Below, in pieces: positions 1 through 64,000 of a stretch of DNA of 64,000 nt. Source of the stretch: Costertonia aggregata (GTDB taxonomy: Bacteria > Bacteroidota > Bacteroidia > Flavobacteriales > Flavobacteriaceae). A program made the position numbers and the translations under genes. The DNA is taken from the NCBI RefSeq assembly GCF_013402795.1, contig NZ_CP058595.1:3202001-3266000 (forward strand). The letters run 5' to 3'. A model generated the notes under the pieces. It was not told the origin of the DNA. It saw nothing but the letters and a program-made list of their open reading frames with translations, and made no database searches. The stretch's first letter is position 1; each line of letters opens with the position of its first letter.

Positions 1-1286
1 TTTTTATATTGGGCAACACAAAAAACCTTCAAGACAATCTGAATGATTATGCTTCTTCACAATTGGAAGCTACGGTCAAATACTGGCGGAATTGGATTAA
101 GGCCTGTCAGTATGAAGGGGCCTTTGCCGATTCTGTTCGACGCTCTGCCCTCACACTGAAACTTTTGACGAGTAGCGAATATGGCGCTACCGTCGCAGCC
201 GCAACTTTTTCTTTGCCTGAAAAAATTGGCGGCACCCGCAACTATGATTACCGTTTCACTTGGATTAGAGATGCCGCCTTTTCAATGTATGCGTTTATGC
301 GAATGGGTTTTTTCGACGAGGCAAAAGATTTTATGCGGTGGATTCACAATTGTATAGAAGATAACCTCAATGGCGACATCGATTTGCAGATCATGTATCG
401 AGTCGATGGTACAAGGGATTTGACCGAAAAGGAAGTGAATCTCGAAGGATATGCAAATTCAAAACCGGTACGAATTGGTAACAAGGCCACGGAACAGCTG
501 CAATTGGATATTTTCGGCGAGTTGATGGATACCATATATCTTTTCGATAAATATGGCGAGCCTATCACATTTTCCTTTTGGGAACATATTGAGCAGCTAC
601 TGGAATTTGTCTGTAAAAACTGGAATTCCGCCGACCATGGCATTTGGGAAGTGCGCGAGACTAAACGACATTACCTTTACACGCGGGTCATGTGTTGGGT
701 GGCCTTGGATAGGGCTATTAAATTAGTTCGGAAGCGTTCTTTTCCTACCGATTTGGAACGATGGATAAAGAACAGAAACCTAATCCATAAGGATATTTAC
801 GACAATTTCTGGAACGAAGAATTGGACTCATCTGTTCATTTTAAAGATGCACAAACGGTCGATTCCTCACTTCTAATCATGCCATTAGTGCAATTTATAA
901 GTCCATATGATAGTAAATGGCTCAAAACTTTGAAAGTTATTGAGGACCAATTGAAGACCGATGTACTTATGTATCGGAATATGGATGACGAGATTTTAGT
1001 TAAAAGCCGTGAAACGGAAGGCACTTTTTTGGTCGGAGCCTTTTGGTATGTGGAATGTCTGGCACGTGGCGGACAATTGGAAAAGGCGACCCACTACTTT
1101 CAAAAATTGCTGGGCTATGGCAACCACCTCGGACTTTTCGCCGAAGAAATGGACGAGTCGGGGAGGCATTTGGGAAATTTCCCCCAGGCCTTTACTCATC
1201 TCGGACTGATTAGTGCAGCGTTCAATCTGCATCGCCAAAAACATAAAGCGAACTATACCATCGAAGATTCATACGATTTGTTTTAA
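1..1286 (+). CDS. Glycoside hydrolase family 15 protein (C-terminal part, cut by window edge)
   Basis: C-terminal two thirds of a GH15 (glucoamylase / trehalase-like) enzyme, which hydrolyses terminal alpha-glucosidic bonds with an (alpha/alpha)6 barrel. The frame is open to the left edge, so the real start lies outside; the first in-window start-like codon is a TTG at 9. Visible family landmarks are the WIRDA motif (about residue 85 from that TTG), GIWEVRE (about 212, general-acid Glu) and FAEEMD followed by GNFPQAFTHLGL (about 377, general-base Glu). Both catalytic Glu therefore appear present. Family members are usually about 600 residues; 425 are seen here. In bacteria this family often acts in trehalose or glycogen turnover, which would fit the stress-gene neighbours; that role is inference. 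Confidence 0.88.
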   Translation, partial: FILGNTKNLQDNLNDYASSQLEATVKYWRNWIKACQYEGAFADSVRRSALTLKLLTSSEYGATVAAATFSLPEKIGGTRNYDYRFTWIRDAAFSMYAFMRMGFFDEAKDFMRWIHNCIEDNLNGDIDLQIMYRVDGTRDLTEKEVNLEGYANSKPVRIGNKATEQLQLDIFGELMDTIYLFDKYGEPITFSFWEHIEQLLEFVCKNWNSADHGIWEVRETKRHYLYTRVMCWVALDRAIKLVRKRSFPTDLERWIKNRNLIHKDIYDNFWNEELDSSVHFKDAQTVDSSLLIMPLVQFISPYDSKWLKTLKVIEDQLKTDVLMYRNMDDEILVKSRETEGTFLVGAFWYVECLARGGQLEKATHYFQKLLGYGNHLGLFAEEMDESGRHLGNFPQAFTHLGLISAAFNLHRQKHKANYTIEDSYDLF

Positions 1287-1358
1287 AAATGGGAATCGTG
1301 ATTGGTAAATGGGTTTGTAATCAATTTTATAGGACAAAGCAAACCAACACCCTCAAAC

Positions 1359-1366
1359 TACTTTTG
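1359..1366 (+). promoter_or_regulatory. Possible -7 box of the SDR gene
   Basis: TACTTTTG matches the Bacteroidetes -7 consensus TAnnTTTG and lies 42 nt before the SDR start. No convincing TTTG -33 box is found at the usual spacing. Confidence 0.3.
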
Positions 1367-1407
1367 ACGCTTAGAATAATTTCTTTAAACAATTAAAAAT
1401 TGCAATA

Positions 1408-2226
1408 ATGGATTTAAAAATAAAAGGAAAAACAGCTTTAATTACGGGAGGTGATTCCGGTTTGGGTATAGAAACGGCGAAATTTCTGGTACGGGAAGGC
1501 GTCAATGTAGTTCTGTCCGATAAAGAGGATAATGAGGGTCTTCAAAACGCTGTTGACCAAGTTGAAAAGGAGTGCGAGCAAGGTGCTAGTGTAAAAGGCA
1601 TTGCAGCGGATATTTCAAACAATGATGAAGTATTAAAGCTTGCCGAACAAATTGATAAAGAATTCGGTGGGGCGCATATAATTTATCATTCCGCTGGGGC
1701 TAGAGGAGCGGCGGACGATTTTTTAAAGCTGACCGATGACGATTGGATGAAAACCATGGAGGTCGATTTAATGGGGGCGGTGCGAGTGGCACGCGCCTTC
1801 ATCCCCCAAATGCAAAAATTGAAGTGGGGGCGAATGATATTGGTTTCCTCTGAAAATGCGTTTCAACCGTATGAAGAAGAAAGTCCGTATAACGCTTGCA
1901 AGGCGGGAATCATCAATCTTTCCAAATGCCTGTCAAGAGCATATTCCAAGGAAAATATTCTATTTAACTGCATTTCTCCCGCCTACATTGAAACCCCGAT
2001 GACCGATGCTATGATGGAAGAGCTTGCCGAGGAGCGCGACTGTTCGGTCGAGGAAGCTGTCGATTGGTTCGTTAAAAATAAACGGCCCCACATAGCCATG
2101 GAGCGCAGGGGCAAACCGGAAGAAGTCGCATCGGTAGTAGCCTTTCTTTGTTCGGAGCACGCCAGTTTTATTAATGGAACGAATATCCGTATCGATGGGG
2201 GATCGGTTGAATCTGCTTTTGGATAA
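1408..2226 (+). CDS. SDR family oxidoreductase
   Basis: Classical short-chain dehydrogenase/reductase of 272 residues, a cytosolic NAD(P)-dependent oxidoreductase. The Rossmann dinucleotide motif TGGDSGLG is near residue 13, the NSAG-like segment reads HSAGARG, the catalytic Ser is in VSSENA, and the catalytic Tyr161/Lys165 are in SPYNACKAG. The C-terminal end GxxIRIDGGS is typical of the family. The ATG follows an A-rich leader as in most Flavobacteria. Substrate cannot be told from sequence. Its placement next to DUF2383, polyphosphate kinase and other stress-type genes suggests a general stress role (inference). Confidence 0.92.
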   Translation: MDLKIKGKTALITGGDSGLGIETAKFLVREGVNVVLSDKEDNEGLQNAVDQVEKECEQGASVKGIAADISNNDEVLKLAEQIDKEFGGAHIIYHSAGARGAADDFLKLTDDDWMKTMEVDLMGAVRVARAFIPQMQKLKWGRMILVSSENAFQPYEEESPYNACKAGIINLSKCLSRAYSKENILFNCISPAYIETPMTDAMMEELAEERDCSVEEAVDWFVKNKRPHIAMERRGKPEEVASVVAFLCSEHASFINGTNIRIDGGSVESAFG

Positions 2227-2424
2227 ACGATTGGCACTTGATATTTGTATCTCTATTGTCTCATCAAGATGTACAAAGTTTCATTAAGCGATTACAAAAT
2301 AGACCGTAGAACGTTTTGAGTTCATAAGTCGGGCTATTGCATCAATCCAAATTAACGGCAGCAGCTAATTTTAGGGAGATGCCAAACGGTAGGCAAATAA
2401 AGTTACCGGAAACAATTATTGAAG

Positions 2425-2874
2425 ATGAATACGGATATTAAAGAAATCGAGGATAGTCTAAACGACATCATTCAAAAAAACGAGGATGCGATAAAAGGCT
2501 ATGAAAAAGCGGCCGAAAACGCAGAGGAAATCGGGTTGCAAAGCTATTTTCAAAACAAGGCTTTGGAGCGACGGAATTTTTTGGTCGAATTGAAAGCTTC
2601 CGTACCCGACCTAAAGACCAGGGACGGAATTGAAGGAAGCACCACAGGCTCTATGCACCGCGCTTGGATGGATATGAAAGCCTTTTTTTCGGCAGATGAC
2701 GATGAATCGATGTTGGAAGAAGCGATTCGGGGCGATAAGGCCGCGGTAGAGGAATACAACGAGGTGCTTGCGGACACCCACCTACCCACAGTGGCCGCAG
2801 GAATTATAAGAAAGCAACGTGATTGGATCCAACAGGATTTGGAAAAAATCAAGTCCATGGAAGATGTTCGATGA
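2425..2874 (+). CDS. PA2169-family four-helix-bundle protein (DUF2383)
   Basis: Predicted 149-residue all-helical, ferritin-like protein of the DUF2383/PA2169 type. An in-frame TTG lies two codons upstream, but the ATG at 2425 is preferred. Two helical pairs are separated by a Gly/Ser-rich linker around residues 68-76; the second half has the characteristic EEAIRGDKAAVEEYNE segment. The function of the family is not established; such proteins recur in stress-tolerance gene groups. A second member of the family lies at 10829-11281 on the other strand. A strong terminator follows 36 nt after the stop. Confidence 0.82.
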   Translation: MNTDIKEIEDSLNDIIQKNEDAIKGYEKAAENAEEIGLQSYFQNKALERRNFLVELKASVPDLKTRDGIEGSTTGSMHRAWMDMKAFFSADDDESMLEEAIRGDKAAVEEYNEVLADTHLPTVAAGIIRKQRDWIQQDLEKIKSMEDVR

Positions 2875-2909
2875 TATGGAACGTTCACAGTTATGTTTTA
2901 AAAAGTATG

Positions 2910-2930
2910 GCCCCTATCGGGGCTTTTTTT
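2910..2930 (+). terminator. Rho-independent terminator
   Basis: Perfect GCCCC/GGGGC stem with a 4-nt TATC loop followed by seven Ts. It closes the SDR-DUF2383 stretch. Confidence 0.85.
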
Positions 2931-3003
2931 GTTGATATATTAAATGTTTAATCAAGGATGTTTTAAAATTCATTTGACAAAACATCCCAAAAAATCCAAA
3001 ACT

Positions 3004-3321
3004 ATGATCTCAAATTATGAAAGTTGCATCAAAGCGTGCCAACAATGTTGGACGGATTGCCAAAATTGCCTATCTGAAATGGCAGGGAAAGAGAGCCACA
3101 ACGATTGTCCGACCTGTTGTTTGCTCTGTATCGAGGCGTGCTTGGCTTGTATAAAGTTTATGATAGCCGATAGCAGGTTTGCGCCTGAGTACGCACGACT
3201 ATGTGCTGAGGTTTGCGAATGGTGCGCCGAACAGTGTAAAGAGCACGATCACGACCATTGTAAGATTTGCGCCGCATCTTGTTTGGCCTGCGCACATGAA
3301 TGTCGAAAACATGCAGCCTGA
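3004..3321 (+). CDS. Cys-rich four-helix-bundle copper-binding protein
   Basis: A 105-residue protein very rich in Cys (pairs such as CQQCWTDCQNC, CPTCCLLC, CEWCAEQC, CKICAASCLAC). This pattern matches the four-helix-bundle copper storage protein (Csp / DUF326-like) family, in which Cys residues line the inside of a helix bundle and bind Cu(I). The frame is open 20 codons further upstream, but the ATG at 3004 gives the normal family length and directly precedes the first Cys-bearing helix. No signal peptide is seen, so a cytosolic copper buffer is likely. A bidirectional hairpin follows. Confidence 0.85.
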   Translation: MISNYESCIKACQQCWTDCQNCLSEMAGKESHNDCPTCCLLCIEACLACIKFMIADSRFAPEYARLCAEVCEWCAEQCKEHDHDHCKICAASCLACAHECRKHAA

Positions 3322-3344
3322 TTTTCAATTTTTGGTGCATAAAA

Positions 3345-3366
3345 AAAGTCGGCTTTGGGCCGACTT
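3345..3366. terminator. Bidirectional terminator between convergent genes
   Basis: AAAAGTCGGC / GCCGACTTTT stem with a short TTTGG loop. It lies between the convergent copper-protein and SYLF genes and has A/T tracts on both sides. Confidence 0.8.
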
Positions 3367-3391
3367 TTAAGTTTTTGGAATTTAAAAATTC

Positions 3392-3937
3392 TTATTGATC
3401 TAATTCATTCATTGGCGTATAGGTAAACTTTTGTCCACCGACCGAAACATCGGCCATAAGTCCGGCTTTTGGCATCGCCAGCACAATAACGCCATCGTTA
3501 TAATTCAGATTTTCCGAAACGCCTTGTTTAACGGCGGTTGCCGAAACTTCGCCCGAAAAGGTAAATTCATCGGTCTTGAATTCATTGAGCGCATCCTCGG
3601 TCTCAAAAAAGATGACTTCCGCTAACGCCTGGCCACCAATTTGAAAACCGACATCGACTTTTTTGAGATTCGCCATCCCAACGGCAGTTCCATTTTCATA
3701 GACGACGCCGTTTCCGGAGGCGGCTCCGATAATGAATCCACCTTCGCCCACATTTGGGAAAATTACGTAGCCTTCGGCCGTATCAAAATAGTTCTCCAAG
3801 CCGCTATCCTTGGTCAGCATTTCTTGTTTTGCTTCTTCGGCATCGTCCATAATGCGTTGGTCATCAGCGTTTTGGGCAGCCACGCCGACCGTCAACATTA
3901 AGGCCAAAACCATTGTAATCGATTTTAACTTTTTCAT
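3392..3937 (-). CDS. Lipid-binding SYLF domain protein
   Basis: A 181-residue exported protein with an N-terminal signal peptide (hydrophobic residues 5-20, ending VAAQ). The rest is a SYLF/Ysc84 domain: the segments AEGYVIFPNVGEGGF, GxGVVYENG and a Gly-rich C-terminal sheet are typical. Domains of this family bind phosphoinositides or phospholipids in eukaryotes; the role of periplasmic bacterial versions is unknown. It stands alone, convergent with the copper-protein gene. Confidence 0.85.
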   Translation of the reverse strand: MKKLKSITMVLALMLTVGVAAQNADDQRIMDDAEEAKQEMLTKDSGLENYFDTAEGYVIFPNVGEGGFIIGAASGNGVVYENGTAVGMANLKKVDVGFQIGGQALAEVIFFETEDALNEFKTDEFTFSGEVSATAVKQGVSENLNYNDGVIVLAMPKAGLMADVSVGGQKFTYTPMNELDQ

Positions 3938-4198
3938 ACTTCGTGTTTTAAATTAATAATTTGCTTTATTGACCAGCCAATCCATTGAGGATTACATTTC
4001 TAGTCAAGGCAAATCTATTGGAAACACGATTTTTTGGTTGACGCTAAAACTGGAAATTTTAATTGTTTTCCTAAAAGAGAAACTTACGGGCATTAAACCT
4101 CGTAAAACCTTAATTTAAGCACACATTAAGATTTATAGGGTTCAAATTCGGTAGATAACAGATGTATCTTTAAAACTGATAATTTAAAACGATAAGAT

Positions 4199-4348
4199 AT
4201 GGATGATAAAAAGAATTCAGTAGAAAAAGAACAGAACGATGCGTTTACAGGTCAGTCGGCCACTAAGGAGAGTGCGGACCCCAAACACACCGATAAAAGG
4301 TGGTACGAAATAAAGGAAACCAAAGAGGGCGGACGTAAAAAGTCTTAA
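4199..4348 (+). CDS. Small basic/acidic hypothetical protein (49 aa)
   Basis: Short reading frame starting MDDKKNSVEKEQ and ending GGRKKS. It is hydrophilic, has no membrane segment and no recognised domain. It is supported by its position: an AT-rich leader with a TATCTTTA element about 30 nt upstream, and a strong terminator (4475-4506) downstream with no other gene between. Composition (K, E, D, S rich) resembles small stress-induced proteins. Comparable small hydrophilic frames occur at 13645-13788. Confidence 0.5.
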   Translation: MDDKKNSVEKEQNDAFTGQSATKESADPKHTDKRWYEIKETKEGGRKKS

Positions 4349-4474
4349 GGCGAACATTTTATTGAAGAATTGTATTATGGTGTATCTAGACTATTAAAAT
4401 GCAATCGAATTGTAATTACTTCAAATTTTCCACAAATCTTAATAAATAGGTATTTTCAATTTTCCTCGTTCAAG

Positions 4475-4506
4475 AAGGCCGTTGCCGTTGGGTGGCGGCC
4501 TTTTTT
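4475..4506 (+). terminator. Rho-independent terminator
   Basis: AAGGCCG / CGGCCTT stem (4475-4481 and 4496-4502) running into a T tract. It lies downstream of the 49-residue gene and upstream of the helicase ATG at 4584, which argues against any helicase start upstream of the hairpin. Confidence 0.75.
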
Positions 4507-4583
4507 ATTCCGCAAGGATCGTTTTAGGAAACGCCATTAATCCCGTAACTTTGTATTTCCAAAAGATTTCCCCTAATTCAATT

Positions 4584-6641
4584 ATGCAATCAGATCACAA
4601 ACTTAATGACGGCCAGCAAAAGGCCGTTGAATTCAATGGCAAACACCTTTTGGTGCTGGCAGGTGCCGGAACGGGTAAGACCCGGACGATAATTGCCAGA
4701 GCCGCTTATCTTATCGAACGCGGAGTAGACCCTTCGAAAATCCAGATTCTGACATTTACCAAAAAGGCGGCCAACGAAATCGTTGAACGGGTCAAATCGA
4801 CCTTACCGCAATCAAACGGAAATAATTTAAGCGGCGCAACCTTTCACTCGTGGTGCAATCAATTAATCGTACGGTTTCCGAACTTATTCGGTGCGGCAAG
4901 TTATACGGTTATCGACCCCGATGACCAGTTGAGCATCATGAAAATGGTCTGTGGAAACCACAATCTGGAATTCGGCAAACTCCGAATAAAACCGCAAGAA
5001 CTCATTGATGTCTATTCCTTTGCACGTAATACGAAAAAGAGCCTGACCGAATCGTTACGCCAAAAACTGTTCAAGAACAGAAAGGATGGGGACACCGATT
5101 ACGAACTGAAAACAATAAAGCCGCATGTTGAAAAGTTGCTTCGAGCGTATCAGGCAAAGAAAGCAGAGCAGCGGTATTTGGATTATGATGACCTTTTGTT
5201 GGTCGTGGCGACCCAATTGAAGGACAACCAAGAGGCACGGTCGATTTTAGCACAACATATAGAATATCTTTTGGTGGATGAGATGCAAGACACCAATCCC
5301 TTGCAGTGGACTTTGCTAGACCCTTTTGTTTCGATTTGCAAACTTTTTTGTGTGGGGGATGACGCACAATCGATTTATTCCTTCCGCGGTGCCGATTTTA
5401 AGAACGTACATCTTTTCAAAGATCGCGTCCCGGAATCGGAGGTTTATAAATTGGAAAAAAACTATCGATCTACGCAAGAGATTCTCGACATTTCAAATTG
5501 GCTCTTGGAAAAGTCGCCGATTGAATACAACAAAAAGCTGGAAGCAATCCGTGGTACTGGAGAACTTCCGCAATTGGTCAATGTGAGCGATGAATGGCAA
5601 GAAGCGAATTGGGTCGCCGATGAGATCCTAAAAAATTATACCGATGAAGACCGAATGTTTTCGGACCATCTCATACTATCCCGTTCGCAGTATTACGCTA
5701 AATCCTTGCAAGCGGTCTTTATCCGAAGGAAGATTCCCTATGTTACCTACGGAGGGCGTAAATTTATGCAAGCGGCCCATATAAAGGATTTAGTTTCCTT
5801 GTTGCGCATCGTAAACAATCCTTATGACGAGATCGCTTGGATTCGGTTTTTAACCTTTCAAGAAGGCATTGGGGAAGTACGCGCTTCGCGGATTCTGCAA
5901 CAGGTTATTGAAAAAATCGATGTAGAGGAAATTCCCAGTATTTTCCAAAACGCTATGCCCGGAGAAGATGGAAAAAAAATAGCCGAGTTGTATGAATCCA
6001 TTAAAGAAAAAGACGATGTCGGTAAAATGGTCGATATGGCTTACGAGGCTATGGCACTGGGTCTGGCCTTTCGCTACCGTCGTGATTGGGAGGAAAAGCG
6101 TAAGGGCGATTTCCCCGTTTTAAGATTGTTGGCCGACAGCTACCCAACCTTGGGCGAATTCATTGGGGAAGGCCTATTGGACAACTCGGAACAAATGAAC
6201 GGGGTCAACGTCTTGAGCGAATCAAAATTGAACACGGCAGAAAATAAAGACCACGTAATTATTTCGACCATCCATTCCGCCAAAGGTTTGGAAGCCGATG
6301 TTTGTATTGTGCTGAATGTTTCCCCAAAGGCATTTCCATCGGCCTGGTCGTTGGATAATTTAGAGGAAATCGAAGAAGACCGCCGTGTGCTCTATGTTGC
6401 CATGACCCGTGCCAAGAACCGATTGATTTTGACACGCAATACATCATCGATTACGGCCGTGCACAATCGTGCCCTACCCACTCCAGGAGGTCAAAAGACA
6501 TCCGATGCCGAAACGTATTTTTTGAATGAATTGCCAGATGCCTTGGTCGAACAAAAAACCATTGCCCATCAATTCGGAAAAGTTCGCGACGCGGAAACTC
6601 CCAATACCATCGACCTTTCTTCGGGTATGGATTTCAGTTGA
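4584..6641 (+). CDS. UvrD/Rep-family ATP-dependent DNA helicase
   Basis: SF1A DNA helicase of 685 residues. Motifs in order: Q-motif region LNDGQQKAVE, Walker A AGAGTGKT (about 27-34), motif Ia LTFTKKAANE, Walker B LLVDEMQD (about 230), motif III GDDAQSIYSFRGAD, motif IV region LEKNYRSTQ, motif V STIHSAKGLEAD, motif VI VAMTRAK. All expected catalytic motifs look intact. The frame is open 34 codons further upstream, but that region contains the preceding terminator, so the ATG at 4584 is chosen. Likely acts in DNA repair or replication; whether it is chromosomal UvrD or an accessory copy cannot be decided here. Confidence 0.92.
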   Translation: MQSDHKLNDGQQKAVEFNGKHLLVLAGAGTGKTRTIIARAAYLIERGVDPSKIQILTFTKKAANEIVERVKSTLPQSNGNNLSGATFHSWCNQLIVRFPNLFGAASYTVIDPDDQLSIMKMVCGNHNLEFGKLRIKPQELIDVYSFARNTKKSLTESLRQKLFKNRKDGDTDYELKTIKPHVEKLLRAYQAKKAEQRYLDYDDLLLVVATQLKDNQEARSILAQHIEYLLVDEMQDTNPLQWTLLDPFVSICKLFCVGDDAQSIYSFRGADFKNVHLFKDRVPESEVYKLEKNYRSTQEILDISNWLLEKSPIEYNKKLEAIRGTGELPQLVNVSDEWQEANWVADEILKNYTDEDRMFSDHLILSRSQYYAKSLQAVFIRRKIPYVTYGGRKFMQAAHIKDLVSLLRIVNNPYDEIAWIRFLTFQEGIGEVRASRILQQVIEKIDVEEIPSIFQNAMPGEDGKKIAELYESIKEKDDVGKMVDMAYEAMALGLAFRYRRDWEEKRKGDFPVLRLLADSYPTLGEFIGEGLLDNSEQMNGVNVLSESKLNTAENKDHVIISTIHSAKGLEADVCIVLNVSPKAFPSAWSLDNLEEIEEDRRVLYVAMTRAKNRLILTRNTSSITAVHNRALPTPGGQKTSDAETYFLNELPDALVEQKTIAHQFGKVRDAETPNTIDLSSGMDFS

Positions 6642-6754
6642 GTTCGGGTTGATTTAATTTTCCGAAGTTTAAAGTATCTTTTGAGCTAATGTCCAATGGT
6701 TTCATAACAAACTGCGAACCTCATATTGCCTAATTTCGTTTTCTAAATTATATA

Positions 6755-8827
6755 ATGTTCGCCAAACAGAATTCTAAAGAAGTCAGATATAAAAATCGGG
6801 AAATCGATTGGCTCCGCTTTAACCATAGAGTATTGCAAGAAGCTTCCGATTTACGAAATCCGCTTTTCGAGCGATTGAAATTTCTGGCGATATTCTCCTC
6901 GAATTTAGACGAATTCTTTCGAGTGCGCGTCTCTAAGTTGAGACAACTTAAGAAGGTCGAGAAAAAAGTTCGTAAGCCATTGGGCTTAAAACCCAACAAA
7001 CTTCTAAAGGAAATAATATTTCAGGTTCATCTGCAACAAGAAGAATTCGGTGCCATTTTTCAAAAACAAATCCTCCCCGAACTCCGTTCGCAAGGCATTT
7101 CCTTTGTTGGCATTAATGGTTATTCGGAAGCCCAAAAATCCGAATTACGAAATTATTTTGATTCTCAAATTTCCAAGGGATTGACCATTCTTACCGGAGA
7201 GGAATTCGATATAGACGCATTTAAGGAGGGTCGTCAATATGTCGCTATCTTCAAAAAAGGGAGTTCGAGCGATTTGAGTTTCGTTGAGGTACCATCGGAA
7301 AAATTCGGCAGATTCATCGAAATACCTTCCTCTGATAATAGTACTTACTGCTATACGTATCTAGAGGATATAGTAAAATTAAATTTAGACCAAATATTCC
7401 CTGATGATAAGATTCAGCAAGTCGCGAATATTAAAATTTCAAAAGATGCCGAACTTTATCTTGATGACGAATATGAAGGGGATTGGGTCGAACAGATTTA
7501 TGCATCCTTGAAAAAACGGAAGGTAGGGCAACCAACAAGATTCCTATATGAACAAAATACGGATGCAGGATTTCTAAAGGCCATCAGAAAACGCCTGAAT
7601 CTCGGGAAAGTGGATATGATGCAAGGAGGCGAAAGGCATAATTTCAGCGATTTTATGGCCTTTTCCGATCCCACCGATAACCCCCAATTTCATTTTGAAC
7701 CGATGCCCCCTTTAAAACATAATGATTTTGAAAGTTCGTTAAACTTTTTTGACCTTATCAGTGCACGCGACTGCTTACTACATTTTCCTTATCAGGATTT
7801 TCATTATGTAGAACAATGGTTGGAGGAGGCTGCCATGGATGCCGAGGTTGTGTCCATACATATATCGCTATATCGAATTGCCGAAGAATCCAAATTGACC
7901 ACCGCATTGTTGAAAGCTTTGCAGAATGGAAAAGCGGTAAATATTTTTGTCGAAGCCAAAGCTCGGTTCGATGAAGCCAACAATATCAATTGGGGGAGAA
8001 AATTCGAGGAGAACGGGGGCAAGGTTTTTTATAGCTTTCCGAACATCAAGGTACACTCTAAAATTCTGTTGATTCAACGTCGGAACAGCGAAGGGAAATT
8101 GAAAGGCTATGCCTATATCGGTACTGGAAATTTTAATGCTCAAACGGCCAAAATTTATTGTGACCATGCCCTTTTTACGGCCGATAAGAAATTGATCCGA
8201 GACCTTGAACAGGTTTTCAGGGTGTTAAAAAGAGAGCTTCTACTACCCAAACTGAAAAAACTTATTATCTCTCCTTTCAATGCCCGAATTGCTTTTGAAA
8301 AATTGATTCAACGGGAAATCGATAATGCCAAAAATGGGCTTCCGGCCTGTATAATTGCTAAAATGAACAGCTTGGAGGATAGGCGAATGATCGACTGGCT
8401 ATATCAAGCGAGTAATGCTGGAGTTCATATTAAATTGATAGTTAGGGGCTTCTGCTGTCTGATACCGCAGGTAAAGGGACAAAGCGAAAATATAAATGTG
8501 ATTAGCATTGTTGATCGGTTTTTGGAACATGCCCGCGTTTTTTTATTCCATAATAATGGTAAGGAGGAGATGTTTATGGGCAGTGCCGATTGGATGACAC
8601 GCAATCTGGACAAGCGAATTGAAGTGATTACACCTATTTTGGACAAAGCCGCTTTTTTGGAATTAAAACAAATATTGGACTTTCAAATTGAAGATAATTT
8701 TAAAGCCCGAATTGTGGATGAAAATTCGAGCAACATGTATGTCCCACATGACAATAAAATTCCGGTTCGCTCACAATATGCCATCTATGAATATTTGAAA
8801 GATAAGCATGGTACGCCGCATGAATAG
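6755..8827 (+). CDS. ppk1: Polyphosphate kinase 1
   Basis: Full-length PPK1 (690 residues), which polymerises ATP gamma-phosphate into inorganic polyphosphate and can run in reverse. The N-terminal domain starts NREIDWLRFNHRVLQEA, with the SNLDEFFRVRV signature. The autophosphorylated His is H434 in KVHSKILLI; the second active-site His is H592 in EHARVFLFHN. The TGNFN and DWMTRNLDKRIE segments of the phospholipase-D-like catalytic domains are also present. It sits between a helicase and a GIY-YIG protein in the stress-type gene run. Polyphosphate is a known stress and starvation store. Confidence 0.96.
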   Translation: MFAKQNSKEVRYKNREIDWLRFNHRVLQEASDLRNPLFERLKFLAIFSSNLDEFFRVRVSKLRQLKKVEKKVRKPLGLKPNKLLKEIIFQVHLQQEEFGAIFQKQILPELRSQGISFVGINGYSEAQKSELRNYFDSQISKGLTILTGEEFDIDAFKEGRQYVAIFKKGSSSDLSFVEVPSEKFGRFIEIPSSDNSTYCYTYLEDIVKLNLDQIFPDDKIQQVANIKISKDAELYLDDEYEGDWVEQIYASLKKRKVGQPTRFLYEQNTDAGFLKAIRKRLNLGKVDMMQGGERHNFSDFMAFSDPTDNPQFHFEPMPPLKHNDFESSLNFFDLISARDCLLHFPYQDFHYVEQWLEEAAMDAEVVSIHISLYRIAEESKLTTALLKALQNGKAVNIFVEAKARFDEANNINWGRKFEENGGKVFYSFPNIKVHSKILLIQRRNSEGKLKGYAYIGTGNFNAQTAKIYCDHALFTADKKLIRDLEQVFRVLKRELLLPKLKKLIISPFNARIAFEKLIQREIDNAKNGLPACIIAKMNSLEDRRMIDWLYQASNAGVHIKLIVRGFCCLIPQVKGQSENINVISIVDRFLEHARVFLFHNNGKEEMFMGSADWMTRNLDKRIEVITPILDKAAFLELKQILDFQIEDNFKARIVDENSSNMYVPHDNKIPVRSQYAIYEYLKDKHGTPHE

Positions 8828-8842
8828 GAATAACTCCTAAAT

Positions 8843-8876
8843 TTTGTAAAATATCCATATTCCGTTGCTATTTTTG
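8843..8876 (+). promoter_or_regulatory. Bacteroidetes-type promoter
   Basis: TATTTTTG at 8869-8876 matches the -7 consensus TAnnTTTG, with TTTG at 8843-8846 in the -33 position (22-nt spacing, slightly long). It is 12 nt before the ATG of the GIY-YIG gene at 8889. Confidence 0.45.
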
Positions 8877-8888
8877 TATTCTGACTGT

Positions 8889-10283
8889 ATGGAAAGACAA
8901 AGAACGTTTGCGGTAGTGAATTTGAAGACTACGGGAAAAAGTATCCGGAATAATCGCATTACCGAAATCGCCATTGTACGAATCGAGGACGGCGCGATTG
9001 CGGAAAAATTTGTTTCCTTGGTCAATCCCGAGCAGCACATTCCCGAATACATGACTAAGTTGAACGGCATCGATGACGAGATGGTTCTTGATAGACCAAA
9101 CTTTGCTGAGATTGCCGAGAAAGTTGATCTACTTACCCATAACGCTATTGTCGTAGCCCATGATGTATCGTTTGTCTATTATGTTCTTCGCTCCGAATTT
9201 AGGTATCTAGGCTATAATTATGAACGGCCCAAACTTTGTACGGTTCGATTGGCCAAAAGATTGATTCCTAATCTGCTTTCCTATAAGTTAGAGAACTTAT
9301 GCGGTACTCAGGGCATTCCCTTAATCGATAGACGTGCGGAAGCGGCCACGAATGCCACGGTAGTCTTATTCCAACGTTTGCTTTTATTGGATGATGATTT
9401 TAAGGTAATCGATATGGCCCTTAAAACTAACAAACCAAAGATAAAATTGCCTACTCATATCGGGAATGGGCAGTTTGAAAAGCTTCCAGAGAACCCTGGA
9501 GTCTATAAATTTCAGGGTAGCGACGGCGAGATTATTTATATCGGCAAAGCGAAAAATATCAAAAAAAGGGTGTTGAGCCATTTTCAAAGCAACTTACCCA
9601 AGGAGGTAGAGTTATGTTCGCAAACCTTTTCTATTGATTTTGAACTTTCCGGTAGCGAGCTGGTGGCACTTTTATTAGAATCCGACTTGATAAAGAAACA
9701 CACGCCCGAGTACAATAGTGTCCAGAAAAAAAACTATATCGCTTATCATATAAAATCATATCGGAATAAGAAGGGAATACTACAATTGACGGTCGAGGAA
9801 TGTCCTGCCATATACGAACCTACCGAGCTGTTCTTTACCAAAGGCGCTGCCAAGAAAAAGCTGGAAGTCTTGTGCGAGAAATTCAGTCTTTGTCCCAAGT
9901 TTACGGGTCTGCAACGAAAAAAAGGTAAATGTAACCACGTCAAATTCCCAAATTGTGCCGGAGTTTGCAATAGTGAAGAGGAAATAGGGAACTACAATAA
10001 AAGAGCTCAAAGCGCATTTGCCTCCCTCAAGGCGAATACCGATAGTTACTTAATCCAAAATAAGGGACGAAAGCTTGGAGAAGCGAGTTTTGTGGTTGTA
10101 CTTGATGGGGTGTATCAGGGTTTTGGGTTCGCCGATATATCGCAACAGATTTGTTCCATTGATGAGATGGTCGATTTGATAACCCCTCGAAAGCAAACCT
10201 ATCATACAATGCAAATTCTCAATGCCTATCGGAAAAACCATCCTTCACGAATATTAAATTTGAAGATGGCAAACTATCGATGA
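8889..10283 (+). CDS. Degenerate DnaQ-like exonuclease domain fused to GIY-YIG nuclease
   Basis: A 464-residue protein with two domains. Residues about 7-170 follow the DnaQ/epsilon 3'-5' exonuclease fold (TTG...ITEIAIV, LNGIDDEMV), and residues about 198-275 form a GIY-YIG endonuclease domain (PGVYKF, IIYIGKAKNIKKR, LLESDLIKKH), as in UvrC and Cho. The GIY-YIG core looks intact. The exonuclease part has lost its DEDD residues: motif I reads NLKTTG instead of DxETTG, motif II SFVYYV lacks its Asp, and motif III RRAEAAT lacks His and Asp. The fusion architecture is known from Bacteroidota; the loss of the acids is the odd point. A start at TTG 8865 is possible but overlaps the promoter. Confidence 0.85.
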   Translation: MERQRTFAVVNLKTTGKSIRNNRITEIAIVRIEDGAIAEKFVSLVNPEQHIPEYMTKLNGIDDEMVLDRPNFAEIAEKVDLLTHNAIVVAHDVSFVYYVLRSEFRYLGYNYERPKLCTVRLAKRLIPNLLSYKLENLCGTQGIPLIDRRAEAATNATVVLFQRLLLLDDDFKVIDMALKTNKPKIKLPTHIGNGQFEKLPENPGVYKFQGSDGEIIYIGKAKNIKKRVLSHFQSNLPKEVELCSQTFSIDFELSGSELVALLLESDLIKKHTPEYNSVQKKNYIAYHIKSYRNKKGILQLTVEECPAIYEPTELFFTKGAAKKKLEVLCEKFSLCPKFTGLQRKKGKCNHVKFPNCAGVCNSEEEIGNYNKRAQSAFASLKANTDSYLIQNKGRKLGEASFVVVLDGVYQGFGFADISQQICSIDEMVDLITPRKQTYHTMQILNAYRKNHPSRILNLKMANYR

Positions 10284-10308
10284 AATTAGCCAAAGTGCGC
10301 TCACAATT

Positions 10309-10740
10309 TTATTCCACCAAAAACGATTGCTCAGAGGTATCTTTCTTTGAAGATTGCAATGCTTTGACATCCTGCAAACTTTTGTTCAATAACGTTTTCA
10401 GTTGATTGAATGACGAAGGTTTTTTGAGATATTTGGTAGCTCCCATTTCCTGTAATCTCTCCACTTCCTTTTTATGAAAAGAGGTTGAATAGATGATTAC
10501 CGGAATCTTGGAAAATTTTTTAATATCCCGAATATCCGCGAGGCATTCAAAGCCATCCATCAAGGGCATATTCAAATCAAGGAAAATAACATCGGGCAAC
10601 TCGCTAGCATCATGAAGTGCCTTTAAGAGGGCGACTCCATTTGTGAATTCGCTTATTTCGGAGTCTGATGGGATGTCCGAGAAGGCATCCCTAAAAAAAA
10701 TCCTATCGTCCTCATCATCATCTGCAAGATAGATTGTCAT
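10309..10740 (-). CDS. Single-domain response regulator (CheY-like)
   Basis: A 143-residue receiver domain with no output domain. The acidic pocket is in YLADDDEDD, the phosphorylated Asp is D55 (IFLDLNMP), the switch Thr is T86 (YSTS) and the conserved Lys is in YLKKP (106/107). Such stand-alone receivers in Bacteroidota usually receive phosphate from hybrid or bacteriophytochrome-type histidine kinases; no kinase is encoded in this window. It ends 25 nt from the convergent GIY-YIG gene. Confidence 0.92.
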   Translation of the reverse strand: MTIYLADDDEDDRIFFRDAFSDIPSDSEISEFTNGVALLKALHDASELPDVIFLDLNMPLMDGFECLADIRDIKKFSKIPVIIYSTSFHKKEVERLQEMGATKYLKKPSSFNQLKTLLNKSLQDVKALQSSKKDTSEQSFLVE

Positions 10741-10828
10741 ATAATTGTTTTGATGGTTTAGTGGCGCGGGAATAATTTAATAAACCGTTTCGAAAATTAA
10801 AAATTAAGTCGATAATCGCTATAAAATT

Positions 10829-11281
10829 TTAGTCCTGCTTCTTTTCAATTGCTTGCAAGGCACTTTGAAAGTGTTTTAGGTTAGCTTCAGCTTCCAAACG
10901 ATGATTTTTTAGCGCATTTTTCATCTTACGGGAAATATTCTCATGGGAAAGCAGCTTCTGGTAAGCCCCTTCTTTATTTCTTTCGGCTTCGATCAAACTT
11001 TCCAGGACCGACTGCATATTAGAAGGGTCGGGCGATGTTCGTGGCATCCAAGAAATCGCCTCTTGATCCGTTTGACGGGCCGTACTTTCGATTTGGCCAC
11101 CATTTTCAGAAATAACTTGCATTAAAGTTTTAGATTCCTTTTCGGCCACTCTTGCAAATTCGACCAGTTTATCTTTTGTGGGTTCGTGGCTCACGGATTC
11201 GGCTAAACTTGAAAGCGCTTCCTGATAGTTCAAAGTATTGGTCAAAATCTTATTCAGTTCATCGATTAGGTTATTAGCCAT
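10829..11281 (-). CDS. DUF2383-like four-helix protein (second copy)
   Basis: A 150-residue helical protein built like the DUF2383/PA2169 family: N-terminal LNYQEALSSLAE, a central PRTSPDPSNMQS linker and a C-terminal AERNKEGAYQKLLS segment. It is clearly divergent from the copy at 2425-2874, so this is not a recent duplication. Function unknown; ferritin-like fold expected. The upstream 120 nt are AT-rich and presumably hold its promoter. Confidence 0.7.
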   Translation of the reverse strand: MANNLIDELNKILTNTLNYQEALSSLAESVSHEPTKDKLVEFARVAEKESKTLMQVISENGGQIESTARQTDQEAISWMPRTSPDPSNMQSVLESLIEAERNKEGAYQKLLSHENISRKMKNALKNHRLEAEANLKHFQSALQAIEKKQD

Positions 11282-11405
11282 TCCAATTTTATTGAAGGTT
11301 TACCTTAATTAAATATTAATAAAACGTGCAATCAAATTAGGGAAATGAAGGTGTACATTATAATCCGATTGCGATAAATTGTTATCCTAAAAGTTCAATT
11401 TATTA

Positions 11406-11507
11406 TCATTGGGGGTCAGGAGTAACTGCGTCGATTATTTCTTGTTCCATTCCATAATATTTTAGGGCGAAAGCGAACGCAATTACGGAAAGTACGATGC
11501 CTATCAT
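11406..11507 (-). CDS. Possible small single-pass membrane peptide (33 aa)
   Basis: Short frame starting MIGIVLSVIAFAFALKYYG, a near-perfect transmembrane helix, followed by a short acidic tail ending TPDPQ. It begins 16 nt after the stop of the Pycsar-like effector on the same strand, so it may be the third gene of that operon. Too short to assign; it could be a chance frame. Confidence 0.35.
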   Translation of the reverse strand: MIGIVLSVIAFAFALKYYGMEQEIIDAVTPDPQ

Positions 11508-11522
11508 AAAAACGGTGTACGT

Positions 11523-12626
11523 TCACCGAAGTAATTGATATTTGGTTTTTAAAACCTTTCCCAGAAAATATAAATCCATGCTCAGCGAGTCGTAAATTGT
11601 TTCCTTACTTTGTATGATTTCGCGCATTTTCTCTTTAAACTGTTGGGGTTGCATCGCATGAAAATTACCAAAGAAAAGATAGTTTGTGTCCTTCTTGCTG
11701 ATTTCGCCGTCAACTACATTTTTATTCTCGATTTTTGGCCGGGTTGCCATCACGGACATTATCATTGAAGCGATGCTAAATAGCACAAATATGACGGTCG
11801 GGTAAATAAGATAGGAATTGTTCGGCGTGCCTAATTTTGGGATAAGATTGGCCAGGAGCAGGGAAATAATGATGGCATTTACAGATAATAAAATATTGGC
11901 CTTGGTATCGGCAATATCACTCAGCTTCAGATGATTTCTCAATTGTGTTCGATACAACGACTGAATCGCCCTTTCTGGACTTTGATTTTTAAGTTTGACT
12001 TTTAACTTCTCTTTATTTCTCTTTTTTACGGCCTTGGATGCCGCCCCGATAAGCGATATGAGGTTTTCTTCCTTTTGTGGCTGCCAGTTTTCTTTAGCAT
12101 AATCTGTGTAGAAACGATGTTTTGTTCGGAACGTTTCAATGTACTCATTACGCCACTCTTGTAGTGGGGGAGGGTTCTGGTTCAGGTTTTGCTTTTCCAT
12201 ACGCAACAATTCCATCAACTCCTCAAAATCATCCGAAGCGAAAAATGATGTGCGACCATCTTTGACTATGGCTTCACTCTCATTTGACGGCTCTTCATCG
12301 CTCCATGCTGCTTTGATTAAATCGGTAACCGCGTTGATAGTTGACTTATCTGCATTTATTTTGCTAAGAAAGTCTTCTGCCAACTCGCAACTTGATGCCA
12401 CATGTTTTTCATATCCCTTTGAAAATCCTGCATTGAGAAACCATACTGCGACTAGGACATCTGTATGATCAAGATTTTTGGGTTCATAGCTGTTTAAGAT
12501 TTCCTCAACACGTGTCGCTATTTTTTTGGATTGGGAAAAAGTATGAAATAGGTAATTTTTACCCAATTGTTCCGATAGCAGCTCGGCAATATGGTTTTTT
12601 GATTTCTCCACTAGATTTTTCATCAA
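11523..12626 (-). CDS. Pycsar-effector-like protein: degenerate HD domain plus PycTM (DUF5706)
   Basis: A 367-residue protein. Residues about 15-150 resemble an HD phosphohydrolase domain; residues 222-365 match the Pycsar effector transmembrane domain (PycTM/DUF5706), with the hallmark DIADTKANILLSVNAIIISL and two membrane helices (about 240-262 and 275-293). PycTM proteins respond to cyclic pyrimidine nucleotides made by PycC and damage the membrane in phage defence. No PycC-type cyclase is recognised within this window. The HD signature is broken: the expected HD pair is L64-N65 in WFLNAGF, although outlying His28 and His75 remain. The ATG overlaps the stop of the DUF808 gene by 4 nt, so the two are translationally coupled. 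Confidence 0.82.
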   Translation of the reverse strand: MMKNLVEKSKNHIAELLSEQLGKNYLFHTFSQSKKIATRVEEILNSYEPKNLDHTDVLVAVWFLNAGFSKGYEKHVASSCELAEDFLSKINADKSTINAVTDLIKAAWSDEEPSNESEAIVKDGRTSFFASDDFEELMELLRMEKQNLNQNPPPLQEWRNEYIETFRTKHRFYTDYAKENWQPQKEENLISLIGAASKAVKKRNKEKLKVKLKNQSPERAIQSLYRTQLRNHLKLSDIADTKANILLSVNAIIISLLLANLIPKLGTPNNSYLIYPTVIFVLFSIASMIMSVMATRPKIENKNVVDGEISKKDTNYLFFGNFHAMQPQQFKEKMREIIQSKETIYDSLSMDLYFLGKVLKTKYQLLR

Positions 12627-13504
12627 CTTCGGCTTTTGGTTCTATTCCAAATGTAATTCACTCCTTTCACAATGGCTAGCATTATGAAGCCAATGATAAG
12701 TCCGACCACAAATTCTTGTAAAATCATGGGCAAATTGGGAATAAAATCATGCAGAAAATGGATGTTATGTACAAATATTCCCCCAGAAACAAGAATCAAA
12801 GCGATAGTGCCGATTACGGAGAGACTTTTTATAACATAAGGCAAGGCGTTTACAAGAATTCTTCCAACGGTATCGGAGAAACTGTCATCGCGGTCATTGA
12901 AAGCGATCAATTTCGCCCCGAACTCATCCATTCGAATAATTAGCGCTACAATGCCATAAACACCTACCGTTGCGATGATGGCGATTATCGTCGTTACCAT
13001 AATCTGAATCCAAATAGTCTCTTGAGCAACGGTACCCAAGGCAATGATGACTATTTCGATGGAAAGAATAAAATCCGTTACCACCGCCGATTTGATTTTT
13101 TCTTTCTCCATACTTAGAATTTCTTCCTCGGATAAATTACCGGGTTTGACCGTAACCTTATCATGGGAATGGGGCACTATAAATTTATAAATTTTTTCGG
13201 CCCCTTCATAGGCCAGGTATAATCCGCCTAAAATCAGGATGACCGTTACGGCTATTGGCAGAAATGCACTCAAAAGGAAGGCGACGGGAAGAATAATCAC
13301 TTTGTTTAGAAATGAGCCTTTTGTTATTGCCCATAAAACAGGAAGTTCTCTTGAAGACACAAAACCTGAGGATTTTTCGGCATTGACAGCGAGATCATCG
13401 CCAAGTATTCCCGCTGTTTTTTTAGCGGCAACTTTGCTCATCGCGGCTACGTCATCCATTAATGTGGCGACATCATCCAATAATGCGAAAAAACCTGAGG
13501 CCAT
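12623..13504 (-). CDS. DUF808 family membrane protein (YedI-like)
   Basis: A 293-residue inner-membrane protein beginning MASGFFALLDDVATLMDDVA, the typical DUF808 N terminus, then AAKKTAGILGDDLAVNAE. About five to six hydrophobic segments follow (near 70-98, 140-165, 168-190, 222-245, 262-285). The function of DUF808/YedI is unknown. It is the first gene of a coupled pair with the Pycsar-effector-like protein (ATGA overlap). The full family length is present. Confidence 0.85.
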   Translation of the reverse strand: MASGFFALLDDVATLMDDVAAMSKVAAKKTAGILGDDLAVNAEKSSGFVSSRELPVLWAITKGSFLNKVIILPVAFLLSAFLPIAVTVILILGGLYLAYEGAEKIYKFIVPHSHDKVTVKPGNLSEEEILSMEKEKIKSAVVTDFILSIEIVIIALGTVAQETIWIQIMVTTIIAIIATVGVYGIVALIIRMDEFGAKLIAFNDRDDSFSDTVGRILVNALPYVIKSLSVIGTIALILVSGGIFVHNIHFLHDFIPNLPMILQEFVVGLIIGFIMLAIVKGVNYIWNRTKSRS

Positions 13505-13600
13505 TGAATTCTATTTTTCAAATTATATTCTCTTGTTATCGTTTTGTGGCAATGACATATACACATCGTGGATTCTGCTAATTTATGTAGGATACACAGA

Positions 13601-13621
13601 AGCGCGATTTTCAATCGCGCT
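13601..13621. terminator. Perfect 9-bp hairpin downstream of small gene
   Basis: AGCGCGATT / AATCGCGCT with a 3-nt loop. It sits just after the stop of the minus-strand 47-residue gene and before the DUF808 start. It lacks a clear T tract, so termination is only a guess. Confidence 0.45.
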
Positions 13622-13644
13622 CAATTTCAAACTACAATTATAGC

Positions 13645-13788
13645 TTAAGCATTGTCACGTGGTTGATGTTTTTCCCGACGTTGTTTCACTTGATGATTTA
13701 TATCGACTCCGTCAGTTTCTCTATGGTTAATAGCCTGCTCGCTAAGCCCTTGCTTCTCTTTTTGAATTTCTTTCTCGTCCTTAGGCAT
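13645..13788 (-). CDS. Small hydrophilic hypothetical protein (47 aa)
   Basis: Frame MPKDEKEIQKEKQG to HQPRDNA, highly charged and without Cys or hydrophobic runs. It has its own gene-free upstream region and a hairpin just downstream. Its character resembles the 49-residue frame at 4199-4348; both look like small hydrophilic stress-type proteins but share no clear motif. Confidence 0.45.
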   Translation of the reverse strand: MPKDEKEIQKEKQGLSEQAINHRETDGVDINHQVKQRREKHQPRDNA

Positions 13789-14018
13789 ATCTCGATTTTT
13801 ATATTAAAAACTTAAGTCCAAGCAAAGTAAAACAATCGCCAAGCCTTTGTTGACTTCAAAAGTTCTAAAGCTATCTCGATTGCTAACAATTCAATTTGTC
13901 TCAATACGGATTAAGATTACCCCTAATACGGAGCAAAGGAGAAATTGAAAATGGATTGTCTTATCTTGAAAATTGGATTTTTAATACCATCGACAAAACG
14001 GAAAGAATTTCTAATGCC

Positions 14019-15446
14019 ATGATGACCTTTACCATAATTATCTATGTACTCGTGACGCTCTGGGCCTCGGCTAGTGCATTGCTTTATGGTGCTAGACCAA
14101 CAAAAACTTTAAGTTGGATATTGGTCATACTTATTTTACCCTTTCTTGGTGCCTTAATCTATTATCTATTCGGTGTGAACCGGCGCAAGTTCAAATTCTT
14201 TACGTTGAAGCACACCATTAAACGAAGACTATACAATCAAAAATATAACGAGTCGCATGAAGAGGACTTTCCTGCAGATTGCCTAAATGAAAAATGTGCT
14301 AAGCTCGCCCGCCTAGTAAAACAAAACGCTTCGCTCTTGCCGCATGAAGGTAACGAGGTCGTTCTATTAAAGGATGGTCAAGAGACTTTTGACAAAATTT
14401 TCGAACGACTTAGAAAAGCTGAGCATTTTATCCACATGCAGTATTATATCTTGGAGGAAGGCGAACTGATGGATGAACTCTATAAGATTTTGAAAGATCG
14501 AGTTGATAACGGTGTCGAGGTAAGAATTATTTACGACTCCTTGGGCAGTTTCTCGTTTCGAAAGGACCGAAGAGAACGGTTTCGGGATATGGGAGCCAAA
14601 GTTTTTCCGATTCTTCCCATTCGCTTTGGAAATCTATTGTACACTTTGAATTATCGTAACCATCGAAAAATCATCATTATAGATGGTCATGAGGGTTTTA
14701 CGGGGGGCGTAAACATTTCGGATAAATATATCAAACCGATTTCGGATTTGGGTATTTGGGAGGACTACCATGTTTATTTAAAAGGGCCCGTAGTCAATGG
14801 GTTACATAGGATATTTATCAAAGACTACCACTTCGCCCATGAGGAAGAGGAGGCTTTGCTGTTAAAGGAAAAATACCTTCCAGAAATAGATAAATTTGGT
14901 AAAAGGACTGTCCAGATAGCATCTAGCGGTCCAGACTCGAATCAACCTGCCATTATGCAGCAATATCTTATGATGATTAATTTGGCCAAAAAGAGTATCC
15001 ATATAGTAAACCCTTACTTTATTCCCGGAACGGCCATTTTACAAGGCCTCAAAATGGCGGCCTTAACGGGTGTTGAAATCAAACTTTTGGTGCCAAAAGA
15101 CTCTGATTCGTTCTTGGCGAAATACAGTATGTATGCCTATTTTCAAGAATTGTTGGCGGTAGGCATCAAGATTTATTTAAGAAAGGATTTCTCGCATAGT
15201 AAAGTTATCATAGTGGATGATGAAATTGTTTCCATTGGTTCGGGCAATTTCGACCAGCGAAGTTTTAGGCATAATTTTGAAGTCAATGCGATCATTTATG
15301 ATATGGAAATTGCGAAGGAAGTAAGCGATGACTTTCAAAAAATTAGTCAAGATATCTTTCCCCTAGATTACGAGACTTTCAAAGCACGCGGTGTGCGACA
15401 GCGAATCGTTGAAGGGTTTGCCAAGATTTGTAGCCCATTATTGTGA
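14019..15446 (+). CDS. cls: Cardiolipin synthase
   Basis: Phospholipase-D superfamily membrane enzyme that joins two phosphatidylglycerols (or PG and PE) into cardiolipin. From the ATG at 14019 it has 475 residues: two N-terminal membrane helices (about 1-20 and 32-52), then two HKD motifs, HRKIIIID (about 215) and HSKVIIVD (about 392), each with the downstream Gly/Asn-rich partner (GGVNISDKY, GSGNFDQRS). The frame is open upstream to 13896 through a TTG, giving a hydrophilic extension; the ATG start gives the usual family layout. It is in the stress-type gene run and transcribed away from the small gene upstream. Confidence 0.9.
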   Translation: MMTFTIIIYVLVTLWASASALLYGARPTKTLSWILVILILPFLGALIYYLFGVNRRKFKFFTLKHTIKRRLYNQKYNESHEEDFPADCLNEKCAKLARLVKQNASLLPHEGNEVVLLKDGQETFDKIFERLRKAEHFIHMQYYILEEGELMDELYKILKDRVDNGVEVRIIYDSLGSFSFRKDRRERFRDMGAKVFPILPIRFGNLLYTLNYRNHRKIIIIDGHEGFTGGVNISDKYIKPISDLGIWEDYHVYLKGPVVNGLHRIFIKDYHFAHEEEEALLLKEKYLPEIDKFGKRTVQIASSGPDSNQPAIMQQYLMMINLAKKSIHIVNPYFIPGTAILQGLKMAALTGVEIKLLVPKDSDSFLAKYSMYAYFQELLAVGIKIYLRKDFSHSKVIIVDDEIVSIGSGNFDQRSFRHNFEVNAIIYDMEIAKEVSDDFQKISQDIFPLDYETFKARGVRQRIVEGFAKICSPLL

Positions 15447-15520
15447 TTGTGTAGTGGTTTTGGTTTAACTCATGAACCCATGCCCCTGCGGACGTTGAAA
15501 AATCCTCCACCTCCAAGCCA

Positions 15521-15557
15521 GACCGAGCGGGCACGCTGCGCTGGCCCGCACTCGGTC
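15521..15557. repeat. GC-rich palindromic element
   Basis: GACCGAG/CTCGGTC outer stem and CGGGC/GCCCG inner stem with a two-base bulge and an 11-nt loop. It lies in the 220-bp gap between cardiolipin synthase and the convergent MgtC-type gene and is far richer in G+C than its surroundings. This looks like a REP-type or other dispersed intergenic element; no second copy is present in the window. Confidence 0.5.
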
Positions 15558-15605
15558 ACCTTTCCGTTTCCAGATTTTCCAACCCCCTCGGAGCCGCGCA
15601 TAAAC

Positions 15606-15633
15606 GCAAGAAGGGCGAAAAGGCCCTTCTTGC
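15606..15633. terminator. Hairpin between convergent genes
   Basis: Perfect 11-bp stem GCAAGAAGGGC / GCCCTTCTTGC with a 6-nt loop, followed by ATTTATT. It sits 32 nt from the end of the convergent minus-strand gene and probably ends transcription from both sides. Confidence 0.65.
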
Positions 15634-15664
15634 ATTTATTCTGCCCACGCTCGGATTCTCCTCT

Positions 15665-16930
15665 TTAAAAATGCCACGTTTCCGGCCAGAGCCACATGAT
15701 CGTCAATCCTGAAAGGATGGAAATTCCGAAGGTAATACCGACCCATTTTAGCAATCGCTTTGTTCCTAAAACGCCCGCCATAATCCCTTTGAATAACAAA
15801 TTAGCCAAAGAAGCCAAGAGAATCAGTCGCCATCCGGTATGGGTTTCCAAGCCTCCGTTTTTCATGAGTTGAGAAAGCGATAGCGTAATGGCATCCACAT
15901 CGGTAAGTCCGCTGATAATGGCTACTATGTATAGGGCTTGGTTGCCAAATTCCTTCTTCGTAAAAGCGACTGCCAATAAGATTAGACCGTATAAAAGACC
16001 AAATATCAAAGCACTTTTGAACTGCGCCGGGTTATCGGGTTCGGGCATTTCATCATCATCATTATCCTTATTGATTTTATAGAACAATGCGGCACAAAGT
16101 GCGACCATCACTATAAATTCTATGGCCAATGGAAGAATTATCTCAGGCAATTTTTTGGGAATGATCACACCGACCTCAATAAGAACCCGTACCAAGGCGA
16201 TGGCCGATGCGGTCGTTATGATGAACGCGGCCATCATGTCGAGGTTTTTTGCATTTTTGGTCTTTCGAGCATAACTGACGGTGGTGGCGGTGCTACTGAT
16301 CAGACCTCCCAGAATTCCGTTTGAGATAATGCCCGTTTTAGTGTCGACAAATTTGTAGATGAAATACCCGATGACGCTAATGCCCACAATCAATACGACC
16401 ATCAGCCAAATATTATAGGGGTTTAAAACGTCCAAAGGGCCGAAAGTTTCGTCCGGTAGTATCGGTAAGATTACCAATGAAATACCGGTAAAGGTCATGA
16501 TGGCCTTTAAATCCTTATCCTTTAATCGTTCGATAAAATCGTGTAGGTGTTCCTTGATGTAGAGCAAAACGGCCATGGCACCGCCCACGATGATGCCGAT
16601 TACCCGATCGCCCATGACGATGTAAGCGCAAATGGCGAACATCAATAGGGCGGCGACCTCGGTGGTCTGGCCGACATCGGGATTATCGAATTTTTTTAGC
16701 TTTACGATATTGGCGATGACGAGGAAGGCCGTAATCGCAATGCCAAAGACCGGCAATATAAAGGGATTATCAAAATCACGTGCCATAAACCCCGTGACCG
16801 TTCCCAAAATGGCGATTAGGGTAAATGTTCGTACGCCCGCCATCTTATTATCCGTATGTTGGCGCTGTAGGCCTACCAACAATCCCAGCCCAAAGGCTAT
16901 GCCCAATGTTACAAGGTCCGAATAGTCCAT
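15665..16930 (-). CDS. MgtC/SapB and DUF4010 domain membrane protein
   Basis: A 421-residue polytopic membrane protein. The N-terminal part (LGLAFGLGLLVGLQRQ then VRTFTLIAILGTVTGF) is the MgtC/SapB-like region; the C-terminal half is a DUF4010 region (SSTATTVSYARKTK, GLTDVDAITLSLSQL). About twelve hydrophobic segments are visible. MgtC proteins influence Mg2+ homeostasis and membrane ATPase activity in other bacteria; the role of the DUF4010 fusion is not known. The stop of the gene upstream (212 residues) abuts its ATG, so the two form an operon. Confidence 0.87.
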   Translation of the reverse strand: MDYSDLVTLGIAFGLGLLVGLQRQHTDNKMAGVRTFTLIAILGTVTGFMARDFDNPFILPVFGIAITAFLVIANIVKLKKFDNPDVGQTTEVAALLMFAICAYIVMGDRVIGIIVGGAMAVLLYIKEHLHDFIERLKDKDLKAIMTFTGISLVILPILPDETFGPLDVLNPYNIWLMVVLIVGISVIGYFIYKFVDTKTGIISNGILGGLISSTATTVSYARKTKNAKNLDMMAAFIITTASAIALVRVLIEVGVIIPKKLPEIILPLAIEFIVMVALCAALFYKINKDNDDDEMPEPDNPAQFKSALIFGLLYGLILLAVAFTKKEFGNQALYIVAIISGLTDVDAITLSLSQLMKNGGLETHTGWRLILLASLANLLFKGIMAGVLGTKRLLKWVGITFGISILSGLTIMWLWPETWHF

Positions 16931-17569
16931 TCAATTCTCATTATGGTCTGTATTGAGTTCCATTTCCTTCAGAAAATCGCCACACACATCGAAAAAATTT
17001 TGGAGCCGTTCTTTTTGTTTTTCAATCGGTATTTCAGGCTGAATTGATTCCAACGCAGCGTTTGTCTTGGCTACATGATGCTCCAGAGATGGAAAATCTT
17101 CCTGTTGTAATTGTTTTAATATCATCGCAACATCCTTTCCCACATTCTTGATATTTGTGGCAAGTTGTAGCGTATCCGGATTTCTTTGAGCTTTCTCGGC
17201 ATCGAACTTAATGGTCTCCAAGGTCTCCTCCATGTTTAGATGATGTTCGGTGGCTGCTTGGCGTACGGCATTCGATAATTGCACGAGGGCATCTTTTGTG
17301 TAGTCGAAATCGGTTCCCAACTTATCTTTGTTTCCTATAAAAGAGGTGTACTTCGTGACTTCCAAATCGGCTTTCGTGTATTCGCTATCGGTAAAGTCCT
17401 CTTGTATTGAAATCGGTTCGACTTCTTCCGTTGAAATATTCGGGGTTTCATCGATAACGCTTATACGGTCGGAGTTAAACATGAAGTAGATCAATGAAGC
17501 AAATACTATTAATGGTATGACAATCCAAGGTAACCAGTTCGGTTTTCTATTTATTCTATCTTCATCCAT
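16931..17569 (-). CDS. Single-pass membrane protein of unknown function
   Basis: A 212-residue protein with a short basic N terminus, one membrane helix (about residues 12-31, WLPWIVIPLIVFASLIYFMF) and a long acidic then helical extracytoplasmic part. The C-terminal 150 residues are predicted mostly helical (for instance NAVRQAATEHHLNMEETLE). No known domain is recognised. Its stop codon directly touches the start of the MgtC/DUF4010 gene, which points to co-expression and perhaps a shared complex. A role in envelope stress is only inference. Confidence 0.75.
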   Translation of the reverse strand: MDEDRINRKPNWLPWIVIPLIVFASLIYFMFNSDRISVIDETPNISTEEVEPISIQEDFTDSEYTKADLEVTKYTSFIGNKDKLGTDFDYTKDALVQLSNAVRQAATEHHLNMEETLETIKFDAEKAQRNPDTLQLATNIKNVGKDVAMILKQLQQEDFPSLEHHVAKTNAALESIQPEIPIEKQKERLQNFFDVCGDFLKEMELNTDHNEN

Positions 17570-18059
17570 GAACTAATGCATTTTAAACAGCACACAAGGG
17601 AATCGTGATACCTCACGCTTTTTTAGGAAATTATTGAATCCGACAATTGGGAATTATCACTATCGGAAAAGGTTTTAACCTGATAAGTACCGATTATGAT
17701 AAAGCTTAAAAGTCTCGATACCGGTCAAGGCAAAAATTGATTAGCTTTAATCAAAATCTCGCGTCAAATAGCTTATTCCAACTAGGTTGGAACAAAAAAA
17801 GGAAGCGTTCCCCAACGCTTCCCTTAGAAGTTATTGTAATCGATTATTGAATATTCGTAATCGTTACTTAACCTACTTATGAGTTACAAATTTGAATTTT
17901 TACAACAGGATTTACGGATGCAAAAAATCGGATTGTTAACACAATCGATTTCATGGCATTTTTAGAATGCCTTTCTAATTTTCTACGAAATGGATTAGAA
18001 CTAAGTAAGGCCAAAACTGACTATTACCGCGAAAAAAAACAGATTCTAGAAATACTAGG
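17570..18059. other. Gene-free region upstream of the MgtC operon
   Basis: About 490 nt without a supported gene. It contains a 7-bp palindrome TTCCAAC TAG GTTGGAA (17776-17792) and a terminator (17791-17822) serving the minus-strand dehydrogenase. The left part presumably holds the promoter of the 212-residue membrane protein. A 72-codon plus-strand frame at 17953 was rejected because it runs antisense into the dehydrogenase. Confidence 0.5.
17791..17822 (-). terminator. Rho-independent terminator (minus strand)
   Basis: GGAAGCGTT / AACGCTTCC perfect 9-bp stem with a 4-nt loop; on the minus strand it is followed by seven Ts. It lies downstream of the 2-hydroxyacid dehydrogenase gene. Confidence 0.75.
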
Positions 18060-19055
18060 CTATTTTGAAGAAACCAAATTCTCGATATTTTCATTCTTAT
18101 CAAACTCTCTAATAGTATCGAGGGTTGTCCGCATCATATTGCTCAATGCTGTATCGGTCAAAAAAGTCTGATGAGCGGTAACCACCACGTTATCCATCTC
18201 GATTAGTGAAATCAATAAATCATCCTTGCTTGTACTATCGGAAAGATCTTTATAAAAAATTCCTTTCTCGTTTTCGTAAACATCCATTCCGAAGCCTGCT
18301 AATTTTCTATTACGCAAAGCGTTATACACTTCCTCGGTATTTACCAAACCACCCCGCCCGGTATTAATTAATATAGCGGTATCCTTCATAGCTTTTAGTT
18401 CATTATCAGAGATAAATCCTTTAGTATCTTCATTTAACGGAAGATTCAACGAAATGATATCGCATTCTCCTAAGATGGTTTCCTTTTTTACATACTTCGC
18501 CCAATCCTTATCAGTCAGATTTGGATTTTTTTTCTCATCAAATAAAAGAACTTTTGCACCGAAACCATGAAAAAGGTTTACTAAAACTTCGCCGATATCG
18601 CCAGTGCCACAAATGCCAACAGTTTTAGTGTGGATTTCTCTTCCTACATGCCCTTCCAATGAGAAGTTATACTTCCCAATACGATTGAACGAGGGTTTTA
18701 ATTTCCGGTAGAGTGCCAATGACAGGGCAATGCAATGTTCAGCTATCGCATGGGGAGAGTACTCTGGCACGTTGGCTATTTTCATGTCGAATTCATCGGC
18801 GGCCTTTAGGTCAATATGGTCGGTTCCTGCAGAACGTGTGGCTATAAGTTCGACTCCAATCTGATTCAGTTTTTTTAGTATTTCCTTATCCGTTTTATCA
18901 GAAGAGAAAATACTTACGACCTCACAACCATTCGCTCTGTCGATTGTTGTTCTGTTCAAAGTCTCGGCAATGAAAATCAACTCGTGACCATCCATATTTT
19001 CAGCTTTGAGATATTTTTTTTCGAATTCATGACAGCTATAAATTGCGATTTTCAT
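18060..19055 (-). CDS. 2-hydroxyacid dehydrogenase, D-lactate dehydrogenase type
   Basis: A 331-residue NAD-dependent enzyme of the D-isomer 2-hydroxyacid dehydrogenase family, most like D-lactate dehydrogenase (pyruvate to D-lactate). The N terminus MKIAIYSCHEFEKKYL, the substrate-binding Arg region TRSAGTDHIDL, the nucleotide motif GICGTGDIGEV, the catalytic Arg in INTGRGGLVNTE and the catalytic His in TAHQTFLT are all present. Likely cytosolic fermentative or redox-balancing enzyme. The gene is monocistronic, with a terminator downstream. Confidence 0.88.
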   Translation of the reverse strand: MKIAIYSCHEFEKKYLKAENMDGHELIFIAETLNRTTIDRANGCEVVSIFSSDKTDKEILKKLNQIGVELIATRSAGTDHIDLKAADEFDMKIANVPEYSPHAIAEHCIALSLALYRKLKPSFNRIGKYNFSLEGHVGREIHTKTVGICGTGDIGEVLVNLFHGFGAKVLLFDEKKNPNLTDKDWAKYVKKETILGECDIISLNLPLNEDTKGFISDNELKAMKDTAILINTGRGGLVNTEEVYNALRNRKLAGFGMDVYENEKGIFYKDLSDSTSKDDLLISLIEMDNVVVTAHQTFLTDTALSNMMRTTLDTIREFDKNENIENLVSSK

Positions 19056-19131
19056 TTTTCAATTAATTCGTTTATCTTAATTAAGGAAGTCACGTTGAAG
19101 CCTAAACGTCTAAGATGTTATGTCGGCTTAA

Positions 19132-19476
19132 CTAATCGCAATCCAATTCTTTACAAGGATCATGTCCCCAATTTTTAAGGCTATATCGCCAATCGGATGT
19201 TTTGATATCGCTCTTAGGTTTTTGCGCCTTATGCCGATTTACGTAACCAACGACATTGTTCATGTGGTCGTAATCAGCATCGTTCAGGTCAGCTTTATTC
19301 TTATTTTTGATTTCGATGATTTTTTTACCACTCTTGTGGCCGATGGCCTCGCCATCGCCACTATCTTGACCAACATCTTTGGACTTATCGGTTTTTAGCC
19401 AATCTTCCAATTCGCTTGGGGTCATATTGACGGCATCATAAAACTCGTCGTAGATTTCTTCATTAGATTTTGACAT
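19132..19476 (-). CDS. DUF3140 family protein
   Basis: A 114-residue protein with the features of DUF3140: VNMTPSELEDWLKTDKS near the N terminus, a KKIIEIKNK segment and YDHMNNVVGYVNRHKAQ, ending in a short SDWRYSLKNWGHDP motif. The reading frame extends 13 codons upstream but the ATG at 19476 gives the family-like start. Function unknown; the family is often found with stress and DNA-protection genes. Confidence 0.8.
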   Translation of the reverse strand: MSKSNEEIYDEFYDAVNMTPSELEDWLKTDKSKDVGQDSGDGEAIGHKSGKKIIEIKNKNKADLNDADYDHMNNVVGYVNRHKAQKPKSDIKTSDWRYSLKNWGHDPCKELDCD

Positions 19477-19945
19477 GGATAATGGTTTAAATATAAATAC
19501 TAAACAGGTTAACAAATATCCTCTGCAATTTGTAGGTCTAAAAAGTAGCTTTTACAAAAAGATTACTACTATACGTAAGTTTCTTTCAGTTCTTTTACAT
19601 GTTACAATAGGTTTACTCGCTAACCTTCGGCAAAGACCTTCTGTCCAGAAAGTCGATTTCATTTCGAAAGTAACTTGAACAAATTGAAAAAAGTTGTTCA
19701 ATCCCTATTTTCCTTGCTTCAATGAATTATGCCGGCAGATTTGATGCAACGGTTGCCTTCCAGTCGCTTGGATTCAATTGTATTTTCTAATATGAACTAT
19801 TTAGTCCTCTTGTAATCACTCATAATATTATTGATTTCGAAAAAGCCCTTCATGCATTTGTTTTGCCCTACGCACAATTAATTTCGAGAATTCTTGTTTA
19901 AAAATATGTAATCCTTAATTTTATGTTTCTACATATCCGATCTCA
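19477..19945. other. Gene-free gap at the left edge of the transfer region
   Basis: About 470 nt of AT-rich sequence with no supported gene between the DUF3140 gene and the lipoprotein at 19946. It contains one inverted repeat, TTGAACAA / TTGTTCAA at 19675-19682 and 19694-19701. It is a plausible place for a boundary between the stress-gene run and the tra region, but no att-like direct repeat was recognised. Confidence 0.4.
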
Positions 19946-20431
19946 ATGAAACCAAATATTTTCATCTTTCTTGCATTCCACATGCTGCTATTTTTTTCGT
20001 GTAAAAGTGATGATGACGGTGTTGCGGAATCGGATAGGAACCAAGCCTTGTTGGGCCAATGGGAATATGAGGCTATCGATTCCAATACAGCCGTGGACAT
20101 CAATGGCGACGGTACGGTAAATGTAGACCTGTTCAACACCAATGAAATACGTCAATGCTTAAAGGACAATCTCACTTTCTTCAGCTCTCGGGGGCCTGAA
20201 GAAAAAGGTGCTTTTTCCATTAACGAGAACGGACTGTCCTGTGGGGAAGTACCCGCGTTTCAAAATGTCGAGGACGATAGGTACGAACTAATAGACAGCC
20301 GAATCATACGATTTGATAACCGCAACGATTGGATTATCGTGGAGTTTACCCAAAACCGATTGGTGGTCGACCAAGATGATTTTTTGGACGATCAAGATGT
20401 AGTGATTACCTACACTTTTAAAAGAAGTTAG
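19946..20431 (+). CDS. Lipoprotein with lipocalin-like domain
   Basis: A 161-residue lipoprotein: hydrophobic signal segment MKPNIFIFLAFHMLLFFSCK with the lipobox Cys at residue 19, an acidic linker (SDDDG, typical of Bacteroidota surface export signals), then a beta-rich domain opening LLGQWEYEAIDSNT, as in lipocalin-like proteins of this phylum. It contains a DINGDGTVNVD calcium-loop-like segment. It is convergent with the tra operon. Ligand and role are unknown. Confidence 0.75.
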   Translation: MKPNIFIFLAFHMLLFFSCKSDDDGVAESDRNQALLGQWEYEAIDSNTAVDINGDGTVNVDLFNTNEIRQCLKDNLTFFSSRGPEEKGAFSINENGLSCGEVPAFQNVEDDRYELIDSRIIRFDNRNDWIIVEFTQNRLVVDQDDFLDDQDVVITYTFKRS

Positions 20432-20472
20432 TTCGTTATGCTTAGCCTAGAGCGTTAAAAGTGCCTAGGACA

Positions 20473-23400
20473 TCAAACTCTGACGACTCTTCCCGATACT
20501 CTTTCACTCCATTGGCCGTTCGTATCCCTTACCCTTACCTCAAAGTCTTGGTCAAGATACTTTAAACGGCTTTCACGGGGTTCCTCTTCCAACATGAAAT
20601 ATCGATCCACTCCATTGCCCGTTGCTTCATTGTAATTGAATATACGCGTATCCCATCGGTTGGTACTCCTGTTGAATATCCTGATTTCCACTTGGTCCAA
20701 AGTGGCACCTCCATAGGCTTCCGAACACCCAATATCAAAACAGGTATAAATTCGGACTTGATAATCGCAACCGTTCAATCCCCCACAACTGACATTGTGC
20801 TTTTCCCCTTTTACCAATGCCACAGGTCTTCCCAAAGTTTCAACAAATGTGCTTCCGCTTTTGGAATGCCCTGTTGAGTTCTCTACCTCAAAATCAATTG
20901 TAAACGTATTTGGAGTCTCAGGATAAAAAGTAAGGTTAGTGCTCCCATAATTCAATGGAATTGTCTCCCCCTCATCATATCGATTTCCACTATAAAAGAA
21001 GTAACCAACACGATTTCCACTGAAAGAGAATGTCATTTGATAAGTTACAGCAGGATTATGCGTGCCAATGGCATTTGTGATCACCGTGATGTTAAAAGGT
21101 TCTCCTTCCAAACGTTCCCCAGGAGCCTGACTGATGGTCAACTCGAATGGTTCCTCATACCTTTCATAATTGATATTGACGTTTGCTCTTTTTTCCACAT
21201 CGGAGGATGAGCGCACCGTGAACGTAATGTTATGGTTGCCTTCGGTCGTTCCGAGATATTTTCCCGAAAATGCCCCTACTGGTACTTCAAAACTTTCCCC
21301 AGCTGAATAGTCAGTACCTTCATATTCAAAAGTACCGTTGTTTCCACCTGCCGAGAAATACATTTCATAGGTGTCTCCGCCTATTCCTATTTCAGATATG
21401 TTAAAGTTCATATCGACGATTTCGTTGGTGTAAGCCTGCTGTAAAGTGCCGGACGCGTTAAACGTATAATCCTTGGCCGTCACGTTTACCGTGATATCCA
21501 CAGTTTTTTCAAGCCCCGTATCATTTTGGACTACGAAAACCATTTTCACGGTACTCTCATCGGTGCCTTCAAGCGTCCAGTTGAAGTTGCCCGTATTCAC
21601 ATCGTAACTGTTACCAGGACTTACTTCTATACCATTGTTGTCTCTGATTAGCGCATTACCGTTCATACTGAAACGCATGGTGTAATCTGAAGACCCCACA
21701 CTTTCAGAAATATTGAAATTCAGACCGGTGGTTTCCCCTACGGTTATGTCCGATTTTTGGGTGCCCCCTGTAAAGGTAAAATCGACCTGGTCAAAAGTGA
21801 TGGTAGTGTTGGCCGTTCGGATAACGTCCGAACCCGATTCTACGCTGAGAACAATATTGTGCTGTCCGGGTTCTGTTCCGGTATAGGTAATATTGTTGAT
21901 CCCGGCACCTAACGAAAATTGTTCCCCCGGACCGTAGATTATTCCATTTATGGACATCGAACCGTTTTGGCTTGAGGAAAAGAACGCCATGTAGCTGTCG
22001 TTCGCTCCGTCGGGAACTTCATCGATATCCACGATCATACCTACCGGAATACTGGAAAATTCCGTAGCCTTGGACGGGGTCATATTGACAGTAAAATCAT
22101 TGTTTCCAACAACCAAGATTACTTTTTCTTCCAAGATTTGACCATTACTATCGCGCAACAGAAACGTAACTTCATACGTCCCTGGTTGTTCGGCAATAAA
22201 GTCATAAGCGAAACTTCCAGGATTTATAGAAAAGTAACGACTCTGCGTAATCTCGGAGTTGCTATTGTACAATGCCGCGCTGCCACCTGAAACAAAATAG
22301 TTGAGTTCATACGATGCCCCATCGTACTCCCCTTTTTCGATAAGGCTCAATGCGACCGTACCCCGTTGGCCTACCAATACCTCGCTGCTATTGGCGGAAG
22401 CATTAAATTCCAGTTCCAATTGCTCGGTGTCCAAATCGATTCCGACCGGTCCGACCGCTTGCCCGTAGTTGTCCGTTACCAAGAAACTTATGCGATGCGT
22501 ACCCAATGTTTCGGGCGTATAGAAAAGGGAAAAATTACCCAAGTTTACCGGATAATCCGTATTGTTCGTAATCGTATTTCCATTGATTCCTGTTACCCTT
22601 CCGTTTCCTTCTTCCAAGTTATAGGTCAGAAAATAATCGATGTTATCCGTATTCCCGCTCGACTTGATATTGAAATTGAGTTGCGTACGCTGGTTCATGA
22701 AAACTTGATTGCTTTCGGCATTTCCACTGAATGTGAACGGGATATTGGCCACTTCGATTTCGACGCTGTCCCTTTTCATCTGACCATTGCTATCCCGTAC
22801 ATCGAAGTAAATCTTGCGCTGCCCCAATACATCGTCCTGAAAAGTAAAGTTGTAGTTCCCGGGTACTACATCACGAAAGGTCCCGGCATCCATTACCCCG
22901 CCGTTTTGATTACGAACGGTTCCGGCCCCCTGGCTATCCGCCGAAAAGGAATGGCTTATATCGTAGGTTACTTCGCTTTCCTCGTCTTGTGTTCGCAAAT
23001 CGATATTCACGGCCAAATTGGATTCCAATTCGACTTGGGAAGAAGCGGCTGTTGCCCTGAACGTGAAATTGACATTACCAATATTTAAAATTAGTTCGTT
23101 TGAGATTGTCGCCCCATCGGGAGCCTTGGCCGTCATGGTCAATCTATGCTCTCCCAAGGTTTCGGGAAGATATCCAAGTTCAGTTACCCCTTTGGGTAAT
23201 TTAAAAGGTTCCCCTGCATCGTACACAGCGTCATCTAAATAAAGTACACCCGTGCCGTTCTCCAATTGATAGGTTGTTTCAAAGTCTTTATCTCTGCCGC
23301 CATCGGGAGATGTTGTCTCCTTATCCCTTAACAAGGTAACCGTTACCGGGTTTTGACTATTGACAATGAAATCATCGGTACCCTTGCCGAGCGAAAAGCT

Positions 23401-23829
23401 GAAACTTGCATATTTGACATTGTACAGCAACTCCAGCTCTTTCTCAATTTTATTGGAATCCCAAGCCAGTACTTTTACCTTATGCATTCCCGTATCAATG
23501 GGCATATACCGATAGGATAGATTAAAGTTCTGGATCGGTATCGTATCGTTAGCACGAACCGTATCATTTTCTGCCCCTATATAATATCCTTTTCCGTCAA
23601 GATTATCGTACTTCATGAAATAGGATACATTGGAGACCATACGTTCGGGTTCCAAGATAAAATCCGTTTTCGTCGCTTCGAATACGAATCCGTTTTCTTC
23701 ATTGGAGCCTTCAAAAGTAAAATCGAAGGAATCTTGAACGATATCCTCGAAGTCCTTGCTACAGGCCAATATTAAAATGCAGCATACCGCTGTTAGCGCG
23801 TATATTCGTTGTAGGGCATTCATTTTCAT
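20473..23829 (-). CDS. traQ: Giant TraQ-like repeat lipoprotein
   Basis: A 1118-residue exported lipoprotein (signal peptide, lipobox Cys in ILACSKDF at residue 23). It consists of nine tandem Ig-like repeats of about 105 residues starting near residues 35, 142, 254, 365, 473, 578, 683, 787 and 893. Each opens with a strand such as FTFSG, then a YxMxF strand, a Gly-rich hairpin and a closing GxHxIxFxVxDSxG strand. Residues 1000-1118 form a distinct Cys-containing end domain. It occupies the traQ place after traO; classical TraQ (DUF3872) is far shorter. A surface adhesin or mating-pair role is inferred. It is the last gene of the tra operon. Confidence 0.75.
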   Translation of the reverse strand: MKMNALQRIYALTAVCCILILACSKDFEDIVQDSFDFTFEGSNEENGFVFEATKTDFILEPERMVSNVSYFMKYDNLDGKGYYIGAENDTVRANDTIPIQNFNLSYRYMPIDTGMHKVKVLAWDSNKIEKELELLYNVKYASFSFSLGKGTDDFIVNSQNPVTVTLLRDKETTSPDGGRDKDFETTYQLENGTGVLYLDDAVYDAGEPFKLPKGVTELGYLPETLGEHRLTMTAKAPDGATISNELILNIGNVNFTFRATAASSQVELESNLAVNIDLRTQDEESEVTYDISHSFSADSQGAGTVRNQNGGVMDAGTFRDVVPGNYNFTFQDDVLGQRKIYFDVRDSNGQMKRDSVEIEVANIPFTFSGNAESNQVFMNQRTQLNFNIKSSGNTDNIDYFLTYNLEEGNGRVTGINGNTITNNTDYPVNLGNFSLFYTPETLGTHRISFLVTDNYGQAVGPVGIDLDTEQLELEFNASANSSEVLVGQRGTVALSLIEKGEYDGASYELNYFVSGGSAALYNSNSEITQSRYFSINPGSFAYDFIAEQPGTYEVTFLLRDSNGQILEEKVILVVGNNDFTVNMTPSKATEFSSIPVGMIVDIDEVPDGANDSYMAFFSSSQNGSMSINGIIYGPGEQFSLGAGINNITYTGTEPGQHNIVLSVESGSDVIRTANTTITFDQVDFTFTGGTQKSDITVGETTGLNFNISESVGSSDYTMRFSMNGNALIRDNNGIEVSPGNSYDVNTGNFNWTLEGTDESTVKMVFVVQNDTGLEKTVDITVNVTAKDYTFNASGTLQQAYTNEIVDMNFNISEIGIGGDTYEMYFSAGGNNGTFEYEGTDYSAGESFEVPVGAFSGKYLGTTEGNHNITFTVRSSSDVEKRANVNINYERYEEPFELTISQAPGERLEGEPFNITVITNAIGTHNPAVTYQMTFSFSGNRVGYFFYSGNRYDEGETIPLNYGSTNLTFYPETPNTFTIDFEVENSTGHSKSGSTFVETLGRPVALVKGEKHNVSCGGLNGCDYQVRIYTCFDIGCSEAYGGATLDQVEIRIFNRSTNRWDTRIFNYNEATGNGVDRYFMLEEEPRESRLKYLDQDFEVRVRDTNGQWSERVSGRVVRV

Positions 23830-23839
23830 ACAATCGTTT

Positions 23840-24391
23840 TTAGAACAAAAAATAGCGTAGGCCTACTCCGGCATACGGATAAAAATTCCCCACATCGGAA
23901 TTGATATGGTAGTACTCGTTCGCTTTTATGAGCAGGGAAAAATCATTGCTGATACCTACTTCCGCTTCCGCTCCGACATAGAGGCCATAGACGAACTGAC
24001 TTTTTGCGTTGATCAGGGCACCGCTCGGAAGTTCATTGCTGCCATTATTGATGACTTCATATCCAAAAAGTCCACCCCCACCTAGAAAAAGGCTGAAATT
24101 CCGCTTTCGTGGTGCTACGAATACCCGGTAATAGATTCCCGGTTGTATCGTAAAAATGTTGTAAGGTATTTCTTGGGTACCTTTGTCCTCAGCAATGGCG
24201 GCCAATACGCTTATCTGGAAATAGCGGTACCGATCGGGATGAAAGTTGAACGTACCCATAATGCCATAGCCATCCTCGACATACCCACCGCTCAAACCGA
24301 CCGACGAGGCAAGATTGCCCCGCAGTTGGCCAAAGCAAAAAGAAGCCGATAAAAGTAACAAGGACGTTAAAAGAAAATTGATTTTCCTCAT
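23840..24391 (-). CDS. traO: Conjugal transfer protein TraO
   Basis: A 183-residue exported protein with signal peptide (ending SFCFGQ) and a series of amphipathic beta strands (GLSGGYVEDGYG, YAGVGLRYFLF at the very C terminus). The C-terminal Phe and strand pattern are those of an outer-membrane beta barrel, as expected for TraO of Bacteroidetes conjugative transposons. It lies between traN and traQ as in the canonical order, and its start overlaps the end of traN by 4 nt. Confidence 0.85.
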   Translation of the reverse strand: MRKINFLLTSLLLLSASFCFGQLRGNLASSVGLSGGYVEDGYGIMGTFNFHPDRYRYFQISVLAAIAEDKGTQEIPYNIFTIQPGIYYRVFVAPRKRNFSLFLGGGGLFGYEVINNGSNELPSGALINAKSQFVYGLYVGAEAEVGISNDFSLLIKANEYYHINSDVGNFYPYAGVGLRYFLF

Positions 24392-25371
24392 AATTTAAAA
24401 GCTAATGGGTTGTTGATAACATTATGGTCGACATCCAAGGAAAGGTTTCTATTGCCTTTATCCTCATCCACATTGACCATTAGTACTTTCTTACGGTCTA
24501 ATGTGAACTTGTCAAAGACCACCATGAAATAGTTCTCGGAATTTCCTTCGACCCTTTTGGGAACCTTGTACCTGAATAGAGGTTTGTGTTTTTTATCGAT
24601 GTTGTTCGGACTGTTCTTATAATTGGAAGCGATACTGAATTTCAGAAAATTCACATCGTAGGGCATGTGCGCCTTGTTCTCCAAACGAAACTGTAGGTAT
24701 ATCTCGTTATTTTCATAAAAGACATTTTCCAGCCATAAGAAGACATCATCGTATTTGGCGAAATAGCGAATAATCTTGCCTTTGTTGAACTGATTATAGT
24801 AACATCGCCGACGAATGTATTCCATACGGTCCAGCACATATAGTTCCCGAGTAAGCGGCAAAGTTTCCCCGGTCGCTTCTTCATCTGGCGAAATCTTTAA
24901 ATCTTCTTTTGTGGTCGTTGTTGCTATATCGGAATGCTCCATTTGGGGTTTTGACGCTTCATCAGATGTTGAAACATTGGAACGTTCTCGCGGTATAGAG
25001 AACGCTTCCGGGTTTTCGGCTATTGATTTAGTGATTGTCCATCTTTTCTTCACAGGAACTCCTACCAATTTTAAAATAAAGTCATAGGCAAGTCCGTCTC
25101 GGGTATAGACTGTATAATTAGTGTGGTCTTCGTTGTCAGGTGCTACATCATTGTAACTGAGCAACACAATACGTCTTGCCGTATTGGACCTATTTTTGGC
25201 AGGAAAGGATTCGATAAAATTGAGTTCCTTCCCGTTGATGGAGAAATCAAAGATTTCAGGCAGGACTAGGATTGACTTATAATCCCTGGACACGGGAATA
25301 GTGTCTGTTTGCGCCTTAGTGGAAAGCAAACCGAAAATCGATATAAGTAGTATGCAGTTCTTTATTCTCAT
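24388..25371 (-). CDS. traN: Conjugal transfer protein TraN (DUF4138)
   Basis: A 327-residue periplasmic protein with a signal peptide (ending LLSTKAQ). The N-terminal YKSILVLPEIFDFSINGKE and C-terminal LENKAHMPYDVNFLKFSI segments are typical of TraN/DUF4138, the VirB9-like component of the outer-membrane core. A charged, low-complexity linker (about 125-165) separates the two halves. Start and stop overlap traM and traO by 4 nt, showing tight translational coupling. Confidence 0.88.
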   Translation of the reverse strand: MRIKNCILLISIFGLLSTKAQTDTIPVSRDYKSILVLPEIFDFSINGKELNFIESFPAKNRSNTARRIVLLSYNDVAPDNEDHTNYTVYTRDGLAYDFILKLVGVPVKKRWTITKSIAENPEAFSIPRERSNVSTSDEASKPQMEHSDIATTTTKEDLKISPDEEATGETLPLTRELYVLDRMEYIRRRCYYNQFNKGKIIRYFAKYDDVFLWLENVFYENNEIYLQFRLENKAHMPYDVNFLKFSIASNYKNSPNNIDKKHKPLFRYKVPKRVEGNSENYFMVVFDKFTLDRKKVLMVNVDEDKGNRNLSLDVDHNVINNPLAFKL

Positions 25372-26396
25372 TGCGTTACCAATAAAAGTTCGTAATCATC
25401 TATCAATAGAATCTTTTCTTTCTCCCGCAATTTTTTCTTTCTAAAGAAAGAGCCCAACCCTCGGGCTATATCCGCTACCAAATCGGGAGAACCGTTGGTC
25501 AACTCTTCGGTAGCACCGGTCAGTAAGTTGTTGCTCGCATTCGCCTCGTATTCCCTCCATAGTTCTCCGGCCCTCGTGCTATAGATGCCTTCCCTGCCAT
25601 CGTTAAAATCCTTTACCAACAAGTTCACGGGGTGGTGCTCAATATTATCGATGTCCAAATAGACCCGATTCTCTTTTATCGTAGCCATAGCATAGATAAA
25701 AGTGTTTCTCGCAAATCTTTTACTATTATGAACCATGTCTTCCATCAACAGCAATCGAACATTCTCATTGGGCAATATGAATTGGTCGCCATAGACGGTA
25801 GCCCTGATCGAGATCGGCTTCTTGGTATCAACAATAGGCTCAAGAGACGGGTGGCCTCGGCTATTTTGGGAATCGCCAATCATTTTCTCTTTTCCCTCCA
25901 AAAGCTTCTCGCGGTAGGCCAACCGATTCTCAACGAACTGTTGTTTTTTCTGATCTTCTGACATTTCGGGGCGCTTTCGGCTATCTACCGATCCCTTGAT
26001 TTCCGGTATTTCGGTAAAGTTGGTTTCCTTTGCTTCCGGTTTCATGGACAACCCCTCCAGTTGTTTCAAAATCCGCTGAAGGGAGTCGTTTTCGGAATTT
26101 CCCAAATCCTTCATATCGACCCTAGCTTCGGAATTATCCTCTTTTTTCCTTTTCAGGGAATCCTTGACCTTCCATTGTCGGCCTGCGGTACCGGAATCCA
26201 AAGTCGGTGTTTCGCCCGGTAGTTCGGAATTGAAACCGTTCGCGTTTACCGCGTTAGTATCGCCTATCTTAAGATCCTTTAGATTTTCGATAACGAAAAA
26301 GCTGGTCAATATCAAAATAATCGGTAGGGCCATAGCAACCTTTTGATTTCTGACCACCCACCGTTTTACAACTTGTATTTTTTCCTTTGTACTCAT
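25368..26396 (-). CDS. traM: Conjugal transfer protein TraM (VirB10-like)
   Basis: A 342-residue protein with a short cytosolic N terminus, one membrane helix (about 20-38, MALPIILILTSFFVIENL), a long charged periplasmic linker and a C-terminal beta domain (ISIRATVYGDQFILPNENVRLLLMED). This is the layout of TraM, which bridges inner and outer membranes like VirB10. The frame runs 15 codons further upstream, but the ATG at 26396 sits one nucleotide after the traK stop and is the better start. Confidence 0.87.
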   Translation of the reverse strand: MSTKEKIQVVKRWVVRNQKVAMALPIILILTSFFVIENLKDLKIGDTNAVNANGFNSELPGETPTLDSGTAGRQWKVKDSLKRKKEDNSEARVDMKDLGNSENDSLQRILKQLEGLSMKPEAKETNFTEIPEIKGSVDSRKRPEMSEDQKKQQFVENRLAYREKLLEGKEKMIGDSQNSRGHPSLEPIVDTKKPISIRATVYGDQFILPNENVRLLLMEDMVHNSKRFARNTFIYAMATIKENRVYLDIDNIEHHPVNLLVKDFNDGREGIYSTRAGELWREYEANASNNLLTGATEELTNGSPDLVADIARGLGSFFRKKKLREKEKILLIDDYELLLVTQ

Positions 26397-26397
26397 A

Positions 26398-27024
26398 TTA
26401 CCTGCGCTCCAAGTCGGAATTGTCCACGACCTGGAAGTCAATAATCTTTATACCGTTCAAATTGTTTGGGGTGACTCCCGACTTTTTTAATTGCCCCTTT
26501 GTAATAAGGTTTCTATACGTCGTTGATTTGCCTTTCTCTATGGCCTGTTTGCCGTAAAATGTAAACGGAAACGGGTAGGTTGCATAGTCGATATGAATCG
26601 AGTCAAGTTCCACAAAGTAGCGATAGTCGCGCATTGCCACATCATGGAAATACTTTTTTTCGACCAAACGAGCGTATAAACGGTTGCCTGACCAGTCCAC
26701 CATGTGTAATGCCTTTCCTTCAATGTTCCTTTTAATTAGCTTCAAATCAGGTTCCAAGGAAAAGAAGAGTTCATGAAAATTGTAAAGATGTCCTTCACAA
26801 AGGATTTCCAGATTTTCCTTGACATCCCTGATTGGAGCCATGGGCAATCGTTGCCCTCCATGAAGCACATATGCGTTGTTTCTGGCACGCTCATCCGCTT
26901 TCATTACATAGTAGGTGGCCATTCCGAATACGATAATGACCACTGCCAAACAACTATATACCAATCTATTGTTGTGCTTTCTGCTCTGGGCGATGTCATT
27001 TATTATCCCGTATTTTCCTTCCAT
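26398..27024 (-). CDS. traK: Conjugal transfer protein TraK (VirB8-like)
   Basis: A 208-residue protein with a cytosolic N terminus, one membrane helix (about 20-38) and a periplasmic alpha/beta domain. The segments HGGQRLPMAPIRDVKENLEI and YRYFVELDSIHIDYATYP fit TraK of Bacteroidetes conjugative transposons, the VirB8-like assembly factor. Position between traJ and traM is canonical. Confidence 0.87.
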   Translation of the reverse strand: MEGKYGIINDIAQSRKHNNRLVYSCLAVVIIVFGMATYYVMKADERARNNAYVLHGGQRLPMAPIRDVKENLEILCEGHLYNFHELFFSLEPDLKLIKRNIEGKALHMVDWSGNRLYARLVEKKYFHDVAMRDYRYFVELDSIHIDYATYPFPFTFYGKQAIEKGKSTTYRNLITKGQLKKSGVTPNNLNGIKIIDFQVVDNSDLERR

Positions 27025-27031
27025 ATTTTAA

Positions 27032-27946
27032 TTATTGGATTAATGTTCGAACTGCTTTGGTAGCTCCTCCACTTTTGACATCCATCGCCGTTTGAACTAC
27101 TTTTTTACCATAATGCTTCGGTTTGGCGACGATTCCACCACCTGAAATATTTAGGCCTTGGACAACAAAGTTTGCCAAAGTGGGCGCTTTGATATAAAAA
27201 AACGAGGTCATTAGTATCAACATAGAGGAACTTAAGATCAGTCCCAGGTCATAGGAACTGTATCGAAGCAGATGATTCACCAACTGGTCCACGAGGTTGA
27301 CCATGAACATATCCACCACGTAAAGCATGGGCAGCCAAAGACAGATACTCATAAACTTTTGCAGCCATGCTTTCCAGAGTCCAGAAATAGCGGGAATGAA
27401 AGAAAGTCCAATGTTGATAGGCCCGAAAATGATAAGAATGAAAAGGTAGATGGTGGCCAAAGCCTTGATTCCGATGAATATCAAGGTAGAGATAATATGT
27501 GCGAACGCTGTGATGGAACCGGCCAGTCCGGTAAGGGCGAATGACTGTAGCCCATCGATGTCCATGCTCAACAGGTTCCATTCGACAAGGTTGTTCGAAG
27601 CTACATCGATTTGCGCCAAGGCTATTTTTTGTCCGATGGTATCCCAGCTTTTTTGGGTACTGACAAACGATGAACCCAAATTATTGTAAAATTCAAAAAT
27701 AGCATGTGCGAATTCCGAATAGTTGAACAGAATGAACATCAAGGGAAACCATTTTAAGGCCTTGAGAACATCCGCTCGGTCGTTGCCCGCGAAATGTGTG
27801 AAAGCGAAAATTCCCAAGCCGATTTTGGCCATTCCAAAACCAATTGCGAGAGTGGGGCCTAGATTATTAAAGGCGTCGGCTATGTACTGGTCAAATATGG
27901 AATTGACCGTTACTCGAAACCCCGAACTGGATTGTAAGGCGTGCAT
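27032..27946 (-). CDS. traJ: Conjugal transfer protein TraJ (VirB6-like membrane protein)
   Basis: A 304-residue polytopic membrane protein with about six to seven hydrophobic helices (for example near 28-55, 60-78, 125-150, 155-180, 205-225). The N terminus reads MHALQSSSGFRVTVNSIFDQ. It matches TraJ in size, topology and position (between traI and traK), the VirB6-like inner-membrane channel component. Its start overlaps the last base of the traI stop. Confidence 0.85.
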   Translation of the reverse strand: MHALQSSSGFRVTVNSIFDQYIADAFNNLGPTLAIGFGMAKIGLGIFAFTHFAGNDRADVLKALKWFPLMFILFNYSEFAHAIFEFYNNLGSSFVSTQKSWDTIGQKIALAQIDVASNNLVEWNLLSMDIDGLQSFALTGLAGSITAFAHIISTLIFIGIKALATIYLFILIIFGPINIGLSFIPAISGLWKAWLQKFMSICLWLPMLYVVDMFMVNLVDQLVNHLLRYSSYDLGLILSSSMLILMTSFFYIKAPTLANFVVQGLNISGGGIVAKPKHYGKKVVQTAMDVKSGGATKAVRTLIQ

Positions 27947-28575
27947 TAATTCGTTTTTATAAGTGAATAAACCGCTTTACGATGTTCGTTTTTCTGTAGC
28001 AGGGATGTGTTGACTTCGATAACATCGTCCAGTAACCTGTTCATCTTTTCCAAAATCGACCTGAGCGCCGATAGCCTGTCCGCCGATTCGATGATTTCCC
28101 CGGTAGAGGCAATATGCGAACCTTGGGAGACAAGGGAGGATACTTGTAGAATCGCATCGGCCAGTATTTCCGTGGCCCTTTTCTTTTCCACTTTTTCCAA
28201 GTTCGTGAATGTTCGCAGGTTTTGTTGTGTACGCTTGTAGGCGGCTATGATTTTATCCTTTAGTTCGTAGAGTTCGTTCATTTCTGGACTCCCCATGACA
28301 TAACTCGCTGGCGTTCTTTTCGAACTCAGGTCTTGACTCAAGATTTTGGAGGAACTTGAATTGGCGGTAACGTTCCGTTCCATCTGTGCCAATAACTTGC
28401 CCATGGTCGCGTTCAACGTTGCCAGTTGCGAATTTAGCGTGGCCACATTTGAGTTGAGCAATACCAATTGAGCATTGGCCGCTACATCGGTTACCGGAAT
28501 CTGGGCGGTTGCCAAATAAGGGAGCATCCCTATAAAACACATTGCAATGGTCATTTTTAATTTTGGATTTTTCAT
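27946..28575 (-). CDS. traI: Conjugal transfer protein TraI (DUF4141, VirB5-like)
   Basis: A 209-residue exported protein with signal peptide (ending YLATAQ) and a helical mature part. The segment LLNSNVATLNSQLATLNATM gives a heptad-like pattern. Size, export signal and position directly before traJ fit DUF4141/TraI, thought to be a VirB5-like minor pilus or assembly component. This TraI is not the F-plasmid relaxase of the same name. Confidence 0.8.
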   Translation of the reverse strand: MKNPKLKMTIAMCFIGMLPYLATAQIPVTDVAANAQLVLLNSNVATLNSQLATLNATMGKLLAQMERNVTANSSSSKILSQDLSSKRTPASYVMGSPEMNELYELKDKIIAAYKRTQQNLRTFTNLEKVEKKRATEILADAILQVSSLVSQGSHIASTGEIIESADRLSALRSILEKMNRLLDDVIEVNTSLLQKNEHRKAVYSLIKTN

Positions 28576-28586
28576 TTTTTCTAGTT

Positions 28587-31178
28587 TTAGGTATTTGTAC
28601 TCATTCCATTTAGGGTTTTCAAATCTATATTGGCTCGTTTCATCTCCGATTGTTTATATGCGATCGCGGTTCGCTCCCAATCATTATCATATTGTTCATG
28701 CAGCAGATTGATTTTTACTTTCTCGTTCGGGTTGGTTTCGAACAGGCATTTGGTCGGTAGCGAAGTTTCCAAACCGAAAACCTTGACCCGTTCCTTCCAA
28801 CAAATGGCCATTTCCCTCAGTTTCCGATTTGGCGGTAGATCCTTGTTGACGGAAAGGTTCAATTGCTTTTGTTTGGCGTTCAGACCTAATATGTTCTGAA
28901 TTTCATCAAAAGAATTAGCGAATTCACCGAGGTCGAGCAGCACCTTGATATGGCTGTTCACTACGATGGTCTTGCCGATAAATTTTGATTTTACGAAATC
29001 GTCCACCTTCTGTGATATGAATATGGGCTGTCCTCCATACTTTCTTGCCATTCTCGATTTAGCGTCAAAATAGTGAGCCATAATGGGGTTGTCGAACAGG
29101 TTCCATGCCTCGTCCACGGCCAATATTTTATTGAGGGAAAGTTTCTTTGGGTCTTTTAACTTTTTGTCGAACACATCGATCATCAAAAATGCCACTATGG
29201 GGAAGAGTTCTTCATTGTTGACCAAATTTTCCAATTTGAAATAAACCAACCTTTCCTGGCTCAATTGGGCTATTCTTTTATCCTTGCTATTCAAGAGGTA
29301 TGCCCTCGGCCCTTCGTGTGCGTATTTACCAAGCAACAATAGAAACAAATTGGGGTCGAATACTTCATTTCGAATACCCTTTGTGTGCATTAGGGCTTTC
29401 AAATTTTGATGTGCGTAGTCGTAGAACGTATTAAAAGAATCGTCGGAACTACCCTTCGAAAACCGATACTGATAATATCCTTGAACTAGAAACTCGATAA
29501 TCGCACGGACTACGGCGCTGTCATGGGTATCCCCCGCTTCATAGTCCTTACGCCCATAAAGGAGGTACACTAAAGCGATCAATTGGGTCAGCTTATGTTC
29601 GGTAAGTGCTTTTTCGCCATCCTTGACCACAACATCTATAGCATCGAGTATAAAAGGATTGAAGGTAAATGGGTTTTGGTCGTCGTTCGCTATTGTGACC
29701 CCTTTCAGATGGTCTAATAGCTTATCGTATGAGTTTCCGTTTTCGAGGATTAAAATTTCCGCACCTTCCCGATATTCCGAGTACAGATAGGCGTTCGTAA
29801 AGAAGGTCTTACCCCCGCCCGATCCCGATGCGATCAGCATCCCCCGGTTAAAAATCCAATCCTTTTCCTCTGGTTCCCTGTAAAGACTGACCAATAAAGG
29901 TTGCCCTGTAGCCCTATCGACCATACGCAATCCGTGCGGTCCATGAAGCCTATTTTTGTAACCTCCCTCAAAATACCATAGACTGGAAGCCATCTCAGAT
30001 GAGAAAGGACTGTAAAGCTCCATACTCGTGCCGATGCCGTTGCCGAGAATGCCACCGAAAAAAAGATTCTTGCGATCCACCGAATTCTCCTTGGCATGGA
30101 TGCCCAATTTGCCGAAAGCCGATTTTACGGTGTTGCACATCGGGCGAAAAGTCTTTTTGGAATCGGCCAACCCCAATACGTTCAAGTGGTAATACACCAA
30201 TTCTTTGTGGTCGTTCAGTATCGATTGTTGGAACTCATAGATTTGGTCACGGTAGGTACTGTTTTTGTCCCCTTTGCGATTGGTAGCATATTTGTTAAGG
30301 CGTTTGGCCTTCGACCTTAGCCTACCCATGGCCTTTTCCTTCTCCGGAATGTAGATGTATTGGTTGATAATATGTTCATGAGGAATCTTAAAGCCCAAGG
30401 AGAAAAGGTTACCGATGGGGAAAAGGTTCTCACCGGTAGTGTATTTTCCGAAATATTCGTGAAAAGCCATGTCCTCTTTCGAAAACTGATCTAAGTTCTC
30501 CAAAGTAAAATACTGTCCCTGTTTGTCCCCGATGCGCAATGTGTTCTCCGAAAAATCAATATCCTTGCCGACACCTGCTTGGTAGCTTGCTTCCAAATAA
30601 TTGTCGCAATAGCCGGCCGGTTCGAAAAGGTCCTCATAGTTCAGTATTTTCGAGCCCATCAAACCGGAATCGTTGATCAGGTCGTTCACGGCCCCGACAC
30701 GGGCCTCGAAATCCGCCATGACATCGGTATCCAGATATTCTTCGGGTAGCGGGTTTTTGCCATAGAAACGGCGTTCTTTTTTCAAAAAAGAATTTACACC
30801 TAAGGGTGTTCGGCCAATATAGCTCTTGGGTACCTTGTGTATCGCCAAAAAGGAGCGGTGCTTTAAAAAAGGCCTATCCTTAAAGTAGAGTTCATCCTGC
30901 GTTTCGAAAAAATCGCGCTTCATCCGTAACGGGTCAATGGCATAGGTTTCCCCGAAGAAAAGATCTTGTTTGTGCAACAGACAATTTTCCCCCATGATTT
31001 CCAAAATACCGGAGACCGTTCGGTTCAGGTTCAAATAGTCCTTTCCATCCATAGTGTAGATTTCCGGAAGCTCCAATTCCAACGGAATGCTGATACAGCC
31101 TTTTTCTTTCGATACCAGAATAGGGGCCTCGTACCCATAGATGGGAAAAGCGTCCAACAGATTTACCCTCTTTTCCAT
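28587..31178 (-). CDS. traG: Conjugation ATPase TraG (VirB4-like)
   Basis: An 863-residue cytosolic-face ATPase that powers pilus assembly and substrate transfer. The Walker A motif GSGGGKT is at about residue 452 and Walker B ILAVDEAWNLF near 697. The N-terminal TraG domain starts LLDAFPIYGYE as in the Bacteroidetes family. Length is normal. It overlaps the traF-like gene by 16 nt at its start. Confidence 0.94.
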   Translation of the reverse strand: MEKRVNLLDAFPIYGYEAPILVSKEKGCISIPLELELPEIYTMDGKDYLNLNRTVSGILEIMGENCLLHKQDLFFGETYAIDPLRMKRDFFETQDELYFKDRPFLKHRSFLAIHKVPKSYIGRTPLGVNSFLKKERRFYGKNPLPEEYLDTDVMADFEARVGAVNDLINDSGLMGSKILNYEDLFEPAGYCDNYLEASYQAGVGKDIDFSENTLRIGDKQGQYFTLENLDQFSKEDMAFHEYFGKYTTGENLFPIGNLFSLGFKIPHEHIINQYIYIPEKEKAMGRLRSKAKRLNKYATNRKGDKNSTYRDQIYEFQQSILNDHKELVYYHLNVLGLADSKKTFRPMCNTVKSAFGKLGIHAKENSVDRKNLFFGGILGNGIGTSMELYSPFSSEMASSLWYFEGGYKNRLHGPHGLRMVDRATGQPLLVSLYREPEEKDWIFNRGMLIASGSGGGKTFFTNAYLYSEYREGAEILILENGNSYDKLLDHLKGVTIANDDQNPFTFNPFILDAIDVVVKDGEKALTEHKLTQLIALVYLLYGRKDYEAGDTHDSAVVRAIIEFLVQGYYQYRFSKGSSDDSFNTFYDYAHQNLKALMHTKGIRNEVFDPNLFLLLLGKYAHEGPRAYLLNSKDKRIAQLSQERLVYFKLENLVNNEELFPIVAFLMIDVFDKKLKDPKKLSLNKILAVDEAWNLFDNPIMAHYFDAKSRMARKYGGQPIFISQKVDDFVKSKFIGKTIVVNSHIKVLLDLGEFANSFDEIQNILGLNAKQKQLNLSVNKDLPPNRKLREMAICWKERVKVFGLETSLPTKCLFETNPNEKVKINLLHEQYDNDWERTAIAYKQSEMKRANIDLKTLNGMSTNT

Positions 31179-31486
31179 AACACGAGGAGTTTTTTGTTCA
31201 CATGACCCTTGATGGCATCCGGACCTTTCCTGTCCGCTCGGGATTTTATAAAACCGTTCTCACCGTAAGCTTTGGAATAGAAGAACATCAGCCCGATGTA
31301 AAGTGCCGCTGTACAAAAGGAAAGTATAAGACTTAGAAAAGTAGGTATGACCGTACTCAAAAACAGCCCTGACATCAAGGATAAAAACGTGCCCTTGAAG
31401 GCTTGGTCCACATACTTAGCGCGTAGCCCGAAGAAGAAGACATCCTTCTGAAGGGCCTTTGGGATTCTCACCAGTTTGTTTTCCAT
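31163..31486 (-). CDS. traF: Conjugal transfer protein TraF (DUF4133, VirB3-like)
   Basis: A 107-residue inner-membrane protein with two adjacent hydrophobic helices (about 33-72) and a basic tail. It begins with a KALQKDVFFFGLRAKYVDQA segment, characteristic of DUF4133/TraF. Like VirB3 it sits directly upstream of the VirB4-like ATPase and overlaps it. Confidence 0.85.
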   Translation of the reverse strand: MENKLVRIPKALQKDVFFFGLRAKYVDQAFKGTFLSLMSGLFLSTVIPTFLSLILSFCTAALYIGLMFFYSKAYGENGFIKSRADRKGPDAIKGHVNKKLLVLWKRG

Positions 31487-31488
31487 CG

Positions 31489-31803
31489 CTACCCGGCCAA
31501 GTTTTCCCCAATTTCGATAAGGCCATAAAAAATGACCAGTCCCAAGATAACATTGCCGACTTTACGTGCCATGTCCTGGTTCTGTTCCCTGATAATGAGG
31601 AAGGCGATGGCCGCGATTCCCAATAGGATGCTAGCGGCAACCTTGATGATTCGGAAAATACTATTGCCGATCTGTACGGTACCCTGCTCCGCTGCGTTGA
31701 CCTGATCGACAAGTTCGTCGATTTGGGCAAAGCCAAGCTGATGGAAGGCAATAGTAAAAAGGAAGGTCAAAAAATAACTACACGGAATCGTCCACCTCCG
31801 CAT
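31489..31803 (-). CDS. traE: Conjugal transfer protein TraE (DUF4134, VirB2-like pilin)
   Basis: Small pilin-type protein of 104 residues from the ATG at 31803: signal peptide MRRWTIPCSYFLTFLFTIAF ending at GFAQ, then a short helix and two membrane helices (KVAASILLGIAAIAFLIIRE, GNVILGLVIFYGLIEIGE). This layout is that of DUF4134/TraE. The frame extends to 31845, which would overlap the upstream gene by 68 nt and add a hydrophilic leader before the signal peptide, so the shorter start is preferred. Confidence 0.82.
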   Translation of the reverse strand: MRRWTIPCSYFLTFLFTIAFHQLGFAQIDELVDQVNAAEQGTVQIGNSIFRIIKVAASILLGIAAIAFLIIREQNQDMARKVGNVILGLVIFYGLIEIGENLAG

Positions 31804-32134
31804 CCGGCGGCGGTTCGGAATTTTTGATAATCTTAAATTTTTCATGTTCTGGAATTAAGGATTCATTCTGAACATCTTTATCGGAAGCATTGAAAATATC
31901 CAGCAGCTCGGAGCTGGTTTCGTTTTCATCGACACGGTTGAGTAATTGGTCCATATCTTTTTCCTTTAAAGATGTGTTTTTTACAAATATAAAAGATTTT
32001 TGCACAAATGAATCATTTTCCTGAACTTTCTTTTCTTTTTTATTTCGTTTGAGTATAACAAAGACCGCTATGTACCAAAGTAACCCTAAAGTACAGATGA
32101 CCACATAGACGATATGTTCCCATTGCCAGTTCAA
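31778..32134 (-). CDS. TraD-like membrane-anchored hypothetical protein
   Basis: A 118-residue protein with an N-terminal membrane helix (IVYVVICTLGLLWYIAVFVI) and a long charged cytosolic tail ending in a Pro/Asp-rich stretch (SEPPPDAEVDDSV). No domain is recognised. It lies where traD or traC stands in Bacteroidetes transfer operons, between the DUF3408 gene and traE, overlapping both. The tail could contact the TraG ATPase; that is a guess from position. Confidence 0.65.
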   Translation of the reverse strand: MNWQWEHIVYVVICTLGLLWYIAVFVILKRNKKEKKVQENDSFVQKSFIFVKNTSLKEKDMDQLLNRVDENETSSELLDIFNASDKDVQNESLIPEHEKFKIIKNSEPPPDAEVDDSV

Positions 32135-32571
32135 ATCCTATCGATAATATCTTTTAATCTCATAACGCTTTTGTCATGATACAGTTCCAGCGCTTTTCGC
32201 ATAATATCATTTCGGGACACCTTTTTGTTCAACTTATAATTATAGGCACTTGCCAGTTTTTCATAATCTTCGAAACAGGTTTTGCTCAGCCTGAAGATGA
32301 ACTGTTCCTTCTTGTCGGAATACCGATTTTCCTCCAGAAATAGTTCAAAATCCGCTACCTTTTTTCGTTCGCTCTCATTCAAATTGGCCGTTGGAAAACG
32401 CTCCACAGTCGGCCGTTGTGATGCGATATTTTCCAAATCGTTGTCTTTCAACTTGTTCTCCGTGATGTCCGGGTCTCGTTCATCCCTGAGACCTTTAACT
32501 TCTTTTTGTGTGTCCATATTGTCCAAAATCGCTGATTCGAGCAAATCTTTGACATTCAACTTCTTTCCCAT
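32131..32571 (-). CDS. DUF3408-type protein with ribbon-helix-helix-like C terminus
   Basis: A 146-residue protein with an acidic N-terminal half and a C-terminal half reading FRLSKTCFEDYEKLASAYNY then KVSRNDIMRKALELYHD, typical of DUF3408 and of ribbon-helix-helix DNA-binding proteins. It directly follows the ParA-like TraA gene (2-nt gap), the place of TraB/TraC. It could act as the ParB-like partner or centromere-binding protein of TraA, with the repeat-rich 33249-33490 region as its site; this pairing is inference. Confidence 0.7.
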   Translation of the reverse strand: MGKKLNVKDLLESAILDNMDTQKEVKGLRDERDPDITENKLKDNDLENIASQRPTVERFPTANLNESERKKVADFELFLEENRYSDKKEQFIFRLSKTCFEDYEKLASAYNYKLNKKVSRNDIMRKALELYHDKSVMRLKDIIDRI

Positions 32572-32573
32572 AT

Positions 32574-33248
32574 TCAGTTTTTTGATATTTCAAGTACTTC
32601 TTCCATAAATCGTTTAAGCCCCTGTTCGCCGTTTTCTTTCGATAAGGGAATGGGAACAAGCGTATTCCTGTATTTCTCCCTATAAATAGTTCGTTCCATG
32701 ACCACTTGTCGCATCATGGGCATTCCCGCTCGCGCCAGGGTTTTGCGGACGGCATTGAACTTGTTGACCTTTACGAGTTCGTAACGGTTGAAAAAAAGAT
32801 TGACGGAACGTAGCACCCGATTGTCATTGTCGAGGAAATTCTTCCGTAGGGTCTTATAGAATACTGCGGTACTGTCGATTTCCAATTCGTCAAGAAAAAA
32901 GGGAATGAAGATGTGTTCCACATACAAGAGGCCTCTGACCATTTCCTCATTCAGGTTTCCCGGGAAATCGATTATGATGAAATCGACGATACCGTAATAT
33001 TTTTTGATTAGCGGTTCCAAGGTATGGATGGTCGCTCGCTCCACCGGAAAGGCATCTGTTTCCATTTTCCCGATTTGCGCTAAATCCCGTTTCCGCTTTT
33101 TATAGACCGAATACTGTGGATTGTCCATATCCATAAGCACCACCTTTTTACCGTACAGATGGAAAAGGTTGGTGGCCAGGATAATATTCAGGGTCGTTTT
33201 GCCACAACCGCCCTTTTCGCCCGTACAGGAGATAATTTTTGTTTCCAT
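32574..33248 (-). CDS. traA: ParA-family ATPase TraA
   Basis: A 224-residue ATPase with a deviant Walker A motif KGGCGKTT (about residues 12-19), the switch region LMDMDNPQ and a Walker B-like IIIDFPGN. This is the TraA/ParA protein at the head of Bacteroidetes tra operons. ParA proteins bind DNA non-specifically and need a partner bound to a centromere-like site; both a candidate partner (DUF3408 gene) and a repeat cluster flank it. Confidence 0.9.
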   Translation of the reverse strand: METKIISCTGEKGGCGKTTLNIILATNLFHLYGKKVVLMDMDNPQYSVYKKRKRDLAQIGKMETDAFPVERATIHTLEPLIKKYYGIVDFIIIDFPGNLNEEMVRGLLYVEHIFIPFFLDELEIDSTAVFYKTLRKNFLDNDNRVLRSVNLFFNRYELVKVNKFNAVRKTLARAGMPMMRQVVMERTIYREKYRNTLVPIPLSKENGEQGLKRFMEEVLEISKN

Positions 33249-33490
33249 TGGTATACGTTTAAAATTAAATGAGCATATGATTATAGTGTCCTATGGTCAT
33301 ATGATGCTATAAACAATTAATGCAATAAGGCTATGAAGCTATAACGCTATATAGCATTGTTGCAATAGCACTATAACGCCTTGAAGCTATAGTGCTCTAT
33401 AGCAATGAACATGGCGTGAGTAGGTATTTGGAGTAAGGGGTATGTTGTTAAGTAGCTAAAAATGAATCGAACTGGTGTGCCGGAAAAATG
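33249..33490. promoter_or_regulatory. Repeat-rich control region upstream of traA
   Basis: A 242-nt gene-free stretch with many copies of the hexamer GCTATA / TATAGC and close variants between 33300 and 33405. It includes a perfect 10-bp palindrome GCTATATAGC (33346-33355), two AAGCTATA copies and an inverted repeat AGCACTATA / TATAGTGCT (33367-33375 and 33388-33396). It is directly upstream of traA and downstream of the XRE-type regulator gene. Candidate operator or parS-like site. Confidence 0.6.
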
Positions 33491-33889
33491 CTATAATTCG
33501 GACTTAAAGTCCTTTATCGCATCCGATACACGTTCTTCCAATTCAAGGAACTTTTCTTGAAGCCCTCCTTGATATACCATGTTCTCCCCGAGCTTTCGCT
33601 TTTGGATAAATTCATTGTCGGGCAGAAGTATCCATATGGGATTGTAGCCCAAGCTATAGAAATAGAGAATGATCTTTATCGAATTGACCATGGAAGAGCC
33701 TCGCTCGACATTGGCCAAAGTCGCACGGTCAATGTTCAGTCGTTCGCTCAGATTCGTTAATGAAAATTCACTAAATCGTTTGTCCTCTATATCGTCGAGT
33801 TCGACAAGTTCCAGTCGTATTTCCTTTAAACGTTCCCCGATATATCCAAGGTCCTTTGAGTCTAGTGCAATGATCGATTCAATATCCAT
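33491..33889 (-). CDS. XRE-type helix-turn-helix regulator
   Basis: A 132-residue protein with an N-terminal helical extension, then a helix-turn-helix (about 44-70: FSLTNLSERLNIDRATLANV followed by ERGSS) and a C-terminal helical tail. The segment YSLGYNPIWILLPDN resembles flavobacterial HTH regulators. It is translated from a TAATG overlap with the coupling-protein stop. It lies immediately before the repeat-rich region that precedes traA, so it may regulate the tra operon. Confidence 0.75.
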   Translation of the reverse strand: MDIESIIALDSKDLGYIGERLKEIRLELVELDDIEDKRFSEFSLTNLSERLNIDRATLANVERGSSMVNSIKIILYFYSLGYNPIWILLPDNEFIQKRKLGENMVYQGGLQEKFLELEERVSDAIKDFKSEL

Positions 33890-36354
33890 TATTCAAAATT
33901 TTCTATAGGATGAGAGGAGAATTTCTCCTCAAAAATGTTTTGCGATTCCTCTTGTAGGTCGGCCAAAAGGTTCATCTCGGGGTCTTTCAGCTCTTTTTCA
34001 AAGTTATCCATAAACGTTGTAACTTCTTTCTCCGAGTTATTTAGCGACTTTGCAATTTCACCATTTATTTTCTTTTCGTCAAATATGGCGCTCTTTAGTT
34101 CTTTTCCGGTACTGTGTTTATACTCGTCCTTGACCAATTCATCGACCTCGCTGATGATTTTATCGAACGCGGCCTGGGCCACACGGTCCATTTCCGTCCG
34201 TACCAAAAACTCTTCTACAATATGTCCGAAGAGTTGTTGCCATTTCGAAAATCCTCCACCGTCATTACATAGTTTCACAACGGCACCTTTGTAATCGAAG
34301 AGACGAAGTTCTTTGACCACACTTTTAAAGATCCTGATTTTTGTGCCATTTATAAAGCTAGCTTTGGCAACCTGGTCAAGATGTGAACCGTAGAACTCGA
34401 TATAACCGATTTCCTTCGCGAACAGCAGACCGGATTTTTCTTGAAGTTCCAGCTCTCGGATAAGTTTCATTTGTGCATCGAAACGTTCGGTGTAATCCGC
34501 AGGTCTGAAATCATTAACGACAGGTAGCTCATGTTTCATGGCCCGTTCTTTACCTTCAATATCCGGGAGCAGCTGACCATAACATTTTTTTTCCGGTATC
34601 TGATGCTCGAAAGTATCTGCCAACAAGCCTGCGAAATGACCCGTCGACATCGAGGCAATCTTGCTTTTGGGCAAGAGTTCCATCATCTGGGTGCTCCAAT
34701 TGGTACTTGTATCGGAACTGCTCGTATTTTTCGATATCCGTTCTTGATGTATTTTGCCGAAAAGTTCGCTCAATCGCCTCGCTGTCTCCCCTTTGGCCGC
34801 ACCACAGATGACGTTGGCGCAATTCGCGTATATGACATCTGCCAGTTCCCTGCCATAGTCCAAGATGAGCTGCCCTACGCTCTGTAAACCTAAGATGGTG
34901 GCGATTTTGTTTTCACGACCCGTATCGATGATAGTTCGTAACAACATAATGAAGAGCGTCGGTACCTCGTCGATCAATAGGGCCATTTGCCGTTTTCCCG
35001 GTTTATTGACCCGTTTGAGAATGGTGTTCATATATAGGCCCAGAGGTGCAGAATATACTTCCTTTCGCTCGGGATTGTTCTGAAGCGATACGATTTTAGG
35101 ATAGCTGGGGTCGTTGACATCTAGACTAAAGTCATTCCCCGACATCACGTAGAAAATTTCCTTGGTCGCCATACTGGAAAGGCTAATCTGAACCGTACTG
35201 GTCTGACCCGATAATTGCTCCATAGCTTCTTTTTCAAGGGCATCCCGAAACGGAACCAGAATCTGGCGCACCTCGACATCCTTGGTCATTATTTCCATCA
35301 GGATATCGATCTTTACCGTTGTCAATATAGCCAGATGCCCAGGGGTACATAAATAGTTGCCGGTCTCCTCGGATTTTTTCTTGAGATACCAGATGCAACC
35401 TCCCGTATAACTGATGGCACTTCGTGAAAAATAGTCCTGACGCTTGATCCACTCCGGGTTCAGGTTTTTCATGAGCGTCGCCGCCGTATCGATGGCATCC
35501 GATTGATTCGTCAACCCGTACGGATCCATGGGATTGTTACGATGGGTCATCCTCAAATCGTCGAAACAGATACGGTATAGTTTGGGAAAGGGCATCTCCG
35601 ATGTATCCCCATGCTTTTTTTTGGCTTCTTGCAGGTAACCATACGCTTTTCGGGTCAAGGTATCGAACTTGAAATCGTAAACGACCATGGCAAATTTTTT
35701 ATCGATCAATTGCGCCATGATTTCCTCGATGACAGAAAACGACTTACCGCTGCCCGGGGTTCCGATAACGAGTAAAGACCGAAATAGATTGACAAAATTG
35801 ATCCACCCTTTTCGTTGTTTCCCCTTATGGGTATAGGTATATGGGATGTTTACGGAATGGGGCGTATCGACTCGTTCTTCGGTCTGTTCAAAAGTTTCGT
35901 TCGCATCGTTGAACGGGTCCTTGTCGGCCAGGTTCATAAAATCGAGAAACTGGAACAAACGCATGCCATAGGTCATCAGGCCCAGATAAGCACAGAGTAG
36001 AAGCATCAAAGTGACATACATACCGTTCAAGGAAGCTCCGTTGGGAAGACCCGAAATAAAAAGAATACTTAGCGAAAGTATGAATCCTAAAATACTTTTT
36101 GTGAGATTGATATTTTCCTTTTTGATAGGTCGGTATATCATAATTCCGCCCATTAGAAGACCTAACAGAAGCATACGTGCCATCATACCCTTAGTAGGCA
36201 ATCCGGATCGCACGAGAAACGTATAGGTTTTATTTAACAAAGATTGTTGGCCGTAATGATAGACATACAGCGCGTAATATTCCCGAAACAGGATAATGGC
36301 GAAGTAGAAAGCGGACAAATACATGCCCATATACCCCTTGTTCTTATCTTGCAT
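33889..36354 (-). CDS. Type IV coupling protein (VirD4-like)
   Basis: An 821-residue coupling ATPase that feeds relaxase-DNA complexes to the transfer channel. Four N-terminal membrane helices (about 12-28, 58-74, 88-104, 112-130), Walker A GTPGSGKS (about 198-205), Walker B ALLIDEVPTLF, and a TraM-recognition (TraG-D C-terminal) region with the LQSVGQLILDYG arginine/glutamine segment. It lies upstream of the XRE regulator, separate from traA-Q. Length is typical for Bacteroidetes VirD4 proteins with long C-terminal extensions. Confidence 0.9.
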   Translation of the reverse strand: MQDKNKGYMGMYLSAFYFAIILFREYYALYVYHYGQQSLLNKTYTFLVRSGLPTKGMMARMLLLGLLMGGIMIYRPIKKENINLTKSILGFILSLSILFISGLPNGASLNGMYVTLMLLLCAYLGLMTYGMRLFQFLDFMNLADKDPFNDANETFEQTEERVDTPHSVNIPYTYTHKGKQRKGWINFVNLFRSLLVIGTPGSGKSFSVIEEIMAQLIDKKFAMVVYDFKFDTLTRKAYGYLQEAKKKHGDTSEMPFPKLYRICFDDLRMTHRNNPMDPYGLTNQSDAIDTAATLMKNLNPEWIKRQDYFSRSAISYTGGCIWYLKKKSEETGNYLCTPGHLAILTTVKIDILMEIMTKDVEVRQILVPFRDALEKEAMEQLSGQTSTVQISLSSMATKEIFYVMSGNDFSLDVNDPSYPKIVSLQNNPERKEVYSAPLGLYMNTILKRVNKPGKRQMALLIDEVPTLFIMLLRTIIDTGRENKIATILGLQSVGQLILDYGRELADVIYANCANVICGAAKGETARRLSELFGKIHQERISKNTSSSDTSTNWSTQMMELLPKSKIASMSTGHFAGLLADTFEHQIPEKKCYGQLLPDIEGKERAMKHELPVVNDFRPADYTERFDAQMKLIRELELQEKSGLLFAKEIGYIEFYGSHLDQVAKASFINGTKIRIFKSVVKELRLFDYKGAVVKLCNDGGGFSKWQQLFGHIVEEFLVRTEMDRVAQAAFDKIISEVDELVKDEYKHSTGKELKSAIFDEKKINGEIAKSLNNSEKEVTTFMDNFEKELKDPEMNLLADLQEESQNIFEEKFSSHPIENFE

Positions 36355-36402
36355 ATCCTTTTCGTTTGCGTTTCTTCCCTTGTTCTTCCACCTTATTTTG
36401 TA

Positions 36403-37692
36403 TTACAGATGGGCTAAGTGACAATCGGACTTTTTTTTTACCGAAATCAGTTCATCGTTCCAATCGTTGCGGGTGTGGGATTTGTCCATTTTAATACCAT
36501 CTCTTGTAAAAGAGACAGAAAGGATGCTGATTACCCTCTTCCAATAGTCTCGTGATAGGTGTGGAAATCGTTGTATTTTGTCAAGATCGAGTTCCCAAAC
36601 CACCTTGTCCTTAAAACAAATCGCCTTTTCAAGGACTTTTGCCATCCCTTCCGGACCACTGGCGATCTGTTTATTGATAAAGTCCACATCTCGCTCCATT
36701 TCGGTCAGGGATTTGGACCTATAGTCCAGTTGAACCATCATTACGGGTCGCTTCCAATCAAGCTCCATAAAAACACGATCCGACCATCGATTGATCCAAG
36801 CGCTCAGTACCATAAGATCATAGCGCATTCCTTCGATATCATGGTCAAAGGCCAAATGAATCGGTAGATTAGCGGTCCCACCAACAAAAGTGTTCCATTG
36901 AAAGAACTGCTCCAACTTGCGATTATCGATATGGCCTGACATCGAAATGTAAAAGGCCTTGGGAAAACCATGTAGCTCATGATAGGCCATGGCGTCAAAC
37001 CCGCTTTCTACGCAGACCACTTTCTCCGCCTTAACTTCTGGATTTGAAACAAAAAGGTATTCGTAACGTTCGTTGAGGAACAACCGGAACTTTTTGGTTT
37101 TACCATCTTTGCTGTCCCGATACGGTCGATTGTACAAGGTGTAATTTTTGATACTGCCGTCCATTCCATATTTCGGAAGGGCAATATTGGCAATGCGACC
37201 TTGCTCGTCATTGATATGAAAGGCATTAAAAATTCTACCTTTAAAGGCTTCAGATCGGAGCGTTGCCGGACTAAGATTGCGACCCTCGGTCAGATAGAAG
37301 GGTTTGGTCAAGGGTTGGATGTTATAACGTTCCTCTAAGCTTATGAAGTTCTTGATGCTTTTTTGAGGTGTGTGAATATTGGCCGCCGGATAGCTTTGCC
37401 CGATTGCCCCTAATCCCGATTTTATGGCTTCATAGAAATTTGCGGAACGCATATGCAAGAATTTGAAAAAACGTCCCTTGTCCGAACTGTCGTTGCGATT
37501 GAAATAGGTAACGGGTTGCCTTTTGATTTGCAACACGATACGCTCATCATTCTTTTTGAATTCCCGAGAACCCGTACTTTTCTTTAAGAGCTGATACCCT
37601 TGGGCATTCAGATAGCCAGAAAAGTCGATATCTTCATTGATTTGTGCAATCAACCGTTTATAGTGTAAAGGATTCTGGGAATAGTTTATCAT
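36403..37692 (-). CDS. Toprim/primase-like protein
   Basis: A 429-residue protein with a DUF3991/Toprim layout, as in mobile-element primases. Residues 1-90 resemble a CHC2-like DNA-binding region without obvious Cys ligands. The Toprim acids are E229 in CVESGFDA and D283/D285 in AFDHDIEG. This fits a role in priming the complementary strand after transfer. The upstream in-frame ATG (37728) would add 12 residues; the start MINYSQNPLHY is preferred. It has a degenerate relative at 38753-39964. Confidence 0.8.
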   Translation of the reverse strand: MINYSQNPLHYKRLIAQINEDIDFSGYLNAQGYQLLKKSTGSREFKKNDERIVLQIKRQPVTYFNRNDSSDKGRFFKFLHMRSANFYEAIKSGLGAIGQSYPAANIHTPQKSIKNFISLEERYNIQPLTKPFYLTEGRNLSPATLRSEAFKGRIFNAFHINDEQGRIANIALPKYGMDGSIKNYTLYNRPYRDSKDGKTKKFRLFLNERYEYLFVSNPEVKAEKVVCVESGFDAMAYHELHGFPKAFYISMSGHIDNRKLEQFFQWNTFVGGTANLPIHLAFDHDIEGMRYDLMVLSAWINRWSDRVFMELDWKRPVMMVQLDYRSKSLTEMERDVDFINKQIASGPEGMAKVLEKAICFKDKVVWELDLDKIQRFPHLSRDYWKRVISILSVSFTRDGIKMDKSHTRNDWNDELISVKKKSDCHLAHL

Positions 37693-37768
37693 AATAGTTG
37701 AGAAGAGAGCTACACCGTATGTCTCCAATGGAGTGCGGTATATCTTTTGTAAATTGAATTGGATTGTG

Positions 37769-37795
37769 AAAAAAGGCCGTCCAGAATGAACGGCC
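37769..37795 (-). terminator. Rho-independent terminator (minus strand)
   Basis: GGCCGT / ACGGCC stem with a 9-nt loop; on the minus strand it runs into six Ts. It follows the 270-residue gene and separates it from the Toprim gene downstream. Confidence 0.8.
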
Positions 37796-37820
37796 CAAAT
37801 ACTGCCTGATCGCTAGTCCA

Positions 37821-38633
37821 TCAGACTTTCATGCCTCGGCTGCGGGGCTTTTTTTTTCCCTCCTGATGTACCTCGATGTTCTTGGCTTTAGCCAAGTCGA
37901 CATTTTTGGTAATGTAGGATTCCCTTCGCGGAGAATAGGATACCAAATAGGGCTTGATGCCATGTTTTTTGCTCTTGATGACCATTTCCAATTCCTGGCC
38001 CTTGTTCAGTGCATCGGCCTGTATTGCCGTCAATTTCTCTCCATAGAAATAGGTGTTGGTAGAAAGAGCGGATTTGGTTCGGATGTCCTGTATCCTTGGT
38101 TCGTAATAGGCCAGTTTTTGAAATACCTCCCCGTCATTGGTACTTCCTTGAAATACCACGAACTCTTTCTTGTCCACCATGCGTTCAAATTCGTCGGCAC
38201 TAAAATGATGGTTGTAGGCTTTGGCTTTGTCCAAAGTAACCGCCTCGTTTCTTCGGTACTGAACATCTAGACGAGAGCCAAGATTACGGTCGTAGACCAT
38301 CTGAACCATTTTCGCGCCCTCTTTGAGTTCTCCCTCTGAGATATAGGTAGACTCGTGAAAATACTCTTTCCCCTCTACCAAGTTATCTCGAACGCTTTCA
38401 GGGAGCTTTGCGTAGCTGATATATTGACCCTCCAGCTGTTCCTTGACATCGCCGTAAGCGAATTTTTGCTCTTTGGAGACGATAGGTTCAAAATATTTGC
38501 TGTTTTTGGGCAGGTTGAACGACTGCCCGTCATTGGTCATAACGGACACCTTGCCGTTTTGTTCTCCGGTTACCGTGGCTCGTTGCCACCTTTGGTTCAC
38601 TTTTACGTAAACCTTTTCTGCTTGATTTTCCAT
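37821..38633 (-). CDS. DUF3945-like mobile-element protein
   Basis: A 270-residue soluble protein. The N terminus (VYVKVNQRWQRATVTGEQNG) forms an SH3-like beta strand set; the C-terminal third (QADALNKGQELEMVIKSKKH, YSPRRESYITKN) is like DUF3945, common in Bacteroidetes conjugative elements beside topoisomerase or primase genes. No catalytic motif is seen. It has its own terminator and stands between the two Toprim-like genes. Confidence 0.6.
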   Translation of the reverse strand: MENQAEKVYVKVNQRWQRATVTGEQNGKVSVMTNDGQSFNLPKNSKYFEPIVSKEQKFAYGDVKEQLEGQYISYAKLPESVRDNLVEGKEYFHESTYISEGELKEGAKMVQMVYDRNLGSRLDVQYRRNEAVTLDKAKAYNHHFSADEFERMVDKKEFVVFQGSTNDGEVFQKLAYYEPRIQDIRTKSALSTNTYFYGEKLTAIQADALNKGQELEMVIKSKKHGIKPYLVSYSPRRESYITKNVDLAKAKNIEVHQEGKKKPRSRGMKV

Positions 38634-38725
38634 TTTTCAAGTTTTAAATTAAGGATTAATAAACAATTGTTAACTTTGTAATTCTTAACATGAGATTTCC
38701 ATTTTTCATGTTTTGAATTAAGGAT
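38630..38725 (-). repeat. Duplicated 27-bp translation leader
   Basis: Copies at 38630-38656 and 38699-38725 match in 25 of 27 positions. The first is the start codon and A-rich leader of the 270-residue gene; the second is an extra copy 69 bp upstream with its own ATG, opening a 17-codon frame. Confidence 0.75.
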
Positions 38726-38754
38726 AAAAGGGGGCGGGAGCGCCCCCTTTTTTT
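38726..38754. terminator. Bidirectional terminator
   Basis: GGGGGCG / CGCCCCC stem (38730-38736 and 38741-38747) with a 4-nt loop, As before and Ts after. It closes the gene ending at 38753 on the minus strand. Confidence 0.8.
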
Positions 38755-39964
38755 ATACGGCCATTTTAAAGGCCTTTAATTTATCGGCTCCCTTATAGGT
38801 ACCGTTTTCTTCATACTCTAAGGTCCAATTCGTGTTTTTTGGTTTTACTATTTCTATGATCTTATGCATATAGTTGCGGTAATAGCTCCAAAGAAAATAA
38901 CGCAACGCATTTACCTCATAGGGAATTCGGCAGGCTACCCACTCCTTTTCTTGATTCAGAACGATGCTTTTTCTATCGAGTAGGGACTGGTCGGTAATTT
39001 TATTGAACTTCAGATATTCCTTCATCAGACCGCCATTGTATTTCAGGATCTCATTGTGCAACTTTGCCAAGGGTTTCTGCCCCTCGGGTTCAAATTTGAC
39101 GGTCAAATGATCTTTGTCTACCCTGACCAAAAAGCGGGAATCATTGATAAAGGATATCAGCATCAAATCTTGTATATAGCCTTCGATTTTCGAGGAACCC
39201 GTGAAACTCAGCACCATCTTTTTCAACTTGGTACGTTTTAAGATTTGCAGGAGTATTTTCGAGCTACTGTAATTGATATCGGAAAGTGCCAGAAAAATCA
39301 CGTCTTCCAATTGAAATCTTTTTTGGAATGCCAAGGCCTCCATTGGGTTTTTCAATACGACCAAATTTTTAATGGTCTTAGGAACTTCGCTAAACCAAAC
39401 GGATTCCGATATATCGCTTTCGGCCAGTAGGGATAGTTTTCCTTCCAGTTCCGTGACATATCCCGTAAGGTTGTTGGCGAGATTTCGGTACGGAAAATAG
39501 ATTTGACCTTTTGGATTTTCAAAAACCCTGTTCTCGAAGATTTGCAAATCTGCCGACCGGACAGGATGTTCGGTCAACGAGAATTCCGAATCGAAATCGT
39601 TGAAATGGTTGTAGTCCAGCGCAACGGTCTCTAAGGTATTCTTCCATGTACCGTTCAGAAAAAAGTCTGGTTTTTTAACGATGGAATTATAGAATGCATC
39701 GAGCCTTGACCAAAGTCCTAATTTAGTATTTGCCTCGTTCCGTGAAATACGCTCCAATATAAAGTCAAACGGAGTACACTTTCTTTCAGGTGCACCTGGC
39801 CTATAGTACCGATAACCCAAATCCGTGCTAATGAGTATGTAACTGGTGCCATGGGTTCCATAGCTAATATACTTGTGCGTTTTCCGCTTTTCCGATATTC
39901 CGAAATATTCCATTAGGAAAACCAGATTTACAGTTTCGTCAAATTTTCGCCACTTATTTTTCAT
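38753..39964 (-). CDS. Degenerate Toprim-like protein
   Basis: A 403-residue protein aligned by eye along its length with the Toprim protein at 36403-37692. The two share the order: N-terminal CHC2-like region, linker, then Toprim core. The catalytic positions are lost: E229 of the active copy corresponds to K205 (LKNPMEA), and D283/D285 to T255/S257 (SFTGSS). The hydrophobic framework is kept, so the fold is probably intact. It is the first gene of the minus-strand operon, starting at ATG 39964 from the divergent promoter region. A regulatory or structural partner role is inferred. Confidence 0.65.
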   Translation of the reverse strand: MKNKWRKFDETVNLVFLMEYFGISEKRKTHKYISYGTHGTSYILISTDLGYRYYRPGAPERKCTPFDFILERISRNEANTKLGLWSRLDAFYNSIVKKPDFFLNGTWKNTLETVALDYNHFNDFDSEFSLTEHPVRSADLQIFENRVFENPKGQIYFPYRNLANNLTGYVTELEGKLSLLAESDISESVWFSEVPKTIKNLVVLKNPMEALAFQKRFQLEDVIFLALSDINYSSSKILLQILKRTKLKKMVLSFTGSSKIEGYIQDLMLISFINDSRFLVRVDKDHLTVKFEPEGQKPLAKLHNEILKYNGGLMKEYLKFNKITDQSLLDRKSIVLNQEKEWVACRIPYEVNALRYFLWSYYRNYMHKIIEIVKPKNTNWTLEYEENGTYKGADKLKAFKMAV

Positions 39965-39980
39965 GTGTGTAAAAATTACA

Positions 39981-40017
39981 TATATTTGCAATTATTACAG
40001 CAAATATAATAAATTTG
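39981..40017. promoter_or_regulatory. Divergent promoter with palindromic operator
   Basis: Perfect inverted repeat TATATTTGC / GCAAATATA at 39981-39989 and 40000-40008. On the plus strand TAAATTTG at 40010-40017 matches the -7 consensus, with TTTG at 39985-39988 upstream. On the minus strand the right arm gives TATATTTG. The repeat thus covers start signals in both directions. Confidence 0.65.
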
Positions 40018-40050
40018 TTGAAGTGTCAAAACTTTTATAAAAGAAAAACG

Positions 40051-40854
40051 ATGGGCTTGTGGAAAAGTATTAAGAAAAGAACTCTCGAAAAGATAAGGGG
40101 GTATGCGACAAAAGTGGGCGATGTGACCAACTCGGATGATGTCGAATATTTCACCCCTCAGAATACTGCCTACTGGATTTTCGTCGGGTTGTTCTTTCTC
40201 TGTTTTGTTGCCAATCGTCTTTTCTACGGGGATGTTCAAGAACCTAAGTACTTTGGGGCAGTAATGCAAGATTCCGAAGTTTCTGAAAACAAGACACGGG
40301 AAAATGTGATGGTCTATCGGAAACTTAGTCAACTGTTCCTCGAAATGGAGCGTTTTCAACAAGTAGAACGAATAAAACCTTTTCTTCTGTTGCATCCCGG
40401 AGTTCTGGATAGTGTTCCTTCGGCTGTTCCGTTATTTCGCGAACATTACGTGCTTTCAAGTCCTTATGGCAAACGCTACCATCCCGTACACCAAATTTCC
40501 AAAAAACATTTTGGTGTCGATTTGGCGGCCGCAAAGAACACCCCGATATACGCTACCGCCGCTGGAAAGGTCATACGTATCGAAAACAGCCCAAAAGGTC
40601 ATGGCCTCCACATCGTGATTTCCCATGCCCATGGTTTTCAAACACTTTATGGCCATATGGAATCGGTCGTGGTTGTGGAGGGAGAGGCCATCGGTGCCCA
40701 TGATTTTATAGGAACTGTGGGCAGTACCGGAATATCGACCGGGCCCCATCTGCATTACGAGGTCATTAAAAATGGCCGGCGAATCGACCCGACCGTATCT
40801 TTCAATCTGAAATATGAGGTGTATCTGAACCTGAAGAACCCGAATTACCGATAA
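40051..40854 (+). CDS. M23-family metallopeptidase, membrane anchored
   Basis: A 267-residue protein with one membrane helix (about residues 39-57, WIFVGLFFLCFVANRLFYG) and a C-terminal M23 (LytM) domain. Zinc ligands are in HFGVDLA, and PHLHYEV, with the middle LYGHM. M23 enzymes cut peptidoglycan cross-bridges. In a conjugative element a local wall opening for the transfer channel is the likely role (inference). The start at 40051 fits the -7 box at 40010-40017 better than the upstream TTG at 40015. Confidence 0.88.
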   Translation: MGLWKSIKKRTLEKIRGYATKVGDVTNSDDVEYFTPQNTAYWIFVGLFFLCFVANRLFYGDVQEPKYFGAVMQDSEVSENKTRENVMVYRKLSQLFLEMERFQQVERIKPFLLLHPGVLDSVPSAVPLFREHYVLSSPYGKRYHPVHQISKKHFGVDLAAAKNTPIYATAAGKVIRIENSPKGHGLHIVISHAHGFQTLYGHMESVVVVEGEAIGAHDFIGTVGSTGISTGPHLHYEVIKNGRRIDPTVSFNLKYEVYLNLKNPNYR

Positions 40855-40857
40855 GCC

Positions 40858-42117
40858 ATGAAAATGAAACTCGACAGACGCAATCCGATACAACTATTTT
40901 ACAAAGTCAGGAACTTGGTGTCCCGTTTTCTCGACCCTAATTTCAGTACGTTCCGAAAGTTCGAGTACAAGGTCAATCCAACCGATGAGCTGAACGACCT
41001 GAAAAAACTCCGTTATGTTCGAAATTTGGAGTTGGCCGAATCCGGTTTTATCAATACGGCGATAAAACAACAATTAAAGCGCTTAAAGAACAAAGACCTT
41101 TTATTTCAAAAAGACCGGACTATCACTCCGATAGGACGTATTACCTTTTTGGAAGGCGATACAGCTTTGAGGACTATTTTATTGGGGTATTGCAAATCCG
41201 AAAACAAAAATTACCTGTCCTATAACAAAGTGCACAATTGTCCGGTCTGGCATACCAATGACGATTCACAATACTTAAAACTTATAGAACGTATATATCC
41301 TTCCGAATCCGATAAACTCCTTATGAAACATCGCTATTTTCATAAAGACGTGTCGTATTTGGATACGGCTATCCAAGAAAAATTACTTGGATTTTTTAAT
41401 GCCGCTTTGCAAGCTATGTATTCGCGGAATAAGTTCTTGCAAAACGGAATTCAAAAAATCGCGCCACCGACCGATAGTATCGAGCAGCTATGCCATGGGT
41501 TGCCACTACGTATTGAAGAGGGTAAAAACGAATTGTTCGTACCGACCACCATTCATAAGGATTATGTCATATTGGTACCCTACCTTGCCGTGAGCAATGA
41601 CCAAAACAGAGTTTATTTTTCAGCGGAGGAGTTCCGTTCCCTACTTGGGGAAAGATTCATCGCCGCTTTTGCCGAAACTAAAATGGGTCTTTCCCTGGGC
41701 ACCTTTAATGACAAACTGTTTTTAAAAAAGACAGCTGTAGAAAGCTACAGTGGTACTCTCAAACAATGGACTTCGCTTGACGATTTTTTGGCATCTAAAA
41801 ATGTTTCCAAACTCCTGAAGTATAAGGTCGTAAACGATGTTATAAGGAAGAAAGACTTTTTCGTCAAGACAGAAGAAATTCCTGTTCACGGCACCAAAAC
41901 CGCAATAGTGCTTCATGAACATTACGGTTCCGGCAAGACATTTTACGCCTTGATGAAACATGGGCACAAACCAAAGCTCCCGGCGTACAGGCCGATTGCA
42001 TCGTTAAAGGAGGAATACCCTAATTATTACCCAGCGTATATGGCATCTCGCGAACGTAATACTGCATCGAAACCTGCAAAGTCACACAAACAAAAAACTT
42101 TTAAAATCCCGATTTGA
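40858..42117 (+). CDS. Hypothetical protein of the M23-methylase operon
   Basis: A 419-residue soluble protein with no recognised family. The N-terminal 100 residues are helical and basic (LKKLRYVRNLELAESGFINT), suggesting DNA or RNA contact; the segment LKNKDLLFQKDRTITPIGRI looks winged-helix-like. The C terminus is basic and low in complexity (KPAKSHKQKTFKIP). The short GSGKT stretch near residue 360 resembles a P-loop but lacks any ATPase surroundings. It starts 3 nt after the M23 stop and ends 4 nt before the next start, so the four genes form one operon. Confidence 0.6.
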   Translation: MKMKLDRRNPIQLFYKVRNLVSRFLDPNFSTFRKFEYKVNPTDELNDLKKLRYVRNLELAESGFINTAIKQQLKRLKNKDLLFQKDRTITPIGRITFLEGDTALRTILLGYCKSENKNYLSYNKVHNCPVWHTNDDSQYLKLIERIYPSESDKLLMKHRYFHKDVSYLDTAIQEKLLGFFNAALQAMYSRNKFLQNGIQKIAPPTDSIEQLCHGLPLRIEEGKNELFVPTTIHKDYVILVPYLAVSNDQNRVYFSAEEFRSLLGERFIAAFAETKMGLSLGTFNDKLFLKKTAVESYSGTLKQWTSLDDFLASKNVSKLLKYKVVNDVIRKKDFFVKTEEIPVHGTKTAIVLHEHYGSGKTFYALMKHGHKPKLPAYRPIASLKEEYPNYYPAYMASRERNTASKPAKSHKQKTFKIPI

Positions 42118-42121
42118 ACCT

Positions 42122-42439
42122 ATGTTATTTGAAATCAAAATTACCGACCCGATGGGTAACACTATTCTGAACGACATATTTTTTATGGATAGTATTATGG
42201 ATGTAATGGACATAGCTACTGATACCATAGTCCATGGCACCGGATACACGGATGAAAAGGCGTTTAGGCTAACCATCTTATCCGAAAAAGAATGTCACAT
42301 CGATTGCCGCTTCGCTGATTTGAGCGCGGCAATGGTATTCAAGAATATGCTGTACGACCGTCTTATTGAGCTTAACAGTCCTCTAGCGAGTCGGGAAACC
42401 GATTTGGAATTGGCTTATAAATCAAACGAATCTCTATAA
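42122..42439 (+). CDS. Hypothetical protein (105 aa)
   Basis: A small acidic protein, MLFEIKITDPMGNTILNDIF at its start, predicted alpha/beta, with no membrane segment. No family is recognised. It is tightly packed in the plus-strand operon between the 419-residue gene and the DUF1896 gene, so it is very likely expressed. Confidence 0.6.
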   Translation: MLFEIKITDPMGNTILNDIFFMDSIMDVMDIATDTIVHGTGYTDEKAFRLTILSEKECHIDCRFADLSAAMVFKNMLYDRLIELNSPLASRETDLELAYKSNESL

Positions 42440-42446
42440 AATTAAT

Positions 42447-42815
42447 ATGATGTCACAAGAAGAACTTTTACTTACCGATAGCACTATAGCTTTTAGAGCG
42501 AAGCATCCGGAAACCATCAAAAATTGGGAAAACCAGATTGTCAAGGACGATTGTACGCCGGACCATCATTTTTGCTATCACGCCTTAGAGGAATATCCGA
42601 ACCTGATAGCGCATCTTGACGTTGCCGAATACCGACTGGATTTCGCCATCAACGCCCACATTGTCCACGCCCAATTACAAGAACAGTTTCTTGATGATGG
42701 ACATACCGGGCCGATTGCCCTTGAACACGCCAACAACGAACTGCTAAAAATCTATGGCGCGCTAAATGAAAAAGAGCCCGTGGGACGGGCAGCCATTTTA
42801 AAATCCCTTCAATAG
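42447..42815 (+). CDS. DUF1896-like protein
   Basis: A 122-residue helical protein. The segment ALEEYPNLIAHLDVAEYRLD and the later YGALNEKEPVGRAAIL are like DUF1896, a family that stands before the large methylase-helicase in Bacteroidetes conjugative elements. The start of the next gene is 6 nt after its stop. Function unknown; a small partner of the methylase-helicase is suggested by constant linkage. Confidence 0.7.
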   Translation: MMSQEELLLTDSTIAFRAKHPETIKNWENQIVKDDCTPDHHFCYHALEEYPNLIAHLDVAEYRLDFAINAHIVHAQLQEQFLDDGHTGPIALEHANNELLKIYGALNEKEPVGRAAILKSLQ

Positions 42816-42821
42816 TCCGCT

Positions 42822-45800
42822 ATGAATAATGATATATTGGCCCGCATTCTTGAGGCGATAAAAACGGCCAATCCTGATAACTTTTATATCAATAATGGTG
42901 GTTTGGCAACATTGGGGCAGCTATTGTTCTATCCTCCAAAAGGAAAGGAAAACGTAGGCCATGAGCTGTTAGAAACTATCCAACAAGCATTTCCGGAAAC
43001 TTCAAAGGAAATTCTCGATTCCCTTAAACGGTACCATCTTACCAGCTATTACACCCCAAAAGCTATCATCGAGTATAAGATCAATCTGCTGAAAAAAAAT
43101 GGTTTTGAACCAAAGACCATATTGGAACCTTCAGCAGGAAACGGGGCTTACGTTCAGCAACTAAAAAAAGCTTTCCCCAATGCTGAGATTACCGCTTTGG
43201 AACCGGATATTCTATCCTTCGAAATAATGAAGGCCAACAATGTAAGAAGTGATAAGGTAACCGTTCTCAACATCCCGTTCGAGGATTACTATTTAAATTA
43301 TGATAAGCAAGGACAATTCGATTTGGTCATGACCAATATTCCATTTGGGGATATTCCGATTACCAAGGCCTATCAACACGATTATCTAACGGAAGGTCCG
43401 CTTAAGAACGTTGGCAACTATTTTAACGTCTACGCGCCCAAAATGGCACGACAAGGCGGTGTTACGGCTTTGATCACCTCTTCCGCCTTTGCCGAACGAA
43501 GTGCCTATACTGATTTCAGACAAAGGATTTTATTCGAAAACGACTTGCTTCTGGCCAATCGTTTCAATACTGATTTATTCTCCAATGAAGGGACAAAGGT
43601 TGTATCCGATTTATTGGTCTATCGAAAGACATCGAACAAAAGCGTTCTTTCCGAAAGTGAAATGCAACTTGTGGAAACGGAAAGTATTGAACTGGACGGA
43701 CAGCGGTTTGGGACGAACCGGTTCTTTAAAACGAATACCGAACAGGTTAACGGTGTACCGAAATTGGGCTTTTTCCATAACCGGCCGAGCATGGTCATTG
43801 AACCTGACGGCAAGTCCCTAAACGAGTTTTTGGAACGGCAGGCCAATAGCTTTGATTTTGAACAAATTGCTGCACCTCGTACTACCGAAAAGATTCATAA
43901 AACCGTTCCCGAAGCATCAGCACCCGTAAAGGAGAAGGCCGTAGCAGCACCGCCTTCTCAATTGGAAGTTGGTTCCGTACCTATAGCATTGCACGACGCA
44001 GATGCCAAACAATTTACCCGATTATTTTTTGGCAGCTATAATTTTGACGAAAAGGGAGCTGTGCTTTTTTATACAGACCCTCATAGTACTAGAAAGGTGC
44101 CGAATAAAATCACGGAGCTGGTACAGGATTACGCCCGTATGCGGAACGACCTCGTTCTTTTACTCTTAAATATAGAAAAAGGTAGACTTTCGGAAAAGGA
44201 CATCACCAAGCGTTTCCAAGATATCGATTATCAATTGGACACTTTCCATTTCAAATGGGGTTCGCTGAAACAACATCTTATTTTTCTGAAAGAAGACCAT
44301 TACTTTGAACAGGTCCGTCAACAGTTCGAGAAAAAGATAGCAGGCCAGGGCTATGGTAAAAACCCTGAATTTACCCTGCAACGATTTTTACGACCGCAGC
44401 CCGTAGAACGGGTAGAGGAACAAATACCGGGAACCAAGGAACAACTACATACAACGGCAGATGAAAAACGATTTGAGAATCCCGAAGCAATGGCGAGGTA
44501 CCAGTTTGACCAAAATGGAAACATCGATATCGGCGAAATAGCGCAAGCGTTCAAGACCAATGAAAAAAACCTTTTGCTGAGCGGACTCGAAAACCGTTCC
44601 TTTTTTCTGGAACCCGATTCGGAATCCGAAACTAGATACAGAACTGTTCCCTATTTTCTATTTTCCAGTGGTTACATCCAGGACAAAATCGATTATGTCC
44701 GGAACAATCCCCCACCATATGGAATCGAATCGGAAAAAATAGAACAGGCCCTTGCAGATATGTTACCCGTAAAACTAGACTTAAATGATATCGAGTTCAA
44801 TTTCGAAAGTCATTTTATCCCGACTACCGCTAAGGAATCCTTTTTAGAGGAACTCATCAATGAAAAAGTGCGGATCAATGTAGGTCAGTTCAATTCGACC
44901 TTGACACTACTGTTCCCAAGGGATTATAATTTGGAGGCACATGAACGTTTCAGTGTAGTTCTGAACCATGAAGTCAAGGCAAGCTATAAACGGATATTGC
45001 AACACTTCGCGGAAAACAGGTATCCGGTCATTTTCACTTCTTACAAGGACAGGTCCGGTAAGACGATTCGGAAATTGGATAAGGACGCTACCTTGATGGC
45101 ACAAAATCTGTACGAAGAATTACAGCTGCATTTCAAATCCTTTATCGAGGGGCGTCAAGAACTGAAAGCCACCATCGAAGATAATTATTACCAGGCGTTT
45201 CTAGCTGACGTCAATATTTCCGTACCCAAGGGTTGGCTCACATTTCCGGAAACCTTGGTGTATCCGCCCTATCAGCATCAAATCGATTCCACCTTGTTCA
45301 GTCTTACCAAAGGGAGTGCACTGAACGACCATCAGGTGGGCAAAGGCAAGACCCTTTCCATGGCCATGCTGGGCTATAAATTGAAACAACACGGGAAAAG
45401 TGAACGCACAATGTTACTCACCTTGAAAAGCGTAGCACCACAAATCGAAGCGGAAATCAGGGCAAACTTCCCTGAATTGAACATTCTTCGATTGAGTTCC
45501 AAGAATATGGCCAAAAGCAAACGCCCCAAAACCTTACGCACCTTAAAAAACAATAAGACCATTGACCTGATTATCGCCGAACATGGGCATTTAAAACGAA
45601 TACCAAAAGAGCGAAGATTTGTACTGGAGACCTTGGAAGAAAAAATCGAGATGATAGAACAAGATTTGGAAACGGCAAAGCAATATGGAAACGGTAAGGA
45701 ATCCAAGAAATTGATCAAGGGTATGATCAAGCGAAAGGAACACTTGGAAGACAAGCTACAGGCCAACCTGAAAAAGTTGAAAGAGCGTTCGACGGAAACC

Positions 45801-47828
45801 GAAACCACCTTGAGTGATTTGCGCATCGAAGCCCTGATGATCGACGAAGCACATTACTTTAAGAATATCGGTTTTACGACACGGCACCAGAACGTATCGG
45901 GTCTTAACAATCATTCCGACAGTCAAAGAAACCTCGACCTTGAAATCAGTATTAAATCCATTCATGCGCGGATGGGAATGGATAATAACATCTTTTTTTA
46001 CAGCGGTACACCTCTAAAGAACTCGGTTACCGAACTATATGCCTATCAACGCTACTTGACACCATCGGCATTGAAACGTAAGAACATCTTTAATTTCGAT
46101 GCATGGGCCTCTATTTTTTTAAAGCAAAGCGTAAGTATTGAACCCAATATTTTTGGCGACCCACGGATGCACGCACGTTTTCGGTATTATACCAACCTCC
46201 CCGAGTTGAGCAAGATGTACAATTCCTTTACCCACATCTGTCGTGACAATCATTTCAAGACCCATGATTTAGAAACTGATAGGGAGTTTGTAATTTTAGA
46301 ATCCACTCCGGCCTATGAAGAACTCAAACAGGCCTCTCTAGACTTTACCAAGAACCGGAACCAAAAGGCACTTTTCAAATTGCCCATATATGATGATGAG
46401 CAAATGAAATCCGCCCATATTACCGCTTTGAACATCAATAGGTCGCTTTTGATCGACCCTCTTGCTAAGGATAATATGGCCGTAAAATTTACGGAACTTG
46501 ACCAGTTCAAACTGCAACGGCTCTGTCGCGATGTAGCCGAACTCTACAAAAGAACATCGAAACACAAAGGGGTGTGTTTGGTATTCTCCGACTTGAACGT
46601 TTGGAAACCCGGCCAGAATAATTCCTATGATGCGGTACGCGGGATACTACAAGAAGACTACGGCATTCCTGTAGATGAAATTGCATTGGCTCAAGAGGAA
46701 AAAGCGAAGAACAGAACAGACCAAATGCAAGAAAAAATTCGAAGTGGTTCAATTCGTGTGGCCTTGGGAAGCACCCAAGTTTTAGGCACAGGGACCAACA
46801 TTCAAAAGAGGGTGGTGGGCATCTTTCATATGGACATTCCCTATTCCCCAGATGCTTTTGACCAACGGGCCGGACGAGGTCTAAGAAAGGGCAATGAAGT
46901 GGCGCAAATTTATGGTAATACAGTAGTGGAACGGTTCTACGGCGTCAAGGATTCCACCGATATCTTTTCTTATTCCCTGAACACCCATAAAGAAAAGTTT
47001 CGGGAACAGATTCGAGAAGCCGACACGAACAAACGTGTTTATGACGATCTTGTTCCCGATGACAAAAGTCTCTCCTACGAACAAATGCAGGCCGCACTAA
47101 TTGGGGATATGGATCAGTTTCAATTGGTAAAACTTTCCGACGATCTTAAGTTTTTACAGTCGCAGAAGCGATTGCACGAACTGAACAAAGCAAATTCCTT
47201 TAAGGCCATTGAACGAATCGAAAAGGAGAACAAGCATATCATCTCACAATTGGTCGAGCTGGAAAGCGCGCAAAAAGTAATAAAAACGTTCAACTTGCCC
47301 ATGGATGAAAATGCATTCGAGGATTCGTCCCGATTAAAGGAAGGACTGAACAATCTAATTTCAGATTCCGTTCTTGTATCCAAAGAACTAATGACCAAGG
47401 AGCCCAATGAGTTTATCAAAAATCTAGGTCTTAAGATCGTAGAACACTCAAAGCTAAATTTGAACGTTCAAAAACACCAGCGGGTAGCCCATTTTCCATC
47501 GTTAAATGCGAATCTCGTTTTTCAGGCCGACTATGTACCTTCAAACGAGCATTATCTTTACTCTTTTAGATTGGAATTTAAAAACATACACGTTTCCGGT
47601 AGAAAACAGCAGCGTTTCGACCCGGAGAAATTGGCCTTGCAACTTGTCAAGTTATGTCAAAAAGTAGCCCGGGAAATCAAATCGAAAAAATTTGATTTGA
47701 ACTATAACCTACGTACTTTGGAAACCCATCGAAAAAAAACAGCCGTTGGTTTTCCTGATGAAAAAATAGCAAAAATGCAGGTTTTGAAACATGAAATCAA
47801 AACACTTAAACGGAAACGGGCGGGGTAA
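42822..47828 (+). CDS. N6-DNA methyltransferase / SNF2-type helicase fusion
   Basis: A 1668-residue mobile-element protein. N-terminal methyltransferase: motif I ILEPSAGNGAY (about residue 103) and motif IV TNIPFGD (about 172; NIPF stands where NPPF/Y is usual). Central region about 350-800 of unknown function. SF2 helicase: Walker A-like VGKGKT (about 838), DEAH box IDEAHYFKN (about 1006), FYSGTPLKNS, and motif VI DQRAGRGLRKGN (about 1347). The C-terminal 250 residues are coiled-coil rich. Such proteins are common on Bacteroidetes conjugative elements and may mark or protect transferred DNA; that role is not established here. Confidence 0.88.
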   Translation: MNNDILARILEAIKTANPDNFYINNGGLATLGQLLFYPPKGKENVGHELLETIQQAFPETSKEILDSLKRYHLTSYYTPKAIIEYKINLLKKNGFEPKTILEPSAGNGAYVQQLKKAFPNAEITALEPDILSFEIMKANNVRSDKVTVLNIPFEDYYLNYDKQGQFDLVMTNIPFGDIPITKAYQHDYLTEGPLKNVGNYFNVYAPKMARQGGVTALITSSAFAERSAYTDFRQRILFENDLLLANRFNTDLFSNEGTKVVSDLLVYRKTSNKSVLSESEMQLVETESIELDGQRFGTNRFFKTNTEQVNGVPKLGFFHNRPSMVIEPDGKSLNEFLERQANSFDFEQIAAPRTTEKIHKTVPEASAPVKEKAVAAPPSQLEVGSVPIALHDADAKQFTRLFFGSYNFDEKGAVLFYTDPHSTRKVPNKITELVQDYARMRNDLVLLLLNIEKGRLSEKDITKRFQDIDYQLDTFHFKWGSLKQHLIFLKEDHYFEQVRQQFEKKIAGQGYGKNPEFTLQRFLRPQPVERVEEQIPGTKEQLHTTADEKRFENPEAMARYQFDQNGNIDIGEIAQAFKTNEKNLLLSGLENRSFFLEPDSESETRYRTVPYFLFSSGYIQDKIDYVRNNPPPYGIESEKIEQALADMLPVKLDLNDIEFNFESHFIPTTAKESFLEELINEKVRINVGQFNSTLTLLFPRDYNLEAHERFSVVLNHEVKASYKRILQHFAENRYPVIFTSYKDRSGKTIRKLDKDATLMAQNLYEELQLHFKSFIEGRQELKATIEDNYYQAFLADVNISVPKGWLTFPETLVYPPYQHQIDSTLFSLTKGSALNDHQVGKGKTLSMAMLGYKLKQHGKSERTMLLTLKSVAPQIEAEIRANFPELNILRLSSKNMAKSKRPKTLRTLKNNKTIDLIIAEHGHLKRIPKERRFVLETLEEKIEMIEQDLETAKQYGNGKESKKLIKGMIKRKEHLEDKLQANLKKLKERSTETETTLSDLRIEALMIDEAHYFKNIGFTTRHQNVSGLNNHSDSQRNLDLEISIKSIHARMGMDNNIFFYSGTPLKNSVTELYAYQRYLTPSALKRKNIFNFDAWASIFLKQSVSIEPNIFGDPRMHARFRYYTNLPELSKMYNSFTHICRDNHFKTHDLETDREFVILESTPAYEELKQASLDFTKNRNQKALFKLPIYDDEQMKSAHITALNINRSLLIDPLAKDNMAVKFTELDQFKLQRLCRDVAELYKRTSKHKGVCLVFSDLNVWKPGQNNSYDAVRGILQEDYGIPVDEIALAQEEKAKNRTDQMQEKIRSGSIRVALGSTQVLGTGTNIQKRVVGIFHMDIPYSPDAFDQRAGRGLRKGNEVAQIYGNTVVERFYGVKDSTDIFSYSLNTHKEKFREQIREADTNKRVYDDLVPDDKSLSYEQMQAALIGDMDQFQLVKLSDDLKFLQSQKRLHELNKANSFKAIERIEKENKHIISQLVELESAQKVIKTFNLPMDENAFEDSSRLKEGLNNLISDSVLVSKELMTKEPNEFIKNLGLKIVEHSKLNLNVQKHQRVAHFPSLNANLVFQADYVPSNEHYLYSFRLEFKNIHVSGRKQQRFDPEKLALQLVKLCQKVAREIKSKKFDLNYNLRTLETHRKKTAVGFPDEKIAKMQVLKHEIKTLKRKRAG

Positions 47829-48089
47829 AATAATACATTCAAGTTTGACATTCCCTTTCTTCGTCATTTTTTAATCCCAGAAATGCGGTTTTCCCGCTGA
47901 TTGAAATCTGTGGATTCAAAGAGGAAAGAGTAGAAAACAGGGAAGCCTTCAATAATAATAGTTTTATGAATTTAGCAGTGTCCTAAAATGGGAAAGGCTA
48001 CATTTTTAGGAAAGGCTCCAGACAATTTTCGTCAAAATCAGGTCTATCGTTTAAATTTTGAATTTTCATTTCGGTACAATCTTAAAATA

Positions 48090-48845
48090 TTAAACTCTAT
48101 CCATCATTGACATTGTGTTAAGTACACAATGAGCAATAATTAAAGGCCATAAATTTCTTCCAAATTTCACATAGGCAATTCCCATTATTAGACCAATAAG
48201 ACTAACTCTAATAGACCTATCTGACAAATCGTAAGAATGCCTAAACCCAAAAATTAAGGCTTGTAGTATTACTGCAAGAATTGTGGCTATTGTGGTTTGA
48301 GAAAATAATTTCTCAAACCAGTTTATTAAGAAACCTCTGTCTAACAATTCTTCCAACATAGATTCAAGTAAAACCGCTGGCATAATTGTAAAAAATAGTA
48401 ACCAATTTCCTTTAAGATTTCCAAATTTAGATGCTGAATTTTCAGAATAATTTTTTTGCTCCAATGAAAAGGGTAGGTAATCTTTAATCATCTCGAATGC
48501 CATTATGGAAAGAACAATCGCTATTAAAATACCAATAGTGACAAATAAAGTTTTCTTGAAACTTTCAGGTTTGCGCAGTCCTAAATCTTTCCACGAAACA
48601 TTCCGGACTTTCATCCGCCAAGTAGCAATGATGAAAGTTGTAAATGACCAAAAAAGTCCGTTGATTATAAAACCTACACTCGGAAAATAAATTTCCCTTA
48701 TTAGAAACATTACGGAGGTGTATATAATCAGGTCAAATAAAAAACCTTTGTGTTTAATCGACTTGGTTAAATCATTGGAAATTTGTTTCTGTTCAGCTTT
48801 CATTAAATCAATCCATATTTGGTTGGTGTCTATACGAAGATACAC
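48090..48845 (-). CDS. CPBP-family intramembrane metalloprotease
   Basis: A 251-residue membrane protein with the three Abi/CPBP motifs: EELLDR (165-170), FGFRH (about 199) and HCVLN (about 239). About six to seven helices. An alternative start at Met15 is possible. CPBP proteins are Rce1-like proteases, often linked to bacteriocin immunity or surface-protein processing. It is antisense to its neighbours, clearly more AT-rich, and interrupts the operon-like order between methylase-helicase and PRTRC genes, so it looks like an inserted cargo gene. Confidence 0.85.
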   Translation of the reverse strand: MYLRIDTNQIWIDLMKAEQKQISNDLTKSIKHKGFLFDLIIYTSVMFLIREIYFPSVGFIINGLFWSFTTFIIATWRMKVRNVSWKDLGLRKPESFKKTLFVTIGILIAIVLSIMAFEMIKDYLPFSLEQKNYSENSASKFGNLKGNWLLFFTIMPAVLLESMLEELLDRGFLINWFEKLFSQTTIATILAVILQALIFGFRHSYDLSDRSIRVSLIGLIMGIAYVKFGRNLWPLIIAHCVLNTMSMMDRV

Positions 48846-49494
48846 TCGAAAAAAGGTTACAAGATTTTATTAATAAAGTCCTTAACTAAATGTAAATAGT
48901 TATTTTCGGTGGTTTGTCAATATTAAGCACATAGTAGGAATATAAATCATATGATCTTTACATCTTTACGTGCGGAACTAAGATATCAAATCCCCTTAGA
49001 TAAGGAGCTCTTATTGTTTGACAAGCACATTATTCGAGTAATATGCGTTTCTAAACGTTTGACCAACAAATATCCTGAATCTTATATTGGATGGTTTTGT
49101 TAAACAGCCTTTTTATGGAACTGTTTCCAAAAGCATTTTTCCTTTTCACGGGGTGTTCCATTTTTGGTCTTTTTTAATAGTTTCGAGAATTAACCTTTTA
49201 AGGGACACCTTAATAGCATCAATAACACTATCCATTATTTGATGTCTAGAAAGCTATTGCCGATTATTTTCGTAAGAATTTATTGGCCGCTCAGCCCGTC
49301 CAGACAAGTATGGATGTACTGCCCAACACCAATAGATTGACACCTGTTCCAACGCCCCTTCGGGGCGCTTTTTGTGGATAGGGAGAAAAGAAGTCAAGGG
49401 TAGCATTTAATCGAATTTTACAGGTAATACTGGAGGTTTGGGCGTATCTTAAAGGTAGTTAAGTAATTGTGTCACAAGTAAATAACCCTTCAAG
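48846..49494. other. Gene-free region upstream of the PRTRC cassette
   Basis: About 650 nt, AT-rich, no supported gene. It holds one terminator-like hairpin (49353-49372) and presumably the PRTRC promoter in its last 120 nt (a TATCTTAA element near 49446). No origin-like iteron array was recognised. Confidence 0.5.
49353..49372 (+). terminator. Rho-independent terminator
   Basis: CGCCCC / GGGGCG stem with a 3-nt loop followed by CTTTTTG. No plus-strand gene precedes it closely, which hints at a lost or unannotated transcript upstream. Confidence 0.65.
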
Positions 49495-49992
49495 ATGAGC
49501 AATTTTTTTTCGACCCTGAAACAGATGGGTGTCGAACAGTACGGAATCAGTATTCTGTTCGATGATGAGACGGTCAGCGTATCTGTACTTCCCAAATCAA
49601 GTGCAAATGACAAGGCACTACAATCCCTAAAACCACTTACTCTAAGGGGAAACGTTATGGAAGTGGACGAGAAATTCTTTCAAATACTCCAAAAACCCTT
49701 GGAACAGACCAAAACCCTGTTTAGAAATACTGCTGCCTTTGAGAAGTCGTTACAAGAAACCGAGCAAAAAACCCAACAGGCGAAAAAGAAAAAGGAATCC
49801 GCTTCCAAAAAGGCGATCGAGTTAAAGCAACTCCTAAAGGAAAAAGGCTTTAATCCCATGACCGATCACAAAAAGGCAACGGACATCGCCAATGAGATTT
49901 TGAGGATAGACCCGAACCATAAAGAGGCGCAGAAAGTCGTCAAGGAAATGAAAGCATACGAATCACCAAACCTCTTTGAGCAATGGAAGTAG
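49495..49992 (+). CDS. PRTRC system protein E
   Basis: A 165-residue protein starting MSNFFSTLKQMGVEQYGISI, with a basic coiled-coil middle (TQQAKKKKESASKKAIELKQ) and a tetratricopeptide-like end (ATDIANEILRIDPNHKEAQK). This matches protein E of the PRTRC (ParB-related, ThiF-related) cassette found on plasmids and ICEs. The biochemical role is unknown. Its stop overlaps the start of protein C by 10 nt. Confidence 0.8.
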   Translation: MSNFFSTLKQMGVEQYGISILFDDETVSVSVLPKSSANDKALQSLKPLTLRGNVMEVDEKFFQILQKPLEQTKTLFRNTAAFEKSLQETEQKTQQAKKKKESASKKAIELKQLLKEKGFNPMTDHKKATDIANEILRIDPNHKEAQKVVKEMKAYESPNLFEQWK

Positions 49993-50201
49993 CAACGATA
50001 GAACGCAAATACATATTTCAGGACGGGAACAACCAAACCTTGGTACTGGACGATATCGATAACAATTTGAGCCATGAACAGGTAATGGATTTCTATTCAC
50101 AGTTATATGCAGAAATGACCAACGCAAATATCATGGACAAGGGTATTGTTAACGGTTACCATGAAATCCATTTCAAGACCTTGGCGGGAACAAAGGGATA
50201 G
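49983..50201 (+). CDS. PRTRC system protein C
   Basis: A 72-residue protein, small and beta-rich, ending with HEIHFKTLAGTKG. It fits PRTRC protein C, which has a ubiquitin-like size and a Gly near the end. Together with a ThiF-type activating enzyme in the same cassette this suggests, as inference only, a ubiquitin-like conjugation or sulfur-carrier chemistry. Overlaps gene E. Confidence 0.78.
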   Translation: MEVATIERKYIFQDGNNQTLVLDDIDNNLSHEQVMDFYSQLYAEMTNANIMDKGIVNGYHEIHFKTLAGTKG

Positions 50202-50237
50202 GCCGATGAACATAGACGAATTTTTAAGACAAGACCA

Positions 50238-51278
50238 ATGCAAGCCGAAATACAAATTGAACACCCCAAGCGATTTAACAATATTTCACGACCGATTGTT
50301 TCGGGCGGTACAGCAGAAACACTATCAAAGGGGAACGCAAAGACCAAAAGTACTGCAACCAAAGGTTTTTCCGTTTCTGACGTAACACTTTTGCCCGTTC
50401 TTTCCCAACCCTTGGTAAGCGAGGAATACGAATCTGACATGAAGGAACTTGCCCGTTTGATGTTAGCCGTTACCCGAAAGTTCACGGGCAGCATCGACCA
50501 TTGGGAATTTATGCCATCCGATAGTTTGCACGATGTAGTGCTAAGATGTACCCATAGGTTGAGGACAAGGGGCAATATCGATCATATCGAAGTTCTTAGA
50601 GACGAAGGAAACTTAAGGTTGATATTGAAGAAGTTCATCGGCAACCGCAGTACGGTGTACTTTATTCCCGTCCGTCCAATTATTGAACTAAGGCATCGAA
50701 ACCGGACACTCTTTCACATTCTGCTGTCTTTTGTTAAAAGCCTGCCTTACGGTGGACTGTTCCCAAGCTGTGAATCGAGAATCGACTGGCTCTGGGAATT
50801 TCTCTTTGAGGATATGGAGAACTACAAGGACAACAAGCAAATCGTCAAGAACCATTCGACCAACTTCTATGCAAGGAACAGGAACTTTTTGGAAGCCTAT
50901 GAAATGAGGGATTGGAAAACCCTGTTGGACAAATACCAACCCCGAAAACCGATTTACAAACAAATCAAAACATTATTGCTCAAAACAGGAACCATCGATT
51001 TTCAAGTGCCATTTCTGTTAACGGTCAAGGATGGATATGACTGTATGTTCGAGCATTGGGAATCGTTTCTTACGGTCGATAGGGAAGATAGCGCATTTGC
51101 CAATGGTTACATTCAAATGCTCAACGATTGCTCGAACGACTATGATATCATATCCGCTTATCAACATACCGTTGCCGAAAACGGAAATATTGAACCCTTC
51201 GATGATGGCATTCCCTATCGATTGAACCAATTGGAAGAATTTATCAACGACCTGAGCGAACTTTTAAACGAACTCTAG
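50238..51278 (+). CDS. PRTRC cassette protein, possibly F-like
   Basis: A 346-residue soluble protein without a recognised catalytic motif. It is in the place of PRTRC protein F, between C and B, and has repeated short tryptophan/phenylalanine-rich helical stretches (IDWLWEFLFEDMENY, DGYDCMFEHWESFL). An overlapping frame from ATG 50206 (MNIDEFLRQDQCKPKY..., 59 codons, different frame) lies over the proposed start, so the N terminus is uncertain or the start may be shifted. Confidence 0.6.
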   Translation: MQAEIQIEHPKRFNNISRPIVSGGTAETLSKGNAKTKSTATKGFSVSDVTLLPVLSQPLVSEEYESDMKELARLMLAVTRKFTGSIDHWEFMPSDSLHDVVLRCTHRLRTRGNIDHIEVLRDEGNLRLILKKFIGNRSTVYFIPVRPIIELRHRNRTLFHILLSFVKSLPYGGLFPSCESRIDWLWEFLFEDMENYKDNKQIVKNHSTNFYARNRNFLEAYEMRDWKTLLDKYQPRKPIYKQIKTLLLKTGTIDFQVPFLLTVKDGYDCMFEHWESFLTVDREDSAFANGYIQMLNDCSNDYDIISAYQHTVAENGNIEPFDDGIPYRLNQLEEFINDLSELLNEL

Positions 51279-51281
51279 CAC

Positions 51282-51989
51282 ATGGAACAAATAGCCGTAT
51301 TGAACGCCAAAGATCACTTTTTGCCAAAATTTGCAATCATCGGATATGAACGGGAAGACGAGAACTATCGCAACGACCACTACTTTTCATACCATGAAGT
51401 GGCAGGAACAAAATTGACCGCAGGGATGCCATTGACCAAGGACACCGCCCGAAATATTTTCACCTGTCTAGAGGGCGATCTGATAAAGTTCCGCTTCAAG
51501 GGAATGCTTCCACGGAATCTGATACACTTCGATTTTAAGGGTAATTTCCAACTGATATGGTACGTACATCCCAAACAACGGATGCTTTACTTCGATGCCC
51601 AAACGGGCATCCCTTCGGGAAAATACCCCCTGCCCAAATTGATTTTTAAACTAGAAGGCAACAGTTTAAAAGTATTCGCCCTGAACCGAAAGGAATCCCT
51701 AACGGAAGATACCTCCTTATACCATGCCCCATTGCTGAATATAGGTAGTCATGGTAAGGTATGCATGGGCAATGCCTCAATGGATTATGATGAATTTGAA
51801 TACTACGAGGACGTAATGGGTTTTGTGGAACAACAGTTTTTCCGTTCCGTTTTTACCGATACGCACCACAACAATTTGGTCGAAGGTAACATAGTGAACG
51901 TAATGAAGCAAAATTTTGAGAAACCCTCATTTGACGATGGAGTATTGATAGCCAACAAAATGACCTTAAACCAACTCTATGAAAACTAG
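51282..51989 (+). CDS. PRTRC system protein B
   Basis: A 235-residue protein typical of PRTRC protein B: the central LIHFDFKGNFQLIWYVHPKQ and the later LYHAPLLNIGSHGKVCMGNA segments. No enzymatic motif is known. It starts 3 nt after the preceding stop and overlaps the ThiF gene by 11 nt. Confidence 0.82.
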   Translation: MEQIAVLNAKDHFLPKFAIIGYEREDENYRNDHYFSYHEVAGTKLTAGMPLTKDTARNIFTCLEGDLIKFRFKGMLPRNLIHFDFKGNFQLIWYVHPKQRMLYFDAQTGIPSGKYPLPKLIFKLEGNSLKVFALNRKESLTEDTSLYHAPLLNIGSHGKVCMGNASMDYDEFEYYEDVMGFVEQQFFRSVFTDTHHNNLVEGNIVNVMKQNFEKPSFDDGVLIANKMTLNQLYEN

Positions 51990-52758
51990 GATACACTTTG
52001 CCCCCAACTATTTTTATAACCCGACACATCCCATTACGGTTGCGTTGATAGGGGTCGGTGGAACAGGCTCATTGATGCTCGCAAGATTGGCAAGGATAGA
52101 TTATGCCCTACGGCAAGTAGGACACCCAGGGTTGCATGTTATTGCCTATGATTCCGATAAGGTAGAGCCTAACAATGTAGGACGGCAACTTTATACGGTA
52201 TCGGATATTGGGGAATACAAAGTCGTTAATGCCGTATGCAAGGTCAATATGACGTTTGGGCTTCAATGGGAAGGCATCCCGATGGATGCATTGCCCGATA
52301 GCGAGGATGTACGGGCGAATATTATTATCACTTGCGTTGACATTGCCTCTTTTCGGGTACAATTGGCGCAATCGATTCGACAACCCCACAAAGGCTCCGA
52401 TTATGCCAATGGGTACTATTGGTTGGATTTAGGCAATAGCAGAAATACAGGGCAATTTGTTTTGGGAACCTTGTTCAATGAGGAGCGAAAAATGGAACGG
52501 GAAGATTTTGAAATGGTGGACAAACTGAAAAACATCATCGACTTTTTTCCCGATTTGGATGCGCACGATACCCCGAACTTACAGGGAGCGGGATGCGCCT
52601 ACTCCGATAAGTTGAATGAGCAGTCTTTGTTTATTAACGATGTATTGGTTGCCCATGCGTCCGACTGTCTGTTTCGGCTGTTGTACCATAAGCAGATACA
52701 GAAGCACGGGGCATTTGTGAATTTGGAATCGGGTAAGGTAAACTCGATAGGTGTCTGA
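51979..52758 (+). CDS. PRTRC system ThiF-family protein
   Basis: A 259-residue E1-like adenylating enzyme. The nucleotide-binding motif GVGGTGS is at about residue 19, and the DSDKVEPNNVGRQLY segment carries the Asp and Arg typical of ThiF/MoeB/E1 proteins. The Zn-binding CxxC pairs of MoeB are not seen. In this family ThiF adenylates the C terminus of a ubiquitin-like partner; in PRTRC the partner is unknown. It is the last recognised gene of the cassette. Confidence 0.85.
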   Translation: MKTRIHFAPNYFYNPTHPITVALIGVGGTGSLMLARLARIDYALRQVGHPGLHVIAYDSDKVEPNNVGRQLYTVSDIGEYKVVNAVCKVNMTFGLQWEGIPMDALPDSEDVRANIIITCVDIASFRVQLAQSIRQPHKGSDYANGYYWLDLGNSRNTGQFVLGTLFNEERKMEREDFEMVDKLKNIIDFFPDLDAHDTPNLQGAGCAYSDKLNEQSLFINDVLVAHASDCLFRLLYHKQIQKHGAFVNLESGKVNSIGV

Positions 52759-52782
52759 AATAAATTTTTAAGCGAGAACTAT

Positions 52783-53022
52783 ATGCTATCACTAGAGATT
52801 CTATATCAAAAATTGCCTTTTCTGGGCTTTACTATTTTCATGGTCATCACTATCAAGGGATTGCTTAGGTTCAAACGTTTCCTGAGAATCCCGTTTTTGC
52901 TCTTTCTTTTCATTATGGTCGGCATACCCTTTATCAAAGATTTGGTATGGCTCTTTGGTGCTATCGAGATATCGGTTTGGGGATATTATATAAGAAAACG
53001 GTGGTCAAGTTCGTATTCCTAA
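52783..53022 (+). CDS. Small membrane protein (79 aa)
   Basis: Two to three hydrophobic helices (LGFTIFMVITIKGLL, IPFLLFLFIMVGIPFI, LVWLFGAIEISVWGYYI) and basic loops. It begins 24 nt after the ThiF stop on the same strand, so it may be the last gene of that operon. No family recognised. Confidence 0.5.
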   Translation: MLSLEILYQKLPFLGFTIFMVITIKGLLRFKRFLRIPFLLFLFIMVGIPFIKDLVWLFGAIEISVWGYYIRKRWSSSYS

Positions 53023-53379
53023 TCGTACCATTTGGGCGTCCATTCTTATTGACCTATCTCTTTCTTTCCCTCCCCATGGTTTCTGCGGAAGTTATGTAAA
53101 AGCTGCGCCTTATCGGCTTGCCTTCACATAACCTTCTCGAAACGCAAAGCAAAAGTATAAAAGCCTGAAAAAGGCTTTCATACCTTTGCAGAATGTGTTC
53201 TTCCGTTCCATAGTATTAAAACCTGTTCGATACTCGTACTGTTGATTTCTAGCCTTAAGATATTGGACCGGATTTTTTTGTAATAAAATTGAATACAACT
53301 ATTCCAGGATTAGAATAACAGCCAAACCTATTTTGTAACAAAAATTTACTAAATTTGTTACAAATAAGATATGTATGTT
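53023..53379. other. Gap before the toxin-antitoxin operon
   Basis: About 350 nt between the small membrane gene and the AbiEi-type gene. The only clear structure is the operator palindrome at 53332-53364; a 62-codon minus-strand frame at 53110-53298 was not accepted. Confidence 0.45.
53332..53364 (+). promoter_or_regulatory. Palindromic operator-promoter of the AbiE-type operon
   Basis: Perfect 11-bp inverted repeat TTTGTAACAAA / TTTGTTACAAA separated by 11 nt. The -7 box TAAATTTG (53350-53357) lies inside the spacer and right arm, so a bound protein would block transcription. AbiEi antitoxins are known to bind inverted repeats at their own promoter. Confidence 0.7.
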
Positions 53380-53982
53380 ATGCAGAGCGTTGAGTCCAAA
53401 ATAAAAAAAGCCATTTCCAAAAAGAAGCGGGGAGATTTATTGTTTCCCGATGATTTTAGGAGATTGGGTTCATCCGAAGCTATACGTTTGGCTCTCCATA
53501 GAATTGAGAAAGAGGGCTTTATTCAAAGGGTAGCCCAAGGAATCTATGTACGCCCAAAGACAAGTAAATATGTGGGAGAGGTGTTGCCAACGGCAGAGGA
53601 AATTGCTAGGGCCATAGCTAAAAGAGACCAGATCCGATTAGTGCCTACCGGGGTATATGCTTCAAGCGCATTGGGGCTTAGTACACAAGTCCCCATGAAA
53701 CTTGTCTTTCTTACCGATGGAGCTCCCCGGGAAATAAAGTTGGGGAAGCGAAGCATAAAATTAAAGAAAACTACCCCTAAGAATCTATCGGCCAAAGGGG
53801 AGATAAGCAGGCTGGTCATACAGGCCCTTCGTGAAATTGGAAAAGACCAATTAACGGAAGGAGAAGAAGCAAAAATTATAGACCTCTTGAAAAAAGAGGA
53901 TCAAAAAGACCTGCTTCACGATATAGCATTGGCTCCGGCATGGATCCGTAAAATCATGGAAAAGAGCTTGGAGAATGGATAA
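53380..53982 (+). CDS. DUF6088 / AbiEi-type antitoxin
   Basis: A 200-residue protein with an N-terminal winged helix-turn-helix (about 5-60: RGDLLFPDDFRRLGSSEAIR then IQRVAQGIYVRPK) followed by an alpha/beta domain (LVPTGVYASSALGLSTQVP). This is the layout of DUF6088/AbiEi antitoxins of type IV systems, which repress their own operon. The ATG at 53380 is preferred to the one at 53371 because the -7 box ends at 53357. Its stop overlaps the toxin start by 8 nt. Confidence 0.84.
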   Translation: MQSVESKIKKAISKKKRGDLLFPDDFRRLGSSEAIRLALHRIEKEGFIQRVAQGIYVRPKTSKYVGEVLPTAEEIARAIAKRDQIRLVPTGVYASSALGLSTQVPMKLVFLTDGAPREIKLGKRSIKLKKTTPKNLSAKGEISRLVIQALREIGKDQLTEGEEAKIIDLLKKEDQKDLLHDIALAPAWIRKIMEKSLENG

Positions 53983-55012
53983 AGTTAAATTTTACGATAT
54001 ACCCAAAGAAGATTGGCTTGCCATCTTTAAAAATATAGAAAACAAAACGGGAATACCGGATTTTGCAGTTGAAAAAGATTGGTGGGTCGTCCAGACCTTG
54101 AAGATAGTCTTTGGAATGGGGATATCTGAACATTTGGTCTTTAAAGGCGGGACGTCGCCAAGCAAAGCTTGGAAACTGATAGGTCGATTCAGTGAAGATA
54201 TCGACCTTGCTGTTGACCGTGAATTTTTTGGATACTCCGGGGAACTATCAAAAAAACAATTGACCAAATTACGGAAGGAAACCAGCTCCTATCTCTCTGG
54301 GAAATTCTACCCTGAGTTACAAGAGCGATTTCAGAAGAACGGATTTAAGGATGTGGGTTTCAACATCATTCAGGCCGAATCAAGCGACCAAGACCCCCGT
54401 ATCATAGAAATCTATTATCCATTTCTGACCAAATCCCCTGGATATATCCAACCAAGAGTCCAGGTTGAAATTGGCTGTCGCTCGTTAAGAGAACCATTTA
54501 GTTTAACGCCGATAAAGTCTTTCGTGGACGAAGAATATCCAAATGCCGAATTTGTTGAGCCTCCAGTTAATGTTCCGTCGGTAACCCCTGAAAGGACTTT
54601 TTTGGAAAAACTGTTCTTACTGCATGAGGAATTCCAGCGTCCTAAGGAGAAGGTTAGGGTTGACAGGTTAAGCCGTCACTTATACGACATTTACCAATTA
54701 TCAAAAACAGAATTTGCGGCCAATGCCATCAACAATCAAGAATTATATGAAACCATAGTAAACCATAGGTATATATTCACAAAACTCGGTGGGGTCGATT
54801 ATAACCTGCATCACCCACAGGACATACGACCCATCCCATCCCTTGGGTATGAGGACGATTGGAAGGCAGATTATAAAACAATGCAAGAGCAAATGATTTA
54901 TGGGGATTCCCCATCCTATGAAGATTTGGTCAAGGAAATCCAAGAATTTTTAGAAGGGATGAAGGCATTGGATTGGAGAATGAGAACGGAATTTCCCTCG
55001 CCTAAGGGTTGA
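53975..55012 (+). CDS. AbiEii/AbiGii-type nucleotidyltransferase toxin
   Basis: A 345-residue nucleotidyltransferase with the family motif KGGTSPSKAWKLIGRFSEDIDL (residues about 47-68), which holds the GG(T/S) and the paired catalytic acids. The AbiEii family toxin acts in abortive phage infection and plasmid stabilisation by nucleotidylating RNA targets. Later conserved YPF, TPERTFLEK and RLSRHLYDIYQL segments fit. It is translationally coupled to the antitoxin, as typical for type IV toxin-antitoxin pairs. Confidence 0.9.
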   Translation: MDKVKFYDIPKEDWLAIFKNIENKTGIPDFAVEKDWWVVQTLKIVFGMGISEHLVFKGGTSPSKAWKLIGRFSEDIDLAVDREFFGYSGELSKKQLTKLRKETSSYLSGKFYPELQERFQKNGFKDVGFNIIQAESSDQDPRIIEIYYPFLTKSPGYIQPRVQVEIGCRSLREPFSLTPIKSFVDEEYPNAEFVEPPVNVPSVTPERTFLEKLFLLHEEFQRPKEKVRVDRLSRHLYDIYQLSKTEFAANAINNQELYETIVNHRYIFTKLGGVDYNLHHPQDIRPIPSLGYEDDWKADYKTMQEQMIYGDSPSYEDLVKEIQEFLEGMKALDWRMRTEFPSPKG

Positions 55013-55041
55013 GAATAATTTACATTGATTACATTTAAGTC

Positions 55042-55830
55042 ATGTCGGAAACCCTATATAAAGTATTGGATTTTAGTCAGCCAATAGGCAGACATTCGTT
55101 CGGCGAGGTCATGAGTGAACTGGCAGGTCTTTCCCCTTCACACAAAGAGACCACGCTTTCGGAAGGGCAACTAAAAACTCTTATTGCAACCATTTTTACG
55201 TATGGACTTCATTATGACGAGGTATCCGAAGAGCAAAGACAACTGCTATTAAAGGCAATTCTGGAAGATAAACAACCGTTGTTCAACCTATCCCATACTT
55301 TTGCAAGACATCTGATGAATAACCTTGATGATACCACGAAAGCACAGCTGGAAGCACTTCACAATATTGAATATGACTTGAAACGGCCATTGTCTAATGA
55401 ACCGCTAGTGGATTTTGTAGAAATGGAACTCTTGGACCAGACCACTTCATACCGGAAATGGGAATATGGCCGATTCTCCGTAGCTTATTTAACAGCGCAT
55501 TTTTCGACGCAGGCCCAATGGAAAAAAGTGGAGAAAACCGTGAAAGAAAAGAAACCACGCCCCGAAGCTTATCTCAAAAATTTTGATAAGGAATTGGAAA
55601 ATGCCCGCTATGGTCTCGATGCCCACGAACAATTACTCCTAAATCTTATCATAAAGGCCAAGTTATGGCCCAGCAAGACTACCATGGCCGATTATTTGTT
55701 GGCGGGTTGGATAGTACAACAACACCTTTTAGGCCTCTCCCTTCGTTCTGATAAACTTGCCAAATCCATTGAAATTGCCTTGGAGCGGACTCAAACCATA
55801 AACAAACGCCGGGGCGGTCCTAAATTATGA
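55042..55830 (+). CDS. Unknown protein, first gene of a coupled pair
   Basis: A 262-residue helical, soluble protein beginning MSETLYKVLDFSQPIGRHSF. No signal peptide, membrane helix or catalytic motif. It follows the toxin gene by 29 nt and overlaps the next gene by 4 nt (ATGA), so it may be part of the toxin-antitoxin operon. Not recognised as a known family. It could be structural, a regulator, or part of the plasmid stabilisation set; the choice cannot be made from sequence. Confidence 0.6.
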   Translation: MSETLYKVLDFSQPIGRHSFGEVMSELAGLSPSHKETTLSEGQLKTLIATIFTYGLHYDEVSEEQRQLLLKAILEDKQPLFNLSHTFARHLMNNLDDTTKAQLEALHNIEYDLKRPLSNEPLVDFVEMELLDQTTSYRKWEYGRFSVAYLTAHFSTQAQWKKVEKTVKEKKPRPEAYLKNFDKELENARYGLDAHEQLLLNLIIKAKLWPSKTTMADYLLAGWIVQQHLLGLSLRSDKLAKSIEIALERTQTINKRRGGPKL

Positions 55831-56312
55831 TCTCGTCAGAAAAACTGCTTAGCTATCTGAAAGATTTGACGAAGGAGGAGCATCCCGAGGTCAACGGGAA
55901 AGAATATTCCCGATCACAGGTCCTATTGGCAGAGCGTCTGGTACGCGATGCACAAAAAGCTATCGGAATTGCTTCGCAAAAACCAAAGCTTTCAAAAAGA
56001 AGAGCCTTTATCGTAATCTTGGAAGAACTTTATTACAGAGTCCCGAAATATCCTGAAGGTCTATCGCTTGAGAGTATTCATAGAAGGGCTTCCCAACGGT
56101 TCGAATATATGAACAGGGGCGCGAAATCACTTACCACTCCCACAGAGGTGCATCCCAAAGACCCCTGTACATTTTATGAGGATAACGGTTATGCCAAGGC
56201 ACGCTATAAATCGGCACTGCAACATCTCGTCTTGGAATCCCAACGCTATTTTGAAGTTCCAGAAGCCGAAACTTCTCTTAAACTTCTGTTCGAGGACGTC
56301 AAACTCTGCTGA
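55827..56312 (+). CDS. Unknown protein, second gene of a coupled pair
   Basis: A 161-residue helical protein with basic N-terminal half (SRSQVLLAERLVRDAQKAIG, KPKLSKRRAFIVILEELYYR) and no known domain. It is coupled by a 4-nt overlap to the preceding 262-residue gene. Both genes lie between the AbiE-type pair and the oriT/mob region. An accessory role in either is possible. Confidence 0.6.
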   Translation: MISSEKLLSYLKDLTKEEHPEVNGKEYSRSQVLLAERLVRDAQKAIGIASQKPKLSKRRAFIVILEELYYRVPKYPEGLSLESIHRRASQRFEYMNRGAKSLTTPTEVHPKDPCTFYEDNGYAKARYKSALQHLVLESQRYFEVPEAETSLKLLFEDVKLC

Positions 56313-56318
56313 ATCCAT

Positions 56319-56484
56319 TTACCGTACAACACTCCATGTACGGCAAAGCCCTTATTGACTTGCGATATGTTTTAGGTTTGGTCTAAGTTAATCGGAGGTC
56401 ACGTAGCAAGCCATGTTTTTGCAAGCAAAAACCGCTCACTTTGTTCGCGAGTCTTGTTGGGGAACCTCCCCAAACCCCTTAATT
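56319..56484. other. Candidate oriT upstream of mob genes
   Basis: A 165-nt non-coding stretch with three hairpins in a row: CCGTACA / TGTACGG (56322-56343), TTTTTGC / GCAAAAA (56416-56431) and TTGGGGA / TCCCCAA (56457-56473). It directly precedes mobC and the relaxase gene, the usual oriT position in mobilisable and conjugative elements. No nic consensus was identified. Confidence 0.5.
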
Positions 56485-56826
56485 ATGGCACGGCCAAAAA
56501 AAGATATTGAATCACTAAAGGCAATACGGGTCAACGTACGGATGACAGTCAATGAATACCTAATTGTTTCTGGTAACGCGGCAACTTTAGGAATGGGCAT
56601 ACCAGATTACGTTCGCAAGAAGATAACTAGTAGACCGCTTCCACGAACCAAGATAACACCGGAGAACAGACAGCTGTTCGTTGAGCTAAGCCGTATCGGA
56701 AACAACATCAACCAATTGACAAGAAACTCCCATCTAAGAATGCATGCGCCTAAAAGCTTGTTTTACCAGTTGGGGAAATTGAGAAAAGTCATACATGAAT
56801 TAAAGTCCGAAATCAAAAAGCGATGA
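56485..56826 (+). CDS. mobC: Mobilisation relaxosome accessory protein MobC
   Basis: A 113-residue DNA-binding relaxosome protein. The N terminus (MARPKKDIESLKAIRVNVRM) resembles a ribbon-helix-helix region and the C-terminal half has the MobC signature RIGNNINQLTRNSH. A start at 56413 is open but would overlap the candidate oriT; the ATG at 56485 is preferred. It overlaps the relaxase by 4 nt. Confidence 0.88.
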   Translation: MARPKKDIESLKAIRVNVRMTVNEYLIVSGNAATLGMGIPDYVRKKITSRPLPRTKITPENRQLFVELSRIGNNINQLTRNSHLRMHAPKSLFYQLGKLRKVIHELKSEIKKR

Positions 56827-57854
56827 TAGCCAAACAAATAATCGGAAAAGATTTCTATGGACTATTAGCTTATAACCAAAAAAAAGTGGAACTGGGCGAC
56901 GCCGTCGTTCTAGATGCAAATATCGATTTGGGAAGCGCGGTCGAAATGACTGATGAGTTCAACGTGATACGACAATTGCGTCCGCGCCTCGGCAAAGCGG
57001 TCTACCACGTATCTCTAAACCTACCGCACGGAGAAGAACTGAACGATAATCAATTCGTTTCCATGGGGGAGGACTATCTAAAGGGAATGGGATTCGATGA
57101 CAACCAATATATCATCTATCGCCATGATGACCAAAGCCACCGGCATATTCATATCGTGGCTAATCGGATAAAATTTTCCGGAGAATTAGTTAGTGATAGT
57201 AAAAATTACGAACGGAGCGAACGACTGGTTAGGAAGCTGGAAAATAAGTACGCTCTTTCACAACTGCCCGACCCAACGATTAGACGAAAGTCGGCGCTGA
57301 CCCAAAAAGAAGTTGAAAAGGCGATACGGACTGGGAACGCCCCTATCAAAAGCATACTCCAACAGCAGTTGGGGGCGGCACTAAAAAGTTCCATCAATAC
57401 GGAAGAGTTTCTCCAACAGCTGCGGTCAAAAGGTATTCGACCAAAATTCAATATCAGCAAAACAACGGGTAGGGTTTCCGGTGTTTCCTTCAAATACGAG
57501 GGGGTCATTTACAAAGGGAGCAGTCTGGGCCGACAATATTCATGGAACAACATCATAAAACAAATCGATTATGAACAAATCAGAGACCGTACAGTTATTC
57601 TCGAAAATAATCATCCAGAACAAGGAAATAAAGGAGCTGTTAATTCAGATACAGGCCCATCAAGGAACGATGTCGGAAAAACAAAAGATGCTGAGGGAGG
57701 GGCAATCCAAACTGGTGAAAAACCAAAATACGATTTGGGAGGCGCTCAAAAAGATGGCCTGATGGACGAACCTTTTACGCCGTTTAAAATGGAACTGGAG
57801 GATTTTGACCGTTGGAAGCGAAAGAAGAAGAAAAGGAAATCGAGAAATATCTAG
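56823..57854 (+). CDS. mobB: Relaxase (MobB-type relaxase/mobilisation nuclease)
   Basis: A 343-residue relaxase that nicks oriT and leads the strand into the recipient. The three-His metal motif HRHIHIV is at about residue 106, and the likely catalytic Tyr region is at the N terminus (KDFYGLLAYNQKK). The catalytic domain ends near residue 250. Beyond this the frame reads a low-complexity Gly/Asn/Lys tail, and another frame over the same DNA encodes a plausible coiled-coil protein (57571-57762). Confidence 0.88.
   Translation: MIAKQIIGKDFYGLLAYNQKKVELGDAVVLDANIDLGSAVEMTDEFNVIRQLRPRLGKAVYHVSLNLPHGEELNDNQFVSMGEDYLKGMGFDDNQYIIYRHDDQSHRHIHIVANRIKFSGELVSDSKNYERSERLVRKLENKYALSQLPDPTIRRKSALTQKEVEKAIRTGNAPIKSILQQQLGAALKSSINTEEFLQQLRSKGIRPKFNISKTTGRVSGVSFKYEGVIYKGSSLGRQYSWNNIIKQIDYEQIRDRTVILENNHPEQGNKGAVNSDTGPSRNDVGKTKDAEGGAIQTGEKPKYDLGGAQKDGLMDEPFTPFKMELEDFDRWKRKKKKRKSRNI
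57571..57762 (+). CDS. Overlapping small coiled-coil ORF inside relaxase tail
   Basis: A 63-codon frame, in a different frame from mobB, coding for a helix-forming, Lys/Glu/Gln-rich peptide (QNKEIKELLIQIQAHQG, LKKMA end). It begins exactly where the relaxase domain ends. Its stop overlaps an ATG in the mobB frame (TGATG at 57760-57764). It looks more protein-like than the mobB tail it overlaps, so either it is the true gene there, or the two frames are both used. Confidence 0.45.
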   Translation: MNKSETVQLFSKIIIQNKEIKELLIQIQAHQGTMSEKQKMLREGQSKLVKNQNTIWEALKKMA

Positions 57855-57876
57855 AAGCGGGGAATCATTGGATTCA

Positions 57877-58122
57877 ATGGGTAATCAACTAAACATACAA
57901 CCACTTAATTTGACCGGAAAGGCATTTTGCGAAAGGCTTGGCGTGTCTTATAATGGTCAAATTATGCTTGCTCTACGGGAGTTGGGATTGGTCAGTTTTT
58001 TCAAAGTAGGTAAAAAATACCTGTATGCTTATGAGGATACAGATTCGGTCAATCAAAAACTCAGGAAAGGTGAAATATCGATAAGGGTTGACAACGGCTA
58101 TTATATAACTTTGAATGAATAG
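57877..58122 (+). CDS. Small DNA-binding-like protein (81 aa)
   Basis: An 81-residue protein with a helix-turn-helix-like N-terminal region (LTGKAFCERLGVSYNGQIML, then ALRELGLVSFF) and a short beta-rich end. The ATG at 57877 is 22 nt after the relaxase stop. The frame stays open 24 codons further upstream but overlaps the relaxase tail. It resembles excisionase-type or winged-helix adaptor proteins but no exact family could be named. Confidence 0.55.
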   Translation: MGNQLNIQPLNLTGKAFCERLGVSYNGQIMLALRELGLVSFFKVGKKYLYAYEDTDSVNQKLRKGEISIRVDNGYYITLNE

Positions 58123-58451
58123 AAAGAAGGATTGGTTATGGATTCACAAGATGACATTTCGCCTAAAAAAATGATATATTAAAATTTTAGACTATTTCGA
58201 AAAATGATTATGTCTCTGATTTAGACTCTTTACAAAAAGCGGATTTTGTAAAGAGTTCTAATTTTATAGATTAAGTTTTAAGGAGTTTGACGGTAGTACT
58301 AAGCCTTATCCGAAAAGCGTAACGTAAAGAGTATAATTAATCTACCGTATTATTGAACTTATTAGGTTTTTATTGTTCATTACTTCTAAAAAGTTTATTT
58401 CTTCGTACTAATTAATTAGTTTAATTTTTTACATATAATTAAACTATTCTC
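58123..58451. other. Gene-free region upstream of the resolvase
   Basis: About 330 nt of very AT-rich DNA without a supported gene. It contains the 13-bp inverted repeat at 58225-58256 and would be the natural place for res subsites and the resolvase promoter. Confidence 0.55.
58225..58256. repeat. 13-bp perfect inverted repeat (possible res or terminator)
   Basis: ACTCTTTACAAAA / TTTTGTAAAGAGT separated by 6 nt. It lies 195 nt before the resolvase start. It lacks a terminator T tract, which favours a protein-binding site. Confidence 0.65.
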
Positions 58452-59066
58452 ATGGTTTTTGGATATGCTCGAGTAAGTACCGCAGAACAAAGTCTTAATT
58501 TGCAATTGGATGCGCTGCTCAAAGAAGGTATCGAGCAAAAGAACATCTACACGGACAAGGTTTCGAGCACTAAAGAAGAACGAAAGAGTTTGACCAAATT
58601 ACTGGATTATGTTAGGGAAGGTGACACTATTGTGGTTTGGAAACTAGACCGATTGGCCAGAAGCCTGATACATTTTACAAAATTGATGTCGGAACTGGAT
58701 CAAAAGGGCGTTAAATTTAGGAGTATCACCGAATCCTTCATTGACACTACCAAAAAGTCCTCCCAGTCGGAATTCATTATCAATATTTTCGCGGCCCTTG
58801 CCCAATTGGAAAGGGACATTATAATTGAAAGAACCAAAGCAGGTCTTGAATCGGCAAGACGACGTGGAAAAGTGTTGGGCGCCCCCAAAGGCCTGAGTAA
58901 GAAAAATAAGCAAAAAGCTGTCCTTTGTGAAGAGTACTTTAAGGAGGGAACAATGACCGTCACAGAAATTTGCGAGCGGTTGGATGTTTCGAGGGCAACC
59001 TACTACAAATATTTACGGATCAGAGGCCAGGCGAGAAAACTGAGGCCATATAAACCAAAAGTGTGA
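58452..59066 (+). CDS. Serine recombinase (resolvase/invertase type)
   Basis: A 204-residue small serine recombinase. The catalytic Ser is in YARVSTAEQS (near residue 10), with the RLDRLARS arginine motif (about 68-75) and RTKAGLESARRRGK. A C-terminal helix-turn-helix (VTEICERLDVSRATYYKYLR) binds the site. Such enzymes resolve multimers or invert segments; this one is too small to be an ICE integrase. An inverted repeat upstream is a candidate site. Confidence 0.92.
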   Translation: MVFGYARVSTAEQSLNLQLDALLKEGIEQKNIYTDKVSSTKEERKSLTKLLDYVREGDTIVVWKLDRLARSLIHFTKLMSELDQKGVKFRSITESFIDTTKKSSQSEFIINIFAALAQLERDIIIERTKAGLESARRRGKVLGAPKGLSKKNKQKAVLCEEYFKEGTMTVTEICERLDVSRATYYKYLRIRGQARKLRPYKPKV

Positions 59067-59151
59067 ATAAACGAACATCTAAAACAGAAGTAAGTGTTCA
59101 TATCGCATGCTTGATTTTCAGCATCAATCACTTCAAAATAATGACACCAAT

Positions 59152-59601
59152 ATGAAATATATTTTGTTAATTGTCTTAATGATGTCCTGCCTATGGTCAT
59201 GTTCGCAATCGCATGACATTACCGGCGAATATGAAAAGGTATTAAAAAGTGGGTCGGTTCAATCTTTATTGAAATTAAACCAAAATGGCACTTTCCGTTT
59301 CGACTCATATTCAGTTAGACAGATTGACGGAACAAACTTACCGGTAAATGAAAATTTACCCACTGAGTCTAGTATTAGTGGAAAAGGGAGATATAGAGTC
59401 AAGAATGATGTCATTTATTTCACAACCGATGGGGATACCGATATAGACCATAATTACCCGTTAAATTTCAATGATACCAAAGCAAAATTTAAAAATGGGT
59501 ACTCTAAGAATTCATCCAATGAAAGAGCCATCGCAAAGCTGAAATTCTTTGAGTCGGGTATTTTTTGGATTGATGGACTCGAATTGAAAAAGAGAAACTA
59601 G
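59152..59601 (+). CDS. Lipoprotein of unknown function
   Basis: A 149-residue lipoprotein: signal segment MKYILLIVLMMSCLWSC with lipobox Cys at residue 17, then a beta-rich domain with ITGEYEKVLKSG and LKLNQNGTFRFDSY, a pattern common in lipocalin-like or lipid/ligand-binding small Bacteroidota proteins. The start at 59152 is preferred to the upstream TTG or ATG at 59107, since the latter would place a hydrophilic stretch in front of the signal peptide. No partner genes nearby. Confidence 0.7.
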   Translation: MKYILLIVLMMSCLWSCSQSHDITGEYEKVLKSGSVQSLLKLNQNGTFRFDSYSVRQIDGTNLPVNENLPTESSISGKGRYRVKNDVIYFTTDGDTDIDHNYPLNFNDTKAKFKNGYSKNSSNERAIAKLKFFESGIFWIDGLELKKRN

Positions 59602-59665
59602 AAACGCACAACAATAAGGATACAGAGCTAATACGAAAGTTTAAATTAGCGAATGCCAGGAAACA

Positions 59666-59701
59666 CTGTATCTTCCAACTACATATTATCTTAACTTATA
59701 T
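59666..59701. repeat. 36-bp imperfect direct repeat, copy 1
   Basis: Intergenic sequence starting CTGTATCTTCCAACTA. A second copy at 61857-61893 differs by one substitution and one inserted A. The two copies bracket the frameshifted TlpA gene and the DinB gene. Confidence 0.75.
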
Positions 59702-59787
59702 CTGCATACAAAAGATGCATGAATCATGACCTATGTTCCTGAGTGGGCAAACGTATAATAGACTTTCAAAAAACGTTATTTAGACCA

Positions 59788-60878
59788 ATGAAGAATATTC
59801 TCTATTTCTGGTTGCTAATCGCAATGGGCTCATGTCAAATTAATAGTCAAAAAGAAACTATAGGCTATAAAATAAACGGCAAAATTACGGGTGCAACTGA
59901 TTCTTTAAAAGTAATCATAAGCAACGTTTATTTCATGGACTCAACTATAGTGAAAGATGGCGAATTCAGCTTTAGTGGAAAAACAGATACGCCTAGAAAA
60001 ATCCTATTGACTATTGAAATGCTTCTCAACGTAACAGTTTTTGGTTGGAAAACTCCAAAATAAATATTAGAGGTGATTATAATTATCTAGAGATTGCTAA
60101 GGTAACAGGCGGAGAAAATCAGGAAATCCTGAATATACGCAATAGTCGAAAAAAGCATGTTTTAAAAGCTATGAATGACTATTCTGCACAACTCAAGGAC
60201 AACACGATGGAAAAATCTCAAAAAGATTCCATTTATGCTACATATAAAATTCTTGCTGAAGAACTTCAGGACATTGAGAAGCAATTTGTTAAGGATTACC
60301 CCAATACGCTGGAGGGAGTAATTTTACTTGGTGTAAAAAGGGCAAGTTGGAATAGGGACACCGTAAGCAACATATTCGCTGGGATGAATAAGGAAATTCA
60401 AAATTCAGAAGCTGGTATTTTAATCTCCGAGTATTTAAAATCCAGTCCGGCTCCTCAAGTAGGAGACAAGTATATAGATTTCACTCTAAAAAATACTAAC
60501 AATGAAACATTCATTCTTTCGCAGAACTTAGGTACTTATACATTACTTGATTTCTGGGCATCATGGTGTATTCCATGTAGAAAGGAAAACCCAAATTTGA
60601 TTGAACTTTACAATAAATACCATAAGAGAGATTTACAGATTATCGGGGCTTCAATGGATAGGGAAAAAAGTGATTGGTTGAAAGCCGTCAAAGATGATAA
60701 ATTACCATGGCCTAATGTTATCGATTTAGTCGGTCCTCAAAGTAATAATATTTTCTTTCTCTATGATGTTCGGTACGTTCCAGACAACTTACTCTTGGAT
60801 GAAAACGGAATAATTATAGCCCGCAATTTAAGGGGTGAGGCTTTGAAAAAGAAACTTCAGCTTTTATATAAGTTATAA
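59788..60878 (+). pseudogene. Frameshifted TlpA-like thioredoxin with DUF4369 N terminus
   Basis: Two adjacent frames make one protein of about 363 residues. The first (59788-60063) has a signal peptide with lipobox (AMGSCQ) and the start of a DUF4369 domain (KINGKITGATDSLKVIISN). The second (60045-60878) continues DUF4369 (LENSKINIRGDYNYLEI) and ends with a TlpA thioredoxin domain with WCIPC active site (FWASWCIPCRKENPNL). The break is at the T run 60038-60042: one extra T would restore FWLENS. Either a true pseudogene, a programmed shift, or a homopolymer sequencing error. Confidence 0.75.
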
Positions 60879-61162
60879 CGGAACGTTTTTCTTCATCGAC
60901 AAATAAAAACGATTTGCCGATAATACCTATAGCAAGTAGGGCATAGAGCTTTAAATTTAATGGCTTGGGTGTATTTTCAAAGTCCGCCAAATCTTTTGGA
61001 GTTGGCAATTAAAAAATTAAAGATAATTACAAAACAAAAAGCTCCGGCTAGTAGACCAGACGGAAACGACAAGTTTCCTTGCCTGCTCTACTTGCCTTAG
61101 TCGCACCGTTAAAGGTTAAATGAAGGATTGCTTAAACTCCCTTTGAAATTTTTATCCAAAAA

Positions 61163-61705
61163 TTATTGAAACAGAACGTATCTTGGAGGTACTACACCGT
61201 TTAGTCTTAGGTACACAAGGATTTGTCCTCTGTGATGGGTAACATGATCAGACAGAAGTAAGAAAATTTGTCGTTTTGATCTGTTCAATCCGAAATAATC
61301 CAACTCATCATCGAGTTTTGACGTATCAAATTGTTCGATCAGGGATATGGTCTCATCAAAAGCTTTTTCGATTGTTGCAATCATTTCTTTTTTAGATTTA
61401 TTTAATGGCGCAAAAGTAGTGTCCGTTTTCCAATTCCGTGATTCTCGTTCACCCAGCAAGGATTGACTATGCCAATCCAACGCATATCCGATGTGCATTA
61501 AATTTTCCGCGAAGCTCTTAGAATCAGGAGTTGCTTTGAAGTTGTATTTATCCTCGGGCATGGTTTCCGCCACGAGAATTAAATACTTTCGGGAGTTTTC
61601 CAATCGCTCCAAATAATCCTCTATAAAAGCATTCTGTTGAGCTAGCAATGGCGAGTTAACTAAGCTGCTTATGACGATGCAAGTTAGAATAAGAATCTGC
61701 TTCAT
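61163..61705 (-). CDS. DinB-family protein with signal peptide
   Basis: A 180-residue exported protein: signal peptide (ending PLLAQQ) and a DinB-like four-helix bundle. The metal-binding His positions appear in LMHIGYALDW and in DHVTHHRGQI, the usual DinB triad. This Bacteroidota subtype is periplasmic and of unknown function; some family members are bacillithiol transferases or metal-dependent hydrolases. Confidence 0.85.
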   Translation of the reverse strand: MKQILILTCIVISSLVNSPLLAQQNAFIEDYLERLENSRKYLILVAETMPEDKYNFKATPDSKSFAENLMHIGYALDWHSQSLLGERESRNWKTDTTFAPLNKSKKEMIATIEKAFDETISLIEQFDTSKLDDELDYFGLNRSKRQIFLLLSDHVTHHRGQILVYLRLNGVVPPRYVLFQ

Positions 61706-62011
61706 AATATTTCAGTTTACTATACGACACTTTGGGAACCCTAAATAAACAGAAAAAGCTACTGAGCACATAGATTATTAGGTATGATAAAGGTACTAGC
61801 ACCTATAAAATATCTATATACCTAAAGAACAATAGGTTATAAAGGCTTCCCCGTCCCTGTATCTTCCAACTAGATATTATCTTAAACTTATATACACTTA
61901 TCATTGTAAAACATTTAAATCGCTTTTACTCATCGAAAGAAACAGTTCCCTCATTTTCGCTTTGGTTAATGCCTGAATGGACTCAATTTTAGAGAATTGA
62001 AAACTACCCAA
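61706..62011. other. Gene-free region with second repeat copy
   Basis: About 300 nt of AT-rich DNA between the DinB start and a small gene fragment. It carries the second 36-bp repeat copy (61857-61893) and presumably the DinB promoter. Confidence 0.5.
61857..61893. repeat. 36-bp imperfect direct repeat, copy 2
   Basis: Same orientation as copy 1 at 59666-59701, distance about 2.2 kb. One substitution (C/G) and a single-base length difference. Confidence 0.75.
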
Positions 62012-62140
62012 ATGAAACCCTCTAAAATTCTGTTATTTCTAATCCTAGCAGGTCTATCTCTTAGTGGACAGAAGGACTCTATTGAACCAATCGAATTAGA
62101 CAGCCTATATGTTCGCGCTTTGAATAGCCGAATTGATTGG
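62012..62140 (+). pseudogene. 5' fragment of an exported protein gene
   Basis: Frame beginning MKPSKILLFLILAGLSLSGQ, a good signal peptide, followed by KDSIEPIELDSLYVRALNSR. It then runs antisense into the end of the next gene (stop at 62141 on the other strand), where the protein-like character is lost. This looks like a gene start cut off by rearrangement. The family cannot be named from 43 residues. Confidence 0.45.
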
Positions 62141-64000
62141 TTATTTGGATGCTGTCAAGGATTGACGGTACATATAATCCGCAATTTGAAAAATAGCAAA
62201 ATTTTTATCTCCTGTCGAACCATTGAACATACCTCCTTGAGTTAGCTTATTCAATTGCTTGGCAAGTTTTATGGAATTACTTGTAAATAACAGACCATCA
62301 TGATTAATCGTCCAAGGAGTGTTTAAATAATTGGGTTTAAAGCTAGAATTCTCTATGGTAAGGGTTCGACCATTCCTAAATTCAAAAGTTACTTTCCTCC
62401 AATTAGTAGTCGTACTCCACATCGAAGAACGTTGAGCAAAAACATTATCAAGCACAACCTCGGGAATGCTATCAAAATTATCCGCCACATTTTTGTAAAA
62501 TTCAAAATATGTGTTTTCTCCAGGAAAAGAGTAAGCACCCAAATTATCAAAAACATCAATCCCTTTTTTAGCTATTCTTTTTTCACTTTTGGAAATGAAT
62601 TTTTTGAAACTTTCTAAATCACTGGGGGTAATCTCCAAGTCTTCAACTTTATTGTTTCCATATCGAGAAGCATCTATCTCTGTAATAAAATCATTTATTG
62701 CAGCAACACGAATTTCCTTAGGCATATTTGAAAATATCTCTCCTTCGTTTCTTTTAAGAACAAAAGACTCATTCTTCAAGCTATATTCGCGTATTTGAGA
62801 GTTTCTATGAAAACATCCATAGCTTCCGATAGCAAATGATATATTTTTTATAGGGTTATTGGATAAATCAACAAGGGATTCTGGTAGTTCATATTTTTCT
62901 ATCTTTTTATCAATGGTGTCTAAATAGAACCTATTTTTTCGGGTTTGGTCGGCAATTATTATTTTACCATCCTTAAAAACAGCATTGGAAATAAAAAAAT
63001 CAAGTTCCATAAATCGGTACCAACTATTTTTCTTCTTATCGAACTTAAATACGGTGCTTCCTTCAAAACCATACGGCTCATTTCTATACATTAGCCTTAT
63101 TTGAGGTCTGGGAATTGGAATCTCTTTGGTAAGTAATTTTGATGCGCCAAACTCAAACTGATTAATTTTGTAAATTTTCTTACTAGAAAGGGCGAAAAAA
63201 TTGTTGTTCCTCACACCGATTGCTATAGGGTAATGTCCAAGACTCTTTTCTGATTTAAAAACGACCTGAAATTTAGAATCCCTCAGTTCAACTTTCAAAT
63301 CATTATCAAGTAGATAGACAGACTCGTTTTCAGACACCTCAAAATCCTTTATCTGCGGAAGCTCTTTCCAATTAACCGAATCTATTTCAGACCAGAATAC
63401 ATTGCCTTGCTGATTGATAAGATAATAATTCCCGAAGGTTCTTATTTTACGAATATCTGGTCTATGTTTCTTTGAAAGCCTTTCATATTTTTTCTGGTCT
63501 AATGGAGTCGGTACTCTCTCCCAAGTTTTACAATTATCTTTTGTTTTATAAACTTTATTCCAGAATGAACCGAATAACCCAATACTCTCATCTTTGGAAA
63601 AGTGAATGGTAGAAAACCTGAGAACACTCTTTTTCTTTTCTATTCTATCGAATTCTTGCCATGTTTTTCCACTGTCTTCTGTATAATATATCAACTGAGA
63701 AGAACCGCTCATCCATGCCTTTCCGTTATCATTAATAAAAGCTGCGTCTATCCAACTGCCTTTACCAAATTTTATTTCTTCCCATGTTTTTCCCTGGTCA
63801 CCCGACCATAGGACAAAATCTGTATTGGAGTCATCGCCATGAATATAGCCAGATATCATTAAGGTGTCTTCCGAAAAGAAGTTAACTCTCTCGTAGATAC
63901 CTCCACCTGTAATTCCCTTTGGTTGCATAGGACCAAAACGCCAAAGTCCCTGAATGCTATCTGCATAATAAGTGTTGCCCGGTTTCGTAGCTAACCATAA
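62141..64000 (-). CDS. BNR/YCF48-like repeat protein (N terminus outside window)
   Basis: At least 619 residues are visible; the frame stays open to the right edge (24 further codons before the first in-window ATG at 63928), so the start lies outside. Repeated blocks such as WSGDQGKTWEEI, YYTEDSGKTWQEF, YKTKDNCKTWERV have the SxDxGxTW Asp-box signature of BNR/YCF48-like beta-propellers. The last 200 residues form a different domain with an EITPSDLESFKKFISKSEKR helix. Probably periplasmic or surface; function unknown. Confidence 0.75.
   Translation of the reverse strand, partial: LWLATKPGNTYYADSIQGLWRFGPMQPKGITGGGIYERVNFFSEDTLMISGYIHGDDSNTDFVLWSGDQGKTWEEIKFGKGSWIDAAFINDNGKAWMSGSSQLIYYTEDSGKTWQEFDRIEKKKSVLRFSTIHFSKDESIGLFGSFWNKVYKTKDNCKTWERVPTPLDQKKYERLSKKHRPDIRKIRTFGNYYLINQQGNVFWSEIDSVNWKELPQIKDFEVSENESVYLLDNDLKVELRDSKFQVVFKSEKSLGHYPIAIGVRNNNFFALSSKKIYKINQFEFGASKLLTKEIPIPRPQIRLMYRNEPYGFEGSTVFKFDKKKNSWYRFMELDFFISNAVFKDGKIIIADQTRKNRFYLDTIDKKIEKYELPESLVDLSNNPIKNISFAIGSYGCFHRNSQIREYSLKNESFVLKRNEGEIFSNMPKEIRVAAINDFITEIDASRYGNNKVEDLEITPSDLESFKKFISKSEKRIAKKGIDVFDNLGAYSFPGENTYFEFYKNVADNFDSIPEVVLDNVFAQRSSMWSTTTNWRKVTFEFRNGRTLTIENSSFKPNYLNTPWTINHDGLLFTSNSIKLAKQLNKLTQGGMFNGSTGDKNFAIFQIADYMYRQSLTASK

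Follow-up and report, generated by a model that had tools for sequence, protein, structure and literature searches.

What is the cluster of short repeats that lies directly upstream of traA in a tra gene cluster of Costertonia aggregata, and which protein would read it? The intergenic gap is 242 nt long (33249–33490; positions are those of the window, the whole stretch of 64,000 nucleotides analysed). It is without an ORF of annotated size and is flanked by traA (32574–33248, minus strand) and an XRE-like ORF (33491–33889, minus strand). The initial annotation described hexamers, a 10-bp palindrome and a 9-bp inverted repeat in a gap of about 240 nt and proposed a centromere-like site or a switch of the transfer operon. 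All these repeats are present, but the description is incomplete. GCTATA/TATAGC hexamers occur six times inside the gap and once more across its edge (33490–33495); over the 64-kb window, 40 are observed and 17.9 expected. The palindrome, GCTATATAGC, is perfect (33346–33355). The inverted repeat has its arms at 33367–33375 and 33388–33396. Hexamers, palindrome and inverted repeat are parts of one octamer array; the unit is 8 bp, not the hexamer.

The array occupies positions 33269–33412 (minus strand) and is built from some 18 phased 8-bp units in tandem, as delimited by octamer fit, lag z scores, sliding windows, period scan and dyad phase. Units read on the traA strand are TATAGCnn and CATATGnn, in a single register, degenerate in the window. 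The start codon of traA is placed by the octamer fit 20 bp beyond the array end. The five promoter-proximal octamers (33269–33308, minus strand) contain CATATG at 33274–33279 and 33298–33303; CATATG stretches adjoin the start codon also in L003–L007. The promoter of the tra operon presumably lies within the gap (33249–33490). The promoter scan of the gap used an E. coli-type consensus, which is unsuited to Bacteroidota, and is uninformative for the phylum.

Periodicity of the 200 bp upstream of traA is marked, with z of 5.6, 6.6 and 7.3 at lags of 8, 16 and 24 (relative to dinucleotide-preserving shuffles). The score of this region is reached by 1 of 3190 sliding windows over the 64 kb, which starts at 33261 and overlaps it. 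MetJ, the repressor of E. coli metF, reads 8-bp boxes. Its target metF, used as a control, gives a best period of 8 (z 3.7). The metJ–metB control is partly positive (2.1 for the last 120 bp before metB, 1.5 for the whole region, 0.1 for the metJ side).

TraA is found at E ≤ 1e-15 in 11 of 397 genomes of the family, its own genome counted (L001–L011). A scan of the collection yields 45 loci, of which 43 are near full-length (L012–L054) and form 21 clusters; L055 and L056, matches of 42 residues, are dropped from the count. L001–L011 are kept out of the 43, and seven of them recur among L012–L054; L011 (26% identity) is treated below as a DUF3408 locus (L061, L083). The 43 relatives are labelled mostly with marine flavobacterial genera, two loci as Cytophaga sp. 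FL35 and one as a Bacteroidia bacterium. No relative is found in viral contigs. In 43 of 43 loci the 200 bp upstream of traA have the highest 8-bp periodicity of the locus (300–599 background windows each). Letters of the array vary by clade: TATAGC/CATATG, ATTCATTT, GATATnnn and others. The phase is thus conserved and the sequence is not. The outcome named in the initial annotation as refuting, loss of the repeats among relatives with conserved flanking genes, is not seen: the 8-bp spacing is kept, with letters that change between clades.

A second set of loci was chosen by Pfam DUF3408, a criterion blind to the array. In conjugative transposons of the CTnDOT type, DUF3408 is the family of the small protein that follows ParA. 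Pfam search finds DUF3408 in 9 of 296 Bacteroidia genomes. The first set comprises 19 regions: a ParA gene is present in 12, and seven (L093–L099) are without ParA by the criteria applied. The array has the top 8-bp score of its own 15–16-kb locus in ten of the 12 ParA–DUF3408 loci, in L083 narrowly (0.081 vs 0.074); it is weak and not top in L086 (equalled or exceeded by 3 of 716 windows) and L089 (by 1 of 766). Plasmid loci, three picked from 29 records, carry an array in two cases; L100 is negative. In a scan of periods 5–15 over 37 non-redundant clusters of both kinds, the best period is 8 in 28, 12 in eight and 14 in one. Period 8 is significant in shuffles (P < 0.05) in 36 of 37 clusters, the exception being L089 (0.075).

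A later DUF3408 set comprises 56 loci among the matches listed, with ParA in 35 (25 clusters) and none by the criteria in 21. Twenty of the 25 clusters have p < 0.05, and period 8 is best in 19; L120, L121, L129, L130 and L140 are without array signal. L108 and L132 duplicate earlier arrays on de-duplication, which leaves 18 of 23 new clusters positive. Matches to DUF3408 are often tandem, the second listed with one internal TGA (L058/L074, G788, G777, G721, G723, G744, G902, G891, G874).

All 35 arrays tested have their dyad axes at a fixed phase to the 8-bp register (P ≤ 0.03; complementary matches in one axis class); the test covered the 37 representatives other than L089 and L100. Where an array repeats at lag 4 as well, which is the case for some, a second axis class appears. 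Symmetry at fixed phase would suit one bound dimer per 8 bp. Certain close relatives are divided by whole-unit indels (8; 16, 8, 16; 8, 8, 16); other gap lengths also occur. Inside arrays, 9 of 15 gaps of at least 6 nt, redundant pairs included, are 8 or 16 nt long; outside, 6 of 26 are multiples of 8. The count is confined to alignable pairs, many of all pairs not being truly alignable, and is not used as support. Whole-unit indels could be explained by slippage too.

TraA, called ParA-like in the initial annotation, is a small ParA-like ATPase of 224 aa with the motif KGGCGKTT. Pfam matches are AAA_31 (1.8e-11) and CbiA (2.5e-8). The NCBIfam model ParA_partition matches at 5.8e-20, below the model cut-off; the VirC1 model is weak (E 0.0036). 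Profile matches in PDB are Soj and ParF. The motif begins at residue 12, so there is no room for an N-terminal HTH. TraA thus has the ParA features of a type Ib module: small size, deviant Walker A, N-terminal HTH absent.

The traB-like gene (32131–32571, minus strand) encodes a protein of 146 aa, the candidate ribbon-helix-helix reader of the array. In the alignment the N-terminal region is variable and Arg32 is invariant. Partners in type Ib modules combine a ribbon-helix-helix domain with a flexible N-terminus that bears an Arg finger. The C-terminal region has a strand-helix-helix look, judged by eye. RHH_1 is matched in 1 of 29 members (Pfam, E 0.13). The AlphaFold monomer has a pLDDT of 57 for the whole protein and 72 for the C-terminal 85 residues, with residues 27–32, the expected strand, below 50. 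A Foldseek search with the 85-residue model gives nothing at E ≤ 0.001 (two matches, E 7 and 10). No match to PDB sequences is found. PHROGs matches are weak and fall almost entirely in families without a known function. The initial annotation called this protein DUF3408, a label that has to be withdrawn: Pfam PF11888 does not match it even with E values up to 5, hhalign to DUF3408 and to MetJ finds no significant similarity, the family is absent among those matched by the 29 TraB members at E up to 1, and the genome that carries the window has 0 matches.

Two gene orders are found. In the window and 21 of 43 relatives the order is T4CP, XRE, array, traA, traB (type I); in 20 of 43 it is divergent relaxase, array, traA, traB (type II). 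L034 (too little upstream sequence) and L040 (no relaxase match) stand outside both counts. Six type II loci, from three clusters, have an XRE homologue 4.6–5.8 kb off, with the array still at traA; behind the displaced homologues no array is found (best score 0.031 vs 0.091–0.113 at traA). In the window, the MobC and relaxase genes (56413–57854) lie 23 kb from the array, and the 8-bp score detects no array near them; adjacency to relaxase genes is therefore unnecessary. Present in both gene orders and absent at displaced XRE homologues and at MobC/relaxase genes, the array goes with traA–traB, and its place before traA is independent of XRE and relaxase genes. In 42 of the 43 relatives traB comes next after traA, the sequence of L015 ending before that point. 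Among 100 genomes, the traB family occurs in three (G000, G049, G080), the same three that carry traA.

At constant ParA, array letters covary with the C-terminal region of TraB (n = 22, partial 0.35, permutation p 0.0005); the reverse does not hold (−0.08). In the DUF3408 set, covariation of array letters with the partner beyond ParA is absent (partial 0.04, p 0.24, n = 37).

The tra cluster looks like part of an integrated conjugative element; the genome is one contig of 3.9 Mb. Other features of the window are a protein with a match to the Pycsar effector domain PycTM (11523–12626), an 1118-aa protein with a TraQ_transposon domain (20473–23829), a 1668-aa protein with helicase and methyltransferase-like matches (42822–47828), a PRTRC-type cassette (PRTRC_E, Prok-E2_D, ThiF; 49495–52758) downstream of the tra cluster, an AbiEi/DUF6088 and AbiEii pair resembling a type IV toxin–antitoxin system (53371–55012), and a MobC/NikA-like protein, MobA-type relaxase and serine recombinase (56413–59066), 23 kb from the array.

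The array is comparable to several known DNA sites. Met boxes of MetJ are likewise 8-bp phased, dyad-symmetric tandem sites, and the metF control has the same best period; MetJ is not known to have a ParA partner and works with few boxes. The TraA–TraB (DUF3408) pair of CTnDOT-type transposons likewise consists of a ParA and a small protein encoded next to it, and most loci carry octamer-phased arrays upstream; DUF3408 differs from the TraB of the window in having no significant sequence similarity, and the array letters differ.

In type Ib partition, as described in the available portions of PMC5016525 and PMC9499535, the centromere lies upstream of the operon and the ribbon-helix-helix partner doubles as repressor. 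The same portions give contiguous 7-bp units for omega, of which at least four are required for full ATPase activation (PMC9499535, PMC5016525). Shared with type Ib (delta/omega of pSM19035, ParF/ParG of TP228), as far as these sources extend, are the small ParA, the small downstream partner and the upstream repeat array; as DNA anatomy, a candidate type Ib centromere array is present here. Differences are the 8-bp dyad-symmetric units, the omega heptads being non-palindromic; the position of the module at the start of a conjugation operon, in an element that appears to be integrated; and a partner that is not recognisably homologous.

Partition-type proteins act in DNA transfer in R1, Agrobacterium and gonococcus, according to the accessible parts of PMC4949242 and PMC8716806. 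The system of VirC1, VirC2 and overdrive, in the same parts, combines a ParA-like protein and a partner at a DNA site in type IV transfer (PMC4949242, PMC8716806), and VirC2 is named a ribbon-helix-helix protein in the accessible part of PMC5675868. It differs from the present system, where the array is not tied to relaxase genes and the VirC1 model is weak on TraA. The srpMRC locus of SXT/R391 ICEs is an active ICE partition system in which, as here, centromere-like repeats precede the operon; it differs in being likened to parMRC of R1, in its four 13-bp repeats and in the integrase within the same operon (available text of PMC4489591).

The preferred reading, held at a probability of roughly 0.55, is that the array is a set of tandem sites for TraB, the putative ribbon-helix-helix partner of TraA, and serves as operator and centromere-like site. 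Dimers of TraB would line up on the array upstream of traA, one per octamer, and would repress the traA–traB transfer operon (autoregulation). The complex of TraB and array would be centromere-like, and the ParA-like TraA would act on it to position the DNA of the element. The excised circle may thereby be segregated, or the DNA handed to the transfer machinery. The analysis establishes the array itself, with its 8-bp phase, dyad symmetry, position before traA in many elements and independence of the XRE and relaxase genes; binding by TraB, the ribbon-helix-helix fold of TraB, autoregulation and ParA-driven positioning are inferences. The reading is favoured by the periodicity, symmetry and gene-order results, the covariation with TraB, the co-occurrence of the traB family with traA, the published type Ib scheme and the metF control. 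Against it count the negative or weak fold results for TraB, the absence of covariation beyond ParA in the DUF3408 set, the negative and weak loci, the partly positive MetJ control and the in-array indels, not all of which are multiples of 8.

As an alternative, TraB may bind the octamers cooperatively, as MetJ does, and repress the tra operon with no centromere role. That the array stops only 20 bp short of the start codon is consistent with this, as is the best period of 8 in MetJ-regulated metF. On the other side, about 18 units seem, in our judgement, beyond the needs of simple repression; moreover, the first gene encodes ParA, and the array stands before ParA in most elements examined. 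A pure operator is considered unlikely. Unlikely to a similar degree is the reading that TraA and TraB, akin to VirC1 and VirC2 on overdrive, dock the transfer intermediate at the secretion channel and do not serve segregation. It would agree with the module at the head of a transfer operon and with the relaxase gene divergent from traA in 20 of 43 relatives and in all three plasmids examined, L100, which is without array, among them. Stimulation of conjugation by R1 partition proteins (PMC4949242, in part) and action of gonococcal ParA and ParB in DNA secretion (PMC8716806, in part) also point this way. The MobC and relaxase genes of the window, 23 kb off and without an array beside them, argue against it.

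Control of the whole transfer operon by the XRE-like neighbour through the array is very improbable. The XRE label itself, given to the ORF next to the gap (33491–33889, minus strand), rests on an HTH_3 match (E 0.015) below the cut-off. An XRE gene lies directly upstream in the window and 21 of 43 relatives, which favours such a switch; against it, 20 type II loci carry the array without adjacent XRE, the XRE homologues displaced by 4.6–5.8 kb in six loci (three clusters) have no array behind them, and a head-to-tail step of 8 bp is short for helix-turn-helix dimers. As reader of the array XRE is rejected on gene order, the array staying with traA when XRE is absent or distant; the XRE gene is an unlikely reader. 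The least credible reading is neutral expansion of a tandem repeat through slippage. Near-perfect ATTCATTT repeats in one group of relatives and the whole-unit indels of 8 and 16 speak for it; the recurrence of a single period at one position, in differing letters, across many lineages, the degenerate units of the window and the dyad symmetry at fixed phase speak against it. The array probably docks the operon's own DNA-handling proteins and is not a chance repeat cluster, because many related elements show the same spacing, in different letters, ahead of the corresponding gene. The choice originally offered between a centromere-like site and an operon switch remains the best reading, with arrays in 43 of 43 relatives; its proposed readers do not, XRE being unlikely and the partner not matching DUF3408.

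The array is a real, widespread, phase-conserved DNA element and most likely a centromere-like operator of the TraA–TraB pair. No published account of it was found in the open-access literature, a scope that leaves most subscription journals outside. To our knowledge, no function has been assigned to the traA–traB pair at the start of the tra operon in conjugative elements of Bacteroidota. A site with known place, unit length, symmetry and lineage-varying letters makes the function of this pair testable and names the probable reader. Insertions of half a unit (4 bp) are predicted to break the array, and insertions of a whole unit (8 bp) are not. Element-specific incompatibility or cross-regulation is also predicted. 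A broader proposal is tentative and somewhat short of even odds: a Bacteroidota-wide partition-like module of ParA, partner and octamer array would head transfer operons, its phase kept and its letters diverging with the partner. Each element would then possess a private docking code, which may set expression of the operon and placement of the DNA for segregation or transfer.
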